Positions 1 through 62,952 of a stretch of 62,952 bases of DNA are shown here, one piece after another. Positions within the stretch are counted from its first letter, which is position 1; every line of letters starts with the position of its first letter. Position numbers and translations under genes: made by a program. The notes under the pieces are model-generated. The model saw only the letters and a list, made by a program, of their open reading frames with translations. It had not been told where the DNA came from and ran no database searches. The DNA is from a virus, in the IMG/VR virus record IMGVR_UViG_3300048586_000467, positions 1-62,952 of that record. The stretch is one strand, 5' to 3'.

Positions 1-109
1 GATACGTTCAGTGACATGGAGTTTCAGATTCCATCCTGGTCTGACCTGGACTACGCGATTGTCGTGCAGAACGAGGCGCTGGAGATCGTGGAGAAGGCGC
101 TCGCCGGCG
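1..109. repeat. Terminal direct repeat, left copy
   Basis: These 109 bases are identical to 62821-62929. An exact end-to-end repeat of this size is what an assembler leaves when it closes a circular or circularly permuted phage genome; a true short direct terminal repeat is the alternative. From position 110 the copies differ (a versus g at 110, t versus g at 116) and after 120 they stop aligning, so the right end probably carries sequence errors. The repeat lies inside a coding frame that runs over the junction. Confidence 0.95.
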
Positions 110-120
110 AGCGCCTTCTA
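1..120 (+). CDS. 3' part of the junction-spanning unknown gene
   Basis: Frame 1 here continues the gene that starts at 62161 on the other side of the contig junction. The frame stays open far downstream, but beyond position 176 it becomes arginine-rich and is clearly the shadow of the E2-like gene at 176. Stops lie in the other two frames at 119-121 (TAA) and 126-128 (TGA). A one-base error near 110-118, where the two repeat copies disagree, would end the gene at about 120 and leave a normal gap with a GAGGAG ribosome site before the next start. The exact end is uncertain. Confidence 0.55.
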
Positions 121-175
121 ATGACTGACGCTGAGCTACAGATGTGGTTTCGTTACAACCTGAGGAGAGTCTTCA

Positions 176-871
176 ATGGCGCTAGTGCAGACAAACTTTT
201 CTGGCCAGAACGCACTCAAGGCCGCCGAGCAGGTACAACCACTCGTCAGCCTGTTCGTGTACGAACACGCCGTCATTCTCCGCAAAGACGCCAGCAGCGG
301 CGGGTTCGAGGAATATCCGGTCGATCCCACACAGATCGCCAAGGCACTCGCCTCCAAGGCCGTATTCTCGACCGGCCTGCTGTCGCGCAACACTCTGTAT
401 GTCGGCGAGAGCGGCGTTCGGCGCAGGGTCATCGAGTATCGTCCCGCACAAATTACGGGAATATGGCTGGAAGGCGTCGACAATCCGTTGCGCGTCCCGC
501 TGCCGCCGCTCGTCATGGCGCGGTCGACCAACGGCACAAACATCGAGTATCAGATTTTTGCTGTACGCGGCAGGCCCGCATCTGGACGCGTGAAGCTGTA
601 TTACGCGCCGCTGCCGCACGTACGCGGTGGCGTGTGCTGGGGATCAGTGGCGAGGCCTGGCGACGAGAGTTTGAGTGGCGTCACTCTGAAAGAGGATTGG
701 CGTAATTTTCTCGGCTCCCGGTTCGGCAACCACAGTGTCGACGAAAAGAGCAAGTCGCGGCGTAAGGACATCCGGCAAAAGTATTACGACCTGATCGGGC
801 AGGCTATCTATCCGCTCGACGACCTGATCCCGGCGAAGTGGACGCTCAGCGATTTAATGAAGGTGGAGTGA
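176..871 (+). CDS. PRTRC system protein B / Prok-E2 family D, ubiquitin-conjugating-enzyme-like
   Basis: 231 residues. The pattern is that of the E2-like family D found with ThiF and ubiquitin-like genes (PRTRC cassette): an LPPLVM strip at about 109-114, a strand ending in YYAPLPHV (142-149), then GGVCWGS with Cys154, and a C-terminal FLGSRFGNH segment. Family proteins are similar in length. The inferred role is to accept or present the activated ubiquitin-like tail made by the ThiF protein at 1077. Cys154 is the visible candidate nucleophile, but catalysis has not been shown for this family to my knowledge. The ATG at 176 has GAGGAG about 7 bases upstream. The stop overlaps the next start (TGATG), indicating translational coupling. 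Confidence 0.8.
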   Translation: MALVQTNFSGQNALKAAEQVQPLVSLFVYEHAVILRKDASSGGFEEYPVDPTQIAKALASKAVFSTGLLSRNTLYVGESGVRRRVIEYRPAQITGIWLEGVDNPLRVPLPPLVMARSTNGTNIEYQIFAVRGRPASGRVKLYYAPLPHVRGGVCWGSVARPGDESLSGVTLKEDWRNFLGSRFGNHSVDEKSKSRRKDIRQKYYDLIGQAIYPLDDLIPAKWTLSDLMKVE

Positions 872-1080
872 TGGTCTACACACGCACCGCTGACTATGAG
901 TCCGGAACCGAAGAAGCGCGCGGTCAGTATTGGGCGTGGTGGATCCGGCGGTGGTCGACTGAATACGGTGACTGGGCGTGGGGTGTGACCAATCTGAACA
1001 CTGGCAAAGGGGTAGGCGACTGGACGTGGACGCGCCCCGAAGCGGAACGGGCCATAGCTGATTACGTGGAGCGATCATGA
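871..1080 (+). CDS. Small tryptophan-rich protein of the E1/E2 cassette
   Basis: 69 residues if translation starts at the ATG overlapping the stop of the E2-like gene. It holds an unusually high number of tryptophans (around WAWW, WAWG and WTW) and a C-terminal helix PEAERAIADYVERS. Its stop overlaps the start of the ThiF gene, so three genes are coupled head to tail. I do not recognise the family. Its position suggests an adaptor or regulator for the E1/E2 pair; this is inference from context only. Confidence 0.6.
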   Translation: MVYTRTADYESGTEEARGQYWAWWIRRWSTEYGDWAWGVTNLNTGKGVGDWTWTRPEAERAIADYVERS

Positions 1081-2006
1081 GTTATATCTTCAATCCCGAC
1101 ATGCACCCGCAGGAAATTGTGATCATCGGCCTGGGGGGAACGGGCAGCCAGCTTGCCCGGTCAGCCTGCCGCATTGTGTACGACATGCGAACCCGCAATC
1201 TTCAGACTCCGCGCCTGCGCTTTGTCGATCCCGATGTGGTCGAGATGAAGAATGTGGGCCGCCAGATGTTTGCTGCTGCCGACGTGGGTCGCTACAAGGC
1301 CGAAGTGCTGGCAAAGCGCTTCAGCGCCGCGCTGGGGCTTGAAATCGCCTGGTATAACGAGCCGTTTCATGGCATCCGGCATACGCACCAGGCCAGCTAT
1401 GGACGGTCAACCATTCTCATGGGGGCCGTCGATAACCATCTTGCCCGACGGGCGATTGCCGACGCCTCTGGCCTTTGGATTGACTGTGGCAATCACTATG
1501 CATCCGGCCAGGTGGTCATTGGCAACACGAAGCATGACAACGCCCTCAGAGATTCGTTTGGTCACGCGGATTCAACGGGGGAAGTCGCGCATCTTCCGAA
1601 CGCGAAGCTGGTCTTTCCGCAACTCCTGGAGCCGGACACCATACCGACGCCCGATCTATCGTGTGCTGACCTCGTGCAAATGGGGGAGCAACAACTGCTC
1701 ATCAACGACCTGGTCGCCGACGTCGCCGCGCAGTATCTGTTCAAAGTGCTGCATCGCCAGCCGATTCGCAGTTTCATCACCTACATCGATGCTGAAGTGT
1801 TGTCGATGCGTAGCATCCCGATCACTCGCGCTGACGTGGAGGCCTATGTCGGCCCCATTCCGGAGCCATATCGTTATCACACCAGCGACGGTCTTGTGAC
1901 CGGGCCAGACGATGACGAGGACTACCCGGAAGAGGATGACGATTACGAAGATTTCGACGACGAGCCAACCGGTTATGAGATCGTCGGAGATCTGCAATGG
2001 AACTGA
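1077..2006 (+). CDS. ThiF/E1-like adenylyltransferase (PRTRC system ThiF)
   Basis: 309 residues. The N-terminal Rossmann ATP site is clear: GLGGTGS at 18-24, the acidic strand VDPDVVEMKNVGRQ (50-63) and Lys74. The later segment CGNHYASGQ (137-145) and DLSCADLVQMGEQQ (about 193-206, Cys196) followed by a helix matches PRTRC-type ThiF proteins. Such enzymes adenylate the C-terminal glycine of a ubiquitin-like or sulphur-carrier protein; the likely partner is the protein at 61457. The last ~35 residues are strongly acidic (EEDDDYEDFDDE). The gene overlaps both neighbours. Cys196 may be the thioester cysteine, by position. Confidence 0.85.
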   Translation: MSYIFNPDMHPQEIVIIGLGGTGSQLARSACRIVYDMRTRNLQTPRLRFVDPDVVEMKNVGRQMFAAADVGRYKAEVLAKRFSAALGLEIAWYNEPFHGIRHTHQASYGRSTILMGAVDNHLARRAIADASGLWIDCGNHYASGQVVIGNTKHDNALRDSFGHADSTGEVAHLPNAKLVFPQLLEPDTIPTPDLSCADLVQMGEQQLLINDLVADVAAQYLFKVLHRQPIRSFITYIDAEVLSMRSIPITRADVEAYVGPIPEPYRYHTSDGLVTGPDDDEDYPEEDDDYEDFDDEPTGYEIVGDLQWN

Positions 2007-2617
2007 CCGTCATTCGCGCCACCACGCCCAGTCAGCTTCTGGCCGTCCGCGAACACTGCGAACAGCAGCATTACCTGCACCGGTATCCTGATCCACGCAG
2101 CCTGCCGTTCGGTTACATCCTTCAGGTCGCCGGTGAGCAGTATGCCGCTGATGGACGCCTACACGGGCTGGTCGTGATGAAAAAGCCCCAGCATCACCAG
2201 CAGCGCGGCCTCTTCGGGTATCCCGGTATGCCGACGAGCTGGCAGGTGCTTGACCTAGCCCGGGTCTGGATTCATCCAGCGCTGCAGCAGCACAGCGGCG
2301 GCCACGCGCTTTGCATTTTCAGCCAGTTTGTGAGTCGGGTCCTACGCCGGGTGCAATGGGACTGGCTTGACCACCATCCACCGCGCTACCCGGACCAGCC
2401 ATACCATATCGAGGTCGTCATTAGCTACTGCGATCTGGAGCACCATGACGGCACCGCCTACCGCGCGAGCGGCTTCCGCTGGAACGGCTTCAGCGAGGAT
2501 CGCACCAAAGAGGTGTATTACCGCCGCCTTCGAAAACCGTTGAAATCGTGGCTGCCGACTCGACCTGCGCAGCTCCCGCTTTTTGGCAACCTGGGCTTAC
2601 CCTTGAGGCATGACTGA
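1997..2617 (+). CDS. GNAT-fold protein, Mom-like DNA modification candidate
   Basis: 206 residues, overlapping the ThiF gene by 10 bases. It resembles the GNAT-like family that includes the Mu Mom protein, which carries out adenine hypermodification: an early HYLHRYP block, a central hydrophobic strand HGLVVMKKP, DLARVWIHP at about 90-98, and a late YRASGFRW block followed by KEVYYRRL. The match is to overall layout, not to a unique signature. An adenine methylase-like gene follows directly. It could equally be an unrelated acetyltransferase-fold protein. Confidence 0.5.
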   Translation: MELTVIRATTPSQLLAVREHCEQQHYLHRYPDPRSLPFGYILQVAGEQYAADGRLHGLVVMKKPQHHQQRGLFGYPGMPTSWQVLDLARVWIHPALQQHSGGHALCIFSQFVSRVLRRVQWDWLDHHPPRYPDQPYHIEVVISYCDLEHHDGTAYRASGFRWNGFSEDRTKEVYYRRLRKPLKSWLPTRPAQLPLFGNLGLPLRHD

Positions 2618-3468
2618 TGGCGAAGAAAACCCCTCCACCGGTGACTGACGAACAGCGTGTGAAGGCGTTTCTGAAGCACCTGAACGAGAATGCATTTTCG
2701 AAGTCGCCGGGTGAGAAATTCCGCGACTGGTGTGAACTGGCGTACTGCGCCTGGGCCAAGCCGACGGCGCCGACACAGGAACGCGCGGATGAGCTGGAAG
2801 CCCGCTATATGAGCATTGTCGAGCGCTACCGCCGCACTGACGAGGAACTGGAATTTATTCGGCACTCGTCGACGCATATGGCAGCTCTGGCACAACTGGC
2901 GGTGCAGGGTGGGGGAGTCGACTTCCTGGGCGACGTGGCAGGTCAACTGGAAATACTCAACCCCAATCAGGGGCAGTTCTTCACGCCTTATGAAGTGTCA
3001 AGGTTTATGGCAGAAATCAACCTGGACGGCCTGGAAGCGATTATTGAGCGCGATGGCTATGTCACCATCTGCGAACCGGCTGCCGGGGCAGGGAGCATGA
3101 TTCTGGCCTGCGCAGATGTGTTTGAGAAGAAGGGCTTGGGACCGGAAACGATGCTGGTCCAGGCGACCGACGTGAGCGCACTGGCCTTCTATATGTGCTT
3201 CCTGCAACTGAACTGGCGTGGCATTCCAGCAGCCGTCATTCGCGGTAATACGCTCAGCCTGGAGGTGTTTGAGAGCGCGTGGACGGTAGCAGCGCTGACC
3301 ACGTTTCTGCCGCATCACGGGCATCTGTCGTTCAGCAAGCCGAACCGCGAACCGCTCTTAGAGACCAACAGCGCGCCCGTTGAGGTGGAAACTGTGGTTG
3401 AGAGGGCAATCGGTTCCGAGCCTGTGGTCGAGCACGAGGCGAAGCTCGTGCAACTCTCGTTCTTCTAA
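2617..3468 (+). CDS. N6-adenine DNA methyltransferase-like protein
   Basis: 283 residues. QGQFFTPYEVSRFMA (118-132) and EPAAGAGSM (153-161) are the HsdM-like amino motif and SAM-binding motif I; ATDVSALA (183-190) gives the acidic residue for the SAM ribose. The stretch LQLNWRGIPAAVIRGNTLSLEVF matches plasmid and phage proteins of the N-6 DNA methylase family that lack an obvious NPPY motif IV, and none is visible here either. It may therefore be a methylase of altered chemistry or a SAM-binding relative. It overlaps the preceding gene by one base. Confidence 0.75.
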   Translation: MAKKTPPPVTDEQRVKAFLKHLNENAFSKSPGEKFRDWCELAYCAWAKPTAPTQERADELEARYMSIVERYRRTDEELEFIRHSSTHMAALAQLAVQGGGVDFLGDVAGQLEILNPNQGQFFTPYEVSRFMAEINLDGLEAIIERDGYVTICEPAAGAGSMILACADVFEKKGLGPETMLVQATDVSALAFYMCFLQLNWRGIPAAVIRGNTLSLEVFESAWTVAALTTFLPHHGHLSFSKPNREPLLETNSAPVEVETVVERAIGSEPVVEHEAKLVQLSFF

Positions 3469-3471
3469 TAT

Positions 3472-3506
3472 TTAGGGTTTAAAACTATACATTTATATAA
3501 CCCTAA
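3472..3506. promoter_or_regulatory. 35-bp two-arm operator, site A
   Basis: TTAGGGTT at 3472-3479 and AACCCTAA at 3499-3506 form an inverted repeat with starts exactly 27 bp apart. The same geometry recurs at 6147, 6973 and 37767. The AT-rich interior contains TATACA, a possible -10 element, and the next gene starts at 3519. A protein binding both arms would cover this promoter. Confidence 0.7.
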
Positions 3507-3518
3507 AAAGGAGCCGCC

Positions 3519-4364
3519 TTGGAGAAGTTATCAGTTTGGGAACGACTGGAAGCAGGAGCGCATCTGGTCGTGAACGTGAGTGGGGGAAAAGACAGCGACT
3601 GTATGGCGCTGATGCTGAGTCAACTGCGTCAACGTTGTGCGTGGCCCGGACGCTTTATTTTGCTGCATCAGGATGTCGGACGTATGGAGTGGCCTCAGTC
3701 TGAGCCGCACTGTCAAGCGCTCGCTGATCGCGTTAACGCGGAATACTTTGTTGTCCGGCGGGAGCAGGGGGACTTGCTTGAACGTATTTGGCAGCGGGCC
3801 TTGACGCTGCAAGGGACTGGCAAACCACCTTGGCCCTCAAGTGAGACACGTTACTGCACCTCGGAGCTCAAAACAGGTATCGCGAACCGATGGACACGTA
3901 ACGCCTTCCCTGATAACGCGATAGTCATTCATGCCTTGGGTATCCGTGCCGACGAGAGTGCCAGCCGTGCCAAAAAGGCGGAATGGAGTGATCGCCCCAC
4001 TGCCAGTGCTGCGACCAAGAGTCGACACGTCTACACCTGGTTACCGATTCATTCATATGGCCTTTCAGATGTTTGGGCGACGCTTAAGCGCCACCATTGG
4101 GAGCCTCACCCCGCCTATGCTCTAGGCAATGAACGTGTTTCCTGCGCTTTATGTGTCCTTGCCAGTCAAAATGATCTGGCAGTTGGGGCGGCTCAAAACC
4201 CGGAAATTTACAACGAACTGGTTGAGATTGAGATTTACTGTGGCTTTGCTTTCCAGCAGGGACGCTGGCTTGGGGATCTGCGTCCAGACCTACTGACTCC
4301 CGAACGCCTTGCGCGTTTTCGCGCTATGCGTCAGGCACAAACCAATCAGCCACCGTTGCTTTGA
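3519..4364 (+). CDS. PP-loop ATPase, PAPS reductase family
   Basis: 281 residues starting at TTG, with AAGGAG 6-7 bases upstream. SGGKDS (21-26) is the PP-loop that adenylates substrates; RYCTSELK (Cys113), GIRADES (141-147) and the CALC pair (Cys209, Cys212) complete the pattern of the PAPS-reductase/DndC-like superfamily. Phage members are usually annotated as phosphoadenosine phosphosulfate reductase, but the substrate is often unknown. Next to two putative DNA-modification genes, a role in sulphur or base modification is plausible. It is preceded by operator site A, so it is likely regulated separately from the upstream cassette. Confidence 0.75.
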   Translation: MEKLSVWERLEAGAHLVVNVSGGKDSDCMALMLSQLRQRCAWPGRFILLHQDVGRMEWPQSEPHCQALADRVNAEYFVVRREQGDLLERIWQRALTLQGTGKPPWPSSETRYCTSELKTGIANRWTRNAFPDNAIVIHALGIRADESASRAKKAEWSDRPTASAATKSRHVYTWLPIHSYGLSDVWATLKRHHWEPHPAYALGNERVSCALCVLASQNDLAVGAAQNPEIYNELVEIEIYCGFAFQQGRWLGDLRPDLLTPERLARFRAMRQAQTNQPPLL

Positions 4365-4373
4365 GGTGAGTCG

Positions 4374-4793
4374 ATGCCATCCCAACTTGAACTGTTTACC
4401 TATAGCGAAGCACTCGACCTGACCGAAGCGCATTTTTTGGCGCTCGATACGCTCTACCATCGGTTGCAATCCACCGACGTGAAGTTTTGGAACACGGACT
4501 CTCTCAACGCCGCGGCCCACGCTGATGCGATGAAACGGGGGATGTCAGAGTGGTATCCGCTGGATCGGATCCCTGCATTGCAGGATCGGTCTGTGTACGA
4601 AAGTCTCACCGGTCATGGCTGGGTTGAAGTGGGAGAACACAAATTCTGGAACCAGGAAAAGGCGCTCTGCGCACGAATCACCAATACTGGTGTCGAGGCC
4701 TGGCACCGGCATTCTGACGCCTGCTTCGAAGCAGGCATGAGGGCAATAGCAAGGGAAACACCTGCTCGACGACGTAGATCGACCGCATCTTGA
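4374..4793 (+). CDS. Hypothetical protein
   Basis: 139 residues, nine bases after the PP-loop gene, so probably the same transcript. The N-terminus MPSQLELFTY resembles the short OLF-type leaders seen in many phage accessory proteins. It contains a tryptophan/histidine-rich centre and a basic tail (ARRRRSTAS). I do not recognise a family. Confidence 0.6.
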   Translation: MPSQLELFTYSEALDLTEAHFLALDTLYHRLQSTDVKFWNTDSLNAAAHADAMKRGMSEWYPLDRIPALQDRSVYESLTGHGWVEVGEHKFWNQEKALCARITNTGVEAWHRHSDACFEAGMRAIARETPARRRRSTAS

Positions 4794-4810
4794 ATAGTGA
4801 GGAACGATTC

Positions 4811-4993
4811 ATGCCACGCTGGATTGATCGACTCGCCAATGTCATGCTGATTCTGCTGGGCCTGAGTGTGGTGGTCCGCGCTCTGTCTCTGGAAGCTGCC
4901 CTCGTACTGCTCGGGTCCGCGGTGCTGCTCGCCGGGATCGTATTCGCGGCATCTATCGTCCGCATCATCGGTCGCATGAAGGAACAAGGCTAA
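4811..4993 (+). CDS. Small two-helix membrane protein
   Basis: 60 residues with two hydrophobic stretches (roughly residues 8-24 and 28-48). The ATG at 4811 follows GAGGAA at a good distance and is preferred over an in-frame TTG at 4790. It overlaps the next gene by one base. The function is unknown; a phage inner-membrane accessory protein is the safest description. Confidence 0.55.
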   Translation: MPRWIDRLANVMLILLGLSVVVRALSLEAALVLLGSAVLLAGIVFAASIVRIIGRMKEQG

Positions 4994-5457
4994 TGCTACT
5001 GGCAGCTCAGGGAACCCGGCTCGAAGATGGGACGTATGTCTACACGTGCGGCAAGTGCCACGGCAGAAGCACCGGCGAGCAATGCGACTGGTGCTATGGC
5101 GGCGATCTCGACCGCATCGTCGAGGAGATGCAGAAGGGGGCACGTGGTCAGCGTTACTACTCGCTGCTAAAGCGGCACCTGGCGATCACCGGTAAGCAGA
5201 TCGTCGATGAATGGAAACAAATGAAGGCAGAGCAGGGCAGTTTGAAGGTGCCAGATATCGGTTATTTGTCACTCAAGTATCGGCTCAACTTTAAAGCAAC
5301 GTGGGAGTGGTTGGAGGAAAACTTTTTGGTGAAGATAAGCTACGGTGAATTTGAGGATGGACCGCTCAAGGTACGCGATGTGTATGCGGCAGCGCGGGAG
5401 AAATACCCGGAGTTACGGACCAGCGATAAAGGTAGCCAAGCCCGCGAAAAGCGTTGA
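4993..5457 (+). CDS. Hypothetical zinc-ribbon protein
   Basis: 154 residues. CGKC (19-22) and CDWC (31-34) near the N-terminus make a compact four-cysteine zinc site. The remainder is helical and charged, with a KxxDIGYLSLKYRLNFKATWEWLEE region that could be a winged helix. It is coupled to the small membrane protein upstream. A nucleic-acid-binding role is inferred from the zinc ribbon only. Confidence 0.6.
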   Translation: MLLAAQGTRLEDGTYVYTCGKCHGRSTGEQCDWCYGGDLDRIVEEMQKGARGQRYYSLLKRHLAITGKQIVDEWKQMKAEQGSLKVPDIGYLSLKYRLNFKATWEWLEENFLVKISYGEFEDGPLKVRDVYAAAREKYPELRTSDKGSQAREKR

Positions 5458-5507
5458 CCGGGTAACGCGCTTTCCGATAACCTGTTCTGAAAACGCAGGA
5501 GAGGCTT

Positions 5508-5759
5508 ATGGAAACCCCGACTCGACGACCGAGACGCCGCCGCCAGGTGAATGTTCCGACGACACAGCAGGTCTACGACTACATCTCTGACTACCACGAG
5601 GCCGAAGGCTATGCACCGTCCATCCGCGAAATGGCGAGTCACTTCAGCAAGTCGACGTCGGTCATCTCGGCACGTTTGAACGAATTGCAGCGTCAGGGAC
5701 GAATCAGGCACCCGCATGGTCGGTCCCGCGCAATTACGCTGCTGGAGCAGGCCGGTTAA
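5508..5759 (+). CDS. Stand-alone LexA-type DNA-binding domain
   Basis: 83 residues. After a basic start (RRPRRRRQ), TTQQVYDYISDYHEAEGYAP-SIREMASHF-SKSTSVISARLNELQRQGRI and the RSRAITL wing match the LexA N-terminal winged helix-turn-helix. The C-terminal serine protease half is missing and the gene ends at its own terminator, so it cannot self-cleave. It is the obvious candidate, together with host LexA, to bind the TAGAAC-N4-GTTCTA boxes listed here. AGGAGAGG lies 5-12 bases before the ATG. Confidence 0.8.
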   Translation: METPTRRPRRRRQVNVPTTQQVYDYISDYHEAEGYAPSIREMASHFSKSTSVISARLNELQRQGRIRHPHGRSRAITLLEQAG

Positions 5760-5761
5760 TC

Positions 5762-5789
5762 AAACCAGCGTCCGTATGGACGCTGGTTT
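5762..5789. terminator. Intrinsic terminator, likely bidirectional
   Basis: A perfect 12-bp inverted repeat (AAACCAGCGTCC / GGACGCTGGTTT) with a GTAT loop, followed by TGTTGTT. It sits between convergent genes (LexA-like on plus, membrane protein on minus). Confidence 0.85.
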
Positions 5790-5793
5790 GTTG

Positions 5794-6042
5794 TTATTCA
5801 ATCTCGTCCACTTGCTCACGCAGGGCAACGACCTCAGCCTTCACCTCTCGTAGCTCTTCCAGAATTTCACGGTTGGGATTGCGGCTGAGTAGGCCACTGA
5901 GCAGCGCAAAAACAGCACCAGTGATGAGCGCTACGCCAACCTCGTATCGGAGATTGACTGTCGTTGGGTCAACCCCCGAAGTAACGAGGAAGGCAAACGA
6001 GACCACTGACAAGAGGAGGAAGGTGAGCAAATTCCACAACAC
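5794..6042 (-). CDS. Small membrane protein with C-terminal coiled coil
   Basis: 82 residues. Two hydrophobic segments (about 1-21 and 33-53) precede a charged heptad region ending EELREVKAEVVALREQVDEIE. It is read toward the LexA-like gene and shares its terminator. Two LexA-box-like half-sites lie upstream at 6084-6129. The shape resembles small phage superinfection-exclusion or spanin-like membrane proteins, but no family can be assigned. Confidence 0.55.
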   Translation of the reverse strand: MLWNLLTFLLLSVVSFAFLVTSGVDPTTVNLRYEVGVALITGAVFALLSGLLSRNPNREILEELREVKAEVVALREQVDEIE

Positions 6043-6083
6043 CGCAGTCTCCGATCATGTTACAGACGATAATCTTTATACGT

Positions 6084-6099
6084 TAGAACAGGTGTAGAG
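6084..6099. promoter_or_regulatory. Degenerate LexA-type box 1
   Basis: TAGAAC-AGGT-GTAGAG keeps the left half of the TAGAAC-N4-GTTCTA consensus but not the right. It is part of a direct repeat CGYTAGAACA at 6081 and 6111, spaced 30 bp, in the divergent region between the genes at 6042 (minus) and 6194 (plus). Confidence 0.35.
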
Positions 6100-6113
6100 T
6101 TGCGCATCCGCGC

Positions 6114-6129
6114 TAGAACAAACGTTGCA
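6114..6129. promoter_or_regulatory. Degenerate LexA-type box 2
   Basis: TAGAAC-AAAC-GTTGCA has a perfect left half and a right half with two mismatches to GTTCTA. It is the second copy of the 30-bp-spaced CGYTAGAACA repeat. Confidence 0.4.
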
Positions 6130-6146
6130 TTGCGCAGGCTGCCTAC

Positions 6147-6181
6147 TTAGGGTATGACCTAAGGAATACTTTTCACCCTAA
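6147..6181. promoter_or_regulatory. 35-bp two-arm operator, site B
   Basis: TTAGGGTA and CACCCTAA, starts 27 bp apart. Here the palindrome extends to 13 perfect base pairs (6141-6153 with 6175-6187). It lies immediately before the start at 6194, so binding would block transcription or ribosome access. Confidence 0.75.
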
Positions 6182-6193
6182 GTAGGCCCGCTC

Positions 6194-6976
6194 ATGGCCC
6201 GAAAAACACCCCTCGAAAAAGCACGTGCTGCACTCGGCGCACTTACACCAGACGATCTCGAACGCCTCAAAGACGAAATCAGCGACATGCTCACTCTCTA
6301 CGAGCAGGGTGGGGTGGTGTCTGGCTGGGGGTTTGTCGAATTTAAACTGATCCGTCGGAAGCATTACGATCTGCAGGGCAACCCCATTATCGATCCTGAG
6401 ACGGGCAAGCAGGCGTTTAGCGAGGCAGGGCCTTACGTCTACATCCGTCGCCGCATGGTGGACCGTTTCGGCCGCCAGCGCTGGGCGAATGTGGGCTATT
6501 ATGGCAGGATCCCCGGCGGCCTTACGGACGAGCAGCGGGCAGGATTGCTGAAAGCGCACAATGAGGGCGGTCAAATTGCCGGCGAGCAATACCTCATTGA
6601 CCAAGGCATTGAGGTCTCTGTGCGCCGATGGGAGTCGAACAAAGCACCGGAGGATCTGCCCATTCATCCATTGGGCGCAGAGTCGAAACTTGCTGTGGAT
6701 AGACTTGATGTGCACCCATTGTTTCGTCATTTCTCCCGGGTCGCCCCGCAGGAAGCCGCCGAACTCAGGCAAGCAATTGTCCATTTCTGGAACGATCTCG
6801 ATCGATGGAAGCGAGAGCATTGGCGGAGGCAAGTCTTTGGTCCATCATTGTGGCGAACGACGCTGCCAACGGCCGAAATCAAGCGGCGTCGCTTTTATGA
6901 GAAGCTGAAGTCGCGACCGCGACCACGTATTCGTGTGTCTCGCGCAAGAAAGCGTTCTCAGGGCTCAGACAATTAG
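6194..6976 (+). CDS. Hypothetical protein under operator site B
   Basis: 260 residues. The N-terminus is helical (residues 1-38), followed by a beta-rich part containing a YVYIRRRMVDRFGRQRW segment and a very basic C-terminus (PRPRIRVSRARKRS). This suggests nucleic-acid binding. No family is recognised. It is bracketed by two operator copies (site B before, site C after), so it may encode or respond to the operator-binding factor; that is inference. Confidence 0.65.
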   Translation: MARKTPLEKARAALGALTPDDLERLKDEISDMLTLYEQGGVVSGWGFVEFKLIRRKHYDLQGNPIIDPETGKQAFSEAGPYVYIRRRMVDRFGRQRWANVGYYGRIPGGLTDEQRAGLLKAHNEGGQIAGEQYLIDQGIEVSVRRWESNKAPEDLPIHPLGAESKLAVDRLDVHPLFRHFSRVAPQEAAELRQAIVHFWNDLDRWKREHWRRQVFGPSLWRTTLPTAEIKRRRFYEKLKSRPRPRIRVSRARKRSQGSDN

Positions 6977-7007
6977 GGATCGTCAAAGTATTACTTTATA
7001 ACCCTAA
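6973..7007. promoter_or_regulatory. 35-bp two-arm operator, site C
   Basis: TTAGGGAT at 6973-6980 and AACCCTAA at 7000-7007, starts 27 bp apart. The left arm overlaps the stop of the preceding gene; the site is upstream of the leader peptide and the gene at 7151. Confidence 0.7.
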
Positions 7008-7068
7008 ATTGAAGATTTCTCACTCAGCCTCACAAAATTGAGTAAATTGGCCTTATATATAGGAGGCC

Positions 7069-7113
7069 ATGCTAGAGCTTCCACAATTTGATCAGGACCC
7101 AAAACGCGCTTAA
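7069..7113 (+). CDS. 14-codon leader peptide (attenuator candidate)
   Basis: ATG at 7069 follows a strong AGGAGG at 7061-7066. The frame encodes MLELPQFDQDPKRA and stops at 7111-7113, inside the loop of the terminator hairpin at 7101-7125. A ribosome on this frame would sit on the hairpin and change termination before the gene at 7151. The arrangement matches translation-coupled attenuation in outline; no competing anti-terminator was worked out. Confidence 0.4.
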   Translation: MLELPQFDQDPKRA

Positions 7114-7125
7114 CGGCGCGTTTTT
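7101..7125 (+). terminator. Intrinsic terminator overlapping the leader peptide
   Basis: AAAACGCGC (7101-7109) pairs with GCGCGTTTT (7116-7124), followed by further T. It lies between the leader peptide start and the ribosome site of the next gene. Confidence 0.7.
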
Positions 7126-7150
7126 GATTCCTGGCAGGAGGATCGCCATT

Positions 7151-7333
7151 ATGCTTCACAGATTACCGGGTTTCAAAGATTCGATGGGGGAGGGGCTGGA
7201 AGTTATGATTGCTGTCGTCTCTACGGCAATCGCATTGTTGTGGCTCATGACCGATGAACCCAGCTATGAGCGGATCGGTGTTGTGCTGCAGCTGGTTAAT
7301 CAGTTACTCCAATGTGTCCGACGGGAGAAGTAA
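7151..7333 (+). CDS. Small single-span membrane protein
   Basis: 60 residues from the ATG with AGGAGG about 8 bases upstream. One hydrophobic helix (about 17-33) ends in ALLWLMTDEPSYE. The same ALxWLxTDxP pattern and hydrophobic tail occur in the 69-residue protein at 11288, so the two are probably paralogues. Function unknown. Confidence 0.6.
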   Translation: MLHRLPGFKDSMGEGLEVMIAVVSTAIALLWLMTDEPSYERIGVVLQLVNQLLQCVRREK

Positions 7334-7335
7334 CC

Positions 7336-7908
7336 ATGCCGGAACAAGAATGTGCGATTTGCGGGCAGTCGATCTACAACAGCATCACGTGTCCCAAATG
7401 CAAACGCGACGTCGACATGCGCGAGGCGTGGGCAATCGGACTACTGAACATCGACCGTCATTGGCGAAACCTACTTCGCATCGACGATCGAAACGGTATG
7501 AAATGCTTTACCGACTATGCAACGGCATCCAGGTTCGATTCGATCAGTGAAGGGTATGTCGAGGTCGCGGCTATGTTCGGAGAGACAGAAGCCGAATACA
7601 ATGCCCGCATGTCGGGAATTGGACCCTCGGAGTTGTGGATTTGGTGGTCGACAAAGGCGGGGCTAACCGCTGGCGAGATTGCAGTCTTACAAGTCAATCT
7701 CACCTACTATAACACAACGGGCAGATCTCCAAGTTCAGATGAAGGTGCCATGATTCTCTCGGTAAGCGAAAAGCGCATTGTCAAACCGGCGGCATATCGC
7801 CGGCGGCTCAGTGACGCGCGGAGAAAGTTTCGCGCATTTCTCGACACTCGTCCTGAGCCGCCCCGTCACATCTATCAGATGCTCGACTACCTCGATAGCC
7901 TAGACTAA
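7336..7908 (+). CDS. Hypothetical zinc-binding protein
   Basis: 190 residues from the ATG two bases after the previous stop. CAIC and CPKC near the N-terminus form a zinc ribbon. The middle contains LTAGEIAVLQVNLTYYNTTGRSPSS and a basic helical end. It is last in the plus-strand run before the convergent virion operon. No family recognised. Confidence 0.6.
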   Translation: MPEQECAICGQSIYNSITCPKCKRDVDMREAWAIGLLNIDRHWRNLLRIDDRNGMKCFTDYATASRFDSISEGYVEVAAMFGETEAEYNARMSGIGPSELWIWWSTKAGLTAGEIAVLQVNLTYYNTTGRSPSSDEGAMILSVSEKRIVKPAAYRRRLSDARRKFRAFLDTRPEPPRHIYQMLDYLDSLD

Positions 7909-7922
7909 ACACCTCTTCTTAG

Positions 7923-9563
7923 CTAGTTTGGCGAGGTTTGCCTCAATCTTGCCACCTCATACATAGCCGCCAGGCTACGATGCTGCTGTGCTGCGATCAA
8001 TAAGGCCTGCGCAGCCTGCTCCTGCTGCTCTGCAATAGCCTTATGATACATCTGCGCCTGACGTATCTCATCGCTCGTCAGCGGCACATACAGCGCATCT
8101 GGCACCGGACTCGGTGTGATGACCACCGGCGGTGTTTCCGGCGTGTTCGAGTCTTCGGCTGGCTGCGTTGCCCCCGGCAGCATCGATGTAAAGTCAATGA
8201 CGTCGTCGACTACATAGCCGGCGAGTCCATGACCGATCCACTGTATTGTGATATGGACGTGTGGGCCGGTGACGAAGCCAGTGTCGCCCATCTCGGCAAT
8301 CGTCGCGCCGATGGTCAGCTTGTGGCCCTTCTTCCACGTTGGTGCCTCTTCCAGGTGGGCATACCAGATCTTCACGGTATGACCATACCAGTCGATTTTC
8401 TGACAGAGCCAATGCCCGTACCCTTCTGGGTCGTAGCCGACGCTGTCGACCTCGCCGGTCTGCATCGCCAGCACGTAGGCTTTCTCGCCTGCTTTCAGCT
8501 TGATGCGCGGAATGAAGTCTTTCCCCTCATGCTTCTGTTTCTTGTTGGGGAACTTCTTATAGTCACGCGGCACATCGAAGTCGTCGCTGACTACCCAATC
8601 GACGGAGAGCGGGTTACCCAGCATGAGCGGCGGGTCGAGCTTCGGTCCGGGCACGTGTGGCTGCGTCACGCCAAACTGCTCGTCCCATGTGTCGTACACT
8701 CGGCCCATCCAACCGCGGGCCTGGCCGGCTTCGACCCACATCCAATCGATCTTGTTCTCATGCTTCTGCGTGGCAGGGTAGTAGATGATCGGCTGACCAT
8801 TCCCGCACAGAGTAAGCGCATTAACGGCACCGTTGGCCTTGCGACTGGCGCGCAGGTAAATGCCGGCAGTCGTCTTCAAAGCACCGAAATGGGCCTTACC
8901 CATCTCGCCTTCAACCGCCGTAATCTGAATGGGGAGGGGCGGTTCCGGTGGCTTCCACCATGACAGGTGATTGACGACCAGATCGGGCATTTGCCCGGGC
9001 GTGTAGATCTTGGTGATGAAGCTGCGACCGAGCGACCCCTTCCACGCCACGAGGCCCATGCCGCGCGCATACCAGTAGCGCTCAATCTCCTCGCCGGGCT
9101 TCCCGCCGTTGTCCCTATAGACGACAATCTCCAGCACGTCGTTGACGCTAATCCCGCCTGGTGCTTGCCAGGTGTCGTGATGCGCCACGATCTCGATGTG
9201 CGTGACGTCGGTGTAGGGCGCTTTTCTAGGCACCGGCGCGCCCGTGCTGCTGTAACGGAAGGTGACCTTCGGCGCGCGTTTGTACGTGCGATGCAGTGGC
9301 ATGAAAGTGGGGACCCAGGCGCTGCCGGTCGCGCGGTTGGGGTCATTCAGCTCATAGCACTGACCCGGCTCCGGCGACGTGTCGACTTCCCGGCACTCGA
9401 ATTGGCCGTCGCTGTACATCGCTTCCCACAGCGCGTTCTTCACGAGGTACCGGCGTCGACCGATATAGTGCGTCTGGACACGCTCGAAGCCATCGCCCCA
9501 GGTGTTCTTCAGCTCGTGCTGGTGACCCGGCTCACCATACAGATACTGACGTAAGTCGTACAT
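7923..9563 (-). CDS. M23 (LytM) metallopeptidase, endolysin or virion peptidoglycan hydrolase
   Basis: 546 residues. Residues ~325-450 hold the LytM zinc-site pattern: HEGKD (His345, Asp349) and GPHVHI (His435, His437), with WYAHL between. A beta-rich SH3-like stretch lies at ~215-295 (AGIYLRAS to GWMGRVYDTWD). The last ~60 residues after a proline-rich linker are helical and glutamine/alanine-rich. The predicted action is cleavage of peptide cross-links in peptidoglycan. It is downstream of two holin-like genes at the end of the late operon, which favours an endolysin. A tail-tip lysin is possible given the large N-terminal part. Confidence 0.8.
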   Translation of the reverse strand: MYDLRQYLYGEPGHQHELKNTWGDGFERVQTHYIGRRRYLVKNALWEAMYSDGQFECREVDTSPEPGQCYELNDPNRATGSAWVPTFMPLHRTYKRAPKVTFRYSSTGAPVPRKAPYTDVTHIEIVAHHDTWQAPGGISVNDVLEIVVYRDNGGKPGEEIERYWYARGMGLVAWKGSLGRSFITKIYTPGQMPDLVVNHLSWWKPPEPPLPIQITAVEGEMGKAHFGALKTTAGIYLRASRKANGAVNALTLCGNGQPIIYYPATQKHENKIDWMWVEAGQARGWMGRVYDTWDEQFGVTQPHVPGPKLDPPLMLGNPLSVDWVVSDDFDVPRDYKKFPNKKQKHEGKDFIPRIKLKAGEKAYVLAMQTGEVDSVGYDPEGYGHWLCQKIDWYGHTVKIWYAHLEEAPTWKKGHKLTIGATIAEMGDTGFVTGPHVHITIQWIGHGLAGYVVDDVIDFTSMLPGATQPAEDSNTPETPPVVITPSPVPDALYVPLTSDEIRQAQMYHKAIAEQQEQAAQALLIAAQQHRSLAAMYEVARLRQTSPN

Positions 9564-9579
9564 TTCACTCTCCTAAGAA

Positions 9580-9606
9580 AAAGCCCCCTGGAGTGCAGGG
9601 GGCTTT
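9580..9606 (-). terminator. Intrinsic terminator on the minus strand
   Basis: An 11-bp stem (AAAGCCCCCTG / CAGGGGGCTTT); read on the minus strand it ends in a run of T. It follows the holin-like gene at 9630 and precedes the endopeptidase gene, so it may tune the relative level of lysis proteins. Confidence 0.75.
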
Positions 9607-9629
9607 GCGTTCGATGACCAGGTGCTTCA

Positions 9630-10379
9630 CTAGTTCAGGCTGGGCGCCGGACTGCGTGGGACGGGATCCGGTGCGCTGCCGGTGGACCCGGAACTGTTGT
9701 TCCAGAGCACAAAAAGACGATTGGCGAAGCGTTCCAGGTAGGCGTCATGTTCAGGCGTACCGATGATCAGCGCTGCCGGCGTCTCGACAATCGCTGCAGG
9801 GGTTGAAGTGGTCGCCGTTCCCTGCGTCGAAATCGCATCAGACTCGGACATGAGCTTGGTCGAGTAGGCACGGAGCAAAATGACCAGATCGCGAAGGGCA
9901 TCAACACCCCAGTGGACCCCAACCTGGCCGAACGAGATCAGGATACCAGACATCAGAATGCCGATGGCTGGGGGAAGGAACGTGATACCCAGCATACGCA
10001 AGAGGTCAGCGCTCGGCCCGGCCATAAATGCGGAGCCTATACCTACGAGGACGCCCAGGGCCGTCAGGATGCCTACATAGTGGTTTTCCGACCACTTGTT
10101 ACGGTCTGCCACAGGCTTGATGTAGAGCCGCTTCGCTGCCTCAACGATCGCCGCCACCTGCGTGCTCAACGTGAGCAGCAGCGCTACGCCTGCCGGATCC
10201 GGCTCAATGCCTGGAAGGACATCTTCCTGCAGGAGAACACCGTACCCAAAAGGTGCAGCCTGGGCGGGAACTGCGGGGGCGAAGACGAGCAGAGCGAGGG
10301 CCAGCGCTGCGAGGAGCGGAACGAAGAGCCGGGCCGAATCACTGACCAAAAGGAAAACAGACGAGCGGAACGCGTTCAT
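9630..10379 (-). CDS. Holin-like multi-span membrane protein
   Basis: 249 residues. A signal-like hydrophobic N-terminus (about 17-42, ending in PAQAAP) is followed by three or so further hydrophobic helices (about 57-72, 100-120, 129-155) and a low-complexity Ser/Thr/Pro tail. It lies between a coiled-coil membrane protein and the M23 enzyme. The context supports a holin or lysis-accessory role; the length is above that of typical holins. Confidence 0.55.
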   Translation of the reverse strand: MNAFRSSVFLLVSDSARLFVPLLAALALALLVFAPAVPAQAAPFGYGVLLQEDVLPGIEPDPAGVALLLTLSTQVAAIVEAAKRLYIKPVADRNKWSENHYVGILTALGVLVGIGSAFMAGPSADLLRMLGITFLPPAIGILMSGILISFGQVGVHWGVDALRDLVILLRAYSTKLMSESDAISTQGTATTSTPAAIVETPAALIIGTPEHDAYLERFANRLFVLWNNSSGSTGSAPDPVPRSPAPSLN

Positions 10380-10388
10380 GCGATCACC

Positions 10389-10988
10389 TCACTGATAAAT
10401 GCGAAAGAGATACTGCATAAAGAAACTGGCTGCCGCGAACGCCGAAGCGATCGCGCCGATAAGGAGGGGTGTGAGCTTGATGACCAGCGCAATCGCTGCC
10501 GTTACGAAGTGGGTGAGTCGGGCTGAGACAATCTTGTGTGCCGCCTTGCCTATCCAGCGCACAAAATCGACTGCTGCTTTCTCAATGCCTTCGAGGTGTT
10601 CCAACCGATCATCGTGCAGGTCGATCTGACCGGTCAGAACCTGAATGCTGCTCTGGATGTCCTTGAACATCTCAAAGATACTGGGGTGGCCAGAGCGTTC
10701 GTCCGGGTCTCCATGCACCGTGCGATGCAGCTCGCGCAACTCCAACCGCGCGTCGTGGCCATCCCGTTCGGCCTGGTAGAGACGCTGCTCGATGTTACCG
10801 ACCACACGCCCGACGGCACTTTCCACCGCTGTACCGATGTCCGTCTTCAACTGCGTCTGCATACTCGCCCAGCGCTGTTCCTGCACCACGGCAGCCTGCG
10901 CAACCGCGCCATCGATCCGCTGCTGCATCGCGACGGTGTGCTGCTCGAGGCGCTGTTCCAGTTCTGTGCGGGTCACAAAGTCAGTCAT
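10389..10988 (-). CDS. Coiled-coil protein with C-terminal membrane anchor
   Basis: 199 residues. A long helical region with heptads (1-135) is followed by one or two C-terminal hydrophobic segments (about 150-195). Proteins of this shape near holins are often annotated as phage lysis or hemolysin XhlA-like; I cannot confirm the family. A promoter with a LexA-type box lies immediately upstream. Confidence 0.55.
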   Translation of the reverse strand: MTDFVTRTELEQRLEQHTVAMQQRIDGAVAQAAVVQEQRWASMQTQLKTDIGTAVESAVGRVVGNIEQRLYQAERDGHDARLELRELHRTVHGDPDERSGHPSIFEMFKDIQSSIQVLTGQIDLHDDRLEHLEGIEKAAVDFVRWIGKAAHKIVSARLTHFVTAAIALVIKLTPLLIGAIASAFAAASFFMQYLFRIYQ

Positions 10989-11017
10989 GAGACGGTCTCA
11001 AAAGAAGCGCTGGACAC

Positions 11018-11046
11018 AGTTTAGAATATGTGTTCTAAAGATGCAA
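11018..11046 (-). promoter_or_regulatory. Minus-strand promoter with LexA-type box in its spacer
   Basis: Read on the minus strand: TTGCAT, a 17-base spacer, TAAACT. It would drive the lysis genes from 10988 downward. The spacer carries the box at 11022-11037. Confidence 0.6.
11022..11037. promoter_or_regulatory. LexA-type box
   Basis: TAGAAT-ATGT-GTTCTA, inside a 20-bp palindrome TTTAGAA-N6-TTCTAAA. It overlaps the promoter for the lysis genes and lies upstream of the divergent membrane protein gene at 11288. Confidence 0.65.
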
Positions 11047-11208
11047 TAAGGCAATCTTAATCAACTTGTCTGTCTTAATGGACTTGTCAGCAAACATGCA
11101 AGGGCTCGTTGATAGAAAACGAAGAACGTAAAAAATTCAGCGTTTGGATAAGGAATATGTGTTACTTCCTGAAAAAGCTGTGTTCTTTAGGATAACGGTG
11201 CGAATCAA

Positions 11209-11248
11209 AACGCCTACCGTGTTCTTGGCAGGACCGAAGGTAGGCGTT
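11209..11248. repeat. Inverted repeat in the leader of the 11288 gene
   Basis: AACGCCTACC (11209-11218) pairs perfectly with GGTAGGCGTT (11239-11248) over a 20-base loop. It lies 40 bases before the start at 11288; it may be an operator or an RNA stem-loop. The rest of the 300-base gap 10989-11287 holds the LexA-type box and AT-rich sequence, with no convincing gene. Confidence 0.5.
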
Positions 11249-11287
11249 CTGAGACACCGATCTCGCATTAGAGAGGAGAAGGCGTCT

Positions 11288-11497
11288 ATGACAGTAAAAA
11301 CACCGAAGTCACAGTTGGTTGCGCGACTACAGATCGGGGCTGCTGCATTTCTGGTCGGCGGAATTGCGGCGGCGTTGATCTGGTTAGTGACCGACAGTCC
11401 CAAGATGGAAGCCGTCGCTTTTATCTTCGAGGCTACTGCGGCCTTGCTGGCAATTATCGTTGTCGCCCTGCAGCGACCCGCGAGGCAGGAACTATAA
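11288..11497 (+). CDS. Small membrane protein, paralogue of the 7151 product
   Basis: 69 residues from the ATG preceded by GAGGAGA. Two hydrophobic helices flank LIWLVTDSPKME, matching LLWLMTDEPSYE in the 7151 protein. It is the only plus-strand gene embedded in the minus-strand late region, so it is likely expressed at another time. Confidence 0.6.
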   Translation: MTVKTPKSQLVARLQIGAAAFLVGGIAAALIWLVTDSPKMEAVAFIFEATAALLAIIVVALQRPARQEL

Positions 11498-11505
11498 GTA
11501 ACAAC

Positions 11506-11548
11506 AAGGAGGGGACTGTAACTATCAACAGGTTGCAGTCCCCTCCTT
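11506..11548. terminator. Bidirectional terminator
   Basis: AAGGAGGGGACTG (11506-11518) pairs perfectly with CAGTCCCCTCCTT (11536-11548). It sits between the plus-strand small membrane gene and the end of the minus-strand tail operon. Confidence 0.7.
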
Positions 11549-11573
11549 CAAATATTAGTAACGATAATGGTTC

Positions 11574-12551
11574 TTATCGTGAACTGATGCGGATAGACTG
11601 AACAATGAGGGGCATCGTTAACGCCAGCGGTGTCAGGAACAGGCGCGTTTCGTGCAGCAGGCCGAAGACGCAGGCCAGTGCGAGGTAAGCACCAGCGACC
11701 AGCAAGAATGCGCCACCGTGCGAGAACCGCTTCGCGCCAAGAATAGCCAGGATGACAAATGGCATATACAACAGCACCAGTGGCAGCCAGATATGAACAT
11801 CCCGAAGATTTCGATACAGCACCATTGCTACTGTTATTGCGTCCGGTGCTGGGCCAAGAACAAAGCGCAGTCCACCGTAGATGGTGATGAAGGTCGCTGT
11901 GTAGAGCGCTCCCCATATCCAGTAGGATCGTTCACGCCAGCGATGTCGCTCGATCAATACCCACAGCAGAAACAGGAATACCCCTGTTTCACGATTAAGC
12001 ACAGCCAGGGCGATCACCAGCCACAAAGCCCACTGACGTCTCTCAGTAATAAGCAAAGCCCCGATGCAAAAGAGTGCTGCTTCTACCAGTGAATACGGAT
12101 TCAGAACCGGATAGCGCGACATCAGGGCCATAGGCAGTATCAGCAGCCCTACACCCAACAACGCGTGGTCATTGCGATGTCGTCTTCGCAGCCATGCGTC
12201 CGCTGCGAAGACCAGCAAGATTGAACCGGCAATCTGACCGATGATCGAGACAAGATATATCGTTACAGCGTTGGGGCCGCCCATCAGCGCTGTTCCGGCG
12301 AGAATGACGGAGGAGGTCAACACCCGATAGCGATACGGTGAGTCGGCATCTGGCCCCAGAAACGTTCGCCAGTTCTCGGCATTTACTAACGGGTAATTGG
12401 CAGCATAGAGGGCCGCGAATAAGGCAAACGCCAATAAAACCAGCGTTCGACCACTGATCCGCATCGATTGAACAGATGGAAGCGCAATGTTACTCATGTT
12501 TCCATCATATCCCCACAATTGCGTCGTCAGCACCTTAATAATTGGGGTCAT
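11574..12551 (-). CDS. Polytopic membrane protein, GT-C glycosyltransferase-like
   Basis: 325 residues with about nine hydrophobic helices and short basic loops (RRRHRND, ERHRWRERS). The start overlaps the stop of the glycan-binding tail gene upstream (ATGA), so the two are translationally coupled. The first loop holds NAENWRTFLGPDADSPYRYR, where GT-C enzymes carry acidic residues. Phages use membrane transferases to modify host surface glycans (serotype conversion), which would fit. The family assignment is by topology only. Confidence 0.5.
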   Translation of the reverse strand: MTPIIKVLTTQLWGYDGNMSNIALPSVQSMRISGRTLVLLAFALFAALYAANYPLVNAENWRTFLGPDADSPYRYRVLTSSVILAGTALMGGPNAVTIYLVSIIGQIAGSILLVFAADAWLRRRHRNDHALLGVGLLILPMALMSRYPVLNPYSLVEAALFCIGALLITERRQWALWLVIALAVLNRETGVFLFLLWVLIERHRWRERSYWIWGALYTATFITIYGGLRFVLGPAPDAITVAMVLYRNLRDVHIWLPLVLLYMPFVILAILGAKRFSHGGAFLLVAGAYLALACVFGLLHETRLFLTPLALTMPLIVQSIRISSR

Positions 12552-13978
12552 ACCATGCCAAAGCCGCCGAGCATGACAAGGCCATGCCGCGGCTGCGTTT
12601 CATCCGCAGGCGGTTCTGGCAGGTTATAGGTGCGCTGGACGATATCCCAATAGTTACTACCGACGTTGGTCAGCTCACTATAGTAGACGTAGAGTGCGTC
12701 ATCAACATGAAATGGCATCGCACAGGCGTCATTGTTGCTCAAGAGCGGGTTCGTTGGACACTTCACCCACGGTCCTTCGACGCGATCTGCTACGTACACC
12801 TCTGTGTTCCAGATGCTTGAGGGATACGATTCTACCAACATCCAGTAGTGACCATCACGGTAATGCACACCCGGCGAGGCAAGCACGCGCAGTTCCTGAA
12901 GGAGAGGCGTGATCGGCGCCGCTGCCAGTCCTGTTAGCGTCGATGCGCTTTTGACGCGAATCTCGTGCAATCCGCTCGTGGCCTGCGCATGGTGGAAAAT
13001 ATGCCAGCGGTCATCAGCAGGATCACGCCAGAGGAAGGCGTTGTTTGCATTACCGGAGGCGACTGTCTCCTGATAGGTAAACGTGATGCCATCGGTGCTG
13101 GTCGCACGATACATCACATAATCATCGGTCCCGGTACCATAGAAGGCGTGGAACGTGGTGCCATCGAACGTAACGGAGGGCCACCTGCCATTGAACAGGT
13201 AGCCATAGTCATCCCATGTAACAAGGTCGTTGGATCTCGCCAGGTGTACGGTAAAGGGTCCGCCGTTAGCGAGTGTGTAGTATGCCCAATATTTGTAGCC
13301 GCCGAGGTTGACCTCCAGAATATCACTGTACATATGGACTGGCTGAAAAGTGTGGTAAGTCTTTGGCGCTCCGCCGGTGAAAAGCACGGTCGGCTCGCTC
13401 AAGGCGTAATAGTCTGGCGTCTCCTCCACACTCGTCACGCGGTAGTTGTCAAAGGAACCACCGATGGCGTTCATGCCGAAGCCGTGACTGGTCGCTGTGA
13501 GATTGTGCGAGGCACTGCTATAGGAAATCGTTGTTCCTGCTACTGATGCGCTGATGGTTGTGCCGTTGGCGACGATGCGGAACACATAGGTTCGTCCAGC
13601 CGCCATTGACGGTGACGCCGACGCGCGCAGCGTGAATGTCCCGCCGTTGACTTCGTAAATCGCCAGACTGCCGCTGCTGAACTGGATACGCCACATATTA
13701 CTGTTGTTGGTGTAGCGCACCAGGAATTGCATGACGCGCCCGGTCGAGTCGGGGGTCATCTCCGCAGAGATGACAACGTCCGCCTGCCCGCTATCAATCG
13801 TGCAGTAATAGTCGCCCGGATCTGCGCCTGTCGGGACGAGCCGGTTGGATGAGAGTGTCCACTGCCCGTTGCGTTCTACCCAGCCGGAGCCGACCACATC
13901 TACATCAGGTGGATGAGCGTCCAGACTGGTGCCGTTTGCGCCCGTGAAGGTGTCATAGACGTACGTGGTGGCTGCCAT
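12548..13978 (-). CDS. Tail-associated glycan-binding/hydrolase protein (GH43-like propeller)
   Basis: 476 residues. The N-terminal ~185 residues look like a jelly-roll lectin domain (DTFTGANGTSL, GSGWVERNGQW, a late GFGMNAIGGSFDNYRV strand). The rest has repeated blades with WPSVTFDGTTFHAFYGTGTD, AFLWRDPADDRWHIFHHA and DGHYWMLVESYP, as in five-bladed GH43/GH32 hydrolases. The likely role is receptor binding or depolymerisation of surface polysaccharide at the tail tip. Whether the catalytic acids are intact was not established. Confidence 0.65.
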   Translation of the reverse strand: MAATTYVYDTFTGANGTSLDAHPPDVDVVGSGWVERNGQWTLSSNRLVPTGADPGDYYCTIDSGQADVVISAEMTPDSTGRVMQFLVRYTNNSNMWRIQFSSGSLAIYEVNGGTFTLRASASPSMAAGRTYVFRIVANGTTISASVAGTTISYSSASHNLTATSHGFGMNAIGGSFDNYRVTSVEETPDYYALSEPTVLFTGGAPKTYHTFQPVHMYSDILEVNLGGYKYWAYYTLANGGPFTVHLARSNDLVTWDDYGYLFNGRWPSVTFDGTTFHAFYGTGTDDYVMYRATSTDGITFTYQETVASGNANNAFLWRDPADDRWHIFHHAQATSGLHEIRVKSASTLTGLAAAPITPLLQELRVLASPGVHYRDGHYWMLVESYPSSIWNTEVYVADRVEGPWVKCPTNPLLSNNDACAMPFHVDDALYVYYSELTNVGSNYWDIVQRTYNLPEPPADETQPRHGLVMLGGFGMV

Positions 13979-13980
13979 TG

Positions 13981-14661
13981 TTAGCTCTTTGTGTAGTAGA
14001 CTTTGATACCGAGCAATTTGGCGTCCGCTGCCAGCGTGTCGCCGCCCGCATCGGCATCCCGGTAAACGCGAAACTGGACAAACTGGCCGCCCGCAGGCGT
14101 GCCGGCCAGCGTAAGCGCGCTGGTCGCGCTGGTGATATGCACATCGCCAGTTGCCAGCAGCGTATCGGTAACGGTCTGCGCTGTTCCCCAGGCCGCATCA
14201 ATGGCGTCGTCGTTGGCGTAGGCGCGGCCCTGCAAGCCCCACACGACATCGCCGGTGCTGCTGGCGGCAGTCCACATGAATTTCGCGGTGATCGTTCCGC
14301 CGTCCCAGTCGTCAGGCATCCACACGCTCCACTGCGCGTACTCGTCAGCGCTGGCGTCGAAGTCGAGCGAGTAGACATCTACGTCGTTGGTGCCGTATTC
14401 GTTCTTTGTGTTGGCTGCGCAGCCATTGGTGGTACTGGGCCAGCCGCCTGCCGCCGTCAGGAACAGCTCGGCGCTGGCATTTGCCAAGCCAAACGGCCCA
14501 ACGACCGTGCCGTCTTCGAGGATGAAGTAGGCACCGACGGTCCCGCCGACATCCTTCAGATAGATGAGGCCGTGGTCGACTGCTGCGTTGTCCGGATCGC
14601 TCGTCTGGATTTTGAGTTGGACACCGATGTCTTCGGTGATTTGATCGAGAAAGCCGCTCAT
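13981..14661 (-). CDS. Tail fibre or baseplate-associated protein
   Basis: 226 residues, mostly beta with many Gly/Asp/Ala turns (AGGWPSTTNG, DVDVYSLDFDASADEY, WMPDDWDGGTITAKFMW). It lies two bases before the glycan-binding gene in transcription order. The composition fits a trimeric fibre or appendage. No specific family recognised. Confidence 0.55.
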   Translation of the reverse strand: MSGFLDQITEDIGVQLKIQTSDPDNAAVDHGLIYLKDVGGTVGAYFILEDGTVVGPFGLANASAELFLTAAGGWPSTTNGCAANTKNEYGTNDVDVYSLDFDASADEYAQWSVWMPDDWDGGTITAKFMWTAASSTGDVVWGLQGRAYANDDAIDAAWGTAQTVTDTLLATGDVHITSATSALTLAGTPAGGQFVQFRVYRDADAGGDTLAADAKLLGIKVYYTKS

Positions 14662-14665
14662 CGGA

Positions 14666-15499
14666 TTATCCTCTACTCATTACGACCAGTCCGCTTCGGC
14701 TGATCACCACTTGTCCGCTACGACTGGTCACGATATTCGATGCCGTTGCCTCACCAGTGGCTACGCCCGGAGCGCCCCACATCTGGCAATACTCGAAGTC
14801 ACTGAATGCCAGTGTTGTCTTTCCATAGGCCAAACGAAATGCCATGAGTGGTTCGAAGGCGTCCACATCCAGGCCGGTAAGGTCGCTGATACTCCAGTCC
14901 AGTGCCAGAGAAGCCTCTGTTGATTGAACTGCACCGCCGTTGGCGTTGTGATCGATTCCGGCAATGCCCCAATTGATCTCACCGCTGCTACTCGGTAAGG
15001 CAGGTGTCAGATCGACTTCGTCCACGCCGGGAAACCAGGTGAACTGTTGGGTGACACGATTGAAGTAAAACCGAGGCAGCAATTTGACCTTGAGATCGCT
15101 GACGTGGATGACCAGGCCGTACTTGATGCGGATTGCTGAGACAAAATCGAAGTTCCCAAACCCTGGCTCGTGCGTATGTTTCCCGACGCTGTTAGCCGGG
15201 AAATTCTGATTACCGACAAAGCGAGGGATGCGCTCAGGGTCTGGTGTAACCCAGGCCGTGTCGCCGGAGCGATGATAGAGAACCGGATACTCAGGAATAA
15301 TCGGAACACCAAGATTGAGAGCCGTATCGCTTATCCCATGCTCGAAGTGCAAACGAACATGGTTTTCATCCACCTCGACCTCATAGACTCCATTCTCGTT
15401 GATGCCGCCCAGATTGCCTTTAAGAGGTTTCGGCTCTCGTGAGGACAACTGGCCAATCTCAAACGCCAGTTCGTCGTAAAGCGCGTCGAGGTCGCTCAT
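14666..15499 (-). CDS. Minor tail protein
   Basis: 277 residues. The C-terminus carries three short repeats of S-R-S/G-G-x-V-V-x-S-R. The centre is beta-rich. The start overlaps the end of the large tail-tip gene. By position it is part of the distal tail or fibre base; function otherwise unknown. Confidence 0.5.
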   Translation of the reverse strand: MSDLDALYDELAFEIGQLSSREPKPLKGNLGGINENGVYEVEVDENHVRLHFEHGISDTALNLGVPIIPEYPVLYHRSGDTAWVTPDPERIPRFVGNQNFPANSVGKHTHEPGFGNFDFVSAIRIKYGLVIHVSDLKVKLLPRFYFNRVTQQFTWFPGVDEVDLTPALPSSSGEINWGIAGIDHNANGGAVQSTEASLALDWSISDLTGLDVDAFEPLMAFRLAYGKTTLAFSDFEYCQMWGAPGVATGEATASNIVTSRSGQVVISRSGLVVMSRG

Positions 15500-18400
15500 G
15501 CCGCATTACCTCCGCCGCAGATATTCACGATACGCCCTGAGCCGGTGTAGTCCCCCTTGCGACTATCAAACGGTCCACCATCTTCGCTTACTGCGATTTC
15601 GCCGTTGATCCCCCACCCATAAAGCACATCGGGATCGTCGCCGGAAATATTGCCAGCCGTCAGCTTGACGGTGGACAACACATCCGGCTGGACGAGCGTC
15701 TCCCAAGTTTGCGCACCATTACGGGAGAGGAAGACCCCATACCGGTCATCCGATTGTGCATTGTTGCGATGACCGAACAGCAGGACGCGGTTTTTGTCGA
15801 TGTCACACGTCTTGACGGAAAACTGGAACTCGGGGCCGTATTTGATACCACTGACCACCGGCGATACGTCAGCCTGAGCGCCAGCGCCGACGACCTTATA
15901 CAACCGTAACAGTCGTCGCAGGCCGCCGTCGTGAGTGACATGCCCGAAGTAAGCTGTGCTGTCATCTTCAAACGGCACATGAATTTCAAATGCCATACCA
16001 GCGTTGCCTGTACTCGTGATATTCGGATTGCTCAGATCGCCAAATGTCATTGCGCTGTCGGTCGATACGCGGCCATCGGTGAGTTGTGAACCGATGGATG
16101 CCGAATTTACAAATAACGAGATAATTGTCCGGTTTTGGTGTGGCGATACAGCAACGCCTGTTGAGTGACTGATTCCTGCGCCTAGATCCCAATTGGCGAA
16201 GGTGTTGGTCTTTGTAAGTGTCAGGCCATCCAGCGTGCGATGTACGTCAATGCCAACGCCATAGCGATACGACGTGATAACCCCGAAATTCGGAATGCCG
16301 CGCTCGAACTGCATCCGTCGGTCGTCCGTTGTGCCGCCGAGCGCAACCGCCGCACTCAGGGTTGGCGAGCCGAAAATATTGCTGATCTTCTGGAATTGGG
16401 TCGTCGTAACAATCCAGCCGTCGACAGTGGACGATTTGTAACTTTGCGCGTCGACGATAAACATCAGAACGTTGCCGCCGCCCCAATTCGTCAATGTAGT
16501 CAAATTCAGTACATGCCAGCGAGGGCCACTCATTGATGATCTGATGTCGAAACCAGACCCGTTGATATTTGGCCCCGTCCTCAACAATTCATTCGCTGTT
16601 GTGAATGCTGCAAGCGTTACCGTGCCGCGTGGGATACCATACAGTTGCGAAGGCGTCAGCTGAGGAACATAAAGACCTGGGAATGACAGGGATGGTGGTG
16701 TATAGATCGTCCCCAACCCTGGCGTGGTGCTTTGCGCAATCGGCTGCTCCTGCCCCGGATTGCCCCTCGTCACCTGTTCCAGTGTGTAGGTGATGACCTT
16801 CTCCTGCGCGCCTGGCTCCTGACTGTGTGCCACGCTGATGCGCTTGACGATGAACAGCACATTACTCAGTGTCGCGCCTGTCAGACTGTCGTCTTCGTAG
16901 GTGATCGAGACAAGATCGCCCGGTCGCATATGATCGGCGTTGCCCAGGCGCACCAGCGTCACTTCAGGCCGCGGATTGTTGAGCCGTGCCCAGTGATGCC
17001 CGGCGATCTCCATCAGCCGTGCCAGCGGGCTTGTCGTGGGCAGAATGACGCCCGTGTCGTAGTCCTGACGCCCGCCGACGCCGGAGCCGGTTCGACCCGG
17101 CCCACGCGCCAGCCACTTCCCTTCGGTGCTGCCGTTCCAGTTCTTTCCGCCGACTTCCGTCAGGCCGACACGCTCCAGCAGTTCATTCAGCAGTGACAGG
17201 CCCGACTCATAAGGCCAGTGATCGGGTGTCAGCGACGCCGCGACCGGCACCGCAGCCCGGTCGCCGCTGCTCATATACGAGATGTGCGGCTTGATGCGTA
17301 GGCCGCCCAGTTCGTCGCAATACGGGTCTGCCGTAATGCGCTTCCCCAGGCTGACGAGTTGATCCCATAGCTTGCCCTCGTCGATGGTTTCTTCGCGGGT
17401 CGCGTTGGTGATGCCGCTGGGCCTGAAATTGCAGATCTGGAGGAACGTGCTGTGCTGGCCCAGGTCGTAGGCAATCAGCCGGTCAATCGTGATGTTGGGC
17501 ATCAGATTCCAGCGGCCCGTGCCGTTGGTGATCTTGTCACTCGGCCCGCCCCAGTTGCGTAGCCAGGTCGCGCCTCCGCCGAGTTCAAGCGTCCACTCGT
17601 CGGCGTCGGGTTTGTAGAGCGTCGTCTCGCGCACCGCCCAGCCGCGCGTCTGGCCCAGGTAACAGTCGGGCGCCTCGTCGTCCCCGAAAGTCGCCACCTC
17701 CCAATAGATGCATTCCGTCTGGCGCGGAACGTCGACTTCGTCAGCCTCGTCCTCGTTACCAAAGAAGACCAGCGTCAGGTCACGGCCCTCGAAGCGCTCG
17801 TCGCGCTCAACGCGGAAATTACTCAGCGGCGGGTTGTCCCGGTCTGCAACGTAGATACCCAGCGGCTTCCAGCCCACCTTGCCATTCGTGTCGGTGACTT
17901 CGAGATGGATATGCCGATGCGGGGTCGACTTCGGGAACGTGACCAGAATCGTCGTGTCGGTCAGTTCGTAGCCGTCGACGAGCGTGCCGTCCGCAATGTC
18001 CCATTCGACCCCGCTGATGGTGGCGCCGGCGGCCATCGCCACGCCAACCGCCGTCAGCTGCACCGTGCGGTAGTCCTCGCCTGGATCGTTGAAGCCGGCC
18101 ATGCACACCGGCAACCAGTCGCCGTTGGCGTCGACGGCATGGACGATGTTGGCGATGGGCAGCATGTCTTCGTTCTGGTCGCTGTAGACTTCGTCGAAGT
18201 CCTTATACTGCGTGAAGGTGTTGTTATACGACGTGCCGCTGGCCGACGCAGTCAGGCGCCACTGGCGGTTCCAGATCAGGTATTCGTCGCGCACGGTCAG
18301 GTAGACATTGTCGTACAGATCGAGCTTGCCCGGCGCGGTCGCGGCGATATACAGGATGCTCGACGTGGGCGCCTTACGGACGCGCACAGAGCCGATATCG

Positions 18401-18639
18401 CGTGCGCCTGCGGTCGTCCCGAAGTCAACCGTCATGCCCGCCCTGACGTCCGTGTAGGCCCCCAGCGTGACGTTATCAAATGTGACCTGGTAGTAGACGC
18501 CGCTGCTGCTGTCGGTTGGCGGCTGGCCGTTGATCTGCGCCTGAAAGACCGCAGTGCGCGGGTTGACCGACAGGTAGCGCTCGACGTCGTATTCGAGGTT
18601 TTCGAGGATGGCGAGCTGGGGCGCGGTGGGTTTGGGCAT
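15496..18639 (-). CDS. Large tail-tip/hub protein with C-terminal propeller-like region
   Basis: 1047 residues. The first ~650 residues resemble prophage tail hub proteins of the Gp18/ORF48 kind (for example IDRLIAYDLGQHSTFLQICNF, then GDLVSITYEDDSLTG near 580-600). After a linker at ~660, the last ~390 residues have blade-like repeats ending SEDGGPFDSRKGDYTGSGR, similar to BNR/sialidase-type propellers. Located after the tape measure and a small tail gene, it is the expected central tail protein that contacts the cell surface. Confidence 0.65.
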   Translation of the reverse strand: MPKPTAPQLAILENLEYDVERYLSVNPRTAVFQAQINGQPPTDSSSGVYYQVTFDNVTLGAYTDVRAGMTVDFGTTAGARDIGSVRVRKAPTSSILYIAATAPGKLDLYDNVYLTVRDEYLIWNRQWRLTASASGTSYNNTFTQYKDFDEVYSDQNEDMLPIANIVHAVDANGDWLPVCMAGFNDPGEDYRTVQLTAVGVAMAAGATISGVEWDIADGTLVDGYELTDTTILVTFPKSTPHRHIHLEVTDTNGKVGWKPLGIYVADRDNPPLSNFRVERDERFEGRDLTLVFFGNEDEADEVDVPRQTECIYWEVATFGDDEAPDCYLGQTRGWAVRETTLYKPDADEWTLELGGGATWLRNWGGPSDKITNGTGRWNLMPNITIDRLIAYDLGQHSTFLQICNFRPSGITNATREETIDEGKLWDQLVSLGKRITADPYCDELGGLRIKPHISYMSSGDRAAVPVAASLTPDHWPYESGLSLLNELLERVGLTEVGGKNWNGSTEGKWLARGPGRTGSGVGGRQDYDTGVILPTTSPLARLMEIAGHHWARLNNPRPEVTLVRLGNADHMRPGDLVSITYEDDSLTGATLSNVLFIVKRISVAHSQEPGAQEKVITYTLEQVTRGNPGQEQPIAQSTTPGLGTIYTPPSLSFPGLYVPQLTPSQLYGIPRGTVTLAAFTTANELLRTGPNINGSGFDIRSSMSGPRWHVLNLTTLTNWGGGNVLMFIVDAQSYKSSTVDGWIVTTTQFQKISNIFGSPTLSAAVALGGTTDDRRMQFERGIPNFGVITSYRYGVGIDVHRTLDGLTLTKTNTFANWDLGAGISHSTGVAVSPHQNRTIISLFVNSASIGSQLTDGRVSTDSAMTFGDLSNPNITSTGNAGMAFEIHVPFEDDSTAYFGHVTHDGGLRRLLRLYKVVGAGAQADVSPVVSGIKYGPEFQFSVKTCDIDKNRVLLFGHRNNAQSDDRYGVFLSRNGAQTWETLVQPDVLSTVKLTAGNISGDDPDVLYGWGINGEIAVSEDGGPFDSRKGDYTGSGRIVNICGGGNAA

Positions 18640-19061
18640 CAGGCTTCCTCAAGCGCCACCATGCGCTCAAAATCAAACGTCAGGCTGGCCAGCCCATTAC
18701 GGAAGAATTGGCGCACGCCGCCGCTATAGTCCAGCCAGTGAGCGATTACGTTGAAGTTATTGAACGGATGTCCCGGCAGGTTGTAATTTGGCATCCGCAT
18801 GGTCATCGCCACTGTTTGGGCCGTCCACAGGTTCTCGTGCAGGTATTCAACTTCAGCAAGTTCACAGGCCGCCAGCGTCCAACGTGCGCGTGACCGTCCG
18901 ATCAGCTTGCGTGTCCGGTCACCCGCAATGACCTGAGGCTGAAGCCAGTCGTCGTCGATGGTCCCGAGCAGTTCGTAGCGCGAGAACAGCGGCGCCGACA
19001 GCAGGTGCAGCGCCACCGGTGTTTCGTTGTGTCCAACCACCAGGCCGTAGTAGTCGCTCAT
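18639..19061 (-). CDS. Distal tail-like protein
   Basis: 140 residues, one base overlap with both neighbours. Beta-rich, with WLQPQVIAGDRTRKLIGRSRARW in the middle. In siphophages the slot between tape measure and hub holds the distal tail (Dit) or an equivalent connector; assignment by position only. Confidence 0.45.
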   Translation of the reverse strand: MSDYYGLVVGHNETPVALHLLSAPLFSRYELLGTIDDDWLQPQVIAGDRTRKLIGRSRARWTLAACELAEVEYLHENLWTAQTVAMTMRMPNYNLPGHPFNNFNVIAHWLDYSGGVRQFFRNGLASLTFDFERMVALEEA

Positions 19062-21862
19062 CAGAGACGCACCCCCGCGTAGCGCTGCTGCTGAAGCCGT
19101 GGAATGATGTTGGTCAGGAACTTCTGTTCTACCTTGGCGGCAATCGCATCAGCGTCCAGGTTGCTGCCGTTGATCGGGATCGACATGCCTCGGAAGTCGA
19201 TGTACGTATCGCCCCCACCCTGCCCCCGACGACCACCGGGCAATACCGATGTATCACCTTCCAGCAGCTGCCGCGTTTTCGAAGCATTCAGGACATACGT
19301 CTGATCGTCGAAGATCATGAACTGTCCGCGTCGGTTGATGCCCGACTCCATGCCTTCTTCGTTGACATTCACAAGGCGACGTGCAGGCGTGTCACCCCCA
19401 GCGGCGCGCTGCAGGAAGCCCGCTGCAAACGGGTCCTGCACATAGACGTACTGGGGCGTGATGACTGAAGACTGGTTATTGGCCTGCCGCACGAGGTTAT
19501 TGGCAATCCCGATCATGCGGTTGGCCCACTCTGCTGTCGCGATCAGCACCGCGTTATTGGCCTGGTTTTTCAGGCTGATCTCGCTATTGAGCGCAGTCGA
19601 TAGATTCGACAGTTCGATGTTGTAGGCCTGGATTTGCAGGTTCACATCCTGCTGATACTTCGCCAGCGTCGCGTTGACCTCACGGCGGTTCTGATCGATG
19701 AGCTGGTTGTAGCGCTTCTGGTAATCGCGCAGCCGTTCCTGTTCCTGCTCGTCGAGCGAGTCCTTGAGATTGTCGAGGTCTTCCTTACGCTGGTCGCTTT
19801 GCGTATCGAACTTGTCCTGCTCATCCTGCACCTGGTTGCGAAGGTCACGCTCCGCTTCCAGCGCAGCACGAATGTTGCCGTCGGCCGCCGCATCTTCGAT
19901 GCGAATCTGCCCGTCGCGCTGAATGCGCAGCAGGTTATCCCGGTGATCTTTCACACGCCGGACTTCGGCCTGGTGGAACTTTTCGAGCTGGTCTTCTGCA
20001 CGGATCTGGTCCCGGCGCTGCTGTTCGAAGAAGGTGTCATCCAGATTCGCCAGCCCCTGATCGAGCTGGTCTGCCAGTTCTGTCAGGCGGTTATCACGGG
20101 CCACAGTCAACCGACTGATGGTCTGGTTCAGCTGTTCGTCCAACTTCTCCGTTTCTTCTCGCAACTGTCGCACCGCGACGTCCGGGCGGACTGACGCTAG
20201 AGTGTTCAGTTCGGCGTTCAGATCCACCATCCGCTGCTGAGCCGCGCTGAGGCGCTGCGCCCCTTCGTCGGACGCGGCCGAGAGCGCAATCAGTTCCGGG
20301 AGCTGACGTGCAATCGCCTCCTGCTCGGCTCGAATGGCCTGGGCGCGTTGATCGATCCCTTCCACGGTGCCACGGGACAACAGTTCGGCAGCCTGCGTCT
20401 CCATCGCAATCCGCTGATCGATCACGCGAAGCTGCTGTTCAATCGCCATCTCTTCGCGTTCACGTAGGCTGATGTTGACTTCCAACGCCCGGTTGACACG
20501 GTCAATGTCGTCGCGGTTCTGGCGCAACTGATCGCGATAGACCATGTATTGGTTAATCAGATCAGGCGGCACACTGGCGGCCGCCAACGCGCTGCGTATC
20601 GCATCGCTCGACGATTGCCCCTCGGCCACAAAGCGATCTGCCTGTTCGCGGATCTGGGCCGTCGTCGCACCATAACTGGTCGAGATCGACTCCATCGCCG
20701 CCTCAAGGCCGCGATTCTCGGCGCGATACTGGTCGATCCGGTCACGGGCCTGTGTCGACGACATGCGGCTGAATTCACGCTCCTGAAGCACGTTTTGCCG
20801 CGCCTCATCCGCACTGGCCTGCACCGTTTTGGCCCGGGCTTCGGCAAGCTGGCGCTCCATTTCAATCGCGTCGTTGCCGGCAAAGACGTTTTGCTCCAAC
20901 CCCTGCTGGTAGCGGGTCGTCGTCTGGGTATTGGTCTGAAGCTCGGCCTCGGTCTTCTTCAGCGCTTCTTCGAGCGCACTAAAGGCACCCGCCGCAAACA
21001 TGCTGCGTGCGACCGGGTCGCCAAACTGAGCCTGCGCCTGCTGAAACGCCGAGTCGAGTGCGTTCTTGGCCTCGGCGCGCTGCGCTTCGAGGGCCGGGCG
21101 GATGCGTTCCAGCGTGGCGATCTGTTCACGCACCTGCTCTGAAGTCAGCGTGCCGACGGCGTTGTAATAGTTTTCCTGCGCCGAGACCGCCCCATCCAGC
21201 AGGCGTTTGCTCGCCTCAATTTCCTTATTGAAACGATCCACTCCAATCGCCATCGCGACCACACCCGCCGCCGCGATAGGCCCGGCAATCGCCAGTTGGG
21301 ATGCGCCTGCCCCAAGTGCATCCAAGCCTGCACCCGCGCCGCGCAGCAAGCGCCCGATCTGATCCGTCGACAGGCCGCCCCCAATCTGAATGGAGGGCAA
21401 ATTGAACAGCATGCGACCGGCGCTGGTGACCCGATTGCCAAAGGACGCACCGCCTCCACCGCCATCGCCGCCGCCACCCATGAAGTCGCGTCGGAGCTGT
21501 CCTGTGAAACTATCATTTCCTTCACGGGCATTGCGGACCACCTGCGCATCAGCTAACCGTCGACTGATCGTGCCGCTGACGCGCTCATTCATCGGCGTCT
21601 TGGCGATCCGGTCGAGGTTTTCCAGCTCTTTCCGCAGCGCTTCAATGTCGTTCTGGGTTTCTTTGGTGTCCTGACGCATCCGGCGGAATTCGTTGCGCAC
21701 CGATTCAACGCCAAGTCGACTGGCTGGCCCCAGGTCACCCAGGTCATTGCCGACACTGCCAACCCGCTCTCGCAACATCTCCGTATCCCGGATTGTGTCT
21801 GCGAGAGCGGCCTTGTCAGAGCGCCATCGAACTATGAATTCCGAAACTTCGTCGGCCATCAT
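19061..21862 (-). CDS. Tape measure protein
   Basis: 933 residues. It is dominated by long coiled coils (about 20-110, 330-800) with one alanine/glycine hydrophobic patch (LAIAGPIAAAGVVAMAIG, about 190-208). The C-terminus after 810 is globular, with GQFMIFDDQTYVLNASKTRQLLEG. Position directly after the frameshifted tail chaperone pair confirms the role: it sets tail length and is threaded into the tail tube. The start codon overlaps the chaperone stop. Confidence 0.85.
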   Translation of the reverse strand: MMADEVSEFIVRWRSDKAALADTIRDTEMLRERVGSVGNDLGDLGPASRLGVESVRNEFRRMRQDTKETQNDIEALRKELENLDRIAKTPMNERVSGTISRRLADAQVVRNAREGNDSFTGQLRRDFMGGGGDGGGGGASFGNRVTSAGRMLFNLPSIQIGGGLSTDQIGRLLRGAGAGLDALGAGASQLAIAGPIAAAGVVAMAIGVDRFNKEIEASKRLLDGAVSAQENYYNAVGTLTSEQVREQIATLERIRPALEAQRAEAKNALDSAFQQAQAQFGDPVARSMFAAGAFSALEEALKKTEAELQTNTQTTTRYQQGLEQNVFAGNDAIEMERQLAEARAKTVQASADEARQNVLQEREFSRMSSTQARDRIDQYRAENRGLEAAMESISTSYGATTAQIREQADRFVAEGQSSSDAIRSALAAASVPPDLINQYMVYRDQLRQNRDDIDRVNRALEVNISLREREEMAIEQQLRVIDQRIAMETQAAELLSRGTVEGIDQRAQAIRAEQEAIARQLPELIALSAASDEGAQRLSAAQQRMVDLNAELNTLASVRPDVAVRQLREETEKLDEQLNQTISRLTVARDNRLTELADQLDQGLANLDDTFFEQQRRDQIRAEDQLEKFHQAEVRRVKDHRDNLLRIQRDGQIRIEDAAADGNIRAALEAERDLRNQVQDEQDKFDTQSDQRKEDLDNLKDSLDEQEQERLRDYQKRYNQLIDQNRREVNATLAKYQQDVNLQIQAYNIELSNLSTALNSEISLKNQANNAVLIATAEWANRMIGIANNLVRQANNQSSVITPQYVYVQDPFAAGFLQRAAGGDTPARRLVNVNEEGMESGINRRGQFMIFDDQTYVLNASKTRQLLEGDTSVLPGGRRGQGGGDTYIDFRGMSIPINGSNLDADAIAAKVEQKFLTNIIPRLQQQRYAGVRL

Positions 21863-22125
21863 TCATCTTCCGGTAGCCCGTCGCGCTGGAACTGGAGCAG
21901 ATACCCGGCCTGAAAGACATCCCTGCGCCAGTCGCGTGGAATGGCGGCAATTTCGTCTGGCAGTGGCATCCGCCCCGTAATTTCCATCTGACGAAAGGCG
22001 TCGGTGGCTAAGAACGGGTCGTAGGTAAAGCGCCAGTCCTCCGGCTCTTCGTCGACCCGTGTTTTCTTACGCTCGCCCTCCGCGATTCTTTTCCAGTGCT
22101 GGCGGAGTTTTACCCGGCTTTCTTT
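21859..22125 (-). CDS. Tail assembly chaperone, frameshifted C-terminal part (gpT-like)
   Basis: This open frame has no good start of its own and overlaps the end of the chaperone gene at 22110. A -1 slip at A-AAG (22122-22125 on the plus coordinates, lysine codon AAG) would join chaperone residues up to about GAK with the continuation KESRVKLRQ to LPEDE. Lambda-type gpG/gpGT proteins are made this way in the same map position. The slip site is inferred from the reading frames. Confidence 0.65.
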   Translation of the reverse strand, partial: KESRVKLRQHWKRIAEGERKKTRVDEEPEDWRFTYDPFLATDAFRQMEITGRMPLPDEIAAIPRDWRRDVFQAGYLLQFQRDGLPEDE

Positions 22126-22646
22126 GCGCCGGGTTCGGAGTTTGGGTCCGCACGCTCCGCATCGGTCAGCTTTTCGTCTGGCAGCAAGGGGCGTGGTGCG
22201 CCGAGACTGATCGCATGTGCGCCGCTGTAGGCCTTCTTCCATGCTTCCTGAACGGACCAGCCCATGTCGAGGCGGTAGTTCCAGAGCGCCAGGTAGTCCG
22301 GCAGCGGCATGGTCGCCTCGTTGATCCACCAGGTGACGAAGGCATGAAACGCTTCCAGCTCGATATGGTCATGCCAATCTGAGAGCTGAAACGTGCTCGT
22401 TGCGACCAGCCAGCCCGCGAAGTTGGCCGCCTCATTCATCAGACTGTCGTCTGTGATCTTATTGGCGGTCTTGAGGCCCTCATAGATCTGGCGCATGTGG
22501 GCATCATCACCGAGCGTCGTGTAACGCATCCCGAAGACAATGCGCCCGAAAAAGGCCGTATGCTCATACGTTGCCGGACGGCGATTCGGCACCGTCAGCG
22601 TTTCCACTGCCGGCGTCTGGTTTGGTGCTGCGGCCTTTTCGGTCAT
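22110..22646 (-). CDS. Tail assembly chaperone (gpG-like)
   Basis: 178 residues, helical, with a conserved-looking core MRQIYEGLKTANKITDDSL and WWINEATMPLPDYLALWNYRLDMG. The start at 22646 has AGGAGATCAAGG upstream. Its end overlaps the frame of the gpT-like part. It binds the tape measure during tail assembly in related phages. It overlaps the upstream gene by 83 bases, which is unusual. Confidence 0.75.
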   Translation of the reverse strand: MTEKAAAPNQTPAVETLTVPNRRPATYEHTAFFGRIVFGMRYTTLGDDAHMRQIYEGLKTANKITDDSLMNEAANFAGWLVATSTFQLSDWHDHIELEAFHAFVTWWINEATMPLPDYLALWNYRLDMGWSVQEAWKKAYSGAHAISLGAPRPLLPDEKLTDAERADPNSEPGAKKAG

Positions 22647-22902
22647 TACCCTTGATCTCCTGGGTCTGCTCTTCGTTGGCGGGCGGCGCCATCAGCGCCT
22701 TGACTTCGGCGATTGCGGCCTCGCAATCCTTACCAATGGGCAGCATGACGAAACAACGCTGCCCTTCTTGGTTGCGTCCAATCCCCTGCTGGATCGACTC
22801 GGCGATCTTGTATTCATCGCCGAGCACGTTGCGCTTTGGGAAGTTGAACTTGCCATCCGCGCCCTGGGTGCCAAGGCGCGGGTCGATGTTCTGGTCACTC
22901 AT
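22564..22902 (-). CDS. Hypothetical protein between tail tube and chaperone
   Basis: 112 residues. The first ~75 residues look folded (DGKFNFPKRNVLGDEYKIAE, GQRCFVMLPIGKDCEAAIAEVKALM); the rest is hydrophilic and overlaps the chaperone start by 83 bases. Position suggests a tail assembly accessory or a first chaperone component. Confidence 0.55.
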   Translation of the reverse strand: MSDQNIDPRLGTQGADGKFNFPKRNVLGDEYKIAESIQQGIGRNQEGQRCFVMLPIGKDCEAAIAEVKALMAPPANEEQTQEIKGNDRKGRSTKPDAGSGNADGAESPSGNV

Positions 22903-22940
22903 GAGCGGTGTCCTCAGTAACCCAACCCGTGTCGATGTGA

Positions 22941-23828
22941 CTAGGCCGGGATCGCATCGAATTCAGTCAGATACAGGGAGTGCCACTGCTCGTTTGCGGC
23001 GGTGGCTGGCAGGACAACAGCGCCCGTGGTGGTCGAGACCGACGTCGGCGCGCTCGCGACACTGTCCTTGGTGAACCAGTTGTCGGTGTTGCCGCCGGTG
23101 ACGGTGCTTTTGACTGGCAGATACCCCAGGTTGAAACCACCTGCTTCGGCGTCCAGGTCCGCCACGTGGAAGGTCAAGCCAATCGGGTGCTCGGTGACCG
23201 CATAGAAGTAGTCGGTCATGTTGTCTTTGTAGCCCTGGTTCGTACCAAAGGCCACGCCGTTCGGGAACTTGCCGCTGAAGCTGGGACGGATGACGCCGCG
23301 CCCCGGCGACACGTTACGCCCGCCCTCGCGGGTGAAGCTCGCCAGGTCGAGTTCCATCTCGAAATTCGGCAGGAAGAAGTTGAGGTAGTAGTTATCCCCG
23401 TCGCTCCCCGCTTCACGGCTCTGGAAACGCGCCGTGAAGATTGCGCCCATCTGCTGCAGCACCGGATTGGCGTGGTTGGGGCTAAACATGGCCCAGTTGG
23501 CGACGGTGGTCGTATCGATCTTCGACTTGTTCGCCATTGTCATGATGTTGGCGTCGAGGTTGGCGAAATCGACCTGGATCTGCCCCATTGACTCGACCCC
23601 GCCGGTCATCTGACCGAGAATGCCGCGACCGCCGAGAAATTCGTTGATGGCGCGCTGCACCTGGGGCATGGTCGCCGTAACCGGGTCACGAACCAGGTAG
23701 GCGTGACTGGTCACCGGGGCGGTGATGGCGGCAGGGTTGGCAAGAATGCCATAAGCCTTGCTGTTGTAGCGCTTATAGAACTGGGCATAGATAAATTGTG
23801 CGACACTGCCTTTTCCAGGCGTTGGCAT
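22941..23828 (-). CDS. Major tail (tube) protein candidate
   Basis: 295 residues. Beta-rich protein, starting MPTPGKGSVAQFIYAQFYKRY, with a C-terminal Ser/Thr/Val-rich stretch. It lies between the tail terminator-like gene and the chaperones, the usual slot of the tail tube subunit. The length is in the normal range. Confidence 0.65.
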   Translation of the reverse strand: MPTPGKGSVAQFIYAQFYKRYNSKAYGILANPAAITAPVTSHAYLVRDPVTATMPQVQRAINEFLGGRGILGQMTGGVESMGQIQVDFANLDANIMTMANKSKIDTTTVANWAMFSPNHANPVLQQMGAIFTARFQSREAGSDGDNYYLNFFLPNFEMELDLASFTREGGRNVSPGRGVIRPSFSGKFPNGVAFGTNQGYKDNMTDYFYAVTEHPIGLTFHVADLDAEAGGFNLGYLPVKSTVTGGNTDNWFTKDSVASAPTSVSTTTGAVVLPATAANEQWHSLYLTEFDAIPA

Positions 23829-23838
23829 GGCAGCCTCC

Positions 23839-24333
23839 TTAGTGGTTGCCTAGAACGGGCGGAAAGCTCACGGTGAACGGGAGCGTCAACGTGAACTCAA
23901 TCCCGATGTGACTGTTGTTGTCGAAAACGCCATAGGGTGAGGTCTGTTCGATTGCTACCCCGTCGACGTCGAGATACTTCGGAACCTTCTGGCCCGCAGT
24001 GATAATCAGGCCACGACGCATATCGAAGTAATTGATGACCGTGGGCATGATGACCCATAGCTTTTCTTCGAGACGCCCGTCATAGTTACTGCCAACGACA
24101 CCCAGAATCAGCCGCAGTGCCACCGGATAGACCTGACGGTTCATCTGGGCCGCGACGCGCTCGCGCGTGTTCGTCGAGCCGGGATAAATCCACCAGATCG
24201 GGACGGGCGGCTTGAGATTGACGTATTTCGCCACCCGCACCACCGGGGGATCGAATGTGCTGGACACATCCAGCAACCCTTCTTTGACCCGGTCGATTGC
24301 CACGTCGAGATAGGTGTTATTGACTTGGCTCAT
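23839..24333 (-). CDS. Tail terminator / head-tail joining protein candidate
   Basis: 164 residues. MSQVNNTYLDVAIDRVKEGLL starts a helix; the remainder is mixed, with PVALRLILGV and a beta C-terminus. The ATG at 24333 overlaps the upstream stop. Position between the connector and tube genes supports a terminator (gpU-like) role. Confidence 0.5.
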   Translation of the reverse strand: MSQVNNTYLDVAIDRVKEGLLDVSSTFDPPVVRVAKYVNLKPPVPIWWIYPGSTNTRERVAAQMNRQVYPVALRLILGVVGSNYDGRLEEKLWVIMPTVINYFDMRRGLIITAGQKVPKYLDVDGVAIEQTSPYGVFDNNSHIGIEFTLTLPFTVSFPPVLGNH

Positions 24334-25295
24334 ATCGCGCCCCATGCGCCTTTCTGGTCGGTCTGCGCCTTGGGCGCGAACGTCTCCAGAATCGCCGAGA
24401 CTTCATGCGGCGCGTCCGGCGGGAAGGTGATGGTTCCCATCCCGTCATTTTTCTTGTCGGCATAGTTACCGCGCCGCGAATACAGATAGGCCACCCAGAG
24501 GACACACGCCCGCTGGATCATCGATTCCGGCTGCCAGACGTAGATGAGCGTGTTCTGGTTGTGCGCCGCCGCGCTGGTCCCACGCACGGCGCGGGCAACG
24601 GTCAGCGTGTCGGGATCCGCCTCTTCTTCGCCTTCGGTGATCGCCTCGATCAGCAGCCATTCGCTTTCGATCTGAAGCAACTGCCCCACCGACAGCCCCG
24701 ATGCATCAGTAACCGTCAGTGCGTTCGCATCGGCAGCCAATGGGTTATTGCCCACCACCTGGTTGTGTTTGCGCCAGGCGTGCGCGTAGTCGCTGTGGTA
24801 GCCCCATGTCCCGGTGATCCTGATGGCTTCGACCGGGTCGGTGTCGTACTCACTCCAGGCATGGGCCGACTCGGGCAACATACGCAGTGCCCAGGCAGGC
24901 GTGGTATTGCGCGGATACAGATAGAAATCCGCATCCGCGCGGCCTTCACGGGTGCCGTCCCACAGATCCAGCGTCTCGCCCATGCCGTCTTCAACCTCGC
25001 TCACAGTGAGCAGGGGTTGACGGAGTTGCAAGAGCAGATCAGGGTCATCCGCCTGGCCCTGTGTCAGCACACTGGGACCCCAACTGTTCGCCATGGACGC
25101 CTGCGGCGCGTCGACGTAGCGGGTGGCTTTACGTGGCGCAAACTCAAAGCCCAGCGAAGGCCAGTTGTCGATCCGCTCGGTCACCCACTCCAGCGCCTGG
25201 AGGACGTAAGCGTCTTCCTCGGCTGTCGTTTCGTTACCGGCTGTATCGACCACCAGCTCCTGTCGGGCTTCCTGCAGAGTCGCATACCACGTCAT
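24330..25295 (-). CDS. Head-tail connector (gp6-like) with inserted domain
   Basis: 321 residues. The two ends match helical connector adaptors (EEDAYVLQALEWVTERIDNW near 28-47 and SMIQRACVLWVAYLYSRRGNY near 268-288). Between ~185 and 260 a beta domain (ANALTVTDASGLSVGQLLQIESEWLLIEAI, TLTVARAVRGTSAAAH) is inserted, similar to a repeated module often found in phage structural proteins. Confidence 0.6.
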   Translation of the reverse strand: MTWYATLQEARQELVVDTAGNETTAEEDAYVLQALEWVTERIDNWPSLGFEFAPRKATRYVDAPQASMANSWGPSVLTQGQADDPDLLLQLRQPLLTVSEVEDGMGETLDLWDGTREGRADADFYLYPRNTTPAWALRMLPESAHAWSEYDTDPVEAIRITGTWGYHSDYAHAWRKHNQVVGNNPLAADANALTVTDASGLSVGQLLQIESEWLLIEAITEGEEEADPDTLTVARAVRGTSAAAHNQNTLIYVWQPESMIQRACVLWVAYLYSRRGNYADKKNDGMGTITFPPDAPHEVSAILETFAPKAQTDQKGAWGAI

Positions 25296-25603
25296 TAGAG
25301 CCGCTCCAGCGTGATTGCCACGGTCGCATCTGACGCGCCGGAACGGATCAGACGCAGCGCCTTGAGGTTGTGGTTGCCGTCGAGAATCAGCGTGCCATTG
25401 GTCGGCACCTGATGCCCGGCGCTGGTCGTAGGGTCACCGCCGTCATAGCGGAAATGCAGCGCATTGCTGTTGACCGTCAGGCGGACCCGGTCCGCGCCAT
25501 CAACCAATGCCGCCGTCAATCCGCTGATGTCTGCGAGGCTCAGGGCGGTGTTGCTGACCGTCCCTGAGCCGAACCCGATGGGCGTACCTGCGTTGAGCGC
25601 CAT
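25295..25603 (-). CDS. Small beta-rich virion protein
   Basis: 102 residues, all-beta (LSLADISGLTAALVDGADRVRL, ALHFRYDGGDPTT). Part of a trio of small virion genes downstream of the capsid. Capsid decoration or head completion are the likely roles; no family assigned. Confidence 0.5.
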   Translation of the reverse strand: MALNAGTPIGFGSGTVSNTALSLADISGLTAALVDGADRVRLTVNSNALHFRYDGGDPTTSAGHQVPTNGTLILDGNHNLKALRLIRSGASDATVAITLERL

Positions 25604-25612
25604 CGCGCACCT

Positions 25613-26035
25613 CTACATCAAAATGTAGAAGACGGCGACCGTTGCGGCCCCGGCTTCAGCGGCGTCTCCGGTCCCGGCGAATGTCGCCGTGACGTCGGTT
25701 TCTTCTGCCAGCGCTGCGAACAGCCCTGGCGCTGGCCCGGTGGTCAACTGACCGGCGGTATCGACACCCCAGCCGTCCGCCAGCCCATCGCCGTCCGATC
25801 CCAGCCCGATATCGAGCAGGTTGGTGGTGCTCGCGTCGAAGGCGGTCGACACGTTGACGACAATCGCGACCGGGATCGCGCCCGCCGGCAGGGTGAACAG
25901 CGTCTTGGCAGTCGTATTGGTATACGCCACGCTGCCAGATTTCATGTTCACCTGCCCGCCGAGCGCATACGGCCCGTAACCGTCGTTGTCCGCGATAATG
26001 TTGCCGCGCGCCTGATTGTGTGTTTTCTGAACCAT
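25613..26035 (-). CDS. Small virion protein, head decoration candidate
   Basis: 140 residues, Ala/Gly/Thr-rich and beta-predicted (GGQVNMKSGSVAYTNTTAKTLFTLPAGA, then AIPVAIVVNVSTAF). Positioned two genes after the capsid, which is typical of decoration or cement proteins. Confidence 0.5.
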   Translation of the reverse strand: MVQKTHNQARGNIIADNDGYGPYALGGQVNMKSGSVAYTNTTAKTLFTLPAGAIPVAIVVNVSTAFDASTTNLLDIGLGSDGDGLADGWGVDTAGQLTTGPAPGLFAALAEETDVTATFAGTGDAAEAGAATVAVFYILM

Positions 26036-26079
26036 CAGCTTCCCTCGTCTAGGCGAAGAACGCGCTCAGACCCGTGGGC

Positions 26080-26517
26080 CTAGCGGTCCTCGTAGCGGTC
26101 GAAGCCGATGACGTTGACGGCGAAGTCGACCGTTGGCGTGCTTGTGCCGCCAATCGTCCACTTCACGCGGATCTGGGCCTTCAGATACTGGCGCTTGAGG
26201 CCGCGCACCTGATAGCTCGCCGCCGCGTTGGTGACCTGATCGAACTTGGCCCCGGCGCCGTCGGAATTATCCGCCGGATCGAACCAGGCATGATCAGGCA
26301 CCGGCGCCCAGCTATCGCTCGCGTCCACCCGCTCTTCAACGGTAACGTCGAGCGTCGGGTTGGTCCCGGAAACGGTCGCTGCCGACAGGGACAGCAGGAG
26401 GTTGCCTTCAAGGCGCTTGATGTCGAGCGCACTGCCCTGGCTGGAGCTGGTGCGGCGGCCTGCCGCAGCCCCTTCCAGCGAGGTAAAGGCGCTCTCTGGA
26501 TAGAATGCTGGATACAT
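26080..26517 (-). CDS. Virion protein next to the capsid, head completion or decoration candidate
   Basis: 145 residues, beta-rich (GNLLLSLSAATVSGTNPTLDV, YLKAQIRVKWTIGGTSTPTVDF). It directly follows the capsid gene. The fold suggests a jelly-roll-like virion component, but this rests on composition. Confidence 0.5.
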   Translation of the reverse strand: MYPAFYPESAFTSLEGAAAGRRTSSSQGSALDIKRLEGNLLLSLSAATVSGTNPTLDVTVEERVDASDSWAPVPDHAWFDPADNSDGAGAKFDQVTNAAASYQVRGLKRQYLKAQIRVKWTIGGTSTPTVDFAVNVIGFDRYEDR

Positions 26518-26577
26518 GACACGGACCTTTCCGCTCCGAAGAGCGTCAGCTTGAGGACGATGAAAACGGACGTGCGA

Positions 26578-28713
26578 CTAGCGCACGCCCGCCATAATGT
26601 CGAAGGCCTCGGTGAAGTAGACGCCGAAGTCGAACATCATGTTCATCTGGATCCACGTCTCGCGCGTCTTAACGTGCACCGAGGTATCCAGAACCAGTTC
26701 GATGTCCTGACCCAGCCCGTAAGCGGCATGCTGCCAGTCCCCGAAGAACATGTGGGAGCAGTCAGCCGAAGTCCCCACCGTGAAGTCGCGGCGGATCAGG
26801 GTCGACTTGACGGCCTTGTAGTCGAGCAGGGTCGAGTCTTCACGATTAAAGATGTAGCGCCCATCAGCGTCCTTCATGTTCTTGAAGGTGCGGATCGAGC
26901 GCGGCGCGGCGAGCCAGGCCCAGGTCGGCGATTCCGGCACGTCGTTGTCTTCCAGGCGGCCTTCGGCATTTTCAAGATCAGCGAGCTTCGGCTGCGCGCC
27001 GTTGCCGCTGCCCAGGGTCGTGATATTGACGCCTGGCGTGTTGAGCAGACCCAGCGGCTCCACCCCGGAGTCGCCCGACACAGCCGACTTGCCGCCGGTG
27101 CCATAGATGCAGGCCCGCTCGGCGCGCGTCTGCATGGCGTTGATCATGTCAGCCCGGACCTTCTGTTCCAGGTTGCCGGTCGAGTGCGCCAGCAGGCGGT
27201 TCGAGATGCGGGCCGCCGCGACGATTTCCTTGAGCGACAGCGTAATGCGCGCCAGGTCACCGTTGGCGTCATCGACGGCCTGACCTTCACCGACGAAATA
27301 TGCCTGCGCGCCACGACGATACTTCGTGACGGTCAGCGACTCGATCCCGTTCATCTCGACACGCTCGACGCCGAGTTGCTCGATGAAGAACGCCGGATAG
27401 AACTCTTCGAGAATCTCATCGCTGAGTTCCCGGTTCAGCAGGTAGCCGCCGGTCGGCCCTTCGGTGATGTTCATCGCCTTCAGAGCGTGATCGGCACTCT
27501 TGCCAGTGAACGCGGGCATCGGCAGCGGACGACCATGCTTGGTCGAGATCGCGTTGATGACGTCGATGATGCCGCCCTTCTTCGCGCCGCGATTGAAATT
27601 CGCAACGCCCTTCCCACCCGGCTGGTGGTTGCTCTTGGCGGTGTGGTGCGGCATGTTGTTGCGCGACTTCTTCCCCGCCAGCTCACCGACACGCTTCAGC
27701 GCCTCGAAGTTCCGCTGGGGCGGCGCGTCGTCCTCGTCATCCTGACCATCGAGATCGTCTTCTTCAAAGAGATCCAACAGGCCCTTGATCGAGGCCGCGA
27801 CGTCGGCCTTGTCATCGAGCTTGAGCGCCGAACGCATCGACGCCACGTCCTCGGCGGGCATATCCCCGCCCTGAATCTGCGTCAGAAGCTGCTGGAGAGC
27901 CGCGCTGACGGCCTCCGGCGTGGCTTCGACGCCCAAAAATTCGGCTAATGCAGCCAGCAGTTGCGGATCCATAGTAGGGTTTCCCCCTCCATTGACTTCG
28001 GTCGAGGAACGCTGTGGCTCCCCCTGCTCCAGCGCATCCCGCGCATCGGTGTTCGGAGGGCGTTCGCGGTCGGCTTCAAGCGCCGCCACAAACGATTTGA
28101 CGGATACCGGCCCAAGGGCCAACTCAGCCGGATTCTTGGTGATGGAACATTCGGCGGCGGGCCAGTAACGGTTCTCGCCGGTCTTCTGAATCAGGCCAAC
28201 GCCATGACCGATAGCACCGGTGCTGTGGCCGTGTAATCCCTGTTCCAGTTCCCGTTTCGTCCGTTCAAAGAGCCGATGCTTCCGATACACCCGATGGGTC
28301 ATCCACACGCCGAAGCGGTAGATCTCCGTTTTGATCCGCATCCCAATCGGGTCCAACCCGTACTCTTTATCGAACCCGTGCTCATAGTAGAGCGGCGCGT
28401 TCTGATAGTATTCGAGCAGAAGGTGACTGGCCCGGCTGAAGAACTCGTTATACGAGTCGCGGTCTTCCAGGTCTTCGGGATCGCCGAACTTAACGGCCCA
28501 GCCCTCAATGATGAGGTCGCCGGAACCGTCTTCTGCTGACCTGACCTGCACCCGCTGGCGCGCTTTGTTGACCGCGCCGAGAGCGGCAGCAGTTGCCATC
28601 GTCTCGTTGCCCGCCTGTCCGAACACGTCGTTGTAGACGCTCACGAACATCGAGGCTTCGGAGTCTTTGAGCTTGGCGCGTAATTCAGCAGGAATAGTGT
28701 CGATAGTCAGCAT
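26578..28713 (-). CDS. Prohead protease fused to HK97-type major capsid protein
   Basis: About 711 residues. Residues ~55-215 look like a U35/XkdF-type prohead protease: LIIEGWAVKFG, YYEHG with a histidine near 115, and HGHSTGAI with a serine near 167. Residues ~240-350 form an acidic helical scaffold-like linker. From ~385 to the end is an HK97-fold capsid (TEGPTGGYLLNRELSDEILEE, GQAVDDANGDLARITLSLKEIVAAARISNRLL, PLGLLNTPG). The ATG at 28713 has GGAGAAG upstream and is preferred over the GTG at 28722. All three functions that are usually separate are in one frame. Confidence 0.85.
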   Translation of the reverse strand: MLTIDTIPAELRAKLKDSEASMFVSVYNDVFGQAGNETMATAAALGAVNKARQRVQVRSAEDGSGDLIIEGWAVKFGDPEDLEDRDSYNEFFSRASHLLLEYYQNAPLYYEHGFDKEYGLDPIGMRIKTEIYRFGVWMTHRVYRKHRLFERTKRELEQGLHGHSTGAIGHGVGLIQKTGENRYWPAAECSITKNPAELALGPVSVKSFVAALEADRERPPNTDARDALEQGEPQRSSTEVNGGGNPTMDPQLLAALAEFLGVEATPEAVSAALQQLLTQIQGGDMPAEDVASMRSALKLDDKADVAASIKGLLDLFEEDDLDGQDDEDDAPPQRNFEALKRVGELAGKKSRNNMPHHTAKSNHQPGGKGVANFNRGAKKGGIIDVINAISTKHGRPLPMPAFTGKSADHALKAMNITEGPTGGYLLNRELSDEILEEFYPAFFIEQLGVERVEMNGIESLTVTKYRRGAQAYFVGEGQAVDDANGDLARITLSLKEIVAAARISNRLLAHSTGNLEQKVRADMINAMQTRAERACIYGTGGKSAVSGDSGVEPLGLLNTPGVNITTLGSGNGAQPKLADLENAEGRLEDNDVPESPTWAWLAAPRSIRTFKNMKDADGRYIFNREDSTLLDYKAVKSTLIRRDFTVGTSADCSHMFFGDWQHAAYGLGQDIELVLDTSVHVKTRETWIQMNMMFDFGVYFTEAFDIMAGVR

Positions 28714-28739
28714 AAGTCCCACTTCTCCATCTAGTGGGC

Positions 28740-28768
28740 ATAGTACAATTGTTCTAATTTTGCGTCAA
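28740..28768 (-). promoter_or_regulatory. Minus-strand promoter of the capsid operon
   Basis: On the minus strand TTGACG, a 17-base spacer, then TACTAT, about 25 bases before the capsid start. The spacer and -10 element are covered by a LexA-type box. Confidence 0.7.
28741..28756. promoter_or_regulatory. LexA-type box over the capsid promoter
   Basis: TAGTAC-AATT-GTTCTA, one mismatch from TAGAAC-N4-GTTCTA in the left half. It overlaps the spacer and -10 element of the capsid promoter. Confidence 0.65.
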
Positions 28769-28776
28769 TGTTGAGC

Positions 28777-28795
28777 TAACGTTGTCTCAACGTTA
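28777..28795. repeat. Inverted repeat upstream of the capsid promoter
   Basis: TAACGTT-gtctc-AACGTTA, a perfect 7-bp inverted repeat just upstream of the -35 element of the capsid promoter. It could be an activator or repressor site. Confidence 0.4.
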
Positions 28796-28801
28796 ATGTG
28801 C

Positions 28802-29320
28802 TTATCGAACGCCAGCGCGTGGATCGAGCACAGTGCGATGAATTTCGCGAATACGCTGGGTCGAAAGACGTCGATACTTCGTGAAGATCAGGGGTGCATA
28901 GGGCCACTTGCTGAGTTTATGGCTTGGGACCTGGCGGAGTCCGAACACGTAGACTGCGCCCGGCTCCTTGTTCTCGGCCAGCAGATAGCCAGAGCCATCA
29001 TCATTCGGCATGAAGCGAATCTTCCATCCTTCACTGCGTTTGCCTGACCGGGCATACCGCCCGTTCACTGTCCTGATGATGCCTTCACGGACGGCCCAGA
29101 AGTAATAGCGCTGCGCCCGCCGCTGCTTTTCCTGGTCGAGCGACCATTTGAAGGGATGCTGAGGCAGATTGCCCTTCACCTTCAGTTCCGCCTTCATGTC
29201 CCGGCTGATACGGCGTTCCTCCAGGCGGAACGCCGTATTCATCAGTCCGGGCGCCTTCTGCAGCGTCTGCGCCACGTCACGGAGCACATCGCGCCGTGCG
29301 GCGACCTCAGCCCGGATCAC
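28802..29320 (-). CDS. Minor head or head-assembly protein
   Basis: 172 residues. Basic, starting with a helix (MIRAEVAARRDVLRDVAQTL), with a beta C-terminal half (PGAVYVFGLRQVPSHKL). It overlaps the portal fusion gene and precedes the capsid promoter. Resembles small basic proteins encoded between portal and capsid in siphophages; no firm family. Confidence 0.5.
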   Translation of the reverse strand: MIRAEVAARRDVLRDVAQTLQKAPGLMNTAFRLEERRISRDMKAELKVKGNLPQHPFKWSLDQEKQRRAQRYYFWAVREGIIRTVNGRYARSGKRSEGWKIRFMPNDDGSGYLLAENKEPGAVYVFGLRQVPSHKLSKWPYAPLIFTKYRRLSTQRIREIHRTVLDPRAGVR

Positions 29321-32264
29321 CGCTCAGCTCCAGTTCCATCTCTTCGGCTTCCGCGTCGGCCTGCTCGCTGTCCACGATCTCTACATCCTCATCGTGGTCG
29401 TGATCGTGCTTACCAACGAACAGAGGAATGCGGTCGAGACGCCCCCGCGCTGGCTCGTCGGTCGGATCGAGCGAACAGTCACACCGCCAGCCACCGCAAT
29501 CAAGCGCGTCGGTCTTCGGCAGAACGCCACGTCGCTTCCAATCCTTGGCGCGATGCACCTGCCCGGCAGCAACGCCACAGGTCCGGCAATGTTCTTCCGT
29601 ACGCCCCAGGTGCCATTTCATCATCTGATTGGCCTTGGCGGACAGCTTGCCCTGCTCGTGGACGCGCGCCAGCCCCTTATTGACCCATAGATCAATCCGC
29701 TGGACGATGTCCTCTTTCTTCAGCAGGAACTCGCCGTACTTCGCCAGTGCCTCACGCTGCAACCGGTCTTTCGTCTCCGGGTCACGCGCCTGTTTGGCCT
29801 GGTTGCTCAGGTCGCGGGCCTGATCGCGCAGCTTCAGCACCTTGCGGTAGATCTCGTTCGCCAGCGATGTCCAGTGCCCACGCTCGGCCTTGATTTCGAG
29901 TTGTAGGTCGCGCTCCTCGTCCTCGTCCAGCCTGTCGGTATTCACCCCGCCCTCGACCAGCCCATCGCGGAAGCCAGCCCGAAACGCAGTCGTGATTTCG
30001 ACGCGGCCCAGGTCGCCAAACGCCTTGCGGTCGATCCGGCTTTCCATCGCCGAGTTGATGAGGTCGTACAGCACCGAGCGGTAGCGCGTCGCCGTATCGC
30101 CATAGGCGCGAATGCCTTTGCCGTGGTGCCGGATGTAGTGCTTGCGCGCCCGAATGAAGGCGTCTGCCAGGTGTTCATCCGTCGGCGCTTCCTGTAGGAT
30201 CAGGCGCAGGTAAGAGGCGGTGTCCGCCGGGATCGTCTCGGATTCAAAGGTGTAGTCGGCGCCTTTCCGGGCCGCTACGTCGCGCCAACGCTGGAAGTCT
30301 TTTACGACCGGATCGGGAATCCAGTTGTGCAGGGTCTTCGCGGTCACGCCGTCACTAGCGACCACGATGTGTTCAAACTCGTACCCCGTCCGACTAAAGA
30401 TCAGCCCGGTCAGCGGTAGTTCCACGGTTTCGTTGAAGGTTGGAACCGGCACGTCCTTGCCCAGATAGGCCAACGTGATATGGGGGTTCCAGTCGTCGGG
30501 CTGGGAGTAATCGGATAGTTTTACGCCCTGTGCTTCAAACGCTTCGACCACCTGGCGCTGGAACGCCTTCAATGCGTCTGTGGCCTGCACCTTCAGGATG
30601 AGGACATTCTGATCGTCCTGCTCGAAGACGTCGACCGGTCCCGCTTTGACCACCAATGCCGTCAGATCGTCCTTGACGAGATCATAAACCGCCCGGAATG
30701 GCGTCTCATCGACGAGCGACGCATAGGCAAGCGTCACATGGAACTGATGCGCGGGCGTCCACCGAACCGGTTCAGCCCCGCCGACTTTGATGCGCAGAAG
30801 ATCCTGTACAGCTTTCACAGAAGGCTGATCGGCAACGCTAAACAGCACGCAGCCGCTCGGCGTGCCATCTGATGCCCGGAAGGACGTAGCAGGCGCAGGC
30901 GGTTCCGGCAATGCAGCGGGCGCAGCGGCGGGTTGGGTCGCTGGCAACTGCTGACCACCCAAGCCGCCCGCGTCATTCATCCCCAGCGGCGGAACAGCAG
31001 TTCCACCCCCGGCGCCCTTCTCGCGCCAGTAGGTGGGAATATCGTTGATGTGAACCGGCACACCGCCAAGCATGTAGTAGCCCTTGAGGCGCTCGTCCGG
31101 CTGCTGGTCGAGTTCCTTCTGTGCGGTATATAGATCCATCACCCCCGCCGACACGCGACCGGTGATGTAAGTCGTCTTGACCTGCGAGTCTTCCTTCAGG
31201 AATTCGAGACGGCTGTAGTCCGGCTCCAGAACCACATCTACTTTGTATTCGTTGACGAGTTGCTCGGTGTAGATCTCGGCATACCATTCCGCCGTCGGCT
31301 TGATCCACAGTTCGAACCATGACTTCACCGCGACATAGGCCTGGGCGTAGTTGCTGGCCGACGGCGCGACGATCTCATAGGGAATGTCGGCAGCCGAAAA
31401 GACGTGCCGCTCGGCGCTTTCCGACGTGTCCTTCATGGCCACCTTATCGAGGTCCATCTGAAGTTGCACAAACTTCCAGCCGTGCGGCGCGACGATCACG
31501 CGCCCGACGTTACGAATACCCTGCACCGTGCGCCGGAAGAAGTCGGTGATCTTATTCACTTCATCAGGTGGTGCCGACGCTTTGACAATCCCTGCCTTCG
31601 CGGTCGCTTCCACATCCGGCACGACCATGCCAAGCGGCACGGCCATGTTTCGAAACAGGCTGACCCCCATTTCGGCGATGGCGCTGTCGAGCGTGGCGTG
31701 CATGAAGGCCACTTCCAGCGGTGACACGCCATCGAAGTCATCGCGGAAGTCGATGTAGTGCGAGTAAATCGCGTCCTGAAGTTCAATCGTGCGTGACGGT
31801 TCGCGATTGCGGCGGCTGGTCGTCGTGAACACATTGAAATGCTTTAGTCCGCCCCAGACAGACACTTCGGCGGCCCAGTCATGCGGATTCATCCAACGCA
31901 GGTTCATCACCGCGTCACTGATCGGACTGCGCTCTTTGTAGACGAGGTTGCGCCCCCAGCCAAAGTGCGTCAGTTCGGAGCGCTCCAGGCGATTTCGCTT
32001 GCCCTGGTGAATGATCTGCATCAGCGGGTGTGTGCGATCCAGATAGGTGCCATCGGCGGTCTTGGCTTTGAACTCCACGCGCGAAATGACCTTGGAGCGC
32101 AGGTTGCCGGCGCGATGCGCAGCGACCGATGTGCGCAGCAGCGTCGACAGATCGCTCGTCGAAATGTCCGGTCGAGCCTGTTCAAGCCAACTTTGAATCG
32201 AGGCCTTGATCGAAGCGGAAACACTTTTGTCTTCCCCCGCGAAGAGGATGGGATTGGTGCTCAT
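29307..32264 (-). CDS. Portal protein fused to a 2H phosphoesterase and a Mu gpF-like head morphogenesis domain
   Basis: 985 residues in three parts. Residues 1-415 are portal-like (NPHDWAAEVSVWGGLKHFNVF, DDFDGVSPLEVAFMHATLDSA, TAEWYAEIYTEQLVNEY). After a Pro/Ala linker, ~470-645 is a 2H (2'-5' RNA ligase/cyclic phosphodiesterase) domain with the two signature motifs FHVTLAY (His509, Thr511) and PHITLAY (His595, Thr597). Residues ~690-940 are MuF-like, ending in a cysteine cluster (HCRTC, CGGWRCDC). Portal-MuF fusions are known; the inserted 2H domain is unusual. 2H enzymes cut 2'-5' linkages or cyclic nucleotides, and the phage Acb1 anti-CBASS enzyme belongs to this superfamily. About 12 copies per virion would be expected. 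Confidence 0.85.
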   Translation of the reverse strand: MSTNPILFAGEDKSVSASIKASIQSWLEQARPDISTSDLSTLLRTSVAAHRAGNLRSKVISRVEFKAKTADGTYLDRTHPLMQIIHQGKRNRLERSELTHFGWGRNLVYKERSPISDAVMNLRWMNPHDWAAEVSVWGGLKHFNVFTTTSRRNREPSRTIELQDAIYSHYIDFRDDFDGVSPLEVAFMHATLDSAIAEMGVSLFRNMAVPLGMVVPDVEATAKAGIVKASAPPDEVNKITDFFRRTVQGIRNVGRVIVAPHGWKFVQLQMDLDKVAMKDTSESAERHVFSAADIPYEIVAPSASNYAQAYVAVKSWFELWIKPTAEWYAEIYTEQLVNEYKVDVVLEPDYSRLEFLKEDSQVKTTYITGRVSAGVMDLYTAQKELDQQPDERLKGYYMLGGVPVHINDIPTYWREKGAGGGTAVPPLGMNDAGGLGGQQLPATQPAAAPAALPEPPAPATSFRASDGTPSGCVLFSVADQPSVKAVQDLLRIKVGGAEPVRWTPAHQFHVTLAYASLVDETPFRAVYDLVKDDLTALVVKAGPVDVFEQDDQNVLILKVQATDALKAFQRQVVEAFEAQGVKLSDYSQPDDWNPHITLAYLGKDVPVPTFNETVELPLTGLIFSRTGYEFEHIVVASDGVTAKTLHNWIPDPVVKDFQRWRDVAARKGADYTFESETIPADTASYLRLILQEAPTDEHLADAFIRARKHYIRHHGKGIRAYGDTATRYRSVLYDLINSAMESRIDRKAFGDLGRVEITTAFRAGFRDGLVEGGVNTDRLDEDEERDLQLEIKAERGHWTSLANEIYRKVLKLRDQARDLSNQAKQARDPETKDRLQREALAKYGEFLLKKEDIVQRIDLWVNKGLARVHEQGKLSAKANQMMKWHLGRTEEHCRTCGVAAGQVHRAKDWKRRGVLPKTDALDCGGWRCDCSLDPTDEPARGRLDRIPLFVGKHDHDHDEDVEIVDSEQADAEAEEMELELSGDPG

Positions 32265-33589
32265 GCGATTTGACTCTCCCAGTCCGGTGCAGTAGACACC
32301 AGTTCGTATCCGAATATGGCAGACATAACACAGTCGTCGTGAACGCCCGCTGGAGCGGCGTAGGTCAGCGTGCCGCCCGGTGTGCGTTGCGTGGTAAAGG
32401 CCTTCAATTCGTCGACCAGCGCCTGCGCATGGATGCGCTCCTCTTCGTCGGCGACCGTCTCCGGGTCGACGATCCAGACCTGCGCCTGCTCGAAGCCAAT
32501 CGCCAGGTTATCCGCACTGGTAATCTTGCTCTTGTTGGTGGTTGTGAAGACGCTGACCGGCAGGCCTGCGCGGACCGCAAGCTCGATAAACGTCTCGTTG
32601 CCATTGCGCTCGATGACAATGTCCGTCGGCGTAAACAGTCCGTAGGCCGTTCGCAGGCGCTCCAGCTGGACGAGGTAATCGATCCCCTGGAACCGCTGGA
32701 TATGCACCAGCGACCGCAGCGTGAGGTCCCACACGGTGATCACCGACCAGTCGCCATACTTCGCCAGGTCGACCCCGAAGACATACTGATGGTTGCCAAC
32801 CCGGCGCGGTTGCCAGACTGCCGTCTTCGACCGTTCGACGAAGCGGAAGACCCCATCCCCATCCGGCAGAAACTCCGCAAGCCATTCCTGATGGAAGGTG
32901 CGCCACGGCAACCGCTTCTGTGCCATCTCGAACGCCTTGCGAATAAACGGGTTCGGATTGGCAGACGTCGGCGCCGTCCAGGCCGCCGAGATGATCATGT
33001 CGGCCCGGGCGTCTGACCACAGCTTCTGGAACCAGTTGAAGCCCTTTGGCGTGGAGATCAGGATCAGGTCGCCGTCGGTGTCCGCCAGCGTCGGCATGAT
33101 CGCGTCGAAGATCATCGTCTCAGAGACGCGCGCCGCCTCGTCGACGATGACCAGGTTGAAGTTTTCACCCAGGATGGAGTCGGGGTTCTCTGCCGAGTAG
33201 ATCGCCAGATAGCCACCGTTCGGGAACTGGATGATGCGTTCTGTCTCGTTGGCCCGGACTTCCTTGAGGCCACGAACCGCCTGTTTCACGAAGCGCCACA
33301 GCGGACGCCCATTCTTGTAAGTCGGGACGACCCACGCGACTCGTCCGCCTGCCGCCGCCGTCGAGACAGCAATGGCGCCCGACATGATGGTTTTGCCCCA
33401 CCGGCGACCCATGCAGATCACCTTGATCTTCGCCGGGTGCGACGCAATCTCCCATTGGTCCTGCCGCATCTGTGGCAGGTAGATCACCTTGCCGGGACGC
33501 TTGGTTGTCGGGGCCTGTGCTGGCAGTGCGCTGGCGATCAGGTTCAACGACAGCAGCAGGGTGATGAGGAGTTGCAGCAGGGCGATCAC
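32261..33589 (-). CDS. terL: Terminase large subunit
   Basis: 442 residues. GRRWGKT (61-67) is the Walker A of terminases, IVDEA (148-152) the Walker B, ISTPKG (178-183) the coupling motif; the nuclease half has FGVDLAKYGDWS and DIVIERNGN and ends with a GVHDDCVMS metal site. It packages DNA into the prohead through the portal encoded next. The N-terminal ~24 residues are strongly hydrophobic, which is odd for this protein; a later start such as Met41 is possible. Four-base overlaps on both sides show coupling. Confidence 0.9.
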   Translation of the reverse strand: MIALLQLLITLLLSLNLIASALPAQAPTTKRPGKVIYLPQMRQDQWEIASHPAKIKVICMGRRWGKTIMSGAIAVSTAAAGGRVAWVVPTYKNGRPLWRFVKQAVRGLKEVRANETERIIQFPNGGYLAIYSAENPDSILGENFNLVIVDEAARVSETMIFDAIMPTLADTDGDLILISTPKGFNWFQKLWSDARADMIISAAWTAPTSANPNPFIRKAFEMAQKRLPWRTFHQEWLAEFLPDGDGVFRFVERSKTAVWQPRRVGNHQYVFGVDLAKYGDWSVITVWDLTLRSLVHIQRFQGIDYLVQLERLRTAYGLFTPTDIVIERNGNETFIELAVRAGLPVSVFTTTNKSKITSADNLAIGFEQAQVWIVDPETVADEEERIHAQALVDELKAFTTQRTPGGTLTYAAPAGVHDDCVMSAIFGYELVSTAPDWESQIA

Positions 33590-34251
33590 GAGTCGCCATC
33601 CTCCCCTGAGGAGGGCGGACGCAGGCCGCCAATGGCCTGACGATAATCGACGGGCACTGGCAGAACGCTGTACATGGGCGCGCTTTCATCGCCTTCAGGG
33701 TTGGTGGATGCCACTTTCACCGGAGCCAGGATGCCGAGGATCTTCGACCGCATTTCAATGCACCAGCGTATCTGCTCGAGGTAACGCGGGTCGCCATTTT
33801 GCTGCTGCTCTTTAATCTGTGCCCGCGCCGCCTGTCCCTCAGCGCCGGTTTTGACTGTCGTCTTCTTCGCTTGTTTCGACGCTTCCCAGGCGTCCCATGC
33901 CTCCTTCTCCATGTGATTGATCTTGGCAAGCTCCCGCGCTTTCGCGACCTGCAAATCCTCTTTGGCAGAGGCTTCCAGCGCTTCGAGGATGGCGGCAATG
34001 TCCCGGCTGACCGTCGACTCCGACAGGTTCAGTTCCAGCGCGATGTCCTTCTGCATCCAGCCACGCATGTAGAGCCGTGCAATGGCGGCCTGGTCACGGA
34101 GGCGCTGGAAGTCGGTACGTGCCTCTCCCGGCTCTCGTATCACCTGGCCTTCGGCGGTTGCTTCGAGAACCGCGGTCACGGTTTTCTTGCGGGCGTGCTT
34201 GGCAGTCTCGGCAGGAGAGCGCCGACGGGTGGTTTTTTTCTCAACCGGCAT
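33586..34251 (-). CDS. terS: Terminase small subunit
   Basis: 221 residues. A basic N-terminus, then a helix-turn-helix (AIARLYMRGWMQKDIALELNLSESTVSRDIAAIL, about 55-88), a central coiled coil and a tail. The fold and position before the large subunit identify the DNA-recognition subunit of the packaging motor. Confidence 0.8.
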   Translation of the reverse strand: MPVEKKTTRRRSPAETAKHARKKTVTAVLEATAEGQVIREPGEARTDFQRLRDQAAIARLYMRGWMQKDIALELNLSESTVSRDIAAILEALEASAKEDLQVAKARELAKINHMEKEAWDAWEASKQAKKTTVKTGAEGQAARAQIKEQQQNGDPRYLEQIRWCIEMRSKILGILAPVKVASTNPEGDESAPMYSVLPVPVDYRQAIGGLRPPSSGEDGDS

Positions 34252-34263
34252 GTGCGCCTCGTG

Positions 34264-34292
34264 TTGGATTTCTACAGGTAGTAGCGTATACT
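34264..34292 (+). promoter_or_regulatory. Sigma70-like promoter
   Basis: TTGGAT, 17 bases, TATACT; it drives the gene at 34328 and is divergent from the terminase operon. Confidence 0.65.
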
Positions 34293-34327
34293 ATACATAA
34301 TGACAACTTCACAATTAAGAGGGCATC

Positions 34328-35671
34328 ATGCAGAAGACAGCAATCAGTTGGACGAGCCTGACGTGGAACCCCGCTTCTGGATGCAGCAAAGTCAGCGACG
34401 GGTGCAAGCACTGCTACGCGGCGACGCTGAGCGCCAAATACGGCTGGACCGAAAAGCCGTGGACGATTCAGAACGAGGACGAGAACGTCGTCCTGAAGCC
34501 GCACAAGTTGCACGAGCCGTACAAGCAGACGGAGAAAGCCCGCTGCTTCGTCAACAGCATGAGCGACCTGTTTCACCGTGTCATTCCCGACTGGTATCGC
34601 GCTGCCGTCTTCGCAGTGATGCTTGACACGCCGTACATCACCTATCAGATCCTGACCAAGCGCCCTGAGCTGGCGGAGACATGGCACGAGCGCTTTCACG
34701 ACGCCATGCACACGCCGGAATACCAGCAGTTGATGAACGAGATCAAGGATAAGCGTGTGGCGGCCGCTCTGCGTAACGCCCTGCTCGTCAGTGATGAAGC
34801 ACGGCTCTCGCCCTGGGCCGACAATATCTGGATGGGCGCTTCGGTCGAAGACGCGCGTGTTCTGCACCGCCTCGACAGCCTGCGCCGCAACCAGGCCAAG
34901 ACACGCTTTGTCAGCGCCGAACCCCTGCTCGGCCCATGGGGGCCCGATGCGGACCTGACCGGTATTCACTGGGTCATCGTCGGCGGTGAGTCGGGTACGC
35001 ATATGAAGGACAAGGACGACCCGCGCTGGATGAAACAGGAATGGGCGCGCGAGATCCGCGATCTGTGCGTTGCTCAAGGCACTGCGTTTTTCTACAAACA
35101 GGACAGTGGCTACAAAACCGAGTTGCGCCCCTACCTCGTCGAAGAGGACGGCAGTCAATGGAAGTGGATGCAGTTCCCCGGCGACCTCGTCCCACCGACG
35201 AATGTCGCCACGGGCGAGATCTGGCCCGGTTGGACTGGCGAATCTGTCGCTGCCGTTGACCTGGTCCACAGCATCACGGTCCTGACTGCCCGCGTTGACT
35301 GCACGGACCCTGACGCCCTCGACATTACCGCCAAGAGCGCGAAGACGCCCGAAGGCGAAGCGCTGGCGCCCACCTGGGAGATGGTCAACGCCTACAAGTC
35401 GGGACTTGTCAGCGACGGACCGTACGCAGACCGCTACATTGCCCTGCTGCGCAGGCGCTATCGTGACGACCCCACCCCATTCCTGAGCATCCTCGAACGG
35501 GAGCGCGTGGTGCTGACCTGCTACTGCGCCGTCGGTGAGTTCTGCCACCGTCATCTCGCCGTCGATGTGTTGGAGAAAATCGCGATCAGTCGCAGGATCG
35601 GCTTCGAGCGCGGCGGCGAATGGCAGAAGCCCGCGCCAGTCGCGCCGGCAGTGCAACCTCGTCTGTTCTGA
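34328..35671 (+). CDS. Gp37/Gp68 (DUF5131) radical-SAM-like protein with C-terminal DUF488-like domain
   Basis: 447 residues. SWTSLTWNPASGCSKVSDGC and KHCYA (Cys19, Cys26, Cys29) is the hallmark of the phage Gp37/Gp68 family; LTKRPE, WMGASVE and WVIVGGESG follow as expected. The last ~140 residues end with LTCYCAVGEFCHRH, a DUF488-type cysteine/histidine motif, so two families are fused. The biochemical reaction is unknown; the three cysteines may hold an Fe-S cluster. It is convergent with a SAM-binding protein gene. Confidence 0.75.
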   Translation: MQKTAISWTSLTWNPASGCSKVSDGCKHCYAATLSAKYGWTEKPWTIQNEDENVVLKPHKLHEPYKQTEKARCFVNSMSDLFHRVIPDWYRAAVFAVMLDTPYITYQILTKRPELAETWHERFHDAMHTPEYQQLMNEIKDKRVAAALRNALLVSDEARLSPWADNIWMGASVEDARVLHRLDSLRRNQAKTRFVSAEPLLGPWGPDADLTGIHWVIVGGESGTHMKDKDDPRWMKQEWAREIRDLCVAQGTAFFYKQDSGYKTELRPYLVEEDGSQWKWMQFPGDLVPPTNVATGEIWPGWTGESVAAVDLVHSITVLTARVDCTDPDALDITAKSAKTPEGEALAPTWEMVNAYKSGLVSDGPYADRYIALLRRRYRDDPTPFLSILERERVVLTCYCAVGEFCHRHLAVDVLEKIAISRRIGFERGGEWQKPAPVAPAVQPRLF

Positions 35672-35675
35672 CACG

Positions 35676-36299
35676 TCACCCCTCCCGCTCCAGCAGCGCG
35701 AGGAAGTGCGTCATGTTCTGATGCACCCCACAGTAGTAGCCCGCGAAGTGGTTGACGCGATATCCCGCAGCAGCCACTTTTTCATTCACGAGTTCCTCGC
35801 ACACTTCCAGATAGATCGGGTGCAGGTCGTTGCCATGGCGGCCCACCGCGCCCTGCATCGAAGCGGTCGCCCAGGCGCGTTGCAACGCCAGCGTCTGACG
35901 CAGGCCGTCATTGACGACGAGCACCATCACCGGCGGAAGTGGGCGCGTGCTGCTGAAGTAAGCCTCCAGCGTGGGCCAGCACTCGCCATAGGGGTCGACG
36001 TCGAGCAGCTCGACCGCCAAGTGCGCCCCTGCGCCGCCCCTGAGTGCGCTCACGCAATCTGCTTCATACACCGCCCATGTGGGCCTCTGTTTCGCCAGTC
36101 GCGCCACCTTGCCCGGTTCCTGCTCGAAGACCACGCCCTGCGCCAGCGTCGGATAACAGGCGTTCCATAGCACACCGGCGCCGCCATGCGTCTCCATGAC
36201 GACCGGCTGTGTGATGCCGCGCGCGGCGAGCATCTCCAGCGCCTTGAGCCGCAGCGCCTTCTTATGGCGAAACGTCTGATTATCCTTTTGCTGAGTCAT
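35676..36299 (-). CDS. SAM-dependent methyltransferase-like protein
   Basis: 207 residues from the ATG that overlaps the upstream stop. METHGGAGVLWNACY resembles SAM motif I, VVFEQEP the next acidic strand, and LLDVDPYGECWPTLEAYF the catalytic strand seen in tRNA/rRNA methylases with a DPYG motif. The substrate is unknown. It lies at the end of the minus-strand accessory operon 35.7-39.7 kb. Confidence 0.6.
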   Translation of the reverse strand: MTQQKDNQTFRHKKALRLKALEMLAARGITQPVVMETHGGAGVLWNACYPTLAQGVVFEQEPGKVARLAKQRPTWAVYEADCVSALRGGAGAHLAVELLDVDPYGECWPTLEAYFSSTRPLPPVMVLVVNDGLRQTLALQRAWATASMQGAVGRHGNDLHPIYLEVCEELVNEKVAAAGYRVNHFAGYYCGVHQNMTHFLALLEREG

Positions 36300-36760
36300 G
36301 ATTGGTGCTTTATCCTTGCCCACTGCAAATAAGCTGCCATTGGCTCCATGCCATACAGAGCGCGGCGTTCGTCGACATGGGCCTCATCAAGAATGGGGTG
36401 GTGATACTGCGTGCCGAAGATTTGAGGTTGCCCACTGTTCTTCAGTACGCGATCGATCAGATAGGCCAAGTTGCGCGGCTTTGCTTCTCGGTAGCAAACA
36501 GCAGCGTGAAGCATTCCCAGGCATTCGACTTGAAAATCAAGGTCATGGTCAGAATGCTGTGCAATGATCCATGCCGCGAATGATGCCTTTTCCCCAACCA
36601 GCGAAAATCCCGGCCAGCCGTGCTTAGCAAGGATGTCTTTGAGTCGCTCGGCATGTTGGTGGAATAGCGGCTCGTTATCATCCGTACGACCTTCAGCACA
36701 CGCAGCCTGGTCGTCGTCAAACATGCGTTGCAGCCTTCGGGCAAGCGCCTTGTTGAGCAT
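36296..36760 (-). CDS. DUF6624-like protein
   Basis: 154 residues. The string of landmarks DQAACAEG, HAERLKDILAKHGWPGFSLVGEKAS, AAWIIAQHSD, PRNLAYLIDRVL, GQPQIFGTQY and VDERRALYGMEPMAAYL matches the DUF6624 family seen in bacterial proteomes. The function of the family is not known. Coupled to the genes on both sides. Confidence 0.7.
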   Translation of the reverse strand: MLNKALARRLQRMFDDDQAACAEGRTDDNEPLFHQHAERLKDILAKHGWPGFSLVGEKASFAAWIIAQHSDHDLDFQVECLGMLHAAVCYREAKPRNLAYLIDRVLKNSGQPQIFGTQYHHPILDEAHVDERRALYGMEPMAAYLQWARIKHQS

Positions 36761-37053
36761 CAGCCGCCCCTTTGTCCAGCACGTTTCGCTTCGATCTGAC
36801 TGAGGATCGCACCAGCGATCACCTCGTCATCCGTGCCATACGGGTTGTCCGGCGCCGCTTTGATTGCGTCGAGCGCGTCCTCGACCTTCTGCATGGCTCG
36901 ACGATTGACGTCGTTCATCTGCTCCGGCTGAAGGAAATATTCCAAAGCTCCTCCAAAACCACGCCCTGCCGGAACCGCCTCAACGGCGATCATCTCAATC
37001 AGCAGCTTTTTGACGTTCGGTCCCATCGGTTGCCCGTCCATATAGCGACCCAC
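36760..37053 (-). CDS. Hypothetical protein
   Basis: 97 residues from a GTG preceded by GGGGGAGG; the longer frame upstream overlaps the next gene and looks non-coding. Helical C-terminus (NRRAMQKVEDALDAIKAA, AGAILSQIEAKRAG). No family recognised. Confidence 0.5.
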   Translation of the reverse strand: MGRYMDGQPMGPNVKKLLIEMIAVEAVPAGRGFGGALEYFLQPEQMNDVNRRAMQKVEDALDAIKAAPDNPYGTDDEVIAGAILSQIEAKRAGQRGG

Positions 37054-37054
37054 G

Positions 37055-37459
37055 TTACAGCCTCCCCCTTGTGAGTCGGCACTGGTCCAACGCCTTGATG
37101 ACCGCTTCAGTGATCTTCTGGCTGCCAATCTCCAGCAAGGTCACTTCGCGTTGAGCAAGACGCTCGATTTCGCGTAGATAGTGGGATGGAACGCGGCGGA
37201 CATGATCCAGCGGCGGACGATAATCCCCCAACCCGGCCCACAGTTCCGTCTTCACGCGCGCGCCGTGACGGTCGTTATATGTCCAACCCCGGCAGACCGT
37301 TCGCACCCACTCACCTTTGAACAGGACTTCGATAGGCTCCCCCACCTCGACGTTGACGCCATACTCAGGCGAATATGTCAGCGGGTAGAGCGTCTCGCCG
37401 CCTTCCACAGGTGTCCGTCCAGTGTCAGGATCGACCGGACCAAGCTCACCGATATGCAC
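37055..37459 (-). CDS. Hypothetical protein
   Basis: 134 residues from the GTG at 37459 with GAGG six bases upstream; a TTG four codons earlier is the alternative. Beta-rich N-terminal two thirds (SPEYGVNVEVGEPIEVLFKGEW) and a helical end. Unknown function. Confidence 0.5.
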   Translation of the reverse strand: MHIGELGPVDPDTGRTPVEGGETLYPLTYSPEYGVNVEVGEPIEVLFKGEWVRTVCRGWTYNDRHGARVKTELWAGLGDYRPPLDHVRRVPSHYLREIERLAQREVTLLEIGSQKITEAVIKALDQCRLTRGRL

Positions 37460-37467
37460 GATGCACC

Positions 37468-37788
37468 TCAATTCAACTCAGGCCGGACGCCGAGCGGCGG
37501 GGCCAGAAATAGACGATGATGGATGACCGCGCCCGGTCGACGGTTGCGCAGGTCGATCCCCAGTGGGCGCGCTGGGCCGCGCATGGCGGTAATGAGAGCC
37601 GGGTCGTAGCTCGGCTCAGCGTGGCGGGATGGGGTCACCGGTACAGGCTTCAGCAGCGGCGCCGGCGCGATCATGGTTACGGGCACTTCGCGACGTCGTC
37701 GGGGCGTGACGACCACCGGCTCGAAGAAGCTCAGCAGGTAGCGAACGAAACAGCTTATATGAATTCTTAGGGTGTAAAGAAAAGTCAT
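37468..37788 (-). CDS. Small protein with N-terminal hydrophobic helix
   Basis: 106 residues. The first ~25 residues are hydrophobic (TLRIHISCFVRYLLSFFEPVVV), then basic and proline-rich. Operator site D straddles its start codon. It could be a membrane-anchored accessory protein; the coding status is only moderately secure. Confidence 0.4.
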   Translation of the reverse strand: MTFLYTLRIHISCFVRYLLSFFEPVVVTPRRRREVPVTMIAPAPLLKPVPVTPSRHAEPSYDPALITAMRGPARPLGIDLRNRRPGAVIHHRLFLAPPLGVRPELN

Positions 37789-37801
37789 GTTTTAACCCTA
37801 A
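37767..37801. promoter_or_regulatory. 35-bp two-arm operator, site D
   Basis: TTAGGGTG at 37767-37774 and AACCCTAA at 37794-37801, starts again 27 bp apart. It spans the start codon of the gene at 37788 and the stop of the gene at 37798, so it could act on transcription or on ribosome entry. Confidence 0.7.
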
Positions 37802-38301
37802 TAATCGCCGAAGGACGGCTTCGGCGGGTTGACGAGATCGGGGTGGCGCCCAGCCCACTCAATCCAGGCGCAGGCAATCGCCATCGCCTTCTGCTCTAAC
37901 GACCACCAGCGCGACGGCTCGCTTACCAGCAGGTACGCCCCATCGAAGGACGCCACGCAGCCCTGTTGAGGTCGGCAGACGAGCGCGAAATCGTGATACC
38001 GCTCGATCAGGCTAAGGGCGCGCTGCTCATCGCCTGCCCAGTCATGAACGTCGGCCCACGCCTCAGCTTCGGTCTTGCGCTCGCCCGCATGCCATCCGCG
38101 CTTGATCTCCTCGCCGTAGCGGCTGCCGGTGTAGCTCTCCCAGACCGGATTGCCCAGACCGTCCCACAGCTGGTAGTAGCAGTTCGCCTCATGGTCCTTG
38201 TCGTAGTGATAGACGTGGAAGCCCTTCAGGTCAGCAATCGCCCGATTGATTTGTGCGGGCGCTTCCCGGCTCTCCAGATCAATGGTGTCCAGTATTCCCA
38301 T
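37798..38301 (-). CDS. Phage ABA-sandwich-type protein
   Basis: 167 residues. The C-terminal half (TEAEAWADVHDWAG to SLEQKAMAIACAWIEWAG) resembles the phage ABA sandwich family, in which a helix-beta-helix unit ends with a predicted IC-A-A helix. Small early or accessory phage genes often carry it; no molecular role is known. Confidence 0.5.
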   Translation of the reverse strand: MGILDTIDLESREAPAQINRAIADLKGFHVYHYDKDHEANCYYQLWDGLGNPVWESYTGSRYGEEIKRGWHAGERKTEAEAWADVHDWAGDEQRALSLIERYHDFALVCRPQQGCVASFDGAYLLVSEPSRWWSLEQKAMAIACAWIEWAGRHPDLVNPPKPSFGDY

Positions 38302-38332
38302 GTGCGCACCTCTGGAACCTAATACGAATGAG

Positions 38333-39097
38333 TTACGGCAGGATTGCCATCTCGACCACGGCGCTGAGGTCCCGATGTCGGATCACGTGATGCGTCTGGC
38401 GCTCCGGCATGAACACCAGATACATCCGCGACTGGGGGTGTTGCCCGACGAGCACACCAGGGCCGGAGATTGCTGGACCGGGCGTGATGAAGTGGTCGGG
38501 CTGCTCGACGACGCCAGTGGGCATCTGGTCAAAGACAATCGTCTCGCCATGCCGATGGAACGTGGTATGAAAGACCAAGTCCGGCAGCGGAACGCCAGTC
38601 GGAATATAGAACGTAGCGTCAAGCGATGGTGTCCGCTGCTCGCCGGTGTCGAACTCCGGCACCGGGTCGATGTCCCGTGACACGAGCGCACCGACGCCAC
38701 CCTGAAACGTGATGGTAGTCGACACAGCGACGAACTCGCTGTACATCTCCACAATAGCGGGCTGGCTCTCGCACAACCGGACCAGCTCACGCAGGTCGGG
38801 CGGATCCTGGTCCTGCATAAAGTCACCGCGCCAGGTGCGAACAACCTCACCGTTCTGGATCATGCGCATCAGCCAGCGCTGCTTATCCGTCCAGGGGCGG
38901 GACTCCCGCTGAATGCGTTCCGTCTTCAGCAGTGCCAAGCACTCGCGGCATGTCGGGGCAGCCTGTGTGATCGGTCCGACGTCACGGCTAAGTCGACGAC
39001 CGCAGGCCGTGTGATAGATTGAGCCGCGGGCTTCGACGCGCAGCACATGCCCATCGACGCAGCGGACAATCGGGAGCGTGGCTGTCTCAGTCGTCAT
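38333..39097 (-). CDS. Hypothetical zinc-binding protein
   Basis: 254 residues from the ATG that overlaps the ParB-like stop. Early cysteines (VRCVDGH, TACGRR, PTCREC) could hold zinc. The C-terminal half is beta-rich, with FDTGEQRTPSLDATFYIPTGVPLPDLVFH and PERQTHHVIRHRDLSAV. No family recognised. Confidence 0.55.
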   Translation of the reverse strand: MTTETATLPIVRCVDGHVLRVEARGSIYHTACGRRLSRDVGPITQAAPTCRECLALLKTERIQRESRPWTDKQRWLMRMIQNGEVVRTWRGDFMQDQDPPDLRELVRLCESQPAIVEMYSEFVAVSTTITFQGGVGALVSRDIDPVPEFDTGEQRTPSLDATFYIPTGVPLPDLVFHTTFHRHGETIVFDQMPTGVVEQPDHFITPGPAISGPGVLVGQHPQSRMYLVFMPERQTHHVIRHRDLSAVVEMAILP

Positions 39098-39740
39098 GAA
39101 GATGCTCCAGATAGAACCGGCAGACTTCAAGGACCGCCTGCCCGCGATTGTTGATACCGGTCGCCCGCAGCGCCTGCTCGAACAGCGCCACCTCATCGAC
39201 GTAGAGCACCGGCTTGATCTGCTTCTGCCGGTCGCCGGTCAGCCGCGCTGATGAGCCGCTGTCGCCGTCAACTTTATCGTTGACCAGCTGCGCGACTTCG
39301 AGATCGGCGAGCAGGTCGTCCAGCTCGTCGGCCCGGAACAGGTCGGACAGATCCACCCCGTTCTCGATATCCTGCGCCACCTGTTCGGCATTCCAGGTCA
39401 GCGACAGTTCACCCGCCCGATTGTCGGCATACGCCAGTTTGCGAGCGCGGTCGTCCGCCTCATCGTCGAGCCGCAGGTCTGTACGTTTTACGACCACCAC
39501 GGCGCGCCCGTCGGTCTCGACTTCGATTACCTCATCAATGCCGGCAGCCCGTGCGCCCTTCAGCGCCTGGTTGCCCGCGATCAGCGTGCCGTCGGCGTCC
39601 GCCAGCAGCGACCGCCCCGCCCCGTTCTGTGCGAAGCTCTGTTCAATCGCCTGCTGCCCGCGTGGGCTGCTCTGATTTGCGTTATGCGGGTCGGGTCGAT
39701 AGTCTTCGAGCTTCCGCCGCGTGACCTTCACTTGTCCCAT
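39087..39740 (-). CDS. ParB/Srx-fold nuclease-like protein
   Basis: 217 residues from MGQVKVTRRKLEDYRPDPHNAN. The core GQQAIEQSFAQNGAGRSLLADADGTLIAGNQALKGARAAG is the ParB N-terminal fold with the G-N-Q-ALKGA variant of the usual GEHR motif. Phage relatives sit next to methylases and terminases rather than in partition. It is first in the minus-strand accessory operon, behind a promoter with a LexA-type box. Confidence 0.75.
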   Translation of the reverse strand: MGQVKVTRRKLEDYRPDPHNANQSSPRGQQAIEQSFAQNGAGRSLLADADGTLIAGNQALKGARAAGIDEVIEVETDGRAVVVVKRTDLRLDDEADDRARKLAYADNRAGELSLTWNAEQVAQDIENGVDLSDLFRADELDDLLADLEVAQLVNDKVDGDSGSSARLTGDRQKQIKPVLYVDEVALFEQALRATGINNRGQAVLEVCRFYLEHLHDD

Positions 39741-39787
39741 AAGCGCCCCTTGTGCAATAAGAGCATTAAGACAGGATTGTTGGCGAC

Positions 39788-39816
39788 AGTATAGCACAAA
39801 GGTTCTATGCTTAGAA
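39788..39816 (-). promoter_or_regulatory. Minus-strand promoter of the ParB-like operon
   Basis: On the minus strand TTCTAA, 17 bases, TATACT. The -35 is weak but the -10 is good, preceded by TGC. A LexA-type box covers the spacer. Confidence 0.55.
39792..39807. promoter_or_regulatory. LexA-type box at the ParB-like operon promoter
   Basis: TAGCAC-AAAG-GTTCTA, one mismatch from the TAGYAC/TAGAAC form in the left half. It overlaps the promoter spacer and touches the -10 element. Confidence 0.6.
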
Positions 39817-39854
39817 TAATATCGCTGGAATGCTCACCCCTCACAATTTGGGGG

Positions 39855-39883
39855 TTGAGAAAACATATACGCTATGTTATAAT
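39855..39883 (+). promoter_or_regulatory. Strong sigma70-like promoter for the structured RNA
   Basis: TTGAGA, 17 bases, TATAAT. Transcription would start at about 39890, right at the structured region. It is divergent from the ParB-like operon. Confidence 0.75.
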
Positions 39884-39889
39884 ATAGAT

Positions 39890-40076
39890 AGTTGAGTGAC
39901 CGAGCGCGAGGGAGCGCGCCGGGACAACCGAAGACAAGGCCCAGACCGGGCGCAGCAAGGGACGGCTACTAAACGCGGAAACGCGGCTGGCGGACACGCA
40001 CCCCCTGCGTAGGTGCCGGGTTGCAGCCTTGTCAGCCTACAGGACGGCTTACGGTTAGCCGGGTGCTACTAGCACA
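39890..40076 (+). ncRNA. Structured non-coding RNA candidate
   Basis: About 185 nt with no good reading frame, directly behind a strong promoter. Visible pairing: a GCGC hairpin at 39904-39919; a perfect 8-bp long-range helix GACAAGGC (39933-39940) with GCCTTGTC (40026-40033); inside it CGCG-GAAA-CGCG with a GNRA loop (39974-39985) and ACGCA-N5-TGCGT (39996-40010); and two 3' hairpins, CGGCT-N7-AGCCG (40045-40061) and GTGCT-ACT-AGCAC (40063-40075). The nested layout is that of an independent RNA, not a leader. I do not recognise a known class. Confidence 0.6.
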
Positions 40077-40156
40077 AACATTCTCAATAATTAAGCTCTC
40101 AACACTTCATTATATATCTCAATACTAGCTTTACACTTAAAACATATATCATATGC

Positions 40157-40202
40157 TATACTATAGATGTCCTGCGGGGGATAAAGGGGGCCTATCGGCC
40201 CC
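40157..40202 (+). promoter_or_regulatory. -10 element and leader hairpin of the 40239 gene
   Basis: TATACT at 40157-40162, preceded by TGC, is a likely extended -10. Downstream a GGGGCC-TATC-GGCCCC hairpin (40187-40202) lies in the 5' leader, with AAGGAG before the GTG start at 40239. The stretch 40077-40156 is AT-rich and holds no gene. Confidence 0.5.
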
Positions 40203-40238
40203 GACCCGGGACCTAGCAGCCACAAAGGAGCAAACACC

Positions 40239-40733
40239 GTGGCAACCAAAAAACTGAACCAGCACGTAATGACGAAGGCGTTTCGCATGGGCTTGATTGC
40301 CTTGTACGGCGAAGTGCTCATGAAGGCAGGCGTGAGCCTGGCGGATGAGGACATTAAGCCGCACATCAACAGCAGCGCGACGGTGAAGCTGACGGACGCC
40401 CAGCTTGACAAGCTGCGTAAGGCCAACGTTCCCGGTTTCGTGGAACTGTCGGCCCACGGCAACAGCGGGGCCATCACCATCCACTGTGAGAAGGCGCGGC
40501 TGTTTCTGATGGACAACCGCCCGACCCTCACCCCTGAGGAACGGGAAGCCCGGACACGCGGCAAGGGGACGGGGCCGAACGTCGGCACGAAGGAAGAGCA
40601 GGAAGCGCGCCGCATCGCTCGTGAAGAACTGAACCGGCAGCTTGCGGAGGCCTACGGTATTCAGTTCGGCAAGCCGAGCGATGCGGACGATGTCGAGGCC
40701 GAGGAAGACGACGACGACACGGACGAAGCGTAA
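40239..40733 (+). CDS. Hypothetical protein with acidic tail
   Basis: 164 residues from a GTG with AAGGAG upstream. Helical N-terminus, a middle part VPGFVELSAHGNSGAITIHCEKARLFLM that reads like a small beta domain, and a very acidic C-terminus (EAEEDDDDTDE). Its strong promoter and position suggest early expression. No family recognised. Confidence 0.6.
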   Translation: MATKKLNQHVMTKAFRMGLIALYGEVLMKAGVSLADEDIKPHINSSATVKLTDAQLDKLRKANVPGFVELSAHGNSGAITIHCEKARLFLMDNRPTLTPEEREARTRGKGTGPNVGTKEEQEARRIAREELNRQLAEAYGIQFGKPSDADDVEAEEDDDDTDEA

Positions 40734-40790
40734 CACCAGCATGGCGGCGGGGCAAGCCACGGCCTGCCCCGCCCCACTGGATACCCGCTG

Positions 40791-41072
40791 ATGGCCCGAC
40801 CGTTACCAACCTACGCCGAAGCGCTGCTGCAATCGTTACTGCGCAGCGCGGAACTGACCACCGAAACGGACAGCGACCGCACCAGCATGAGCAGCATCCG
40901 CGCCCACTACCTCAGCGAACTGATTCACCACCTGATTCAGATGCTGGTGTCGCGCGGCTATGACGTGGGCGCGCTGGTTGCAGCACTGGACGAGAACGCC
41001 CAGCGCTGGCGACCGCTGGCGGATGACACGCCGCCGAAGCCGACCGGACTACGGCGCTTCCTGAAACGTTAG
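40791..41072 (+). CDS. Hypothetical helical protein
   Basis: 93 residues, mostly helical (YAEALLQSLLRSAELT, YLSELIHHLIQMLVSRGYDVGALVAALDENAQRW) with a basic end. Likely in the transcript of the 40239 gene. Unknown. Confidence 0.55.
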   Translation: MARPLPTYAEALLQSLLRSAELTTETDSDRTSMSSIRAHYLSELIHHLIQMLVSRGYDVGALVAALDENAQRWRPLADDTPPKPTGLRRFLKR

Positions 41073-41083
41073 ACGGATGAGCA

Positions 41084-41112
41084 GGGCCGCTCGTGGCGAG
41101 GGCGGGCGGCCC
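41084..41112 (+). terminator. Hairpin after the 40791 gene
   Basis: GGGCCGC (41084-41090) pairs with GCGGCCC (41106-41112). There is no T-run, so this is a weak terminator or an RNA-end hairpin. The rest of the 300-base gap to 41374 holds a promoter and a possible 31-codon frame at 41301 that I do not rate highly. Confidence 0.4.
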
Positions 41113-41207
41113 CATCGGCGCGAAAATTTCTACGGGCGGGATTGAATTGCACGACGATGGGCGGCTGCTTCAAAACGCCCTTCCTTTTTCGTTGCTCAAT
41201 TTTCCTG

Positions 41208-41236
41208 TTGTCATGATGTACAATATATGCTATGAT
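41208..41236 (+). promoter_or_regulatory. Sigma70-like promoter
   Basis: TTGTCA, 17 bases, TATGAT, with TGC before the -10. It drives the nuclease-helicase run starting at 41374. Confidence 0.7.
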
Positions 41237-41373
41237 CTCATCACATTCACACCACGACGCAGCATCCCGCGTCACCCATCGGGCGCAGCCAGGACAGGGC
41301 ATGAAACCGCCAAACCTGCGCAAAACCGCAAGAAACGTGCGATTCCGACCGCAGCCACAGGACAACATGAGAC

Positions 41374-42225
41374 ATGGTAGCCGCAATTGCTCTTGACTAT
41401 ACGAATGACATAAGCGCGGTGATTGACTGGTCCGCCGGGAAGGTGTTTACGACCGGCACGGCGCCGCGCGAGCAGGCACGGAAGAAGTATCCGGTGACCT
41501 GCGCCTGTGGGCAGGTCCGCTGGCTAACCGCTTCCGACGCACGTCGGGCCGGGGACTGCTTCCGCTGTGCGCAGCGCCGGAAGGCCGCAATGGGGTATGA
41601 GGCGATGGTGGCGCGTTATGGCGAGAAGTGGGCCGTGCACCATCTCCAGGCCTATCGACTGGAACATCCGTCGTCACTCGAGCAGGCGGTGATGCTGACC
41701 TTGAGCGACCTGCACGTGAGCTATCGCCGTGAGGTATGGCTGGCGACGAAGGCCAGCGGGCGCAAGCAGCGCGTGTATCTGGTCGACTTCATAGTGACAG
41801 TGCGCGGGATTGACTATGCGATTGAGGTCAACGGCGAGTGGGCGCACCGCCACCATGCGCGGCGCGATCAATTGAAGCTGCGCCTGCTGCGTCGACGAGG
41901 TTATCCGGTACTGGTGCTGACGGAAGCGGATATCCGCGCTGGTCGCACCGAGTCGCTGCTGAAGGCTTTTCTCGATCTCGACATCCCGGGTCAGATGGTG
42001 CCAAAGCGCGGCTGTTACATCAAACGCGGGGATGTCGTCTCGCCTCGACCGGGAGAGGCCTATCGTGTCCTGCACATTGAGGAAGACGGGCCGCTGACCT
42101 GTGAGGGTGTCTGGCTCGATCTGCGCGCCCCAGCTGACTTGCCGCCCTGGCGACACAAGTCGCGCTTCAACCTTCATCAGCTCAAGTGGTACACCACATT
42201 CGAACAAGGAGTCGCTCATGTTTAA
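41374..42225 (+). CDS. Zinc-finger protein with Vsr/PD-(D/E)XK-like nuclease domain
   Basis: 283 residues. CACG (43-46) and CFRC (62-65) form a zinc site. From ~98, SSLEQAVMLTL, YLVDFIVTVRG (Asp138) and YAIEVNGEWAH (Glu151) give the E...D...ExN pattern of Vsr/DUF559-like restriction-fold nucleases. It overlaps the helicase gene and is probably coupled to it, suggesting joint action in DNA processing, recombination or defence. Confidence 0.65.
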   Translation: MVAAIALDYTNDISAVIDWSAGKVFTTGTAPREQARKKYPVTCACGQVRWLTASDARRAGDCFRCAQRRKAAMGYEAMVARYGEKWAVHHLQAYRLEHPSSLEQAVMLTLSDLHVSYRREVWLATKASGRKQRVYLVDFIVTVRGIDYAIEVNGEWAHRHHARRDQLKLRLLRRRGYPVLVLTEADIRAGRTESLLKAFLDLDIPGQMVPKRGCYIKRGDVVSPRPGEAYRVLHIEEDGPLTCEGVWLDLRAPADLPPWRHKSRFNLHQLKWYTTFEQGVAHV

Positions 42226-44239
42226 GCCATCGGCCTATCAAAGTGCCATCTTCGACTGGATTGAGAACGGGCGCGGCGACGGGATCGTGATCGCCGTCGC
42301 TGGCAGCGGCAAGACGACGACGCTCGTCCAGGCCGCGCACCGTATCAAGGTGTCGAGCGTCTTCCTGGCCTTCAACAAACACATCGCTGAGGAACTGGGC
42401 AAACGCCTGAGCGGGACCGGCATGGTGGCAAAGACCTTCCATAGCATCGGCAATGGACTGGTCACGAAGCACCTGGGCCGGATCCGCATCGACGATAAGA
42501 AGTATCGCAAGCTGGTCCGCACCCACTTCGACGGGGTGGTGCTGCCCAAGGATGTGCGTCAGGACATCATCAGCACGGCCTCGAAGCTGGTCGACCTGGC
42601 GCGCGTGACGATGACGGACATTCGCGACAAACAGGCGCTGCGTGACCTCTGCAACCATCACAGCCTGACGCCGTTCCCTGAAGCCATCGATGCGGTGTAT
42701 CCCGTGGTCGTCAAGGGCATCAGCCATGCGCAGACGCATCGGGAGATCGACTTCACTGACATGATCTACCTGCCCCTGATCTGGGGCCTGCAACCCGCCA
42801 AGATGCAGTTCGTGCTCGTCGACGAATGCCAGGACCTGAACGCGATGCAGCTGAGGCTTGCGCTGTCGATGCGCGCCGACGGTGGCCGGATGCTCTTCGT
42901 CGGCGATGAAAAACAGGCGATCTACGGGTTTGCCGGCGCCGACGCCGAGAGCTTCCGCCGCATCAAACAGGTGACGGGCGCGACCGAGCTGCCGTTGTCG
43001 ATCTGCTACCGCTGCCCGTCATCGCACCTTGACCTGGCCCGCGCCATCGTGCCACAGATCGAAGCGCGCCCGGATGCGCCCGTCGGCGAGATCATCTACG
43101 AGCCGAAGGACGACCGGCTGCATGAGATCGTGCAGGAAGGCGACCTCATCCTCTGCCGCCTGACCGCCCCGCTGGTGACGTGGTGCATCAAGCTCATTCA
43201 GAACCGTGTGGCCGCACGTGTGCGCGGGCGCGACATCGGGCGCGACCTGCTCGGCATCCTCGATAAGATCTACGAGAGCCGCCTGGGGCGCTTCGAGTAT
43301 GAGGATTTGCCAGCCTACCTGAAGAGCTACGAGACGGAGCAGATCAACTACCTGGTGCAGCGTGACGCGGACGAGAGCCAGATCCAGAGCGTCGCCGACC
43401 GGGTCGAGTGCCTTCAGGTCTGCTTCCGCAGCTTCGATGCCGCCAAGTCACTCCCCGCGCTGATGGACGCTATCGAAGGGTTGTTCAGCGACGAGCGCTC
43501 GGCGGTGTGGATGTCGACCATCCACAAGGCGAAGGGCCTGGAGAACAAGCGCGTGCTCATCCTGAAGCCGGACAAGCTGCCGCTCGTCTGGGAAGATCAG
43601 CAGCCGTGGCAGTTTGAGCAGGAGATGAACCTGAAGTATGTCGCGCTGACCCGGGCCACCGAGACGCTCATCATCATGGGCAAGGCGCCGACGCCACCTA
43701 CTGGCGGAACAACTGTTCCCGCGCCGGCACCGGTGGAAGTGCAGAAGCCGCTCTTTTCGGAAGGCTTCTACACTGGAGATCTGCCGGACCACCTACGCCC
43801 TGTGGAAGCGCTCTACGAGGCCATCCCCGAAAACGTGTCCATTGAGCAGATCGACGACATCTTCGACGAGGCCGAGCGGGAAGCCGCGCTGCGCGACGAG
43901 TTCCCTGACTACGACTGGGGCAGTACGCCGGCGCCGGTGCTGATCGTCAAGCCAGAACCGGATTACCTGGAGCTGGCCTACAGCGTCCCCTACCCCGTGG
44001 CCCAGCCCGATCCCGTCGAACCGCCACCCGCGCCGGTGGAAGCCTCGCGCTTCGAGCCGGACTTCTATCGCTGGTTGACCGCTGCGCTCGACCCGGCTGC
44101 GCTGGCCGATCTGGTCGAGGCCGCCAAGACCGATCACGCCTTCATGCCGGAACTGCGACCGCAGTTTGACCGGTTGCTGGAAGCCGCTGGCGCGCCGGTC
44201 AAAACCCCATCATTCGCTGATCGTTTATTCACCCACTAG
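42218..44239 (+). CDS. Superfamily I DNA helicase (UvrD/Rep-like)
   Basis: 673 residues from the ATG eight bases inside the preceding gene. Motif I AGSGKTTT (28-35), motif II VLVDECQD, motif III VGDEKQAIYGFAGAD, motif IV-V SICYRCPSSH and STIHKAKGLENKRV, motif VI YVALTRATETL. The C-terminal ~150 residues are proline/acid-rich and not helicase. It unwinds DNA 3' to 5' in relatives; in this phage it may work with the adjacent nuclease. Confidence 0.85.
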   Translation: MFKPSAYQSAIFDWIENGRGDGIVIAVAGSGKTTTLVQAAHRIKVSSVFLAFNKHIAEELGKRLSGTGMVAKTFHSIGNGLVTKHLGRIRIDDKKYRKLVRTHFDGVVLPKDVRQDIISTASKLVDLARVTMTDIRDKQALRDLCNHHSLTPFPEAIDAVYPVVVKGISHAQTHREIDFTDMIYLPLIWGLQPAKMQFVLVDECQDLNAMQLRLALSMRADGGRMLFVGDEKQAIYGFAGADAESFRRIKQVTGATELPLSICYRCPSSHLDLARAIVPQIEARPDAPVGEIIYEPKDDRLHEIVQEGDLILCRLTAPLVTWCIKLIQNRVAARVRGRDIGRDLLGILDKIYESRLGRFEYEDLPAYLKSYETEQINYLVQRDADESQIQSVADRVECLQVCFRSFDAAKSLPALMDAIEGLFSDERSAVWMSTIHKAKGLENKRVLILKPDKLPLVWEDQQPWQFEQEMNLKYVALTRATETLIIMGKAPTPPTGGTTVPAPAPVEVQKPLFSEGFYTGDLPDHLRPVEALYEAIPENVSIEQIDDIFDEAEREAALRDEFPDYDWGSTPAPVLIVKPEPDYLELAYSVPYPVAQPDPVEPPPAPVEASRFEPDFYRWLTAALDPAALADLVEAAKTDHAFMPELRPQFDRLLEAAGAPVKTPSFADRLFTH

Positions 44240-44251
44240 AAAGGGTTTGCC

Positions 44252-44704
44252 ATGCAGCAGCACTATGTCTACCTCGCGGGGCCAATCAAGGGTCTGAGCT
44301 ATGCCGGAGCAACGGATTGGCGTGAGCATGTCGCCAACAGGCTCTTTAACAACCCGCGCATCCAAACGCTGTCCCCCATGCGCTATAAAGCCATCCTCGA
44401 AACAACGAAGGTGCTGCCCGACAGCAGCGAAAACGAAGCCCCCTTGCTCAGTGACAAGGGGGTGACGACACGCGACCGCTGGGACGTCATGCGGTCTGAC
44501 CTGGTGCTGATGAATCTGGCTGGCGCAAAGGCCGTCAGTATCGGCACGATGATCGAAGTGGGCTGGGCGGATGCGTTCCGTAAGCCCATTGTCGCCGTGA
44601 TGACGCCGGACGACATTCATTGGCATGGCATGGTGCGCCAGTGTGCCGGGTTCATCGTGCCGACGCTCAATGAGGCAATCGATATCGTTAACGCCTTGCT
44701 CTAG
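44252..44704 (+). CDS. Nucleoside 2-deoxyribosyltransferase-like protein
   Basis: 150 residues. YLAGPIKGLSYAGATDWRE at the N-terminus, RDRWDVMRSDLVLMNLAGA in the middle and SIGTMIEVGWADAFRKPIVAVM match the nucleoside 2-deoxyribosyltransferase family (the Glu of the MIEVGWA helix is the usual catalytic residue). Related phage proteins salvage or hydrolyse nucleotides; some bacterial homologues make signals. Activity here is not established. Confidence 0.75.
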   Translation: MQQHYVYLAGPIKGLSYAGATDWREHVANRLFNNPRIQTLSPMRYKAILETTKVLPDSSENEAPLLSDKGVTTRDRWDVMRSDLVLMNLAGAKAVSIGTMIEVGWADAFRKPIVAVMTPDDIHWHGMVRQCAGFIVPTLNEAIDIVNALL

Positions 44705-44741
44705 ACCGAAGATTAGGAGCCTGCGGGCTGTGGAGGTTTAT

Positions 44742-45140
44742 ATGAGCATTCAGTGGGTAGGGCAGCGCGGTCGTAATGACTGCTGGATTGCAGCGCTCGC
44801 AATGATTACTGAGCAATCCTATGACGCAGTGCTTGCGGAAGTAGTCGATCAAGGCTCTGGTGCTGACTGGTTCGTCAGTGATAGCTACCTTGAAGCGAAG
44901 GGATATGCGGTCGCCCGAAAGTTCGACAGCATCCCGCATTTAGGAGAGCGTCACCGGGAGCCGTGGCCCCCTGAGCCGTGGGCTGAGGTTCATATATGCA
45001 GCGTTCAAGCAAGCAATGGAGCAGGTCACGCCGTTGTTATGCTGCGGGACGGCTCGGTATTCGATCCCAACAGCCCGACACTTCGCCGTTTGACCGAATA
45101 CCCGAAAGTTTATGCTGTTGCGGCTGTAACGAAGCTGTAG
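44742..45140 (+). CDS. C39-like cysteine peptidase fold protein
   Basis: 132 residues from the ATG after GGAGG. NDCWIAALAMI (Cys14) and GHAVVMLRDGSVFDPN (His96, Asp108) give the Cys-His-Asp order of papain-like C39 peptidases. The domain is minimal in length. Being free-standing, it is not a peptide-transporter domain; a deamidase, peptidase or inactive binding role is open. Confidence 0.6.
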   Translation: MSIQWVGQRGRNDCWIAALAMITEQSYDAVLAEVVDQGSGADWFVSDSYLEAKGYAVARKFDSIPHLGERHREPWPPEPWAEVHICSVQASNGAGHAVVMLRDGSVFDPNSPTLRRLTEYPKVYAVAAVTKL

Positions 45141-45173
45141 GTAGCAAAGACGATATAGCGGGAGTTAGTAGCC

Positions 45174-45491
45174 ATGAGCAATATCAGCGACTTTGCCGCC
45201 GAGCGTAATCGCATTGCGGAAATGCTCTCCAGTATTGACGCCGCTTTCGACCGTAACACCGACAGTGGCAAAGCAGCGATCTTACGCGCAATTACCGGTA
45301 GTACCGAACCGCAATGGGAGATGGCTGCCATCTGTTCGTGTGGCTGGCGCGGAACGTTCAACGATATCGGCTTTATTCGTTTCGACAGCGGGCCGGATAG
45401 CTGGACGATGCACGCAGGGCGGCGCGGCTATCACTATCCCTGCCCTGATTGCGGCGAAATCATCTGGCGGTACTATCACACGATCAACTAA
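45174..45491 (+). CDS. Hypothetical zinc-ribbon protein
   Basis: 105 residues. CSCGW and CPDCGE near the C-terminus form a zinc ribbon. The N-terminal half is helical. Short spacing on both sides places it in the same operon as its neighbours. Confidence 0.6.
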   Translation: MSNISDFAAERNRIAEMLSSIDAAFDRNTDSGKAAILRAITGSTEPQWEMAAICSCGWRGTFNDIGFIRFDSGPDSWTMHAGRRGYHYPCPDCGEIIWRYYHTIN

Positions 45492-45521
45492 GACGACTAA
45501 AAAACGGGAGGAACATACAAG

Positions 45522-45899
45522 GTGAAACTGACAACGATCCAAATCGACAAGGCCGTCGCATGGTGGAGTGACGCATTGCGTGCGGGCGAATACGACAATG
45601 GAGATGCGAGCGGCGCTATTGTGGCTGCATGGCGCGATGCGACCGAGTCGACGCCGACAGATGAGCAGATTGAAGCATTCAAAACAGCGTTACGCGAGAC
45701 GCTTGAGCAAGCCGATATCCCATCAGGCCAGACCGTCGTGCATGTCGATTATGACCCGTCTCCATTGCTTGAGCAGGCAGTGAACGCCTCTGGCCTGAAC
45801 CCAATTTGGCTTCCTGTGAAAACACGAATGTGGTTTGACGAAGACGGCGAATCGGTATCCGTCCGATCTGGATACGGTCGCCCGCTACAGGCGCTGTAG
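45522..45899 (+). CDS. Hypothetical protein
   Basis: 125 residues from a GTG or ATG near 45522 with GGGAGG upstream. Helical first half and a beta second half (SGQTVVHVDYDPSPLL, WLPVKTRMWFDEDGESVSV). Unknown. Confidence 0.55.
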   Translation: MKLTTIQIDKAVAWWSDALRAGEYDNGDASGAIVAAWRDATESTPTDEQIEAFKTALRETLEQADIPSGQTVVHVDYDPSPLLEQAVNASGLNPIWLPVKTRMWFDEDGESVSVRSGYGRPLQAL

Positions 45900-45921
45900 C
45901 TACAAAGACGGATTAGGAGCT

Positions 45922-45996
45922 ATGGGCAAGGCGCGCCTTGCCCCAGTGGAAGAAGGCGAAGCGATTGCTCAATGGTCAATCGTAGATCATAGTTAG
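45922..45996 (+). CDS. 24-residue small protein
   Basis: ATG at 45922 with TAGGAG six bases before it, ending at TAG 45994-45996. The peptide begins MGKARLAPVEEGEAIAQWS. The clear ribosome site is the only support; it could be a translated leader for the next gene. Confidence 0.35.
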   Translation: MGKARLAPVEEGEAIAQWSIVDHS

Positions 45997-46029
45997 CAGC
46001 ATCGTGGTCGATACCTAAGGTAACTCAAT

Positions 46030-46272
46030 ATGAAAGTGCGCCAGTTGAGAGCGTTGCGGCAAAAAGCCAAGGACCTCGGCATGGAGCTTGTGACCGTCAA
46101 TGGGGTCACAGACGACTTCACTTATAACCTCGCCGAGCGATGCATTGACGAGCTTTATGACCGACTGAAAGGGACCGAGGATGATCAAGGTGTCACCGGT
46201 GTTCCGCTCGCAGGCGTCATGATCTCAGCAAAGATATTGCCTTCAGGCCTGAAGGACAGGCCCCAGGCATAA
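46030..46272 (+). CDS. Hypothetical protein
   Basis: 80 residues. Basic N-terminal helix (MKVRQLRALRQKAKDLGMELV), then an acidic middle. It ends the plus-strand accessory run at a strong terminator. Unknown. Confidence 0.5.
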   Translation: MKVRQLRALRQKAKDLGMELVTVNGVTDDFTYNLAERCIDELYDRLKGTEDDQGVTGVPLAGVMISAKILPSGLKDRPQA

Positions 46273-46281
46273 CCCTAAAGC

Positions 46282-46310
46282 AAACGCCCCGACGATAAGC
46301 CGGGGCGTTT
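46282..46310. terminator. Bidirectional intrinsic terminator
   Basis: AAACGCCCCG (46282-46291) pairs with CGGGGCGTTT (46301-46310), followed by TTATTT. Between convergent genes at 46272 and 46311. Confidence 0.85.
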
Positions 46311-47816
46311 TTATTTGAGGACGGACTGGAAGCGGTCGATGAGCGTCTCGGTGTCCAGGTCTGGATAGTCCCGTTCGAACAGGCTTCGGATGGCGACCTG
46401 GAACAGGGTAGCGCTGCCATTCTTCCGCCGGGTCACCATCTCCCGCCGGACCAGATCCGGCAGGAAACGGACAATCGTCGTTTCGCTATAGCCCGTGAAT
46501 CGGGCCAGCTCGCGTGGGCTGAAGCTCATGTTCTCGTGGTCGACCAGATACGCCAGCCACATCCGATACTGGCGCTGCAGGCTGCCCACGTACTCGAGTA
46601 ACCCGCTGAAGCCGCGCTCCTGCTTCCGGATCGCGCGGGCCGTGGCGGCGGGGCTGCGATACGGCGATTCGACCAGTTCAGGAATGGGGTCTGGCTGCTG
46701 CTCAAACAATGGGGCAGGGGATTGCCAGAGCGGGTTCTGATGAACACGCACATCCAGCGCGCCGTTGACCGCCAGCGGAATGCCCGCAACCTGCTGCTGA
46801 GTCAGCCGCTGCACTTCGTTACGCAGGTCATCCCGCTCGCCGTAGGCCTGCGCCAGCGCCGTTTCAAGTTCCTCGACCTTCGTTTCCAGCTGCGAGATCT
46901 GCTGATGCAACCCGTCGACGTCCGGCGAGGCTTCCTCATCGATGTCGGCTTTCGGCTTCATCGACGACAGCTTGTCCAGCGCTGCCAGAATGGCCTCGTC
47001 AATCGCGCGGATCGGCGCGCCGGTGACATCGGTCACGACTTCCGCGGGTACTGCCTCATGCCGCCGCACCTGCACCGTCCGGTAGTCATCGTCGCCGATG
47101 AACCGGTCTTCCGCCAGGATCAGCGCCTGCCCGGTCTTCAGCTTGCGCATCATGCCGTTCAGCTCCCGCTCGGCGATGGGGAGCTGCTCGCGCAGGATCT
47201 TCGTGTCCACGCCAAAGCTGAGCCGGTGGGCGATCAGAAGCGTGGCCTGAGTCAGGAAGTCCTTGACGATGCTGGCCGCGCGCTGGGTGGCCACCATCGT
47301 CGTCAGCGACTTGTGGCGACCACGCTTCGCCATGTCGATGATGAGCGGGCGCAGGCGGGTGGTGTCTGCCTGGGGCGCGTAGAGCTGCGCCTCGTCGATG
47401 ATCAGGGCGTACGGCGCCGGGGTTTCGATGTTGAACATGTCTCCCCACAGCGCCCGCAGATAGAGCGACAGAATGTCCTCGGCTTCATCGTCCTGGTAGA
47501 GACTCATGTCCAGAACGATGGAAATGCGTTCGTTCAGGCTGAGGCGTGCCAGCTCTGCCGCGTTCGCTTCGGACAGGACGACGTGGGCAGACTTGCGGCG
47601 GCCGGCCAGGATGACCGGCGCCGACTGGGGCAGAGTGATCGCGGCCGCCATCGGGTCGATGAATGTGAATGGCTGGCCCGCAGCGTTCCATTCGCTCGCC
47701 ATGACGAGCAGCGTATTGGTCTTCCCGCTGCCGGACTTTCCGATCAGGGCAATGCGTTGTCCGATGGCGTTTGCCAGATCGACCTTCAGCCCATCGGCGA
47801 TGTTGAGGACGTGCAT
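46311..47816 (-). CDS. HerA/VirB4-like ATPase with C-terminal winged helix
   Basis: 501 residues. GKSGSGKT (26-33) and LIIDEAQ (138-144) are Walker A and B; TTMVATQRA is the sensor-like strand. Then a coiled coil (~300-345) and a wHTH-like end (FSPRELARFTGYSETTIVRFLPDLVRR). HerA-FtsK-type ATPases move DNA. In an operon with ParA it may help plasmid-state maintenance, DNA translocation or mobilisation. Confidence 0.7.
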   Translation of the reverse strand: MHVLNIADGLKVDLANAIGQRIALIGKSGSGKTNTLLVMASEWNAAGQPFTFIDPMAAAITLPQSAPVILAGRRKSAHVVLSEANAAELARLSLNERISIVLDMSLYQDDEAEDILSLYLRALWGDMFNIETPAPYALIIDEAQLYAPQADTTRLRPLIIDMAKRGRHKSLTTMVATQRAASIVKDFLTQATLLIAHRLSFGVDTKILREQLPIAERELNGMMRKLKTGQALILAEDRFIGDDDYRTVQVRRHEAVPAEVVTDVTGAPIRAIDEAILAALDKLSSMKPKADIDEEASPDVDGLHQQISQLETKVEELETALAQAYGERDDLRNEVQRLTQQQVAGIPLAVNGALDVRVHQNPLWQSPAPLFEQQPDPIPELVESPYRSPAATARAIRKQERGFSGLLEYVGSLQRQYRMWLAYLVDHENMSFSPRELARFTGYSETTIVRFLPDLVRREMVTRRKNGSATLFQVAIRSLFERDYPDLDTETLIDRFQSVLK

Positions 47817-47824
47817 CGATCCCC

Positions 47825-48598
47825 CTACCCTCCTTTGACAGCGCGCTTGATTTCCGCAGCCAGGCGCTCAAACTGACGTGCAGCTTCAAGCATCTCCTGC
47901 TGTTGTTTCGAATCCATCTTTTTTAGATCGTTTTGTGACATTATACGTGCTAAACGCACGGCTTTATTAAAAACTCGCCGTTCCTTTTTGGATACCAGTG
48001 GCAGTTCGCCACCTGGCGTCAGATCAGGCACCGACGGGGCGGGGCCGGGCAGCACCCCGTTTGGAATACCATCAGGATATTCCTGGATCATGGCTTCGAG
48101 CCGACGTTTGGACCACTGCTGCCGCTCTGCCCAATCCAGCCAGTAGACCTGCCACTCTGGTTCCAGCGGCGCCACAGCGACGTGATGCGTGAAGTCCAGT
48201 TTTTCACGCCGGCGTGAAATTTCGACCCGCTTCGCCACCGACCCCCAGTTATACAGTGTGCCTATCGACTTGCGGATAATCTCGGCGGCCTCATCGTAAC
48301 TCTTGCCGTGAACCCGCTCGCCGCTGATGAGCCAGTCTGCGACCAGCCAGACCCACGCCTTATTGACGTTACTGAAGTAGATACCTAGATGCTCCCACTC
48401 ATCGGCTGTTGCGCCATTGTCGATCAGGCCAACGCTGGTAAGTTTGTAATTTCCGACGACGAGGGTCCCATCGGCCTCGACGACCGACTTGATACCCGCA
48501 TCCCCCAATTGTTTATTGATCAGCCCCAGGGTGCTCTGGGCCATCCGCTGCTGAGCGGACGCCAGAGGATTTATCGGCTCGCGCTTTGTTCCAGCCAT
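47825..48598 (-). CDS. LmbU-like DNA-binding regulator
   Basis: 257 residues. The central run WVWLVADWLISGERVHGKSY, SIGTLYNWGSVAKRVEISRRREKLDFTHHVAVAPL and WSKRRLEAMI matches LmbU-type transcription regulators of actinobacteria and plasmids. The ends are hydrophilic. It overlaps parA by 28 bases, indicating co-expression; it may act as a partition or operon regulator. Confidence 0.55.
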   Translation of the reverse strand: MAGTKREPINPLASAQQRMAQSTLGLINKQLGDAGIKSVVEADGTLVVGNYKLTSVGLIDNGATADEWEHLGIYFSNVNKAWVWLVADWLISGERVHGKSYDEAAEIIRKSIGTLYNWGSVAKRVEISRRREKLDFTHHVAVAPLEPEWQVYWLDWAERQQWSKRRLEAMIQEYPDGIPNGVLPGPAPSVPDLTPGGELPLVSKKERRVFNKAVRLARIMSQNDLKKMDSKQQQEMLEAARQFERLAAEIKRAVKGG

Positions 48599-49545
48599 GC
48601 CAGAACCTCTCTTTCAAATTGATGTGCCGTCATGACCACTTCACGAGCCTCGGGCGTGCGCGTCGACAGCGCCCTGATCGTCTGACCGTACTTTGCCATC
48701 TTGGGGTAGGTCTTCAGAAGCCGCACCGGTTCCCACACCATGGAGCCGAACGTCTTCCGTAGTTCGATCAGGTTTTCCGTATGTTCCTTGAGGCTGCGAA
48801 ACTTATTGGGGATGATTCCCAAGACGCGGTTTGGGGTGCGGCCACGCTGCTGGCGCCGGAGGCTGGCATTCTCGACCTGCTGGAACACATCGGACAGGGC
48901 AAACAAGCTGAGGGCTTCCAACTCAGTGACGTAGACGAATGCGTTCATCGCTTCGTAGATCACACCGTCGAACAAATTCATGCTGGGGCCAGTATCAATC
49001 AGGATGACGCTCAGGCGATATTTCTCTGTCATATCCTGGAGCAGGGCTTCGAACTTGGTCTCGTCGGCCAGCAGCCACGGAATTTGAAACGTGTTCGGCC
49101 CGGCCGGTAGGGCATAGATGTTTCCTGGCTGGATCGGAGGTGCATCATCCGGTGCCTGAACTACCTCGCCACTGTCATTGATCAAAGCGAGCGGAGCCAG
49201 ATAACTATCCAGTGGCACCTGGCGAACGTGCTCTTCCAGTGGGAGAAGAAGGAAGTGCGGGTCATCGGGCGTCCCGCCATCAGGAATACCGATCAGCGCG
49301 TGAAACAGGCCGTCCTCCTGTTCCAGCCCGAGCAAGCGCGCCGCATGGGAACCGCCCTGCGAGTCGGTGTCGACGATGCCAACGTTGTGGCCGCGCAGGG
49401 CCAGCTCGCCGGCCAGGTTGACGAGGTTCGACGATTTACCAGGCCCACCTTTACGATTGACGAACGCCACCCGAATGCAGATGTTGTGATCGATCATGTA
49501 AGGCGCGATCAACCCATCCGTCAGCCAAGTCCAATCAGTTTGCAT
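48571..49545 (-). CDS. parA: ParA-type partition ATPase
   Basis: 324 residues. The deviant Walker A NRKGGPGKSS (30-39), GIVDTDSQGGSHAARLLG, and VILIDTGPSMNLFDGVIYEAMNAF are standard ParA/MinD landmarks. It segregates DNA by binding nucleoid DNA with ATP. Overlaps both neighbours in an operon of four to five genes. Its presence without an integrase argues for plasmid-like maintenance. Confidence 0.85.
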   Translation of the reverse strand: MQTDWTWLTDGLIAPYMIDHNICIRVAFVNRKGGPGKSSNLVNLAGELALRGHNVGIVDTDSQGGSHAARLLGLEQEDGLFHALIGIPDGGTPDDPHFLLLPLEEHVRQVPLDSYLAPLALINDSGEVVQAPDDAPPIQPGNIYALPAGPNTFQIPWLLADETKFEALLQDMTEKYRLSVILIDTGPSMNLFDGVIYEAMNAFVYVTELEALSLFALSDVFQQVENASLRRQQRGRTPNRVLGIIPNKFRSLKEHTENLIELRKTFGSMVWEPVRLLKTYPKMAKYGQTIRALSTRTPEAREVVMTAHQFEREVLAWLEQSASR

Positions 49546-50434
49546 GACTCACCTTTCCGGGTTCCCATTCCGCAAACAGGCGCTTGAGGCCCTGCAGGTC
49601 GTCGGTGTGCAGCGTCTTCAGCAACGTCTTAAAACTACGCTCCGGATCCCCGCCATACAGGTTAACGACATGGATTGTTCCTGCTGACACAGCACCCCGG
49701 CGATGCTCCTGCATCCGTTCATCCAGATACCGGCGCAGGTCGACCGCCTTGGCCTTTGCGATCGCAATCGCTGGGCCGTCGACGAACTGAAGAAAGCCGC
49801 TGGCGACGATCTCGAAGTAGCTGTCCCGTCCCTGTTTGAACAGGCGATTCAACTCCTGAATAATTGCTCGATCCTCGATCTGGAGCCGGAGCATTTCGTA
49901 ACGCACTTTCGGCTCACAACCTTCGAGGGCCGTCACCACTTCCAGTGCTTTGGCGGGAGTCAGCCTTCCCTCATTCATCCGCTGAATCACAGGTGATACC
50001 CGGCTCTGCCGCACCTGGTGACGCAGCTTTTCGTCAGCCACCTGCGCACCGGTGGGCTGCTGGCCGCCCGCCTGCTCAACCGCACCAACCCAGACCTTAA
50101 TCTGTTCCTCGGCTGACAGGGTGGCAATCGAACGGACCTGCGACTCGTTAACCGGCAGCAGCGGAACAATCGTTCCGGCCTGCTGAAGAGTCGTCGCGGT
50201 CGCAGATGCCGCGCTCAGCTGACGCATCCGTCGCCAAGTCTTGCCCCACCGCTCCAGGCAATAGTCCTCGAATGAGGTGTGCGTTTCGCGATAAAGTCGC
50301 AGGTCACGAATCTCAATCAGCGCTTCGATGGCCTCGTCCATCCCGGCGAGAGTCTTCTCGATTTTGCATTCATGTTCTCGAAGTCGTAGTCGTTCGTCCT
50401 CCGAGAGACTATCAACAACGAGATCCCGGTTCAT
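49535..50434 (-). CDS. Partition partner candidate (ParB-like function)
   Basis: 299 residues. A helical protein with SFEDYCLERWGKTWRRMRQLSAASATATTL near 68-97 and NESQVRSIATLSAEEQ, the kind of helix-turn-helix region found in plasmid-borne ParB-like proteins, followed by a C-terminal coil. It directly precedes parA in transcription and overlaps it. There is no classic ParB nuclease motif. Confidence 0.5.
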   Translation of the reverse strand: MNRDLVVDSLSEDERLRLREHECKIEKTLAGMDEAIEALIEIRDLRLYRETHTSFEDYCLERWGKTWRRMRQLSAASATATTLQQAGTIVPLLPVNESQVRSIATLSAEEQIKVWVGAVEQAGGQQPTGAQVADEKLRHQVRQSRVSPVIQRMNEGRLTPAKALEVVTALEGCEPKVRYEMLRLQIEDRAIIQELNRLFKQGRDSYFEIVASGFLQFVDGPAIAIAKAKAVDLRRYLDERMQEHRRGAVSAGTIHVVNLYGGDPERSFKTLLKTLHTDDLQGLKRLFAEWEPGKVSHAN

Positions 50435-50667
50435 GACGACGGTTCCCGTTCAAGATAGATGAGTTCACCAACCTCACATTCGAGCCATTCGCAAATGACT
50501 CGAACAGTCTTCATCGAAGCGCCTTCGATGTCGCCCTTCATCAGACGGCTGATGCTGGAAGGCGACAACCCGGTTGCGTTTGCAATCTCGGCTTGTGTGT
50601 AGCGCTTGTTGTCACGGATCTCTTTTTTCGCAACAAGCACCGCGAATCGGCTCATCAACTTCGACAT
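50431..50667 (-). CDS. XRE/Cro-CI-type regulator
   Basis: 78 residues. RYTQAEIANATGLSPSSIS and RLMKGDIEGASMKTVRVICEWLE form a compact helix-turn-helix. Several starts are possible; AGGAG abuts the first ATG of MSKLM, so Met5 or an in-frame TTG may be used instead. It overlaps the partner gene by four bases. It probably autoregulates and sets the lysogeny or plasmid state. Confidence 0.75.
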   Translation of the reverse strand: MSKLMSRFAVLVAKKEIRDNKRYTQAEIANATGLSPSSISRLMKGDIEGASMKTVRVICEWLECEVGELIYLEREPSS

Positions 50668-50734
50668 CTCCTGTTTTCCGCCTCTTATGCATAGAATAGC
50701 GTAAAATTGCGTATATGGCAAGAATTTTCTTGCG

Positions 50735-50764
50735 TTGACATTTCCTTTCATCACATGGTACAAT
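50735..50764 (+). promoter_or_regulatory. Strong plus-strand promoter with imperfect palindrome
   Basis: TTGACA, 18 bases, TACAAT. The -10 lies in an imperfect palindrome (GTACAAT...ATTGTGTAC), a good operator for the adjacent regulator. It faces the gene at 50973. Confidence 0.65.
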
Positions 50765-50883
50765 TTATTGTGTACAGGTTAATCATACCACAAGCCCGTG
50801 AATGGATTGGTACGGTAAATAGCTGTGATTGAAATACTTCGTAACGACCCCTATACTAGCGCCATGAGTATCGATAAGTCTGA

Positions 50884-50909
50884 CTTATGGTGTCTTATGG
50901 TGTCTTATG
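50884..50909. repeat. Short tandem repeat
   Basis: CTTATGGTGT is repeated 2.6 times in tandem between the promoter at 50735 and the gene at 50973. A 10-bp period keeps the copies on one face of the helix, as in iterons or stacked operators. Confidence 0.4.
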
Positions 50910-50972
50910 CCACAAGTCCCACCACGCTCGAAAGCGCGTACAATCTGCCTCTCATCGCGAAAGAGAGGCAAG

Positions 50973-51200
50973 ATGGCACAAGACGAGATTACGACGCCTC
51001 GCCGGGAATGGCCGCGCGTGCCGATTCCACCAGAGCTATTCGATTTGGTCGTGACAATGGGGCGGTCGCAGCGGATCACCGAGCGCGACCTTTACCTGTT
51101 CATCTTCCTGGCTTTGAAGCGAGGCTACCCGGACGAGTACGCCAAATTCCGGGAACACTTCAATCTCGCACCCTTCGAGGACGCGACCAAGACCGACTAA
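50973..51200 (+). CDS. Small hypothetical protein
   Basis: 75 residues from the ATG after AGAGAGGCAAG. RVPIPPELFDLVVTMGRSQRITERDLYLFIFLALKRG is a plausible ribbon-helix-helix or small helical domain. First gene after the switch-like region, so possibly a Cro-like antagonist; this is speculation from position. Confidence 0.5.
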   Translation: MAQDEITTPRREWPRVPIPPELFDLVVTMGRSQRITERDLYLFIFLALKRGYPDEYAKFREHFNLAPFEDATKTD

Positions 51201-51221
51201 CCGCTATCGATTCGAAATCCC

Positions 51222-51256
51222 AAACGGCTCACGATGCTCGCCATCGTGGGCCGTTT
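51222..51256 (+). terminator. Intrinsic terminator
   Basis: AAACGGCTCACGATG pairs with CATCGTGGGCCGTTT over a short loop, with TTTT at the end of the second arm. Follows the gene at 50973. Confidence 0.7.
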
Positions 51257-51336
51257 TGCGTTTCGAATGGGTTAGAAAGGATGGAATCGCGTACGAACAG
51301 ATCAGCATTACTTGTGTTTGTTACCTGGTTCGATAG

Positions 51337-51352
51337 TAGAATGGATGTTCTA
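51337..51352. promoter_or_regulatory. LexA-type box before the replication/recombination run
   Basis: TAGAAT-GGAT-GTTCTA, symmetric in the outer five bases of each half. It sits directly before the ribosome site and start at 51364; TAGAAT could itself be the -10. Confidence 0.65.
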
Positions 51353-51363
51353 GGAGGAAGGCC

Positions 51364-51849
51364 ATGTTCGCAAAGACCAATCGACAACCCGCGTGGCGTA
51401 ACCGAGGCTATTCCAGTGCCGCGGAGGCTCGTCAGGAGCGGCGCTCGATGTACGGCACCAACAGCAATCGCCAGCGCAGTCGCTATCATGACGAAGGTCT
51501 CGCCGTCGGCTTTTCGCCACCGACCGCCGAGGACATGCTGCGCCTGAGTCGTTATTGGGCAACGGAAACCCGTCTGCATGACATTGGTGATGTGGTCCCC
51601 GTTGTCTACCTCGGCAGCGTTCTGGAAGTGACCATCAAGGACGCCTTCGCCAACCCCAGCGGCGAATGGATCTATGGCACCGACAGCTACAGTGTTCGTG
51701 AGATCAGCCAGAAGGCGCTCGTCGAACAGGTCCTGCCGTTGAACTACGTGGCTGAGCAGCTCGCCCGCGAGCGGACCCAGATCCTCGCCTTGAAGCGCGG
51801 CAGCCGCCGTCGCGATACGCGCCGAATCAATCAGGCCCTACCTGGTTAA
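51364..51849 (+). CDS. Hypothetical protein under a LexA-type box
   Basis: 161 residues with a basic N-terminus (KTNRQPAWRNRG, ARQERRSMYG) and a folded middle (GDVVPVVYLGSVLEVTIKDAF, WIYGTDSYSVREISQKALVEQV). A LexA-type box lies 12 bases upstream, so it should respond to the same regulator as the capsid and lysis promoters. Unknown family. Confidence 0.55.
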   Translation: MFAKTNRQPAWRNRGYSSAAEARQERRSMYGTNSNRQRSRYHDEGLAVGFSPPTAEDMLRLSRYWATETRLHDIGDVVPVVYLGSVLEVTIKDAFANPSGEWIYGTDSYSVREISQKALVEQVLPLNYVAEQLARERTQILALKRGSRRRDTRRINQALPG

Positions 51850-51859
51850 GGGTAGGGCC
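51834..51859 (+). terminator. Hairpin over the stop of the 51364 gene
   Basis: GGCCCTACC (51834-51842) pairs with GGTAGGGCC (51851-51859); only ATTTG follows, so termination would be weak. Confidence 0.4.
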
Positions 51860-51926
51860 CATTTGGGACTTCAGGACAGGGTGGGCTTAGCTGGCAACAC
51901 CCTCTCCTAGCCACGGAGTATAACAC

Positions 51927-53201
51927 ATGGCACTTACTATGAACGACGTTCCCTCGACTTCGGTCATCCAGGTCATGAAAGAGATCTGGACGGCAACATC
52001 CGCATCGCGCTTTGTCGCCGGGTTGTTTCCGGGCACGGCGAACGAGCGCAATGCGGACGCCCTGTATGTCATGATGCTCGGTCTGGAAGTCGGCCTGCCG
52101 GCGGCGATGGCGCTCAGGGCCATTCGCCTGGACGCTGGTCAGGCCTGTATTTCGCCGCGCACCGCACTCTACATTCTAGTCAAGGCGGGGTTCGAGGTTG
52201 TGATGCCGGACCCCGCAACATTGGACGCGGAGTCGGTCGTCAAGATCAGGCGACCGAGCAGCGCAGAATACCGCAGTTACAAATGTCCAATAGCCGACGA
52301 CAAAGAGACGGCAATCTGGGCCGCCGTCGCCAGCGCCGCTCGTCTCGAAGCCGTCGACTACCTGGGCGGCCTGCATATTGTTATGCCGGCTGTCAACCCA
52401 TCGGCACCCGCAGTGCAGGCACATAGCAACGGCGACCCTGCTTCGACGAGCAGTGAAGACGATGCGGATGAAGACAAGGCGCGTGAGGATAGCGGGCCGA
52501 AGCCGTGGCCTCAGACTGAAGCCTGGGGCATTTTCAAGGACTGGCTGCACAAGCTTGGTCTGTCGGTGGATGACGCCAGAGTGTTGGCCGGACTAGAACC
52601 CAACGAAAGCTGGGCCGCCCGCTACCCGACCGCCAAGGAAGCTTGCGTCGTCATCGACGAACGCCGCAAGCAGCCCGCTACGCCGAAAAAAGCGTGGGTG
52701 CCGGAAGTCATCGAGACCGCCAAGCATGTCTACCAGCTCGACCCGGAAAGCATGTTGAAGATCCTCGGCAAGAAGAGCTTCAACGACTTCCCGGACAAGG
52801 CGGCTGCTGAAAACACCATGCACCGCACGGCGGTTGAGCGTCAGCTCCCGGTCGTATCAGATCGGGTTACCTACAGCAACTACGGCAAGAACGGTAAGGC
52901 AATTGAGTTTGAGACACCGGGGATCATCCTGCGTCTGCCCGGTGGTCGCGAGGCCATTGTTCAGAAGCTGGGTGATGACGGCAAGGTGTTCTATGACGAG
53001 AACGGACTGACAGTCTGGGAAACGGGTCAACAGTACGATATCGACCCAGTCAAGATCGTCTGGTCGAAAAACCAGAAGGGGGTGATCACTATTGAGTCGA
53101 TCACCCTGGTTACGCCCTATGCAGCTTACGACGAGCAGGCTACTGATGACAAACCGATTGACCTGGCGAAGGAATTTCCACGGGAACCGGTTAAAGCCTA
53201 G
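51927..53201 (+). CDS. RecT-like recombination protein candidate
   Basis: 424 residues. The N-terminal third resembles phage RecT-family-like proteins: NADALYVMMLGLEVGLPAAMALRAIRL then CISPRTALYILVKAGFEVV and a dA--A-L-A region. The middle (~165-185) is low complexity and acidic; the last 130 residues are beta-rich. It lies before the initiator and DnaB genes. Single-strand annealing is the inferred role; confidence is moderate because the conserved core is short. Confidence 0.5.
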   Translation: MALTMNDVPSTSVIQVMKEIWTATSASRFVAGLFPGTANERNADALYVMMLGLEVGLPAAMALRAIRLDAGQACISPRTALYILVKAGFEVVMPDPATLDAESVVKIRRPSSAEYRSYKCPIADDKETAIWAAVASAARLEAVDYLGGLHIVMPAVNPSAPAVQAHSNGDPASTSSEDDADEDKAREDSGPKPWPQTEAWGIFKDWLHKLGLSVDDARVLAGLEPNESWAARYPTAKEACVVIDERRKQPATPKKAWVPEVIETAKHVYQLDPESMLKILGKKSFNDFPDKAAAENTMHRTAVERQLPVVSDRVTYSNYGKNGKAIEFETPGIILRLPGGREAIVQKLGDDGKVFYDENGLTVWETGQQYDIDPVKIVWSKNQKGVITIESITLVTPYAAYDEQATDDKPIDLAKEFPREPVKA

Positions 53202-53401
53202 GAGACTTGCCCATCTGGGCTTGACACGGGATTACGATGGAGAGAGAAGGCGAAACGCCGATAGGATGAGGCGATTTCGCTAGGCTACCAGAAACGGAGG
53301 CGGGCCAGGTGTGGAAGACCTGGCCCGCCTGAAATCCCTTTTCGTAGGAGGCCTCCAGCATAACACGCCCGGCCGGGTTATGCCATTAAGGGTTGCTAAA
53401 T
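53202..53401. other. Inverted-repeat cluster before the initiator gene (origin candidate)
   Basis: No gene. The region holds GGCG-aaa-CGCC (53249-53259); a perfect 13-bp stem AGGCGGGCCAGGT / ACCTGGCCCGCCT (53298-53330) that may terminate upstream transcription; the palindrome GGAGGCCTCC (53347-53356); and GCATAAC / GTTATGC (53358-53383) enclosing CCCGGCCGGG. The density of palindromes directly before the replication initiator candidate fits an origin, an operator cluster or a structured leader. Confidence 0.5.
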
Positions 53402-54532
53402 ATGACGATGCCAATATTCCTCGAACTTCTCGCTGAAGATAAGTCAGTTATTTCTTATCGGAAGCGGTTCGCCATGGCGCTGGACAGCGCGATGGCTGCG
53501 TTATTACTCCAACAAATGATTCACCTGTGGAAGCTCAAGGGCAGGCGGCCCTTCTACAAATTCCGCCTGCCGTGCCAGCATGCACTGTACGAACCCGACG
53601 ATTCCTGGGTCGAGGAAATGGAGTGGAGCAAGAACGAGTTCGACTCTGCTCTAAAAGTCATTGGTACGAAGATCGTCCGGGGCGTCAGCAAGAGCGATAT
53701 GCTGGCAACCGAGTTTCCAGAGCGGAAGACTGGCGAGGCGGATAGCTCGTACTATGACCGTCTCCAGGTTGCTTTTAGCCGCCTTGTCATTTATTGGACG
53801 GACAGCAATCGCCTGACGTGGTATCAGGTGAATGAGGATTTACTAGGTAAATTCATAAACCGGATTTACCTAGATAAATCTGTAACCCTGCGTTACCTAA
53901 AAAGCCAGCTTCCCGGCACTATCCAGAAAAATCAGGAATCGGGAAATACCTCGAATCCAGAGACTCTTTCAGAGACATCTACAGAGACAAAAGACTCGGC
54001 GCGCTGTTCGCGCGCAGATGTTGAAGCCTCTTTTTTGATGCCAATGCCAAAAGGCTACAGCAGGACTTTGCGGTTGACCGTGCTGCTTCCTAGCCTGCTC
54101 GCTCTGCTTCAGCGGGAGTTGACAGAAGTTGAGATGCAGGCTGCTGAAGCAGAGCGCAAAGCAGTGCAGGACGAGGCGATTGTCGCCAACATCAAGGCGT
54201 GGCTCGAAGCAACCAAAAACCTCGACCCCAATGCATACAAGAATAAAACTTACCGCTCGTACGCAAAAGCTCTGCATGAAGCTGGCTGCACAGCCGAAGA
54301 CATCAAGGCCTTTGTGAACGACCGGATGCAGGAAGAATTCTGGCGCAAGGCAGGCGTGTCGCTTCAAGTCATCGTCAAAGACATCCAGCGCTGGAGGGAG
54401 AGCAAGGTTGATCATGCGCCGCCCCTGGCAGGTGATCTGGAAGACGACTTCGCTGAAAACCCGGAGGATCCTTACGTGGCGATGCCAAGTGCTGTTCGTG
54501 ATCTCTATGCTGCACTTGGGATACCCCAATAA
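53402..54532 (+). CDS. Replication initiator / replisome organiser candidate
   Basis: 376 residues. The N-terminal ~190 residues look like a winged-helix initiator (SAMAALLLQQMIHLWKLKGRRPFYK; SWVEEMEWSKNEFDSALKVIGTKIV). The C-terminus (KTYRSYAKALHEAGCTAEDIKAFVNDRM) is DnaD-like. It overlaps the DnaB gene by one base, the classic initiator-helicase pairing of phages. Confidence 0.65.
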   Translation: MTMPIFLELLAEDKSVISYRKRFAMALDSAMAALLLQQMIHLWKLKGRRPFYKFRLPCQHALYEPDDSWVEEMEWSKNEFDSALKVIGTKIVRGVSKSDMLATEFPERKTGEADSSYYDRLQVAFSRLVIYWTDSNRLTWYQVNEDLLGKFINRIYLDKSVTLRYLKSQLPGTIQKNQESGNTSNPETLSETSTETKDSARCSRADVEASFLMPMPKGYSRTLRLTVLLPSLLALLQRELTEVEMQAAEAERKAVQDEAIVANIKAWLEATKNLDPNAYKNKTYRSYAKALHEAGCTAEDIKAFVNDRMQEEFWRKAGVSLQVIVKDIQRWRESKVDHAPPLAGDLEDDFAENPEDPYVAMPSAVRDLYAALGIPQ

Positions 54533-55980
54533 TGGCTAAGCAGAAGGTGATTACAAGCAATTCGACGCCTTTGATTCTTTCAGGGCAGGTGCCGTACAGC
54601 CAGGAAGCGGAAGAGGCCGTGTTGGGGGCTGTGCTAGTCAACCCGGAGGTCGCATCCCAGGTTGCCAAGTTCCTCAATCCAGAGGATTTTTACATTCTCA
54701 GACACACATACATCTGGCAGGCAATTCTCGACATTCGCAGTCGTGGCGGAACGGTCGATTACCTCACCGTTGCCGAGGAATTGCGCAGTCAGGGACGGTT
54801 GACTGAAGTCGGAGGCCCGGCCTACCTGACCAACCTCATGAACAGTATGCCGACATCGATGCACGCGGAAGTCTACGGTCGCATCGTCGAGCGGGCTGCG
54901 ATTCGGCGCTACCTTATGGCGGCGGCTGACGAGATAAAGACCTGGGCGCTTGATGAGGAAATCCCTCTGGAGCGCGTCGTACAACAGTCGGATCAGGCGC
55001 TCTTCCAGCCCATCGCACGCTTCACCATGAATACCCGTGAAACGATGTTCGACGCCATTACCAATTACTTCAACCGGATCAGTGAGGCGAGTCGCAATCC
55101 CGATGAGGTGATGGGCCTGCCGTCGGGCCTGCGCGATCTAGATAAGCAGCTCAATGGCTTTATTCGCGGACTGGTGTACGTATTCGCTGCGGTGCCCGGC
55201 ATGGGTAAGACCGACCTGCTACTCAATTTTCTGGCAGCATCGATTGGCTTTGGTGCGAGCGTGCTCTTTCTCAGCCTGGAGCTGGAGCGCTGGCGGGTGC
55301 TTAACAAGTTGACGTCCATTATGACCGGCGTTGAACATGCACGATTGCTTCAAGGCAAACTGACCAGTAATGAGTGGGAAAAGGTCGCTCGTGCGCTGGC
55401 TTCGGTGAGTCGACCGGGTGTTGAGATCGAAGACTTTAACGACCAGGAAACGTCACTCGATAACATCAAGACCTTTGTCGATGCTTGGCGGGATCGGTAT
55501 GGGCTGGATCTGCTGCTGATCGACTATGCGGGGCTGATTACCACAGGTCAGAACAAATCAGAGTATGAAGAAGGTGTCTACGGCATTAAAAACCTGCGGA
55601 AGATGGCGCGGCGCTGGAATGTACCTGTCGTGGCGGCTGCGCAATTCAATGAATTTACGGTCAATAGTCGCCAGAACAAGCGGCCTCAAATGTCTGACCT
55701 GCGCTATGGCGGCGTTCGTGAGATTGACGTCCTGGGCGGCATCTATTTCGACAATTTCTACTCACCGCACGGACGTGTTCAAAGTCAGCCAGGGATCGCG
55801 GAAATTCATCTGCTGAAGAACCGTGATGCGCCGCGCAGTATCGTGGAAGTGTTCCGGGACGGGGCAATCGCAAAATTCAGTGATAGAAGCCCTAATGCCA
55901 GAGTGTCCTCGCCGCCGGTCCAGCACTACCTCGATGAGCTGGATGACCGCGCCTATGGCGAAACTGAGGACGACGAATAA
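54532..55980 (+). CDS. dnaB: Replicative DNA helicase, DnaB family
   Basis: 482 residues. The N-terminal domain has PYSQEAEEAVLGAVL and EDFYILRHTYIWQAI; the motor domain has PGMGKTDLLL (222-231), VLFLSLELE and LLLIDYAGLI. QMSDLRYGGVREIDVLGGI corresponds to motif 4. The usual RPGMGKT arginine is valine here. It unwinds the replication fork; no phage DNA polymerase gene was found, so the host replisome is probably recruited. Confidence 0.9.
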   Translation: MAKQKVITSNSTPLILSGQVPYSQEAEEAVLGAVLVNPEVASQVAKFLNPEDFYILRHTYIWQAILDIRSRGGTVDYLTVAEELRSQGRLTEVGGPAYLTNLMNSMPTSMHAEVYGRIVERAAIRRYLMAAADEIKTWALDEEIPLERVVQQSDQALFQPIARFTMNTRETMFDAITNYFNRISEASRNPDEVMGLPSGLRDLDKQLNGFIRGLVYVFAAVPGMGKTDLLLNFLAASIGFGASVLFLSLELERWRVLNKLTSIMTGVEHARLLQGKLTSNEWEKVARALASVSRPGVEIEDFNDQETSLDNIKTFVDAWRDRYGLDLLLIDYAGLITTGQNKSEYEEGVYGIKNLRKMARRWNVPVVAAAQFNEFTVNSRQNKRPQMSDLRYGGVREIDVLGGIYFDNFYSPHGRVQSQPGIAEIHLLKNRDAPRSIVEVFRDGAIAKFSDRSPNARVSSPPVQHYLDELDDRAYGETEDDE

Positions 55981-55981
55981 C

Positions 55982-56010
55982 TTGACCTACCCAGAAAACA
56001 TATATACTAT
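55982..56010 (+). promoter_or_regulatory. Sigma70-like promoter of the 56044 gene
   Basis: TTGACC, 17 bases, TACTAT, immediately after the DnaB stop. Confidence 0.65.
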
Positions 56011-56030
56011 GTGTATACGGTATATGTTTT
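55995..56030. promoter_or_regulatory. Palindromic operator around the -10 element
   Basis: AAAACATATA (55995-56004) and TATATGTTTT (56021-56030) form a perfect 10-bp inverted repeat with 16 bases between, enclosing the -10 and start region. A dimeric repressor is likely, perhaps the gene product itself. Confidence 0.55.
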
Positions 56031-56043
56031 CTAAGGCGGCACA

Positions 56044-56697
56044 ATGGTAGCTCATAAGGGACATGGCTGGAAGCGTCTGTCAGTCAACATGAATTCACAC
56101 ATTGCTGAACTGGAAAAATCCATTACTGATCGGCAGCCGGCTTCACGTAGTGTTCTGGTGAGCAACGCTGTCGGGGCGTTCCGGGAAGCGCTGGTCGATC
56201 AGCATCGGCAATATCCGACTTTCACTGAACATTGGTTGGGCTATGCGGAAAAGGTAGTGGGACATGTTGTTGGCGGAACTACTATCCATCTGACTGACGA
56301 CACCGAAGCCGACCTGCAGGCGCTGGGCGCGTGGCTCGAGCAGAGTGGCAAGAAACAATTGCTGATGGTGAAGGGCGGTTACAACCGAAAACTGCTGATT
56401 TATCTGGCAATGCGCTGGTATGACGACCTCCTGACCACCATCGCAGAGGTCAATGCCGCACTCCCGACTGCTGATGACATCCGGGCGATAAAGTCATCCG
56501 CCAACGCGCACTTCGAGCTGCGCGATGATGAGGGTGGGGAGTTCGTGCTCTGGCTGGTCGACATGAACGGGACGCAATCAGGTTCTTACGGCGAAGGCGT
56601 TGAACGCCACATCAGCACGTATCAGGGGTTACCCGCGCCCGAAGAGGCGCGCCAGGCCGCGATAACTTGGTTAAATACCAACGCTCACTGGCTATAA
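56044..56697 (+). CDS. Hypothetical protein, possible autoregulator
   Basis: 217 residues. Residues ~1-60 (WKRLSVNMNSHIAELEKSI, SRSVLVSNAVGAFREALVDQ) look like a ribbon-helix-helix segment, followed by a helical domain with WLGYAEKVVGHVVGGTTIHLTDDTEADLQALGAWLEQ. Operator-promoter architecture upstream supports regulation by a DNA-binding protein. No family recognised. Confidence 0.55.
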   Translation: MVAHKGHGWKRLSVNMNSHIAELEKSITDRQPASRSVLVSNAVGAFREALVDQHRQYPTFTEHWLGYAEKVVGHVVGGTTIHLTDDTEADLQALGAWLEQSGKKQLLMVKGGYNRKLLIYLAMRWYDDLLTTIAEVNAALPTADDIRAIKSSANAHFELRDDEGGEFVLWLVDMNGTQSGSYGEGVERHISTYQGLPAPEEARQAAITWLNTNAHWL

Positions 56698-56707
56698 GGA
56701 GTGCTAT

Positions 56708-56727
56708 AAGTCGCATAAGTGCGACTT
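56708..56727 (+). terminator. Hairpin after the 56044 gene
   Basis: AAGTCGCA-taag-TGCGACTT, a perfect 8-bp stem 10 bases after the stop, followed by GTTTG. It runs into the -35 element of the tRNA promoter. Confidence 0.5.
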
Positions 56728-56729
56728 GT

Positions 56730-56759
56730 TTGACAAGTTGCGAACACGTGTGCTACTCT
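56730..56759 (+). promoter_or_regulatory. Promoter for the tRNA
   Basis: TTGACA, 18 bases, TACTCT; no gene lies between it and the tRNA, so the tRNA has its own transcript. Confidence 0.65.
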
Positions 56760-56803
56760 ATTTGAGGCCGAGCGGAGTGTACTAACGTCGCCACTTCGCT
56801 CCT

Positions 56804-56826
56804 GGGGGCGCCTCGTCAGCGCCCCC
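56804..56826 (+). other. GC-rich hairpin before the tRNA
   Basis: GGGGGCGC-N7-GCGCCCCC, a perfect 8-bp stem 16 bases before the tRNA. It may be a processing signal or a weak terminator (followed by GGTTCTT). Confidence 0.5.
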
Positions 56827-56842
56827 GGTTCTTCCTCATGAT

Positions 56843-56916
56843 GGCGGTATAGCTCAGCGGTAGAGCGCTCTGCTCGAAAAGCAGAGAGGTCGATGGTTCG
56901 AATCCTTCAATCGCCA
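56843..56916 (+). tRNA. tRNA with expanded anticodon arm (anticodon CGA or GAA)
   Basis: 74 nt. Acceptor GGCGGTA with AATCGCC (one mismatch), D-arm GCTC-AGCGGTA-GAGC, variable loop AGGTC, T-arm GATGG-TTCGAAT-CCTTC (one mismatch). CCA is not fully encoded. The anticodon stem CTCTG/CAGAG leaves a 9-nt loop CTCGAAAAG. Counting from the 5' side gives C32-U33-CGA; pairing the extra C-G gives a 7-nt loop with GAA but C in place of the universal U33. The short variable loop argues against serine. Decoding is unclear. Confidence 0.75.
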
Positions 56917-57250
56917 CATGCTAACTTTATTGTCCGGTCGCCTTGAGTGAGCACCTGCGCTACTCGCATCCCAATCACAGGCGGTAGAGCGGCACCGGCA
57001 AAAGAAGCATTCAACGGAGAGGGGGGCAGGGTTCGTCCGGTGCACCGTCAAGCGCCGAGGTGCCTCTGGTGGTTATACCCGGTCTTAACTCAAGCCCCTC
57101 CGATCCCAAAACTATTTTTGATGCTAATTTTAAGGCGCTCGGCAGGTAGCACAAAAGCGCCACACAGACGAGAGAGGTTGTCGACCCGCAGCACGCGGTC
57201 ACCTGCTGGCCTAAGGGCCTGACCGGGCGGGGAGACACCTCAAACGCGGC
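56917..57250 (+). other. Intergenic region after the tRNA, possible untranslated RNA
   Basis: About 330 bases without a credible gene. It starts behind the tRNA and ends at a strong terminator (57251-57285), so it is probably transcribed. It contains several G/C-rich segments that can pair (for example GAGGGG near 57019 with CCCCTC near 57095). I see no second tRNA. It may be a small RNA or the remnant of a lost gene. Confidence 0.4.
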
Positions 57251-57285
57251 GACACCCCGGAACAATCGTTCCGGGGTGTCTTTTT
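57251..57285 (+). terminator. Strong intrinsic terminator
   Basis: A perfect 13-bp stem GACACCCCGGAAC-aatc-GTTCCGGGGTGTC followed by TTTTT. It closes the tRNA transcript. Confidence 0.9.
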
Positions 57286-57290
57286 ATTCC

Positions 57291-57318
57291 TTGACAGGTC
57301 TAGTTGTTATTTTACCAT
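57291..57318 (+). promoter_or_regulatory. Promoter of the 57400 gene
   Basis: TTGACA, 16 bases, TACCAT. Two TGTACA hexamers (57328 and 57352), 24 bp apart, lie downstream and may be operator half-sites. Confidence 0.6.
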
Positions 57319-57399
57319 GATGGATAATGTACATCACAGTAACGTGAATGTTGTACACAATGAGAAACGGGAATATCGTATGCCCAGGAAGAGCCGGGA

Positions 57400-57861
57400 A
57401 TGACGTCCACCTTCCACATCCAGTATCGAGCAGGCGCAGCCGATCCGTGGCAGCGGCTTGAAGAGCCGTCGGACACGCGAGGGGAGCCAAAGCCACTGAG
57501 TTTCAAGAGTCGCGCGAAAGCCGAAAAGCGCGCGCTGGAATTCTCGATGGCGAATGAGGGTCAGTTTCGGGTCGTCAGCGACCAGCCTCTGACCGGGTCC
57601 TACTTCGTGTTTCTCGACGGTCACAAGCTGGTGCAGACACCTGGCGCCTTGCTCTCGTACCCGGATGAGCGCAGCGATGTACTGTCTCTCGAAACCCTGA
57701 TCGGTCCTGAGGTCGAGGCGCTGGAAAAAGCGAAAGTGCCGGAACCCCAGATCCGGGCGCTGGGCCGTCTTCTGGCCCGCTATGCCCGCTGCCGACCAGA
57801 ACTTCTTCGTAAAGTACACGCTGCGGCGGTCGCTGCCGCTGAAGGGGACGCACTATGCTAG
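57400..57861 (+). CDS. Hypothetical protein
   Basis: 153 residues. Beta-rich first half (STFHIQYRAGAADPWQRLEE, GSYFVFLDGHKLVQT) and a helical C-terminus (VEALEKAKVPEPQIRALGRLLARY). Heads a small two-gene operon with the gene at 57870. Unknown. Confidence 0.55.
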   Translation: MTSTFHIQYRAGAADPWQRLEEPSDTRGEPKPLSFKSRAKAEKRALEFSMANEGQFRVVSDQPLTGSYFVFLDGHKLVQTPGALLSYPDERSDVLSLETLIGPEVEALEKAKVPEPQIRALGRLLARYARCRPELLRKVHAAAVAAAEGDALC

Positions 57862-57869
57862 GATGCGAC

Positions 57870-58334
57870 ATGGCAGCAATTAAGCAGCGGTTTCAGATCA
57901 ATGAGCGTATCGCTGCCTACCTCAAGTTCATTGACGCGAAGCTGGGCGAGCAGGCCTTCGCCGATGCGTACACGTATCGCAGCAAGAACTACAACGTGAG
58001 CGGCATCGTCTCGACAGCCCTCACTCGCTGGGCAAGGAAAATCGGCGAAGGCGACGAGATTGCGCTCGACAAGCTGGAAGCTTATCTGATCGAATACCTG
58101 TATCTCGCCTACGTCAACAAAGGCAACACGACGCAGATCTACATCAACGAAATCACGTCCAATTCGTTCGACGTTATCGCCACGTATCTGCTCGACTACC
58201 CTGATGATGTGCCGCTCTTGGAACACAAAGGCAAGAAAAAGGTCAATCGGCACCTGATTATTATTCTGGCGCTGCTGAAGCTCTCTGAAGACCTGGGCCA
58301 CAAAATCCCCAACCTGCTGCCGCCCAAGCCTTAA
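57870..58334 (+). CDS. Hypothetical helical protein
   Basis: 154 residues from the ATG that has AGGA seven bases upstream (an ATG at 57855 is the alternative). Helical, with YLIEYLYLAYVNKGNTTQIY and a lysine-rich patch KGKKKVNRHLI. Followed by a strong terminator. Unknown. Confidence 0.55.
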   Translation: MAAIKQRFQINERIAAYLKFIDAKLGEQAFADAYTYRSKNYNVSGIVSTALTRWARKIGEGDEIALDKLEAYLIEYLYLAYVNKGNTTQIYINEITSNSFDVIATYLLDYPDDVPLLEHKGKKKVNRHLIIILALLKLSEDLGHKIPNLLPPKP

Positions 58335-58357
58335 TCTCTCACCTGTCAAACACTGAA

Positions 58358-58388
58358 GACCGCTGGTTGTTAAACCAGCGGTCTTTTT
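58358..58388 (+). terminator. Intrinsic terminator
   Basis: GACCGCTGGTT / AACCAGCGGTC, an 11-bp stem followed by TTTTT. Confidence 0.9.
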
Positions 58389-58433
58389 GATTCTCGCTCT
58401 CAAAATTCGTGCCATTGTAAGGAAAAAAGACAT

Positions 58434-58462
58434 TTGTTATGACATACAGTATATGCTATCAT
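58434..58462 (+). promoter_or_regulatory. Promoter of the 58.5-62.9 kb operon
   Basis: TTGTTA, 17 bases, TATCAT, with TGC before the -10. No terminator was seen between here and the E1-like gene, so this may be the main promoter of the ubiquitin-like cassette. Confidence 0.65.
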
Positions 58463-58490
58463 AAAGTGACATTTCACAAAGGAGGCTGAC

Positions 58491-59438
58491 GTGCAGAAAT
58501 TTCGTTGGGATCCGACACGGGTGTTTATCGGGCGTGGCGCCTCGGAAGCGTTCGGCATTCAGAATGCGATGACCGTTGCTGTCCAGTTGTCGAATGCAGG
58601 CCTGTGGGATGGCATGAGCCGCCTGGTCATCAACAGTCCGGCTGCCGTCGCCAAGAAAGTGCTGTATCTGGAGGGGTCCCTGCGCAGCATTCTGGTGCAG
58701 GGGATCGACTATGAGATTTACCCGGACGAACCGCTCATCCCGGAGCCGCGTTTCGTCGACCGCGATCACGTTGCCATTACCGGCTTCTGTGAACATTGCG
58801 AAGGGCAGTTCGACAACATCGTCTCGCGCCGGGCCTGGGATTATCGCGGCGACCGCAACTACCGCTTTGAGCAGCTCTGTCCAATCTGTGAGCGCATTTT
58901 GTATGGTGCAGTCAGTGTCGTCTCCCTCGCACACCCGGTCGATGACGAGGCCCGCTACGACGCCTTCATCGACGCACACGGCGACGACCCGGAAGCGCTA
59001 CAGATGACGATAGCCAGTCTTCTGGAGGCGAATCAAGCGCTGCGCGAAGAATTGGAAGCCAACTACCTGCGCGCCGTAAACGCAGAAGCCGTCGCCGCGT
59101 GGCTGCGTCAGGACAGTGAAGCATTGCTTACCTGGTATGCACGGCTGGGTATTCGGCTCGTCGGCGCCAGTGTGCATCGCACCCTGCGGACAACGCTTGA
59201 CCACAGCGCGGCGGGCCGCCAGTTCCTCGCCAACTACACCACGATGCACGAAGCGTTGAAGACGATTAGCGCTGGCGCGCCGGTGGAATGCCCCAAGCCG
59301 ACCGATGACCTATACGAGGACGATGAGGACCACACGGGCTACGTGAGCGACTACACGCGGTATGGCGTGGCACAGGTGGCTCGCCGTGCGCTCGCGGAGG
59401 TAGCGTCCCATGACGTTGTTACTGCCAGCGCCGGCTAG
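58491..59438 (+). CDS. Hypothetical zinc-binding protein, first gene of the long operon
   Basis: 315 residues from a GTG or ATG after AAAGGAGG. FCEHCEG and LCPICER (about 98-136) form a four-cysteine zinc site; the C-terminal half is helical. No family recognised. As the first gene of the operon that reaches the E1/E2 cassette, it may be a substrate-binding or regulatory part of that system; this is inference. Confidence 0.55.
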   Translation: MQKFRWDPTRVFIGRGASEAFGIQNAMTVAVQLSNAGLWDGMSRLVINSPAAVAKKVLYLEGSLRSILVQGIDYEIYPDEPLIPEPRFVDRDHVAITGFCEHCEGQFDNIVSRRAWDYRGDRNYRFEQLCPICERILYGAVSVVSLAHPVDDEARYDAFIDAHGDDPEALQMTIASLLEANQALREELEANYLRAVNAEAVAAWLRQDSEALLTWYARLGIRLVGASVHRTLRTTLDHSAAGRQFLANYTTMHEALKTISAGAPVECPKPTDDLYEDDEDHTGYVSDYTRYGVAQVARRALAEVASHDVVTASAG

Positions 59439-59805
59439 GACGTGCTGCCGCGAAGGTTGTAACGAGCCGCGACTTGTTCCGAAGAAAGGCGGCAGGCCTT
59501 ACAGCATGTGCGAGAAGCACCAGAAGGCGGCCTGGAACAGTCGCGACCGCAACCCGACGCCGGCGGACAAGCCCAAGAGTCGGCGCGGTCGCAAGCCAAA
59601 ACAGGCCGCGCCACCGCCGCGCAAGCTGATGCTGATCGATTACGAGGGTGGGGTGGTGCAGCTCCTGGAACTTCAGATCGTGAACGAAGTCAAATTGCAC
59701 GATCTGCGCCGGGGGGAGCCGCACCCCCACACCATTGGATTTTACGAGCACATCGGCTACCAGATCGCCGAAATTCGCACGTCACCAGTCAAAGAGGTTG
59801 TGTGA
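59410..59805 (+). CDS. Hypothetical zinc-finger protein
   Basis: 131 residues. TCCREGCNEPRL and SMCEKHQKA resemble a small zinc finger; a basic proline-rich linker (KPKSRRGRKPKQ) and a beta domain follow (KLMLIDYEGGVVQLLELQIV). Overlaps both neighbours. Confidence 0.55.
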   Translation: MTLLLPAPARTCCREGCNEPRLVPKKGGRPYSMCEKHQKAAWNSRDRNPTPADKPKSRRGRKPKQAAPPPRKLMLIDYEGGVVQLLELQIVNEVKLHDLRRGEPHPHTIGFYEHIGYQIAEIRTSPVKEVV

Positions 59806-60284
59806 TGACCACCAGCGCCGAACGCCTTGCCCGCTCGCTCATTCGGACCAGCGAAAGCGCCCAGACTGTCAGGATGTGCCTGGCTGACTTTGACGACGCG
59901 CTGGCGCGCACAGACAGCCCGGAAGAGCGCGATGCCGTCTCGGTCGAGGTCATCCGCATGTATCAGAAAGAGAAAGCCTATGGCTACAGCGAAGAAGTCC
60001 ACCAAGGCGAAGACGCCATCGCCCAAGCAGATCGCCGCCGCGCAGCACAAGCCACTCGTGATTACGCTGACCATCGAGGATCCGGCGGCCATCGTCCAGC
60101 AGGGCATGATGGTGCTGAAACGCGGCGACAACGCCATGGTCTTCAGCCCACGTTGGAGCAACCCCACGCAGCTGGGGGACGCCATCCGGGAGGCAACGCA
60201 TCAGTTCCTGCAGGTCGAAGTCGACCCCGCCGCCGCAAAAAAGCAGGCCGCGCTCGTCAAGCCACCACCGCCGCCCGCTCCTGA
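59805..60284 (+). CDS. Hypothetical protein, probably frameshifted or overlapping
   Basis: Coupled to the previous stop (TGATG). The first ~58 residues (MTTSAERLARSLIRTSESAQ to YQKEKAYGY) look like a real helical protein. After ~59980 the frame turns arginine/histidine-rich, as expected for the shadow of the gene at 59980, and runs on to 60284. A +1 shift near 59975 would join it to that gene. Either a sequence error, recoding, or a lost stop. Confidence 0.4.
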   Translation: MTTSAERLARSLIRTSESAQTVRMCLADFDDALARTDSPEERDAVSVEVIRMYQKEKAYGYSEEVHQGEDAIAQADRRRAAQATRDYADHRGSGGHRPAGHDGAETRRQRHGLQPTLEQPHAAGGRHPGGNASVPAGRSRPRRRKKAGRARQATTAARS

Positions 60285-60363
60285 GTCGTCCACTGACAAC
60301 GACATTCCGCAACTGAAGATGTCTGTCGCGGCTCGGATCGCTGCCCGGGTCATAAACCGGTAG
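59980..60363 (+). CDS. Hypothetical protein
   Basis: 127 residues from the ATG at 59980. A basic N-terminus (MATAKKSTKAKTPSPKQ), a beta core (LVITLTIEDPAAIVQQGMMVLKRGDNAMVF) and a proline-rich tail. It overlaps the previous frame by over 300 bases; the two may form one protein by a frame shift. Confidence 0.55.
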   Translation: MATAKKSTKAKTPSPKQIAAAQHKPLVITLTIEDPAAIVQQGMMVLKRGDNAMVFSPRWSNPTQLGDAIREATHQFLQVEVDPAAAKKQAALVKPPPPPAPESSTDNDIPQLKMSVAARIAARVINR

Positions 60364-60383
60364 TTCGAGGAAAGGAACAGTCA

Positions 60384-60785
60384 ATGGCTCAGAAAGTCGA
60401 ATGCTTCAATTGTGCCAGCGCCAACGTGGACGAGCAGAAGGTGTCTAACCACACTAGCAACTACAAGTGTCGTGACTGCAAGTTTGCTTTCACGGACGAC
60501 GACATCTATGACCGGATGCCACGCATGGTCAAAGTACGCCTCCACCGTGAACAGCACGGCCAGCCCGCCACGATCCCGGTCGACGAGCAGATGTGGAACC
60601 TCATCGACGCGCTCGAGCGTGGCGACGAGCTGATTACCGATCTCGCCACGCACACCGACACACTCTATCTGATGGGGCGCGGCCATGCTCCCCAGGTCAT
60701 TCCGAACGCCATTGTCAACGAACTAGTCGAGTATGGTCGTCTGCGCTTCGACAAGGCCGAGCAGGCCTACTACCTGGTTAAGTAG
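60384..60785 (+). CDS. Hypothetical zinc-ribbon protein
   Basis: 133 residues. CFNC (8-11) and CRDC (29-32) form an N-terminal zinc ribbon; the rest is mixed alpha/beta with DEQMWNLIDALERGDEL. Unknown. Confidence 0.6.
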   Translation: MAQKVECFNCASANVDEQKVSNHTSNYKCRDCKFAFTDDDIYDRMPRMVKVRLHREQHGQPATIPVDEQMWNLIDALERGDELITDLATHTDTLYLMGRGHAPQVIPNAIVNELVEYGRLRFDKAEQAYYLVK

Positions 60786-60794
60786 GAACAACTT

Positions 60795-61082
60795 ATGAGC
60801 AGCAAGCGCGTTGAGATCGTCGCACTCAATACCCACACCAGCCAGATGATGACGGTTGACGACATGGCCGACGGCGCCGACGACCTCGAAAGCGCGCTGC
60901 GCTTGGACGGGTTCGACCACTTCACCGTGACCGAATATGACTCGTCGACGAAGGTGATCTACAGCAAATACCGCACGTCCTATCACCAGAATGGCGTCCG
61001 TCGCCGCTTCAAAGAGTTGCAGTGCGATAGTGCGGTCCACCTGCTGGAGCACTATGCGCTGCTCGGCGGAGACCAGATCTAG
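60795..61082 (+). CDS. Hypothetical protein
   Basis: 95 residues. Beta-rich, with KRVEIVALNTHTSQMMTVDDMADG and FDHFTVTEYDSSTKVIYSKYR. Nine bases after the previous gene. Unknown. Confidence 0.55.
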   Translation: MSSKRVEIVALNTHTSQMMTVDDMADGADDLESALRLDGFDHFTVTEYDSSTKVIYSKYRTSYHQNGVRRRFKELQCDSAVHLLEHYALLGGDQI

Positions 61083-61098
61083 CCGGACCTTAAGGGTA

Positions 61099-61386
61099 TT
61101 GAGGAATACAGCCAATGGCGTCTTATCGTTTCAAGATAAACACCGTGCAGAGCTTGAAGGAATCATCAAGGCATTTGAAACACTGTACGGCGAGAGCGCG
61201 CTCTGCGTTCGCTATGGGCATTTTCAGGACGTTGACGGTCAGCCGGTAGATATTTCCTACGAAAGAGAAGTCGTTATTCGTCGGAATCAAGCCGTCATCA
61301 ACCTCGGATATGAGGGACAAGCGGTCCTCACCCTTGATTCATTGGTGCGAGTAGATAGCGAGTTTGTCCTGTCTTCCAAGCGCTGA
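61099..61386 (+). CDS. Hypothetical protein with TTG start
   Basis: 95 residues from a TTG at 61099 with AAGGG just upstream; the nearby ATG at 61115 is in another frame and reaches a stop after 44 codons. The protein reads well (HRAELEGIIKAFETLYGESALCVRYGHF, VVIRRNQAVINLGYEGQAVL). Unknown. Confidence 0.5.
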   Translation: MRNTANGVLSFQDKHRAELEGIIKAFETLYGESALCVRYGHFQDVDGQPVDISYEREVVIRRNQAVINLGYEGQAVLTLDSLVRVDSEFVLSSKR

Positions 61387-61456
61387 GATCAACTTGCGAA
61401 TTAGCACCACCCAATTCTGTTTACCCATCGCATTGCGATTGCATAAGGAGACTCTC

Positions 61457-61891
61457 ATGGCCCCACGTAAGAACAAGACCGTTGAAGAAGAAATCACCGA
61501 CCTGCTCGACGAGAAAACCGACCAGGCCGAAGACAAGGGCCTGATACTCGATGACGAGGGCGGTGAACCCCTCAACGACGACATCCTCTCTGACGAGGAT
61601 GAACCGGCTGCTGAAGCCGATTCGGACGACGAGGAAGGCGCAGAGGAAGCGCCCGCCACCGACACGACCGCAGCCCAGGCAAAGCCTGAAGATGCCACCG
61701 CAGGCCGGGTCTTCAAAATCGGCTCGACCAGCATCCCGGAGAGCGAAGCCACCGTCGGGAAATCCAACGAACAGGTGCGCAGCATCCTGAAGACGTCCTT
61801 CCCGGAAGTCGCCAACGCCACGATTGGGGTCACGCGTGAGGGCGAGCAGACCATCGTCAGCTTCCTGCCGCAGCCCGGTCGCAAGGGCTAG
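61457..61891 (+). CDS. PRTRC system protein C-like, prokaryotic ubiquitin-like protein with acidic N-terminal extension
   Basis: 144 residues from the ATG after AAGGAG. Residues 84-144 (VFKIGSTSIPES, VGKSNEQVRSILKTSFPEVANA, TIVSFLPQPGRKG) match the PRTRC-C/Prok_Ub family, about 60-70 residues long and ending in glycine. The first ~80 residues are acidic and low complexity, not usual for the family. The C-terminal Gly-Arg-Lys-Gly is the expected site of adenylation by the ThiF protein at 1077. It precedes the junction gene and the E2-like gene. Confidence 0.75.
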   Translation: MAPRKNKTVEEEITDLLDEKTDQAEDKGLILDDEGGEPLNDDILSDEDEPAAEADSDDEEGAEEAPATDTTAAQAKPEDATAGRVFKIGSTSIPESEATVGKSNEQVRSILKTSFPEVANATIGVTREGEQTIVSFLPQPGRKG

Positions 61892-61900
61892 GGAATAGGC

Positions 61901-62164
61901 ATGGCTATTGATGCGCATCTGACCATCAGCCACGCCGACCTACTGGATGCACTGCAATCGGTCCCGGCGCTGGAACTTCAGAGCGTGATACTCCTGCGGG
62001 AGTATCACGCCACCGGTGTCTTCCCCAGCCGCGAGCAGGTGATCGGCGCGACGGAGGAACTGGTCGCATACACCAGACAGGCGTCCGGCGCTGCGGCTGA
62101 ACTACGTAAGCTGACCGCCATACCTGCTGGGGAAGCTGCATTGGTGGAGACCTATTCACTATGA
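61901..62164 (+). CDS. Small helical protein of the cassette
   Basis: 87 residues, nearly all helical (HADLLDALQSVPALELQSVILLREY, ATEELVAYTRQASGAAAELRKL). Nine bases after the ubiquitin-like gene; its stop overlaps the next start. Family unknown. Confidence 0.55.
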   Translation: MAIDAHLTISHADLLDALQSVPALELQSVILLREYHATGVFPSREQVIGATEELVAYTRQASGAAAELRKLTAIPAGEAALVETYSL

Positions 62165-62952
62165 CTCTGATGCTGCCAGAACGGGCGACAGCCGCCAGCG
62201 GTGGGATTGCCGAAATTTACCGGGCCATCGGTTTCGTTTGCGATGCGTCGTTTGGAGTCGGGCCAGCCCGGGAAATCCTTGAAGCCATTCGACTGTTCGA
62301 TCCGTTCTGGTTTGACACCACAACCGACCAACTACGTTATCACGGCTCTGACAATGTCTTTCTGACCTGTCGTCAGCAGTTTCCAGGTGTTTATGCTGAC
62401 CTGCTGTGGGAATGCCAGACCTTCGACCCCAACGATGACGACTTCTACATGCATATTCGCGATGTTGTCGAGGAGGGGGTAGGTGCCGTCATTGCCGACC
62501 GCACACAGGCGGACTGCTTCTCATGGATCGAAATGGTTGAGGCCATTGAGGCCGATTGGGTTCCCTACGAGTGCGTTGGCTTCCGCGACTTTCCCGAGGA
62601 TGACGAAGAGTGGGAAGAGCTTCAGATCGACGACGATGACCGTCGGCAGATCGTCGACTGGTTGCGACCGCAACGTGCATATCGGAAAAACTATTATCAC
62701 TGCATTGACGAATTGGGTTGGAGCCTGTCCTGGCAGCCGGGGCGTACTTACGACCAGCTCTGGGCGATGACGGCCTGGCTGGTGGGTCGCACCGGGAACA
62801 CGCTGGCGGACTTCACCGACGATACGTTCAGTGACATGGAGTTTCAGATTCCATCCTGGTCTGACCTGGACTACGCGATTGTCGTGCAGAACGAGGCGCT
62901 GGAGATCGTGGAGAAGGCGCTCGCCGGCGCGCGCCGTCTAAGTAATGAAGCG
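62161..62952 (+). CDS. Junction-spanning cassette protein (PRTRC protein F-like position)
   Basis: 264 codons to the contig end, continuing at base 1. Start overlaps the preceding stop (TATGA). Tryptophan- and acid-rich, with FYMHIRDVVEEGVGAVIAD, FRDFPEDDEEWEEL and a late YDQLWAMTAWLVGRTGNTL. It lies where PRTRC-F occurs in PRTRC cassettes, and the C-terminal layout is compatible, but I cannot confirm the family. Bases 62930-62952 disagree with the left repeat and should not be trusted. Confidence 0.6.
   Translation, partial: MTLMLPERATAASGGIAEIYRAIGFVCDASFGVGPAREILEAIRLFDPFWFDTTTDQLRYHGSDNVFLTCRQQFPGVYADLLWECQTFDPNDDDFYMHIRDVVEEGVGAVIADRTQADCFSWIEMVEAIEADWVPYECVGFRDFPEDDEEWEELQIDDDDRRQIVDWLRPQRAYRKNYYHCIDELGWSLSWQPGRTYDQLWAMTAWLVGRTGNTLADFTDDTFSDMEFQIPSWSDLDYAIVVQNEALEIVEKALAGARRLSNEA
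62821..62929. repeat. Terminal direct repeat, right copy
   Basis: Exact copy of bases 1-109. The final bases, 62930-62952, diverge from the left copy and are best treated as low-quality contig end. Removing one copy gives a unit genome of about 62,820 bp. Confidence 0.95.

Follow-up and report, generated by a model that had tools for sequence, protein, structure and literature searches.

Operons of the PRTRC kind were described as operon type 6d, for which conjugation of a ubiquitin-like protein (UBL) was predicted, with a JAB peptidase serving in both its processing and its removal (Iyer et al. 2006, PMC1779556). According to the same study, an E1-like enzyme lacking a fused JAB domain invariably had a JAB gene next to it. 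On cyanobacterial plasmids the genes follow the order E, UBL (often fused to X), F, E2, JAB and E1. The Bil/Bub and CBASS Cap2-Cap3 systems are alike in their E1-E2 chemistry, and known examples act in phage conflict, but they employ other E1 and E2 families and architectures and contain a JAB (Cap3, BilC). Here we analysed a window of 62,952 bp, which is the whole of a single virus record (IMGVR_UViG_3300048586_000467). In our preferred reading, to which we give a probability of about 0.62, a tailed phage bears a PRTRC-type UBL conjugation cassette that lacks the JAB, and in which the UBL would pass from E1 to E2 and on to a target. The cassette resembles plasmid PRTRC (type 6d, PMC1779556; NCBIfam PRTRC models) in its UBL, helical F protein, family D E2, ThiF-type E1 and PRTRC_E-like protein and in their order. 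It differs in having no JAB (PRTRC_A), a tail-free UBL, a ParB-like gene that lies outside and a histidine in place of asparagine in the E2, and in being carried by a phage. Because the JAB is absent, it is best classed by these comparisons as a variant rather than a standard member of PRTRC.

The 63-kb record is a genuine phage, since a profile search found a capsid protein (PF05065, 9e-33), a portal (PF04860, 2e-22) and a large terminase (phrog_2, 4e-33). It also encodes an M23 peptidase, DnaB, ParA and a ParB-like protein. The last of these (39087-39797, minus strand; phrog_620, 1e-15) lies outside the cassette, 23 kb off, and 9 kb from the ParA-like gene (48571-49545, minus strand); the pair suggests a possible plasmid-like prophage state, and the genome may be that of a phage-plasmid. 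The portal (29307-32264, minus strand) is fused to a 2'-5' RNA ligase-like domain (residues 503-614; PF13563, 8e-12), which has a weak match, just under the cut-off, to the anti-CBASS protein Acb1 (PF23474, 7e-6). In addition to the main terminase at 32261, an ORF at 46311-47816 (minus strand) encodes a second terminase-like or HerA-like ATPase (phrog_2666, 4e-14; DUF87, 2e-4), and there is one tRNA-Phe gene (56843-56917, plus strand).

The ends of the contig overlap exactly over 109 bp (Table 1). An assembly artefact, in which phage and cassette were wrongly joined at the contig ends, might be suspected from the 7 mismatches to the contig start among the final 23 bases, and from the position of both ends within the cassette. 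We consider this extremely unlikely: aside from the exact overlap, the join preserves the reading frame of the F-like ORF 62161, the homology of F runs across it (E 1.6e-11) and the gene order of relatives is reproduced across it, while E2 and E1 share a contig with the phage genes irrespective of the join.

Table 1. Features of the phage cassette, its neighbours and the contig ends, in the order in which they follow once the ends are joined.
Feature	Position	Strand	Evidence and remarks
PRTRC_E-like protein	59980..60363	+	ATG 59980, open frame from 59809; phmmer E 9.4e-8
UBL, PRTRC_C-like, 144 aa	61457..61891	+	custom UBL profile E 2.5e-11
Small helical protein X, 87 aa	61901..62164	+	phmmer 2.8e-8 to L198 X
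F-like, N-terminal part	62161..62952	+	residues 1-220 in 62161-62820
End overlap	62821..62952	+	62821-62929 matches 1-109 exactly; genome circular or with terminal redundancy
F-like, C-terminal part after join	1..174	+	frame open to 705, coding signal fades after about 174
E2-like, Prok-E2_D / PRTRC_B-like	176..871	+	PF14460 1.6e-13, above Pfam cut-off
ORF, 80 aa (69 aa from ATG 871)	838..1080	+	slot normally of JAB; doubtful
E1-like adenylating enzyme, PRTRC ThiF-like	1077..2006	+	TIGR03736 7.6e-38; PF00899 7e-16
Mom-family DNA-modification protein	1997..2617	+	PF25680 4e-8; overlaps E1 stop; neighbour, not core
N6-adenine methylase-like	2617..3468	+	PF02384 5e-8; neighbour, not core
PAPS-reductase family, BrxP/DndC/SspD-like	3519..4364	+	PF01507 1.9e-9; neighbour

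After joining the ends, the genes for the PRTRC_E-like protein, UBL, X, F-like protein, E2 and E1 follow one another on one strand, in an order shared with cyanobacterial plasmids, viral loci and metagenome-assembled genomes (MAGs), and all core ORFs are open with a normal coding GC pattern. The cassette is a real PRTRC-type UBL/E2/E1 set. A sequence-only reading of the same DNA had proposed just such a set on one strand of a phage, crossing the contig join, and had advised joining the ends and running HMM searches. Profiles and F homology bear out the proposal, with E2 and E1 matching the expected families (Table 1). The UBL gave no match in Pfam or NCBIfam and was recognised with a custom profile, built from 42 PRTRC UBLs with the window excluded, which ranked it first among the 921 window ORFs. 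The match covers the last 60 residues up to the terminal GRKG, in agreement with the glycine ending that had been noted. An hhalign comparison gave a probability of 96.5% (shuffles, at most 0.8%), and phmmer an E-value of 1e-14 to the UBL of locus L163; identity to the UBLs of L163, L114 and L112 was 44-52%. The protein consists of an acidic N-terminus of about 80 residues, predicted to be disordered, followed by the UBL domain (84-144), and terminates in ...LPQPGRKG, with Gly144 as its last residue; G141, K143 and G144 are invariant. AlphaFold 2 (AF2) predicted a beta-beta-alpha-beta-beta domain (pLDDT 79-87); the 50 best Foldseek matches to it included several ubiquitins (E 0.5-1.4), but no match was significant. 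It follows from the same tail that the GRKG remnant on lysines, suggested as a mass-spectrometric signature, would not be seen after digestion with trypsin: with cleavage behind both R142 and K143, a single glycine would stay on the target.

The two genes between UBL and E2, which had been described as an unknown pair, are indeed a pair but can be named, since they correspond to X (61901) and F (62161). Beyond its best match (Table 1), X matched the X proteins found at the same cassette position in L196 and L199 (phmmer 5e-4 to 9e-4); an X profile placed ORF 61901 at the top of the 921 window ORFs, yet with an E-value of only 0.23. X is a separate gene here, whereas most JAB-containing cassettes encode it as a fusion C-terminal to the UBL. 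The joined F protein matched seven MAG F proteins (E 1.6e-11 to 5.5e-4) in alignments that cross the join, the best of which covers query residues 184-282 and spans joined residue 220, where the join lies. An extension of F to position 705 was ruled out by the coding signal: the position-specific GC content of the frame is 0.59/0.31/0.74 over 1-174 versus 0.71/0.64/0.47 over 175-705. The PRTRC_E-like gene, omitted from the sequence-only reading, is also a member of the cassette; by phmmer and by alignment it matches the gene that immediately precedes the UBL gene in the cassette of Anaerolineaceae NAT117. General profiles for X, F and E gave no significant hit on window ORFs, and these three proteins were identified only through close MAG relatives.

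Both enzymes are divergent members of their families, since both score under the NCBIfam equivalog cut-offs: the E1 reaches 130 bits against the PRTRC_ThiF model (TIGR03736; cut-off 145), and the E2 an E-value of 3e-12 against PRTRC_B (TIGR03737). Against a custom plasmid E1 profile the E1 scores 205 bits. It conserves G-x-GGTG, D51, D53, N59, R62, Q63, K74, D119 and Cys196, with all nucleotide-site residues matching the family, and has an additional acidic C-terminal tail. Searched against PDB structures, the E1 profile found Cap2 (7e-7) and BubCD (9e-5), while a PDB sequence-profile search detected no relative of the PRTRC E2 or UBL. With PADLOC, similarity was partial and confined to the E1 (BilD, 1e-4; E1-E2, 5e-8), the E2 and UBL having no match; on these profiles the cassette would not be classed as Bil or CBASS type II. 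The E2 is 43-45% identical to four MAG E2s. When its AF2 model (pLDDT 84.6) was compared with the PDB by Foldseek, no match reached significance and the 50 best included no E2; the assignment of an E2 fold therefore rests on the family profiles.

No JAB was found anywhere in the phage record using a custom profile, Pfam Prok-JAB and the JAMM motif, which extends to the entire record the earlier remark that no JAB was visible. The same JAB profile was positive in 35 viral records and in 10 of 11 plasmid or phage records. A JAMM-like motif match at 24049 (minus strand) sits in a 60-residue frame and was judged to have arisen by chance. The slot normally held by the JAB contains a doubtful ORF (838-1080) with a weak coding signal, which overlaps the stop of E2 (TGATG) and the start of E1 (ATGA); it was rejected as a JAB remnant, as neither the JAB nor the X profile gave a signal, no homologue turned up and the JAMM motif is absent. 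Elsewhere in the JAB-less clade, E2 and E1 mostly overlap directly. No PRTRC-type JAB was detected in four MAG genomes with a JAB-less cassette, although these genomes may be incomplete. The phage cassette and its MAG relatives are an exception to the rule of an adjacent JAB (PMC1779556).

Scanning viral contigs with the window's E1 and E2 as single proteins returned no relatives, and broad alignments held no stretch conserved enough for scanning; what did find relatives was the E1 motif W-x-DCGN-x4-GQ, written as a degenerate DNA pattern. The pattern picked out 39 other IMG/VR records, with an E2 in 37 and, between E2 and E1, a JAB in 35; a terminase (phrog_2) is present as well in at least 14 of these 39 records, and some IMG/VR records may be plasmids. 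In genome contigs the same pattern identified 104 stretches, 80 of which were taken as loci. Phage carriage in itself is not unusual, as 35 of the 39 other viral records have the cassette with a JAB, as do Burkholderia phage BgVeeders33 and Bacillus phage KLEB27-3. These phage cassettes, together with that of the fecal phage MT835919, share E2, E1 and, in most, the UBL, but their JAB adjoins the E1 and most of their UBLs have a C-terminal tail. The unusual feature is the absent JAB, not carriage by a phage. In KLEB27-3 (L008, 709-1416), whose cassette includes a JAB and an E1, four tandem near-identical UBLs form a polyubiquitin-like gene.

Nor is the JAB-less form a peculiarity of the phage: it is an existing subtype in Chloroflexota and Zixibacteria MAGs and occurs independently in Bacteroidota. 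The nearest relatives are cassettes of Chloroflexota MAGs (L163, L114, L169, L196, L198, L200) and of a Zixibacteria MAG (L112), with E-values of 1e-55 to 1e-87 for E1 and 1e-49 to 1e-59 for E2, and none has a JAB. Like the phage, this set (L163/L199, L114, L169/L195, L196, L198, L200, L112) has a UBL that ends in GRKG or GKKG, F, E2, E1 and no JAB, with X separate in most. They differ in lying on bacterial MAG contigs, in retaining the HPN-like Asn of the E2 and, for most UBLs, in lacking the acidic N-terminal extension. Group II intron-type reverse transcriptase ORFs were observed near or inside JAB-less Chloroflexota cassettes (L199, 4788-6617; L200, 1699-3390). In the E1 tree, the phage falls inside a clade of 8 JAB-less rows (SH-aLRT 99) to which these MAG cassettes belong. 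The Bacteroidota cassettes (L103, L106/L055, L116, L123, L143) likewise lack a JAB and have a UBL of about 72 residues ending in G-x-K-G, but their E1 sits on a distant branch. A single clade of all 23 JAB-less rows, and with it a single origin, was rejected (AU p 0.00015); therefore the JAB-less state arose more than once. A tail-free UBL was also observed in the PRTRC cassette of the Planktothrix plasmid NZ_LR882935.1 (L014, 5799-5931), which has no JAB on the plasmid and is possibly a recent independent loss. A literature search, with subscription journals mostly out of reach, returned no paper on JAB-less PRTRC and no biochemistry for the subtype.

The catalytic Cys154 of the E2 is invariant in the alignment. 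The position of the HPN-like Asn is occupied by His148 in the phage, versus Asn in all 38 other aligned rows. Relatives have the active-site motif P-N-[VI]-x-x-x-G-x-[IV]-C, the P-N...C spacing of which equals that of the eukaryotic HPN...C motif. In the phage E2 this stretch is P-H-V-R-G-G-V-C, with the active-site loop shortened by two residues; none of the other parsed E2s shows this pattern. Having lost an otherwise invariant Asn, the phage E2 may be altered or impaired. This raises the possibility that the cassette is decaying or repurposed, drifting towards loss or retaining only non-covalent functions; the change of Asn148 to His with the two-residue deletion, confined to the phage copy, and the doubtful ORF in the JAB slot are both in keeping with it. 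We think it quite unlikely, given open core ORFs with a normal coding GC pattern, the full set of E1 invariant residues and the retained E2 cysteine, while the absence of a JAB is common to the whole clade and so does not reflect fresh decay in the phage. Among human E2s, UBE2W alone has His at the HPN Asn position, and it modifies N-termini (PMC9527308, PMC4630614). By analogy, one might picture the phage cassette as a system that conjugates by itself, has no deconjugase and, through a UBE2W-like E2, may tag non-lysine sites such as N-termini, but we regard this as very doubtful.

Across all loci with a readable UBL, E2 and E1, the presence of a JAB went with the form of the UBL. In JAB-less cassettes every UBL (18 of 18 rows) stops exactly at G-x-K-G; the rows stand for 16 distinct loci, since two loci occur in duplicate (L163 is the same place as L199, and L055 is apparently on the same contig as L106). 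In JAB-containing cassettes, 58 of 65 UBLs are followed by extra residues, mostly 60-120, often matching X. The Fisher p of 6e-13 on the uncorrected table ignores ancestry and overstates the association because independent origins are few: only 3 supported independent pairs are available (sign test p 0.25). The simplest reading is that the JAB releases the UBL from the partner to which it is fused and is no longer needed when each of them has its own gene, so that gene splitting may have replaced processing by the JAB. Since seven JAB-containing cassettes have tail-free UBLs, the JAB would have another role too, which is probably deconjugation.

It had also been argued that a missing JAB implies irreversible tagging. 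This does not follow, as JAB-less UBLs are encoded in mature form and the host may supply a peptidase; the loss of the JAB may simply reflect a lost need for processing. A special case of our preferred reading, in which tagging is a one-way weapon that marks a host or defence protein with a UBL that nothing in the cell takes off again, would accord with the missing JAB and with the part that other bacterial E1-E2 systems play in phage conflict, e.g. CBASS Cap2/Cap3 (PMC10097602). We judge it unlikely: the same JAB-less set occurs on bacterial MAG contigs, one of them near a conjugative coupling protein, and so is not specific to phages, JAB absence accompanies mature UBLs, and other JAMM peptidases may exist in the host.

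Gene order, active-site residues, a mature UBL ending at Gly144 and the lack of a PRTRC-type JAB can all be read from the sequence, and suggest how conjugation by the phage cassette might proceed. The E1 would adenylate Gly144 of the UBL and take it up as a thioester, probably on Cys196, before handing it to Cys154 of the E2; the E2, perhaps helped by F and X, would then join the UBL to an amine on a target protein. Where a cassette has a JAB, this enzyme probably cleaves between the UBL and the C-terminal tail fused to it, usually an X domain, and may also remove the tag. In the phage no such cut would be needed because UBL and X are separate genes, and the cassette would be without a tag remover of its own.

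Directly downstream of E1 lie a Mom-like, an N6-methylase-like and a DndC/SspD-like gene (Table 1), in line with the association with DNA-modification genes that had been claimed, and the row (1997-4364) is a possible DNA-modification cluster. Mom homologues are also found about 2 kb from E1 in the viral cassettes L071 and L085, and the neighbours in relatives include methyltransferase-helicases with DUF6094 and a conjugative coupling protein. As such cassettes adjoin replication and DNA-modification genes on plasmids, conjugative elements and phages, our guess for the likeliest target is a protein that serves DNA maintenance or DNA modification, encoded by the element or by its host. The PAPS-reductase-family gene at 3519 (BrxP, 3e-14; DndC, 3e-12; SspD, 2e-10) makes a sulfur-carrier role the most serious mechanistic alternative: the E1 would convert the UBL tail into a thiocarboxylate in the manner of ThiS/MoaD, feeding the PAPS-reductase/DndC/SspD-like neighbour for thio-modification of DNA or tRNA. 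The gene lies 1.5 kb downstream, a homologue directly adjoins E1 in the JAB-less cassette L196 (E 8e-73), and the other neighbours resemble DNA-modification genes; moreover, ThiS/MoaD sulfur operons never contain a JAB (PMC1779556), which fits its loss. Yet all JAB-less relatives keep an E2 with a conserved catalytic cysteine, which sulfur transfer does not need, and the PAPS-reductase homologue is found in just 1 of the 7 other cassettes of the clade. The conserved E2 argues against a sulfur carrier, which we hold to be improbable.

PRTRC systems have been known by sequence since 2006 and are found on many plasmids, and our literature search found no experimental function for them. Rare and hardly studied, the JAB-less form belongs to a system that is known chiefly from plasmids of bacteria. 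The phage cassette described here is a minimal example, a small UBL-E2-E1 set open to testing, and it ties the presence of the JAB to the UBL being made as a fusion. It thereby makes two questions testable: to what the tag is attached, and whether the JAB of the parent system serves to process the UBL, to remove the tag or to do both.
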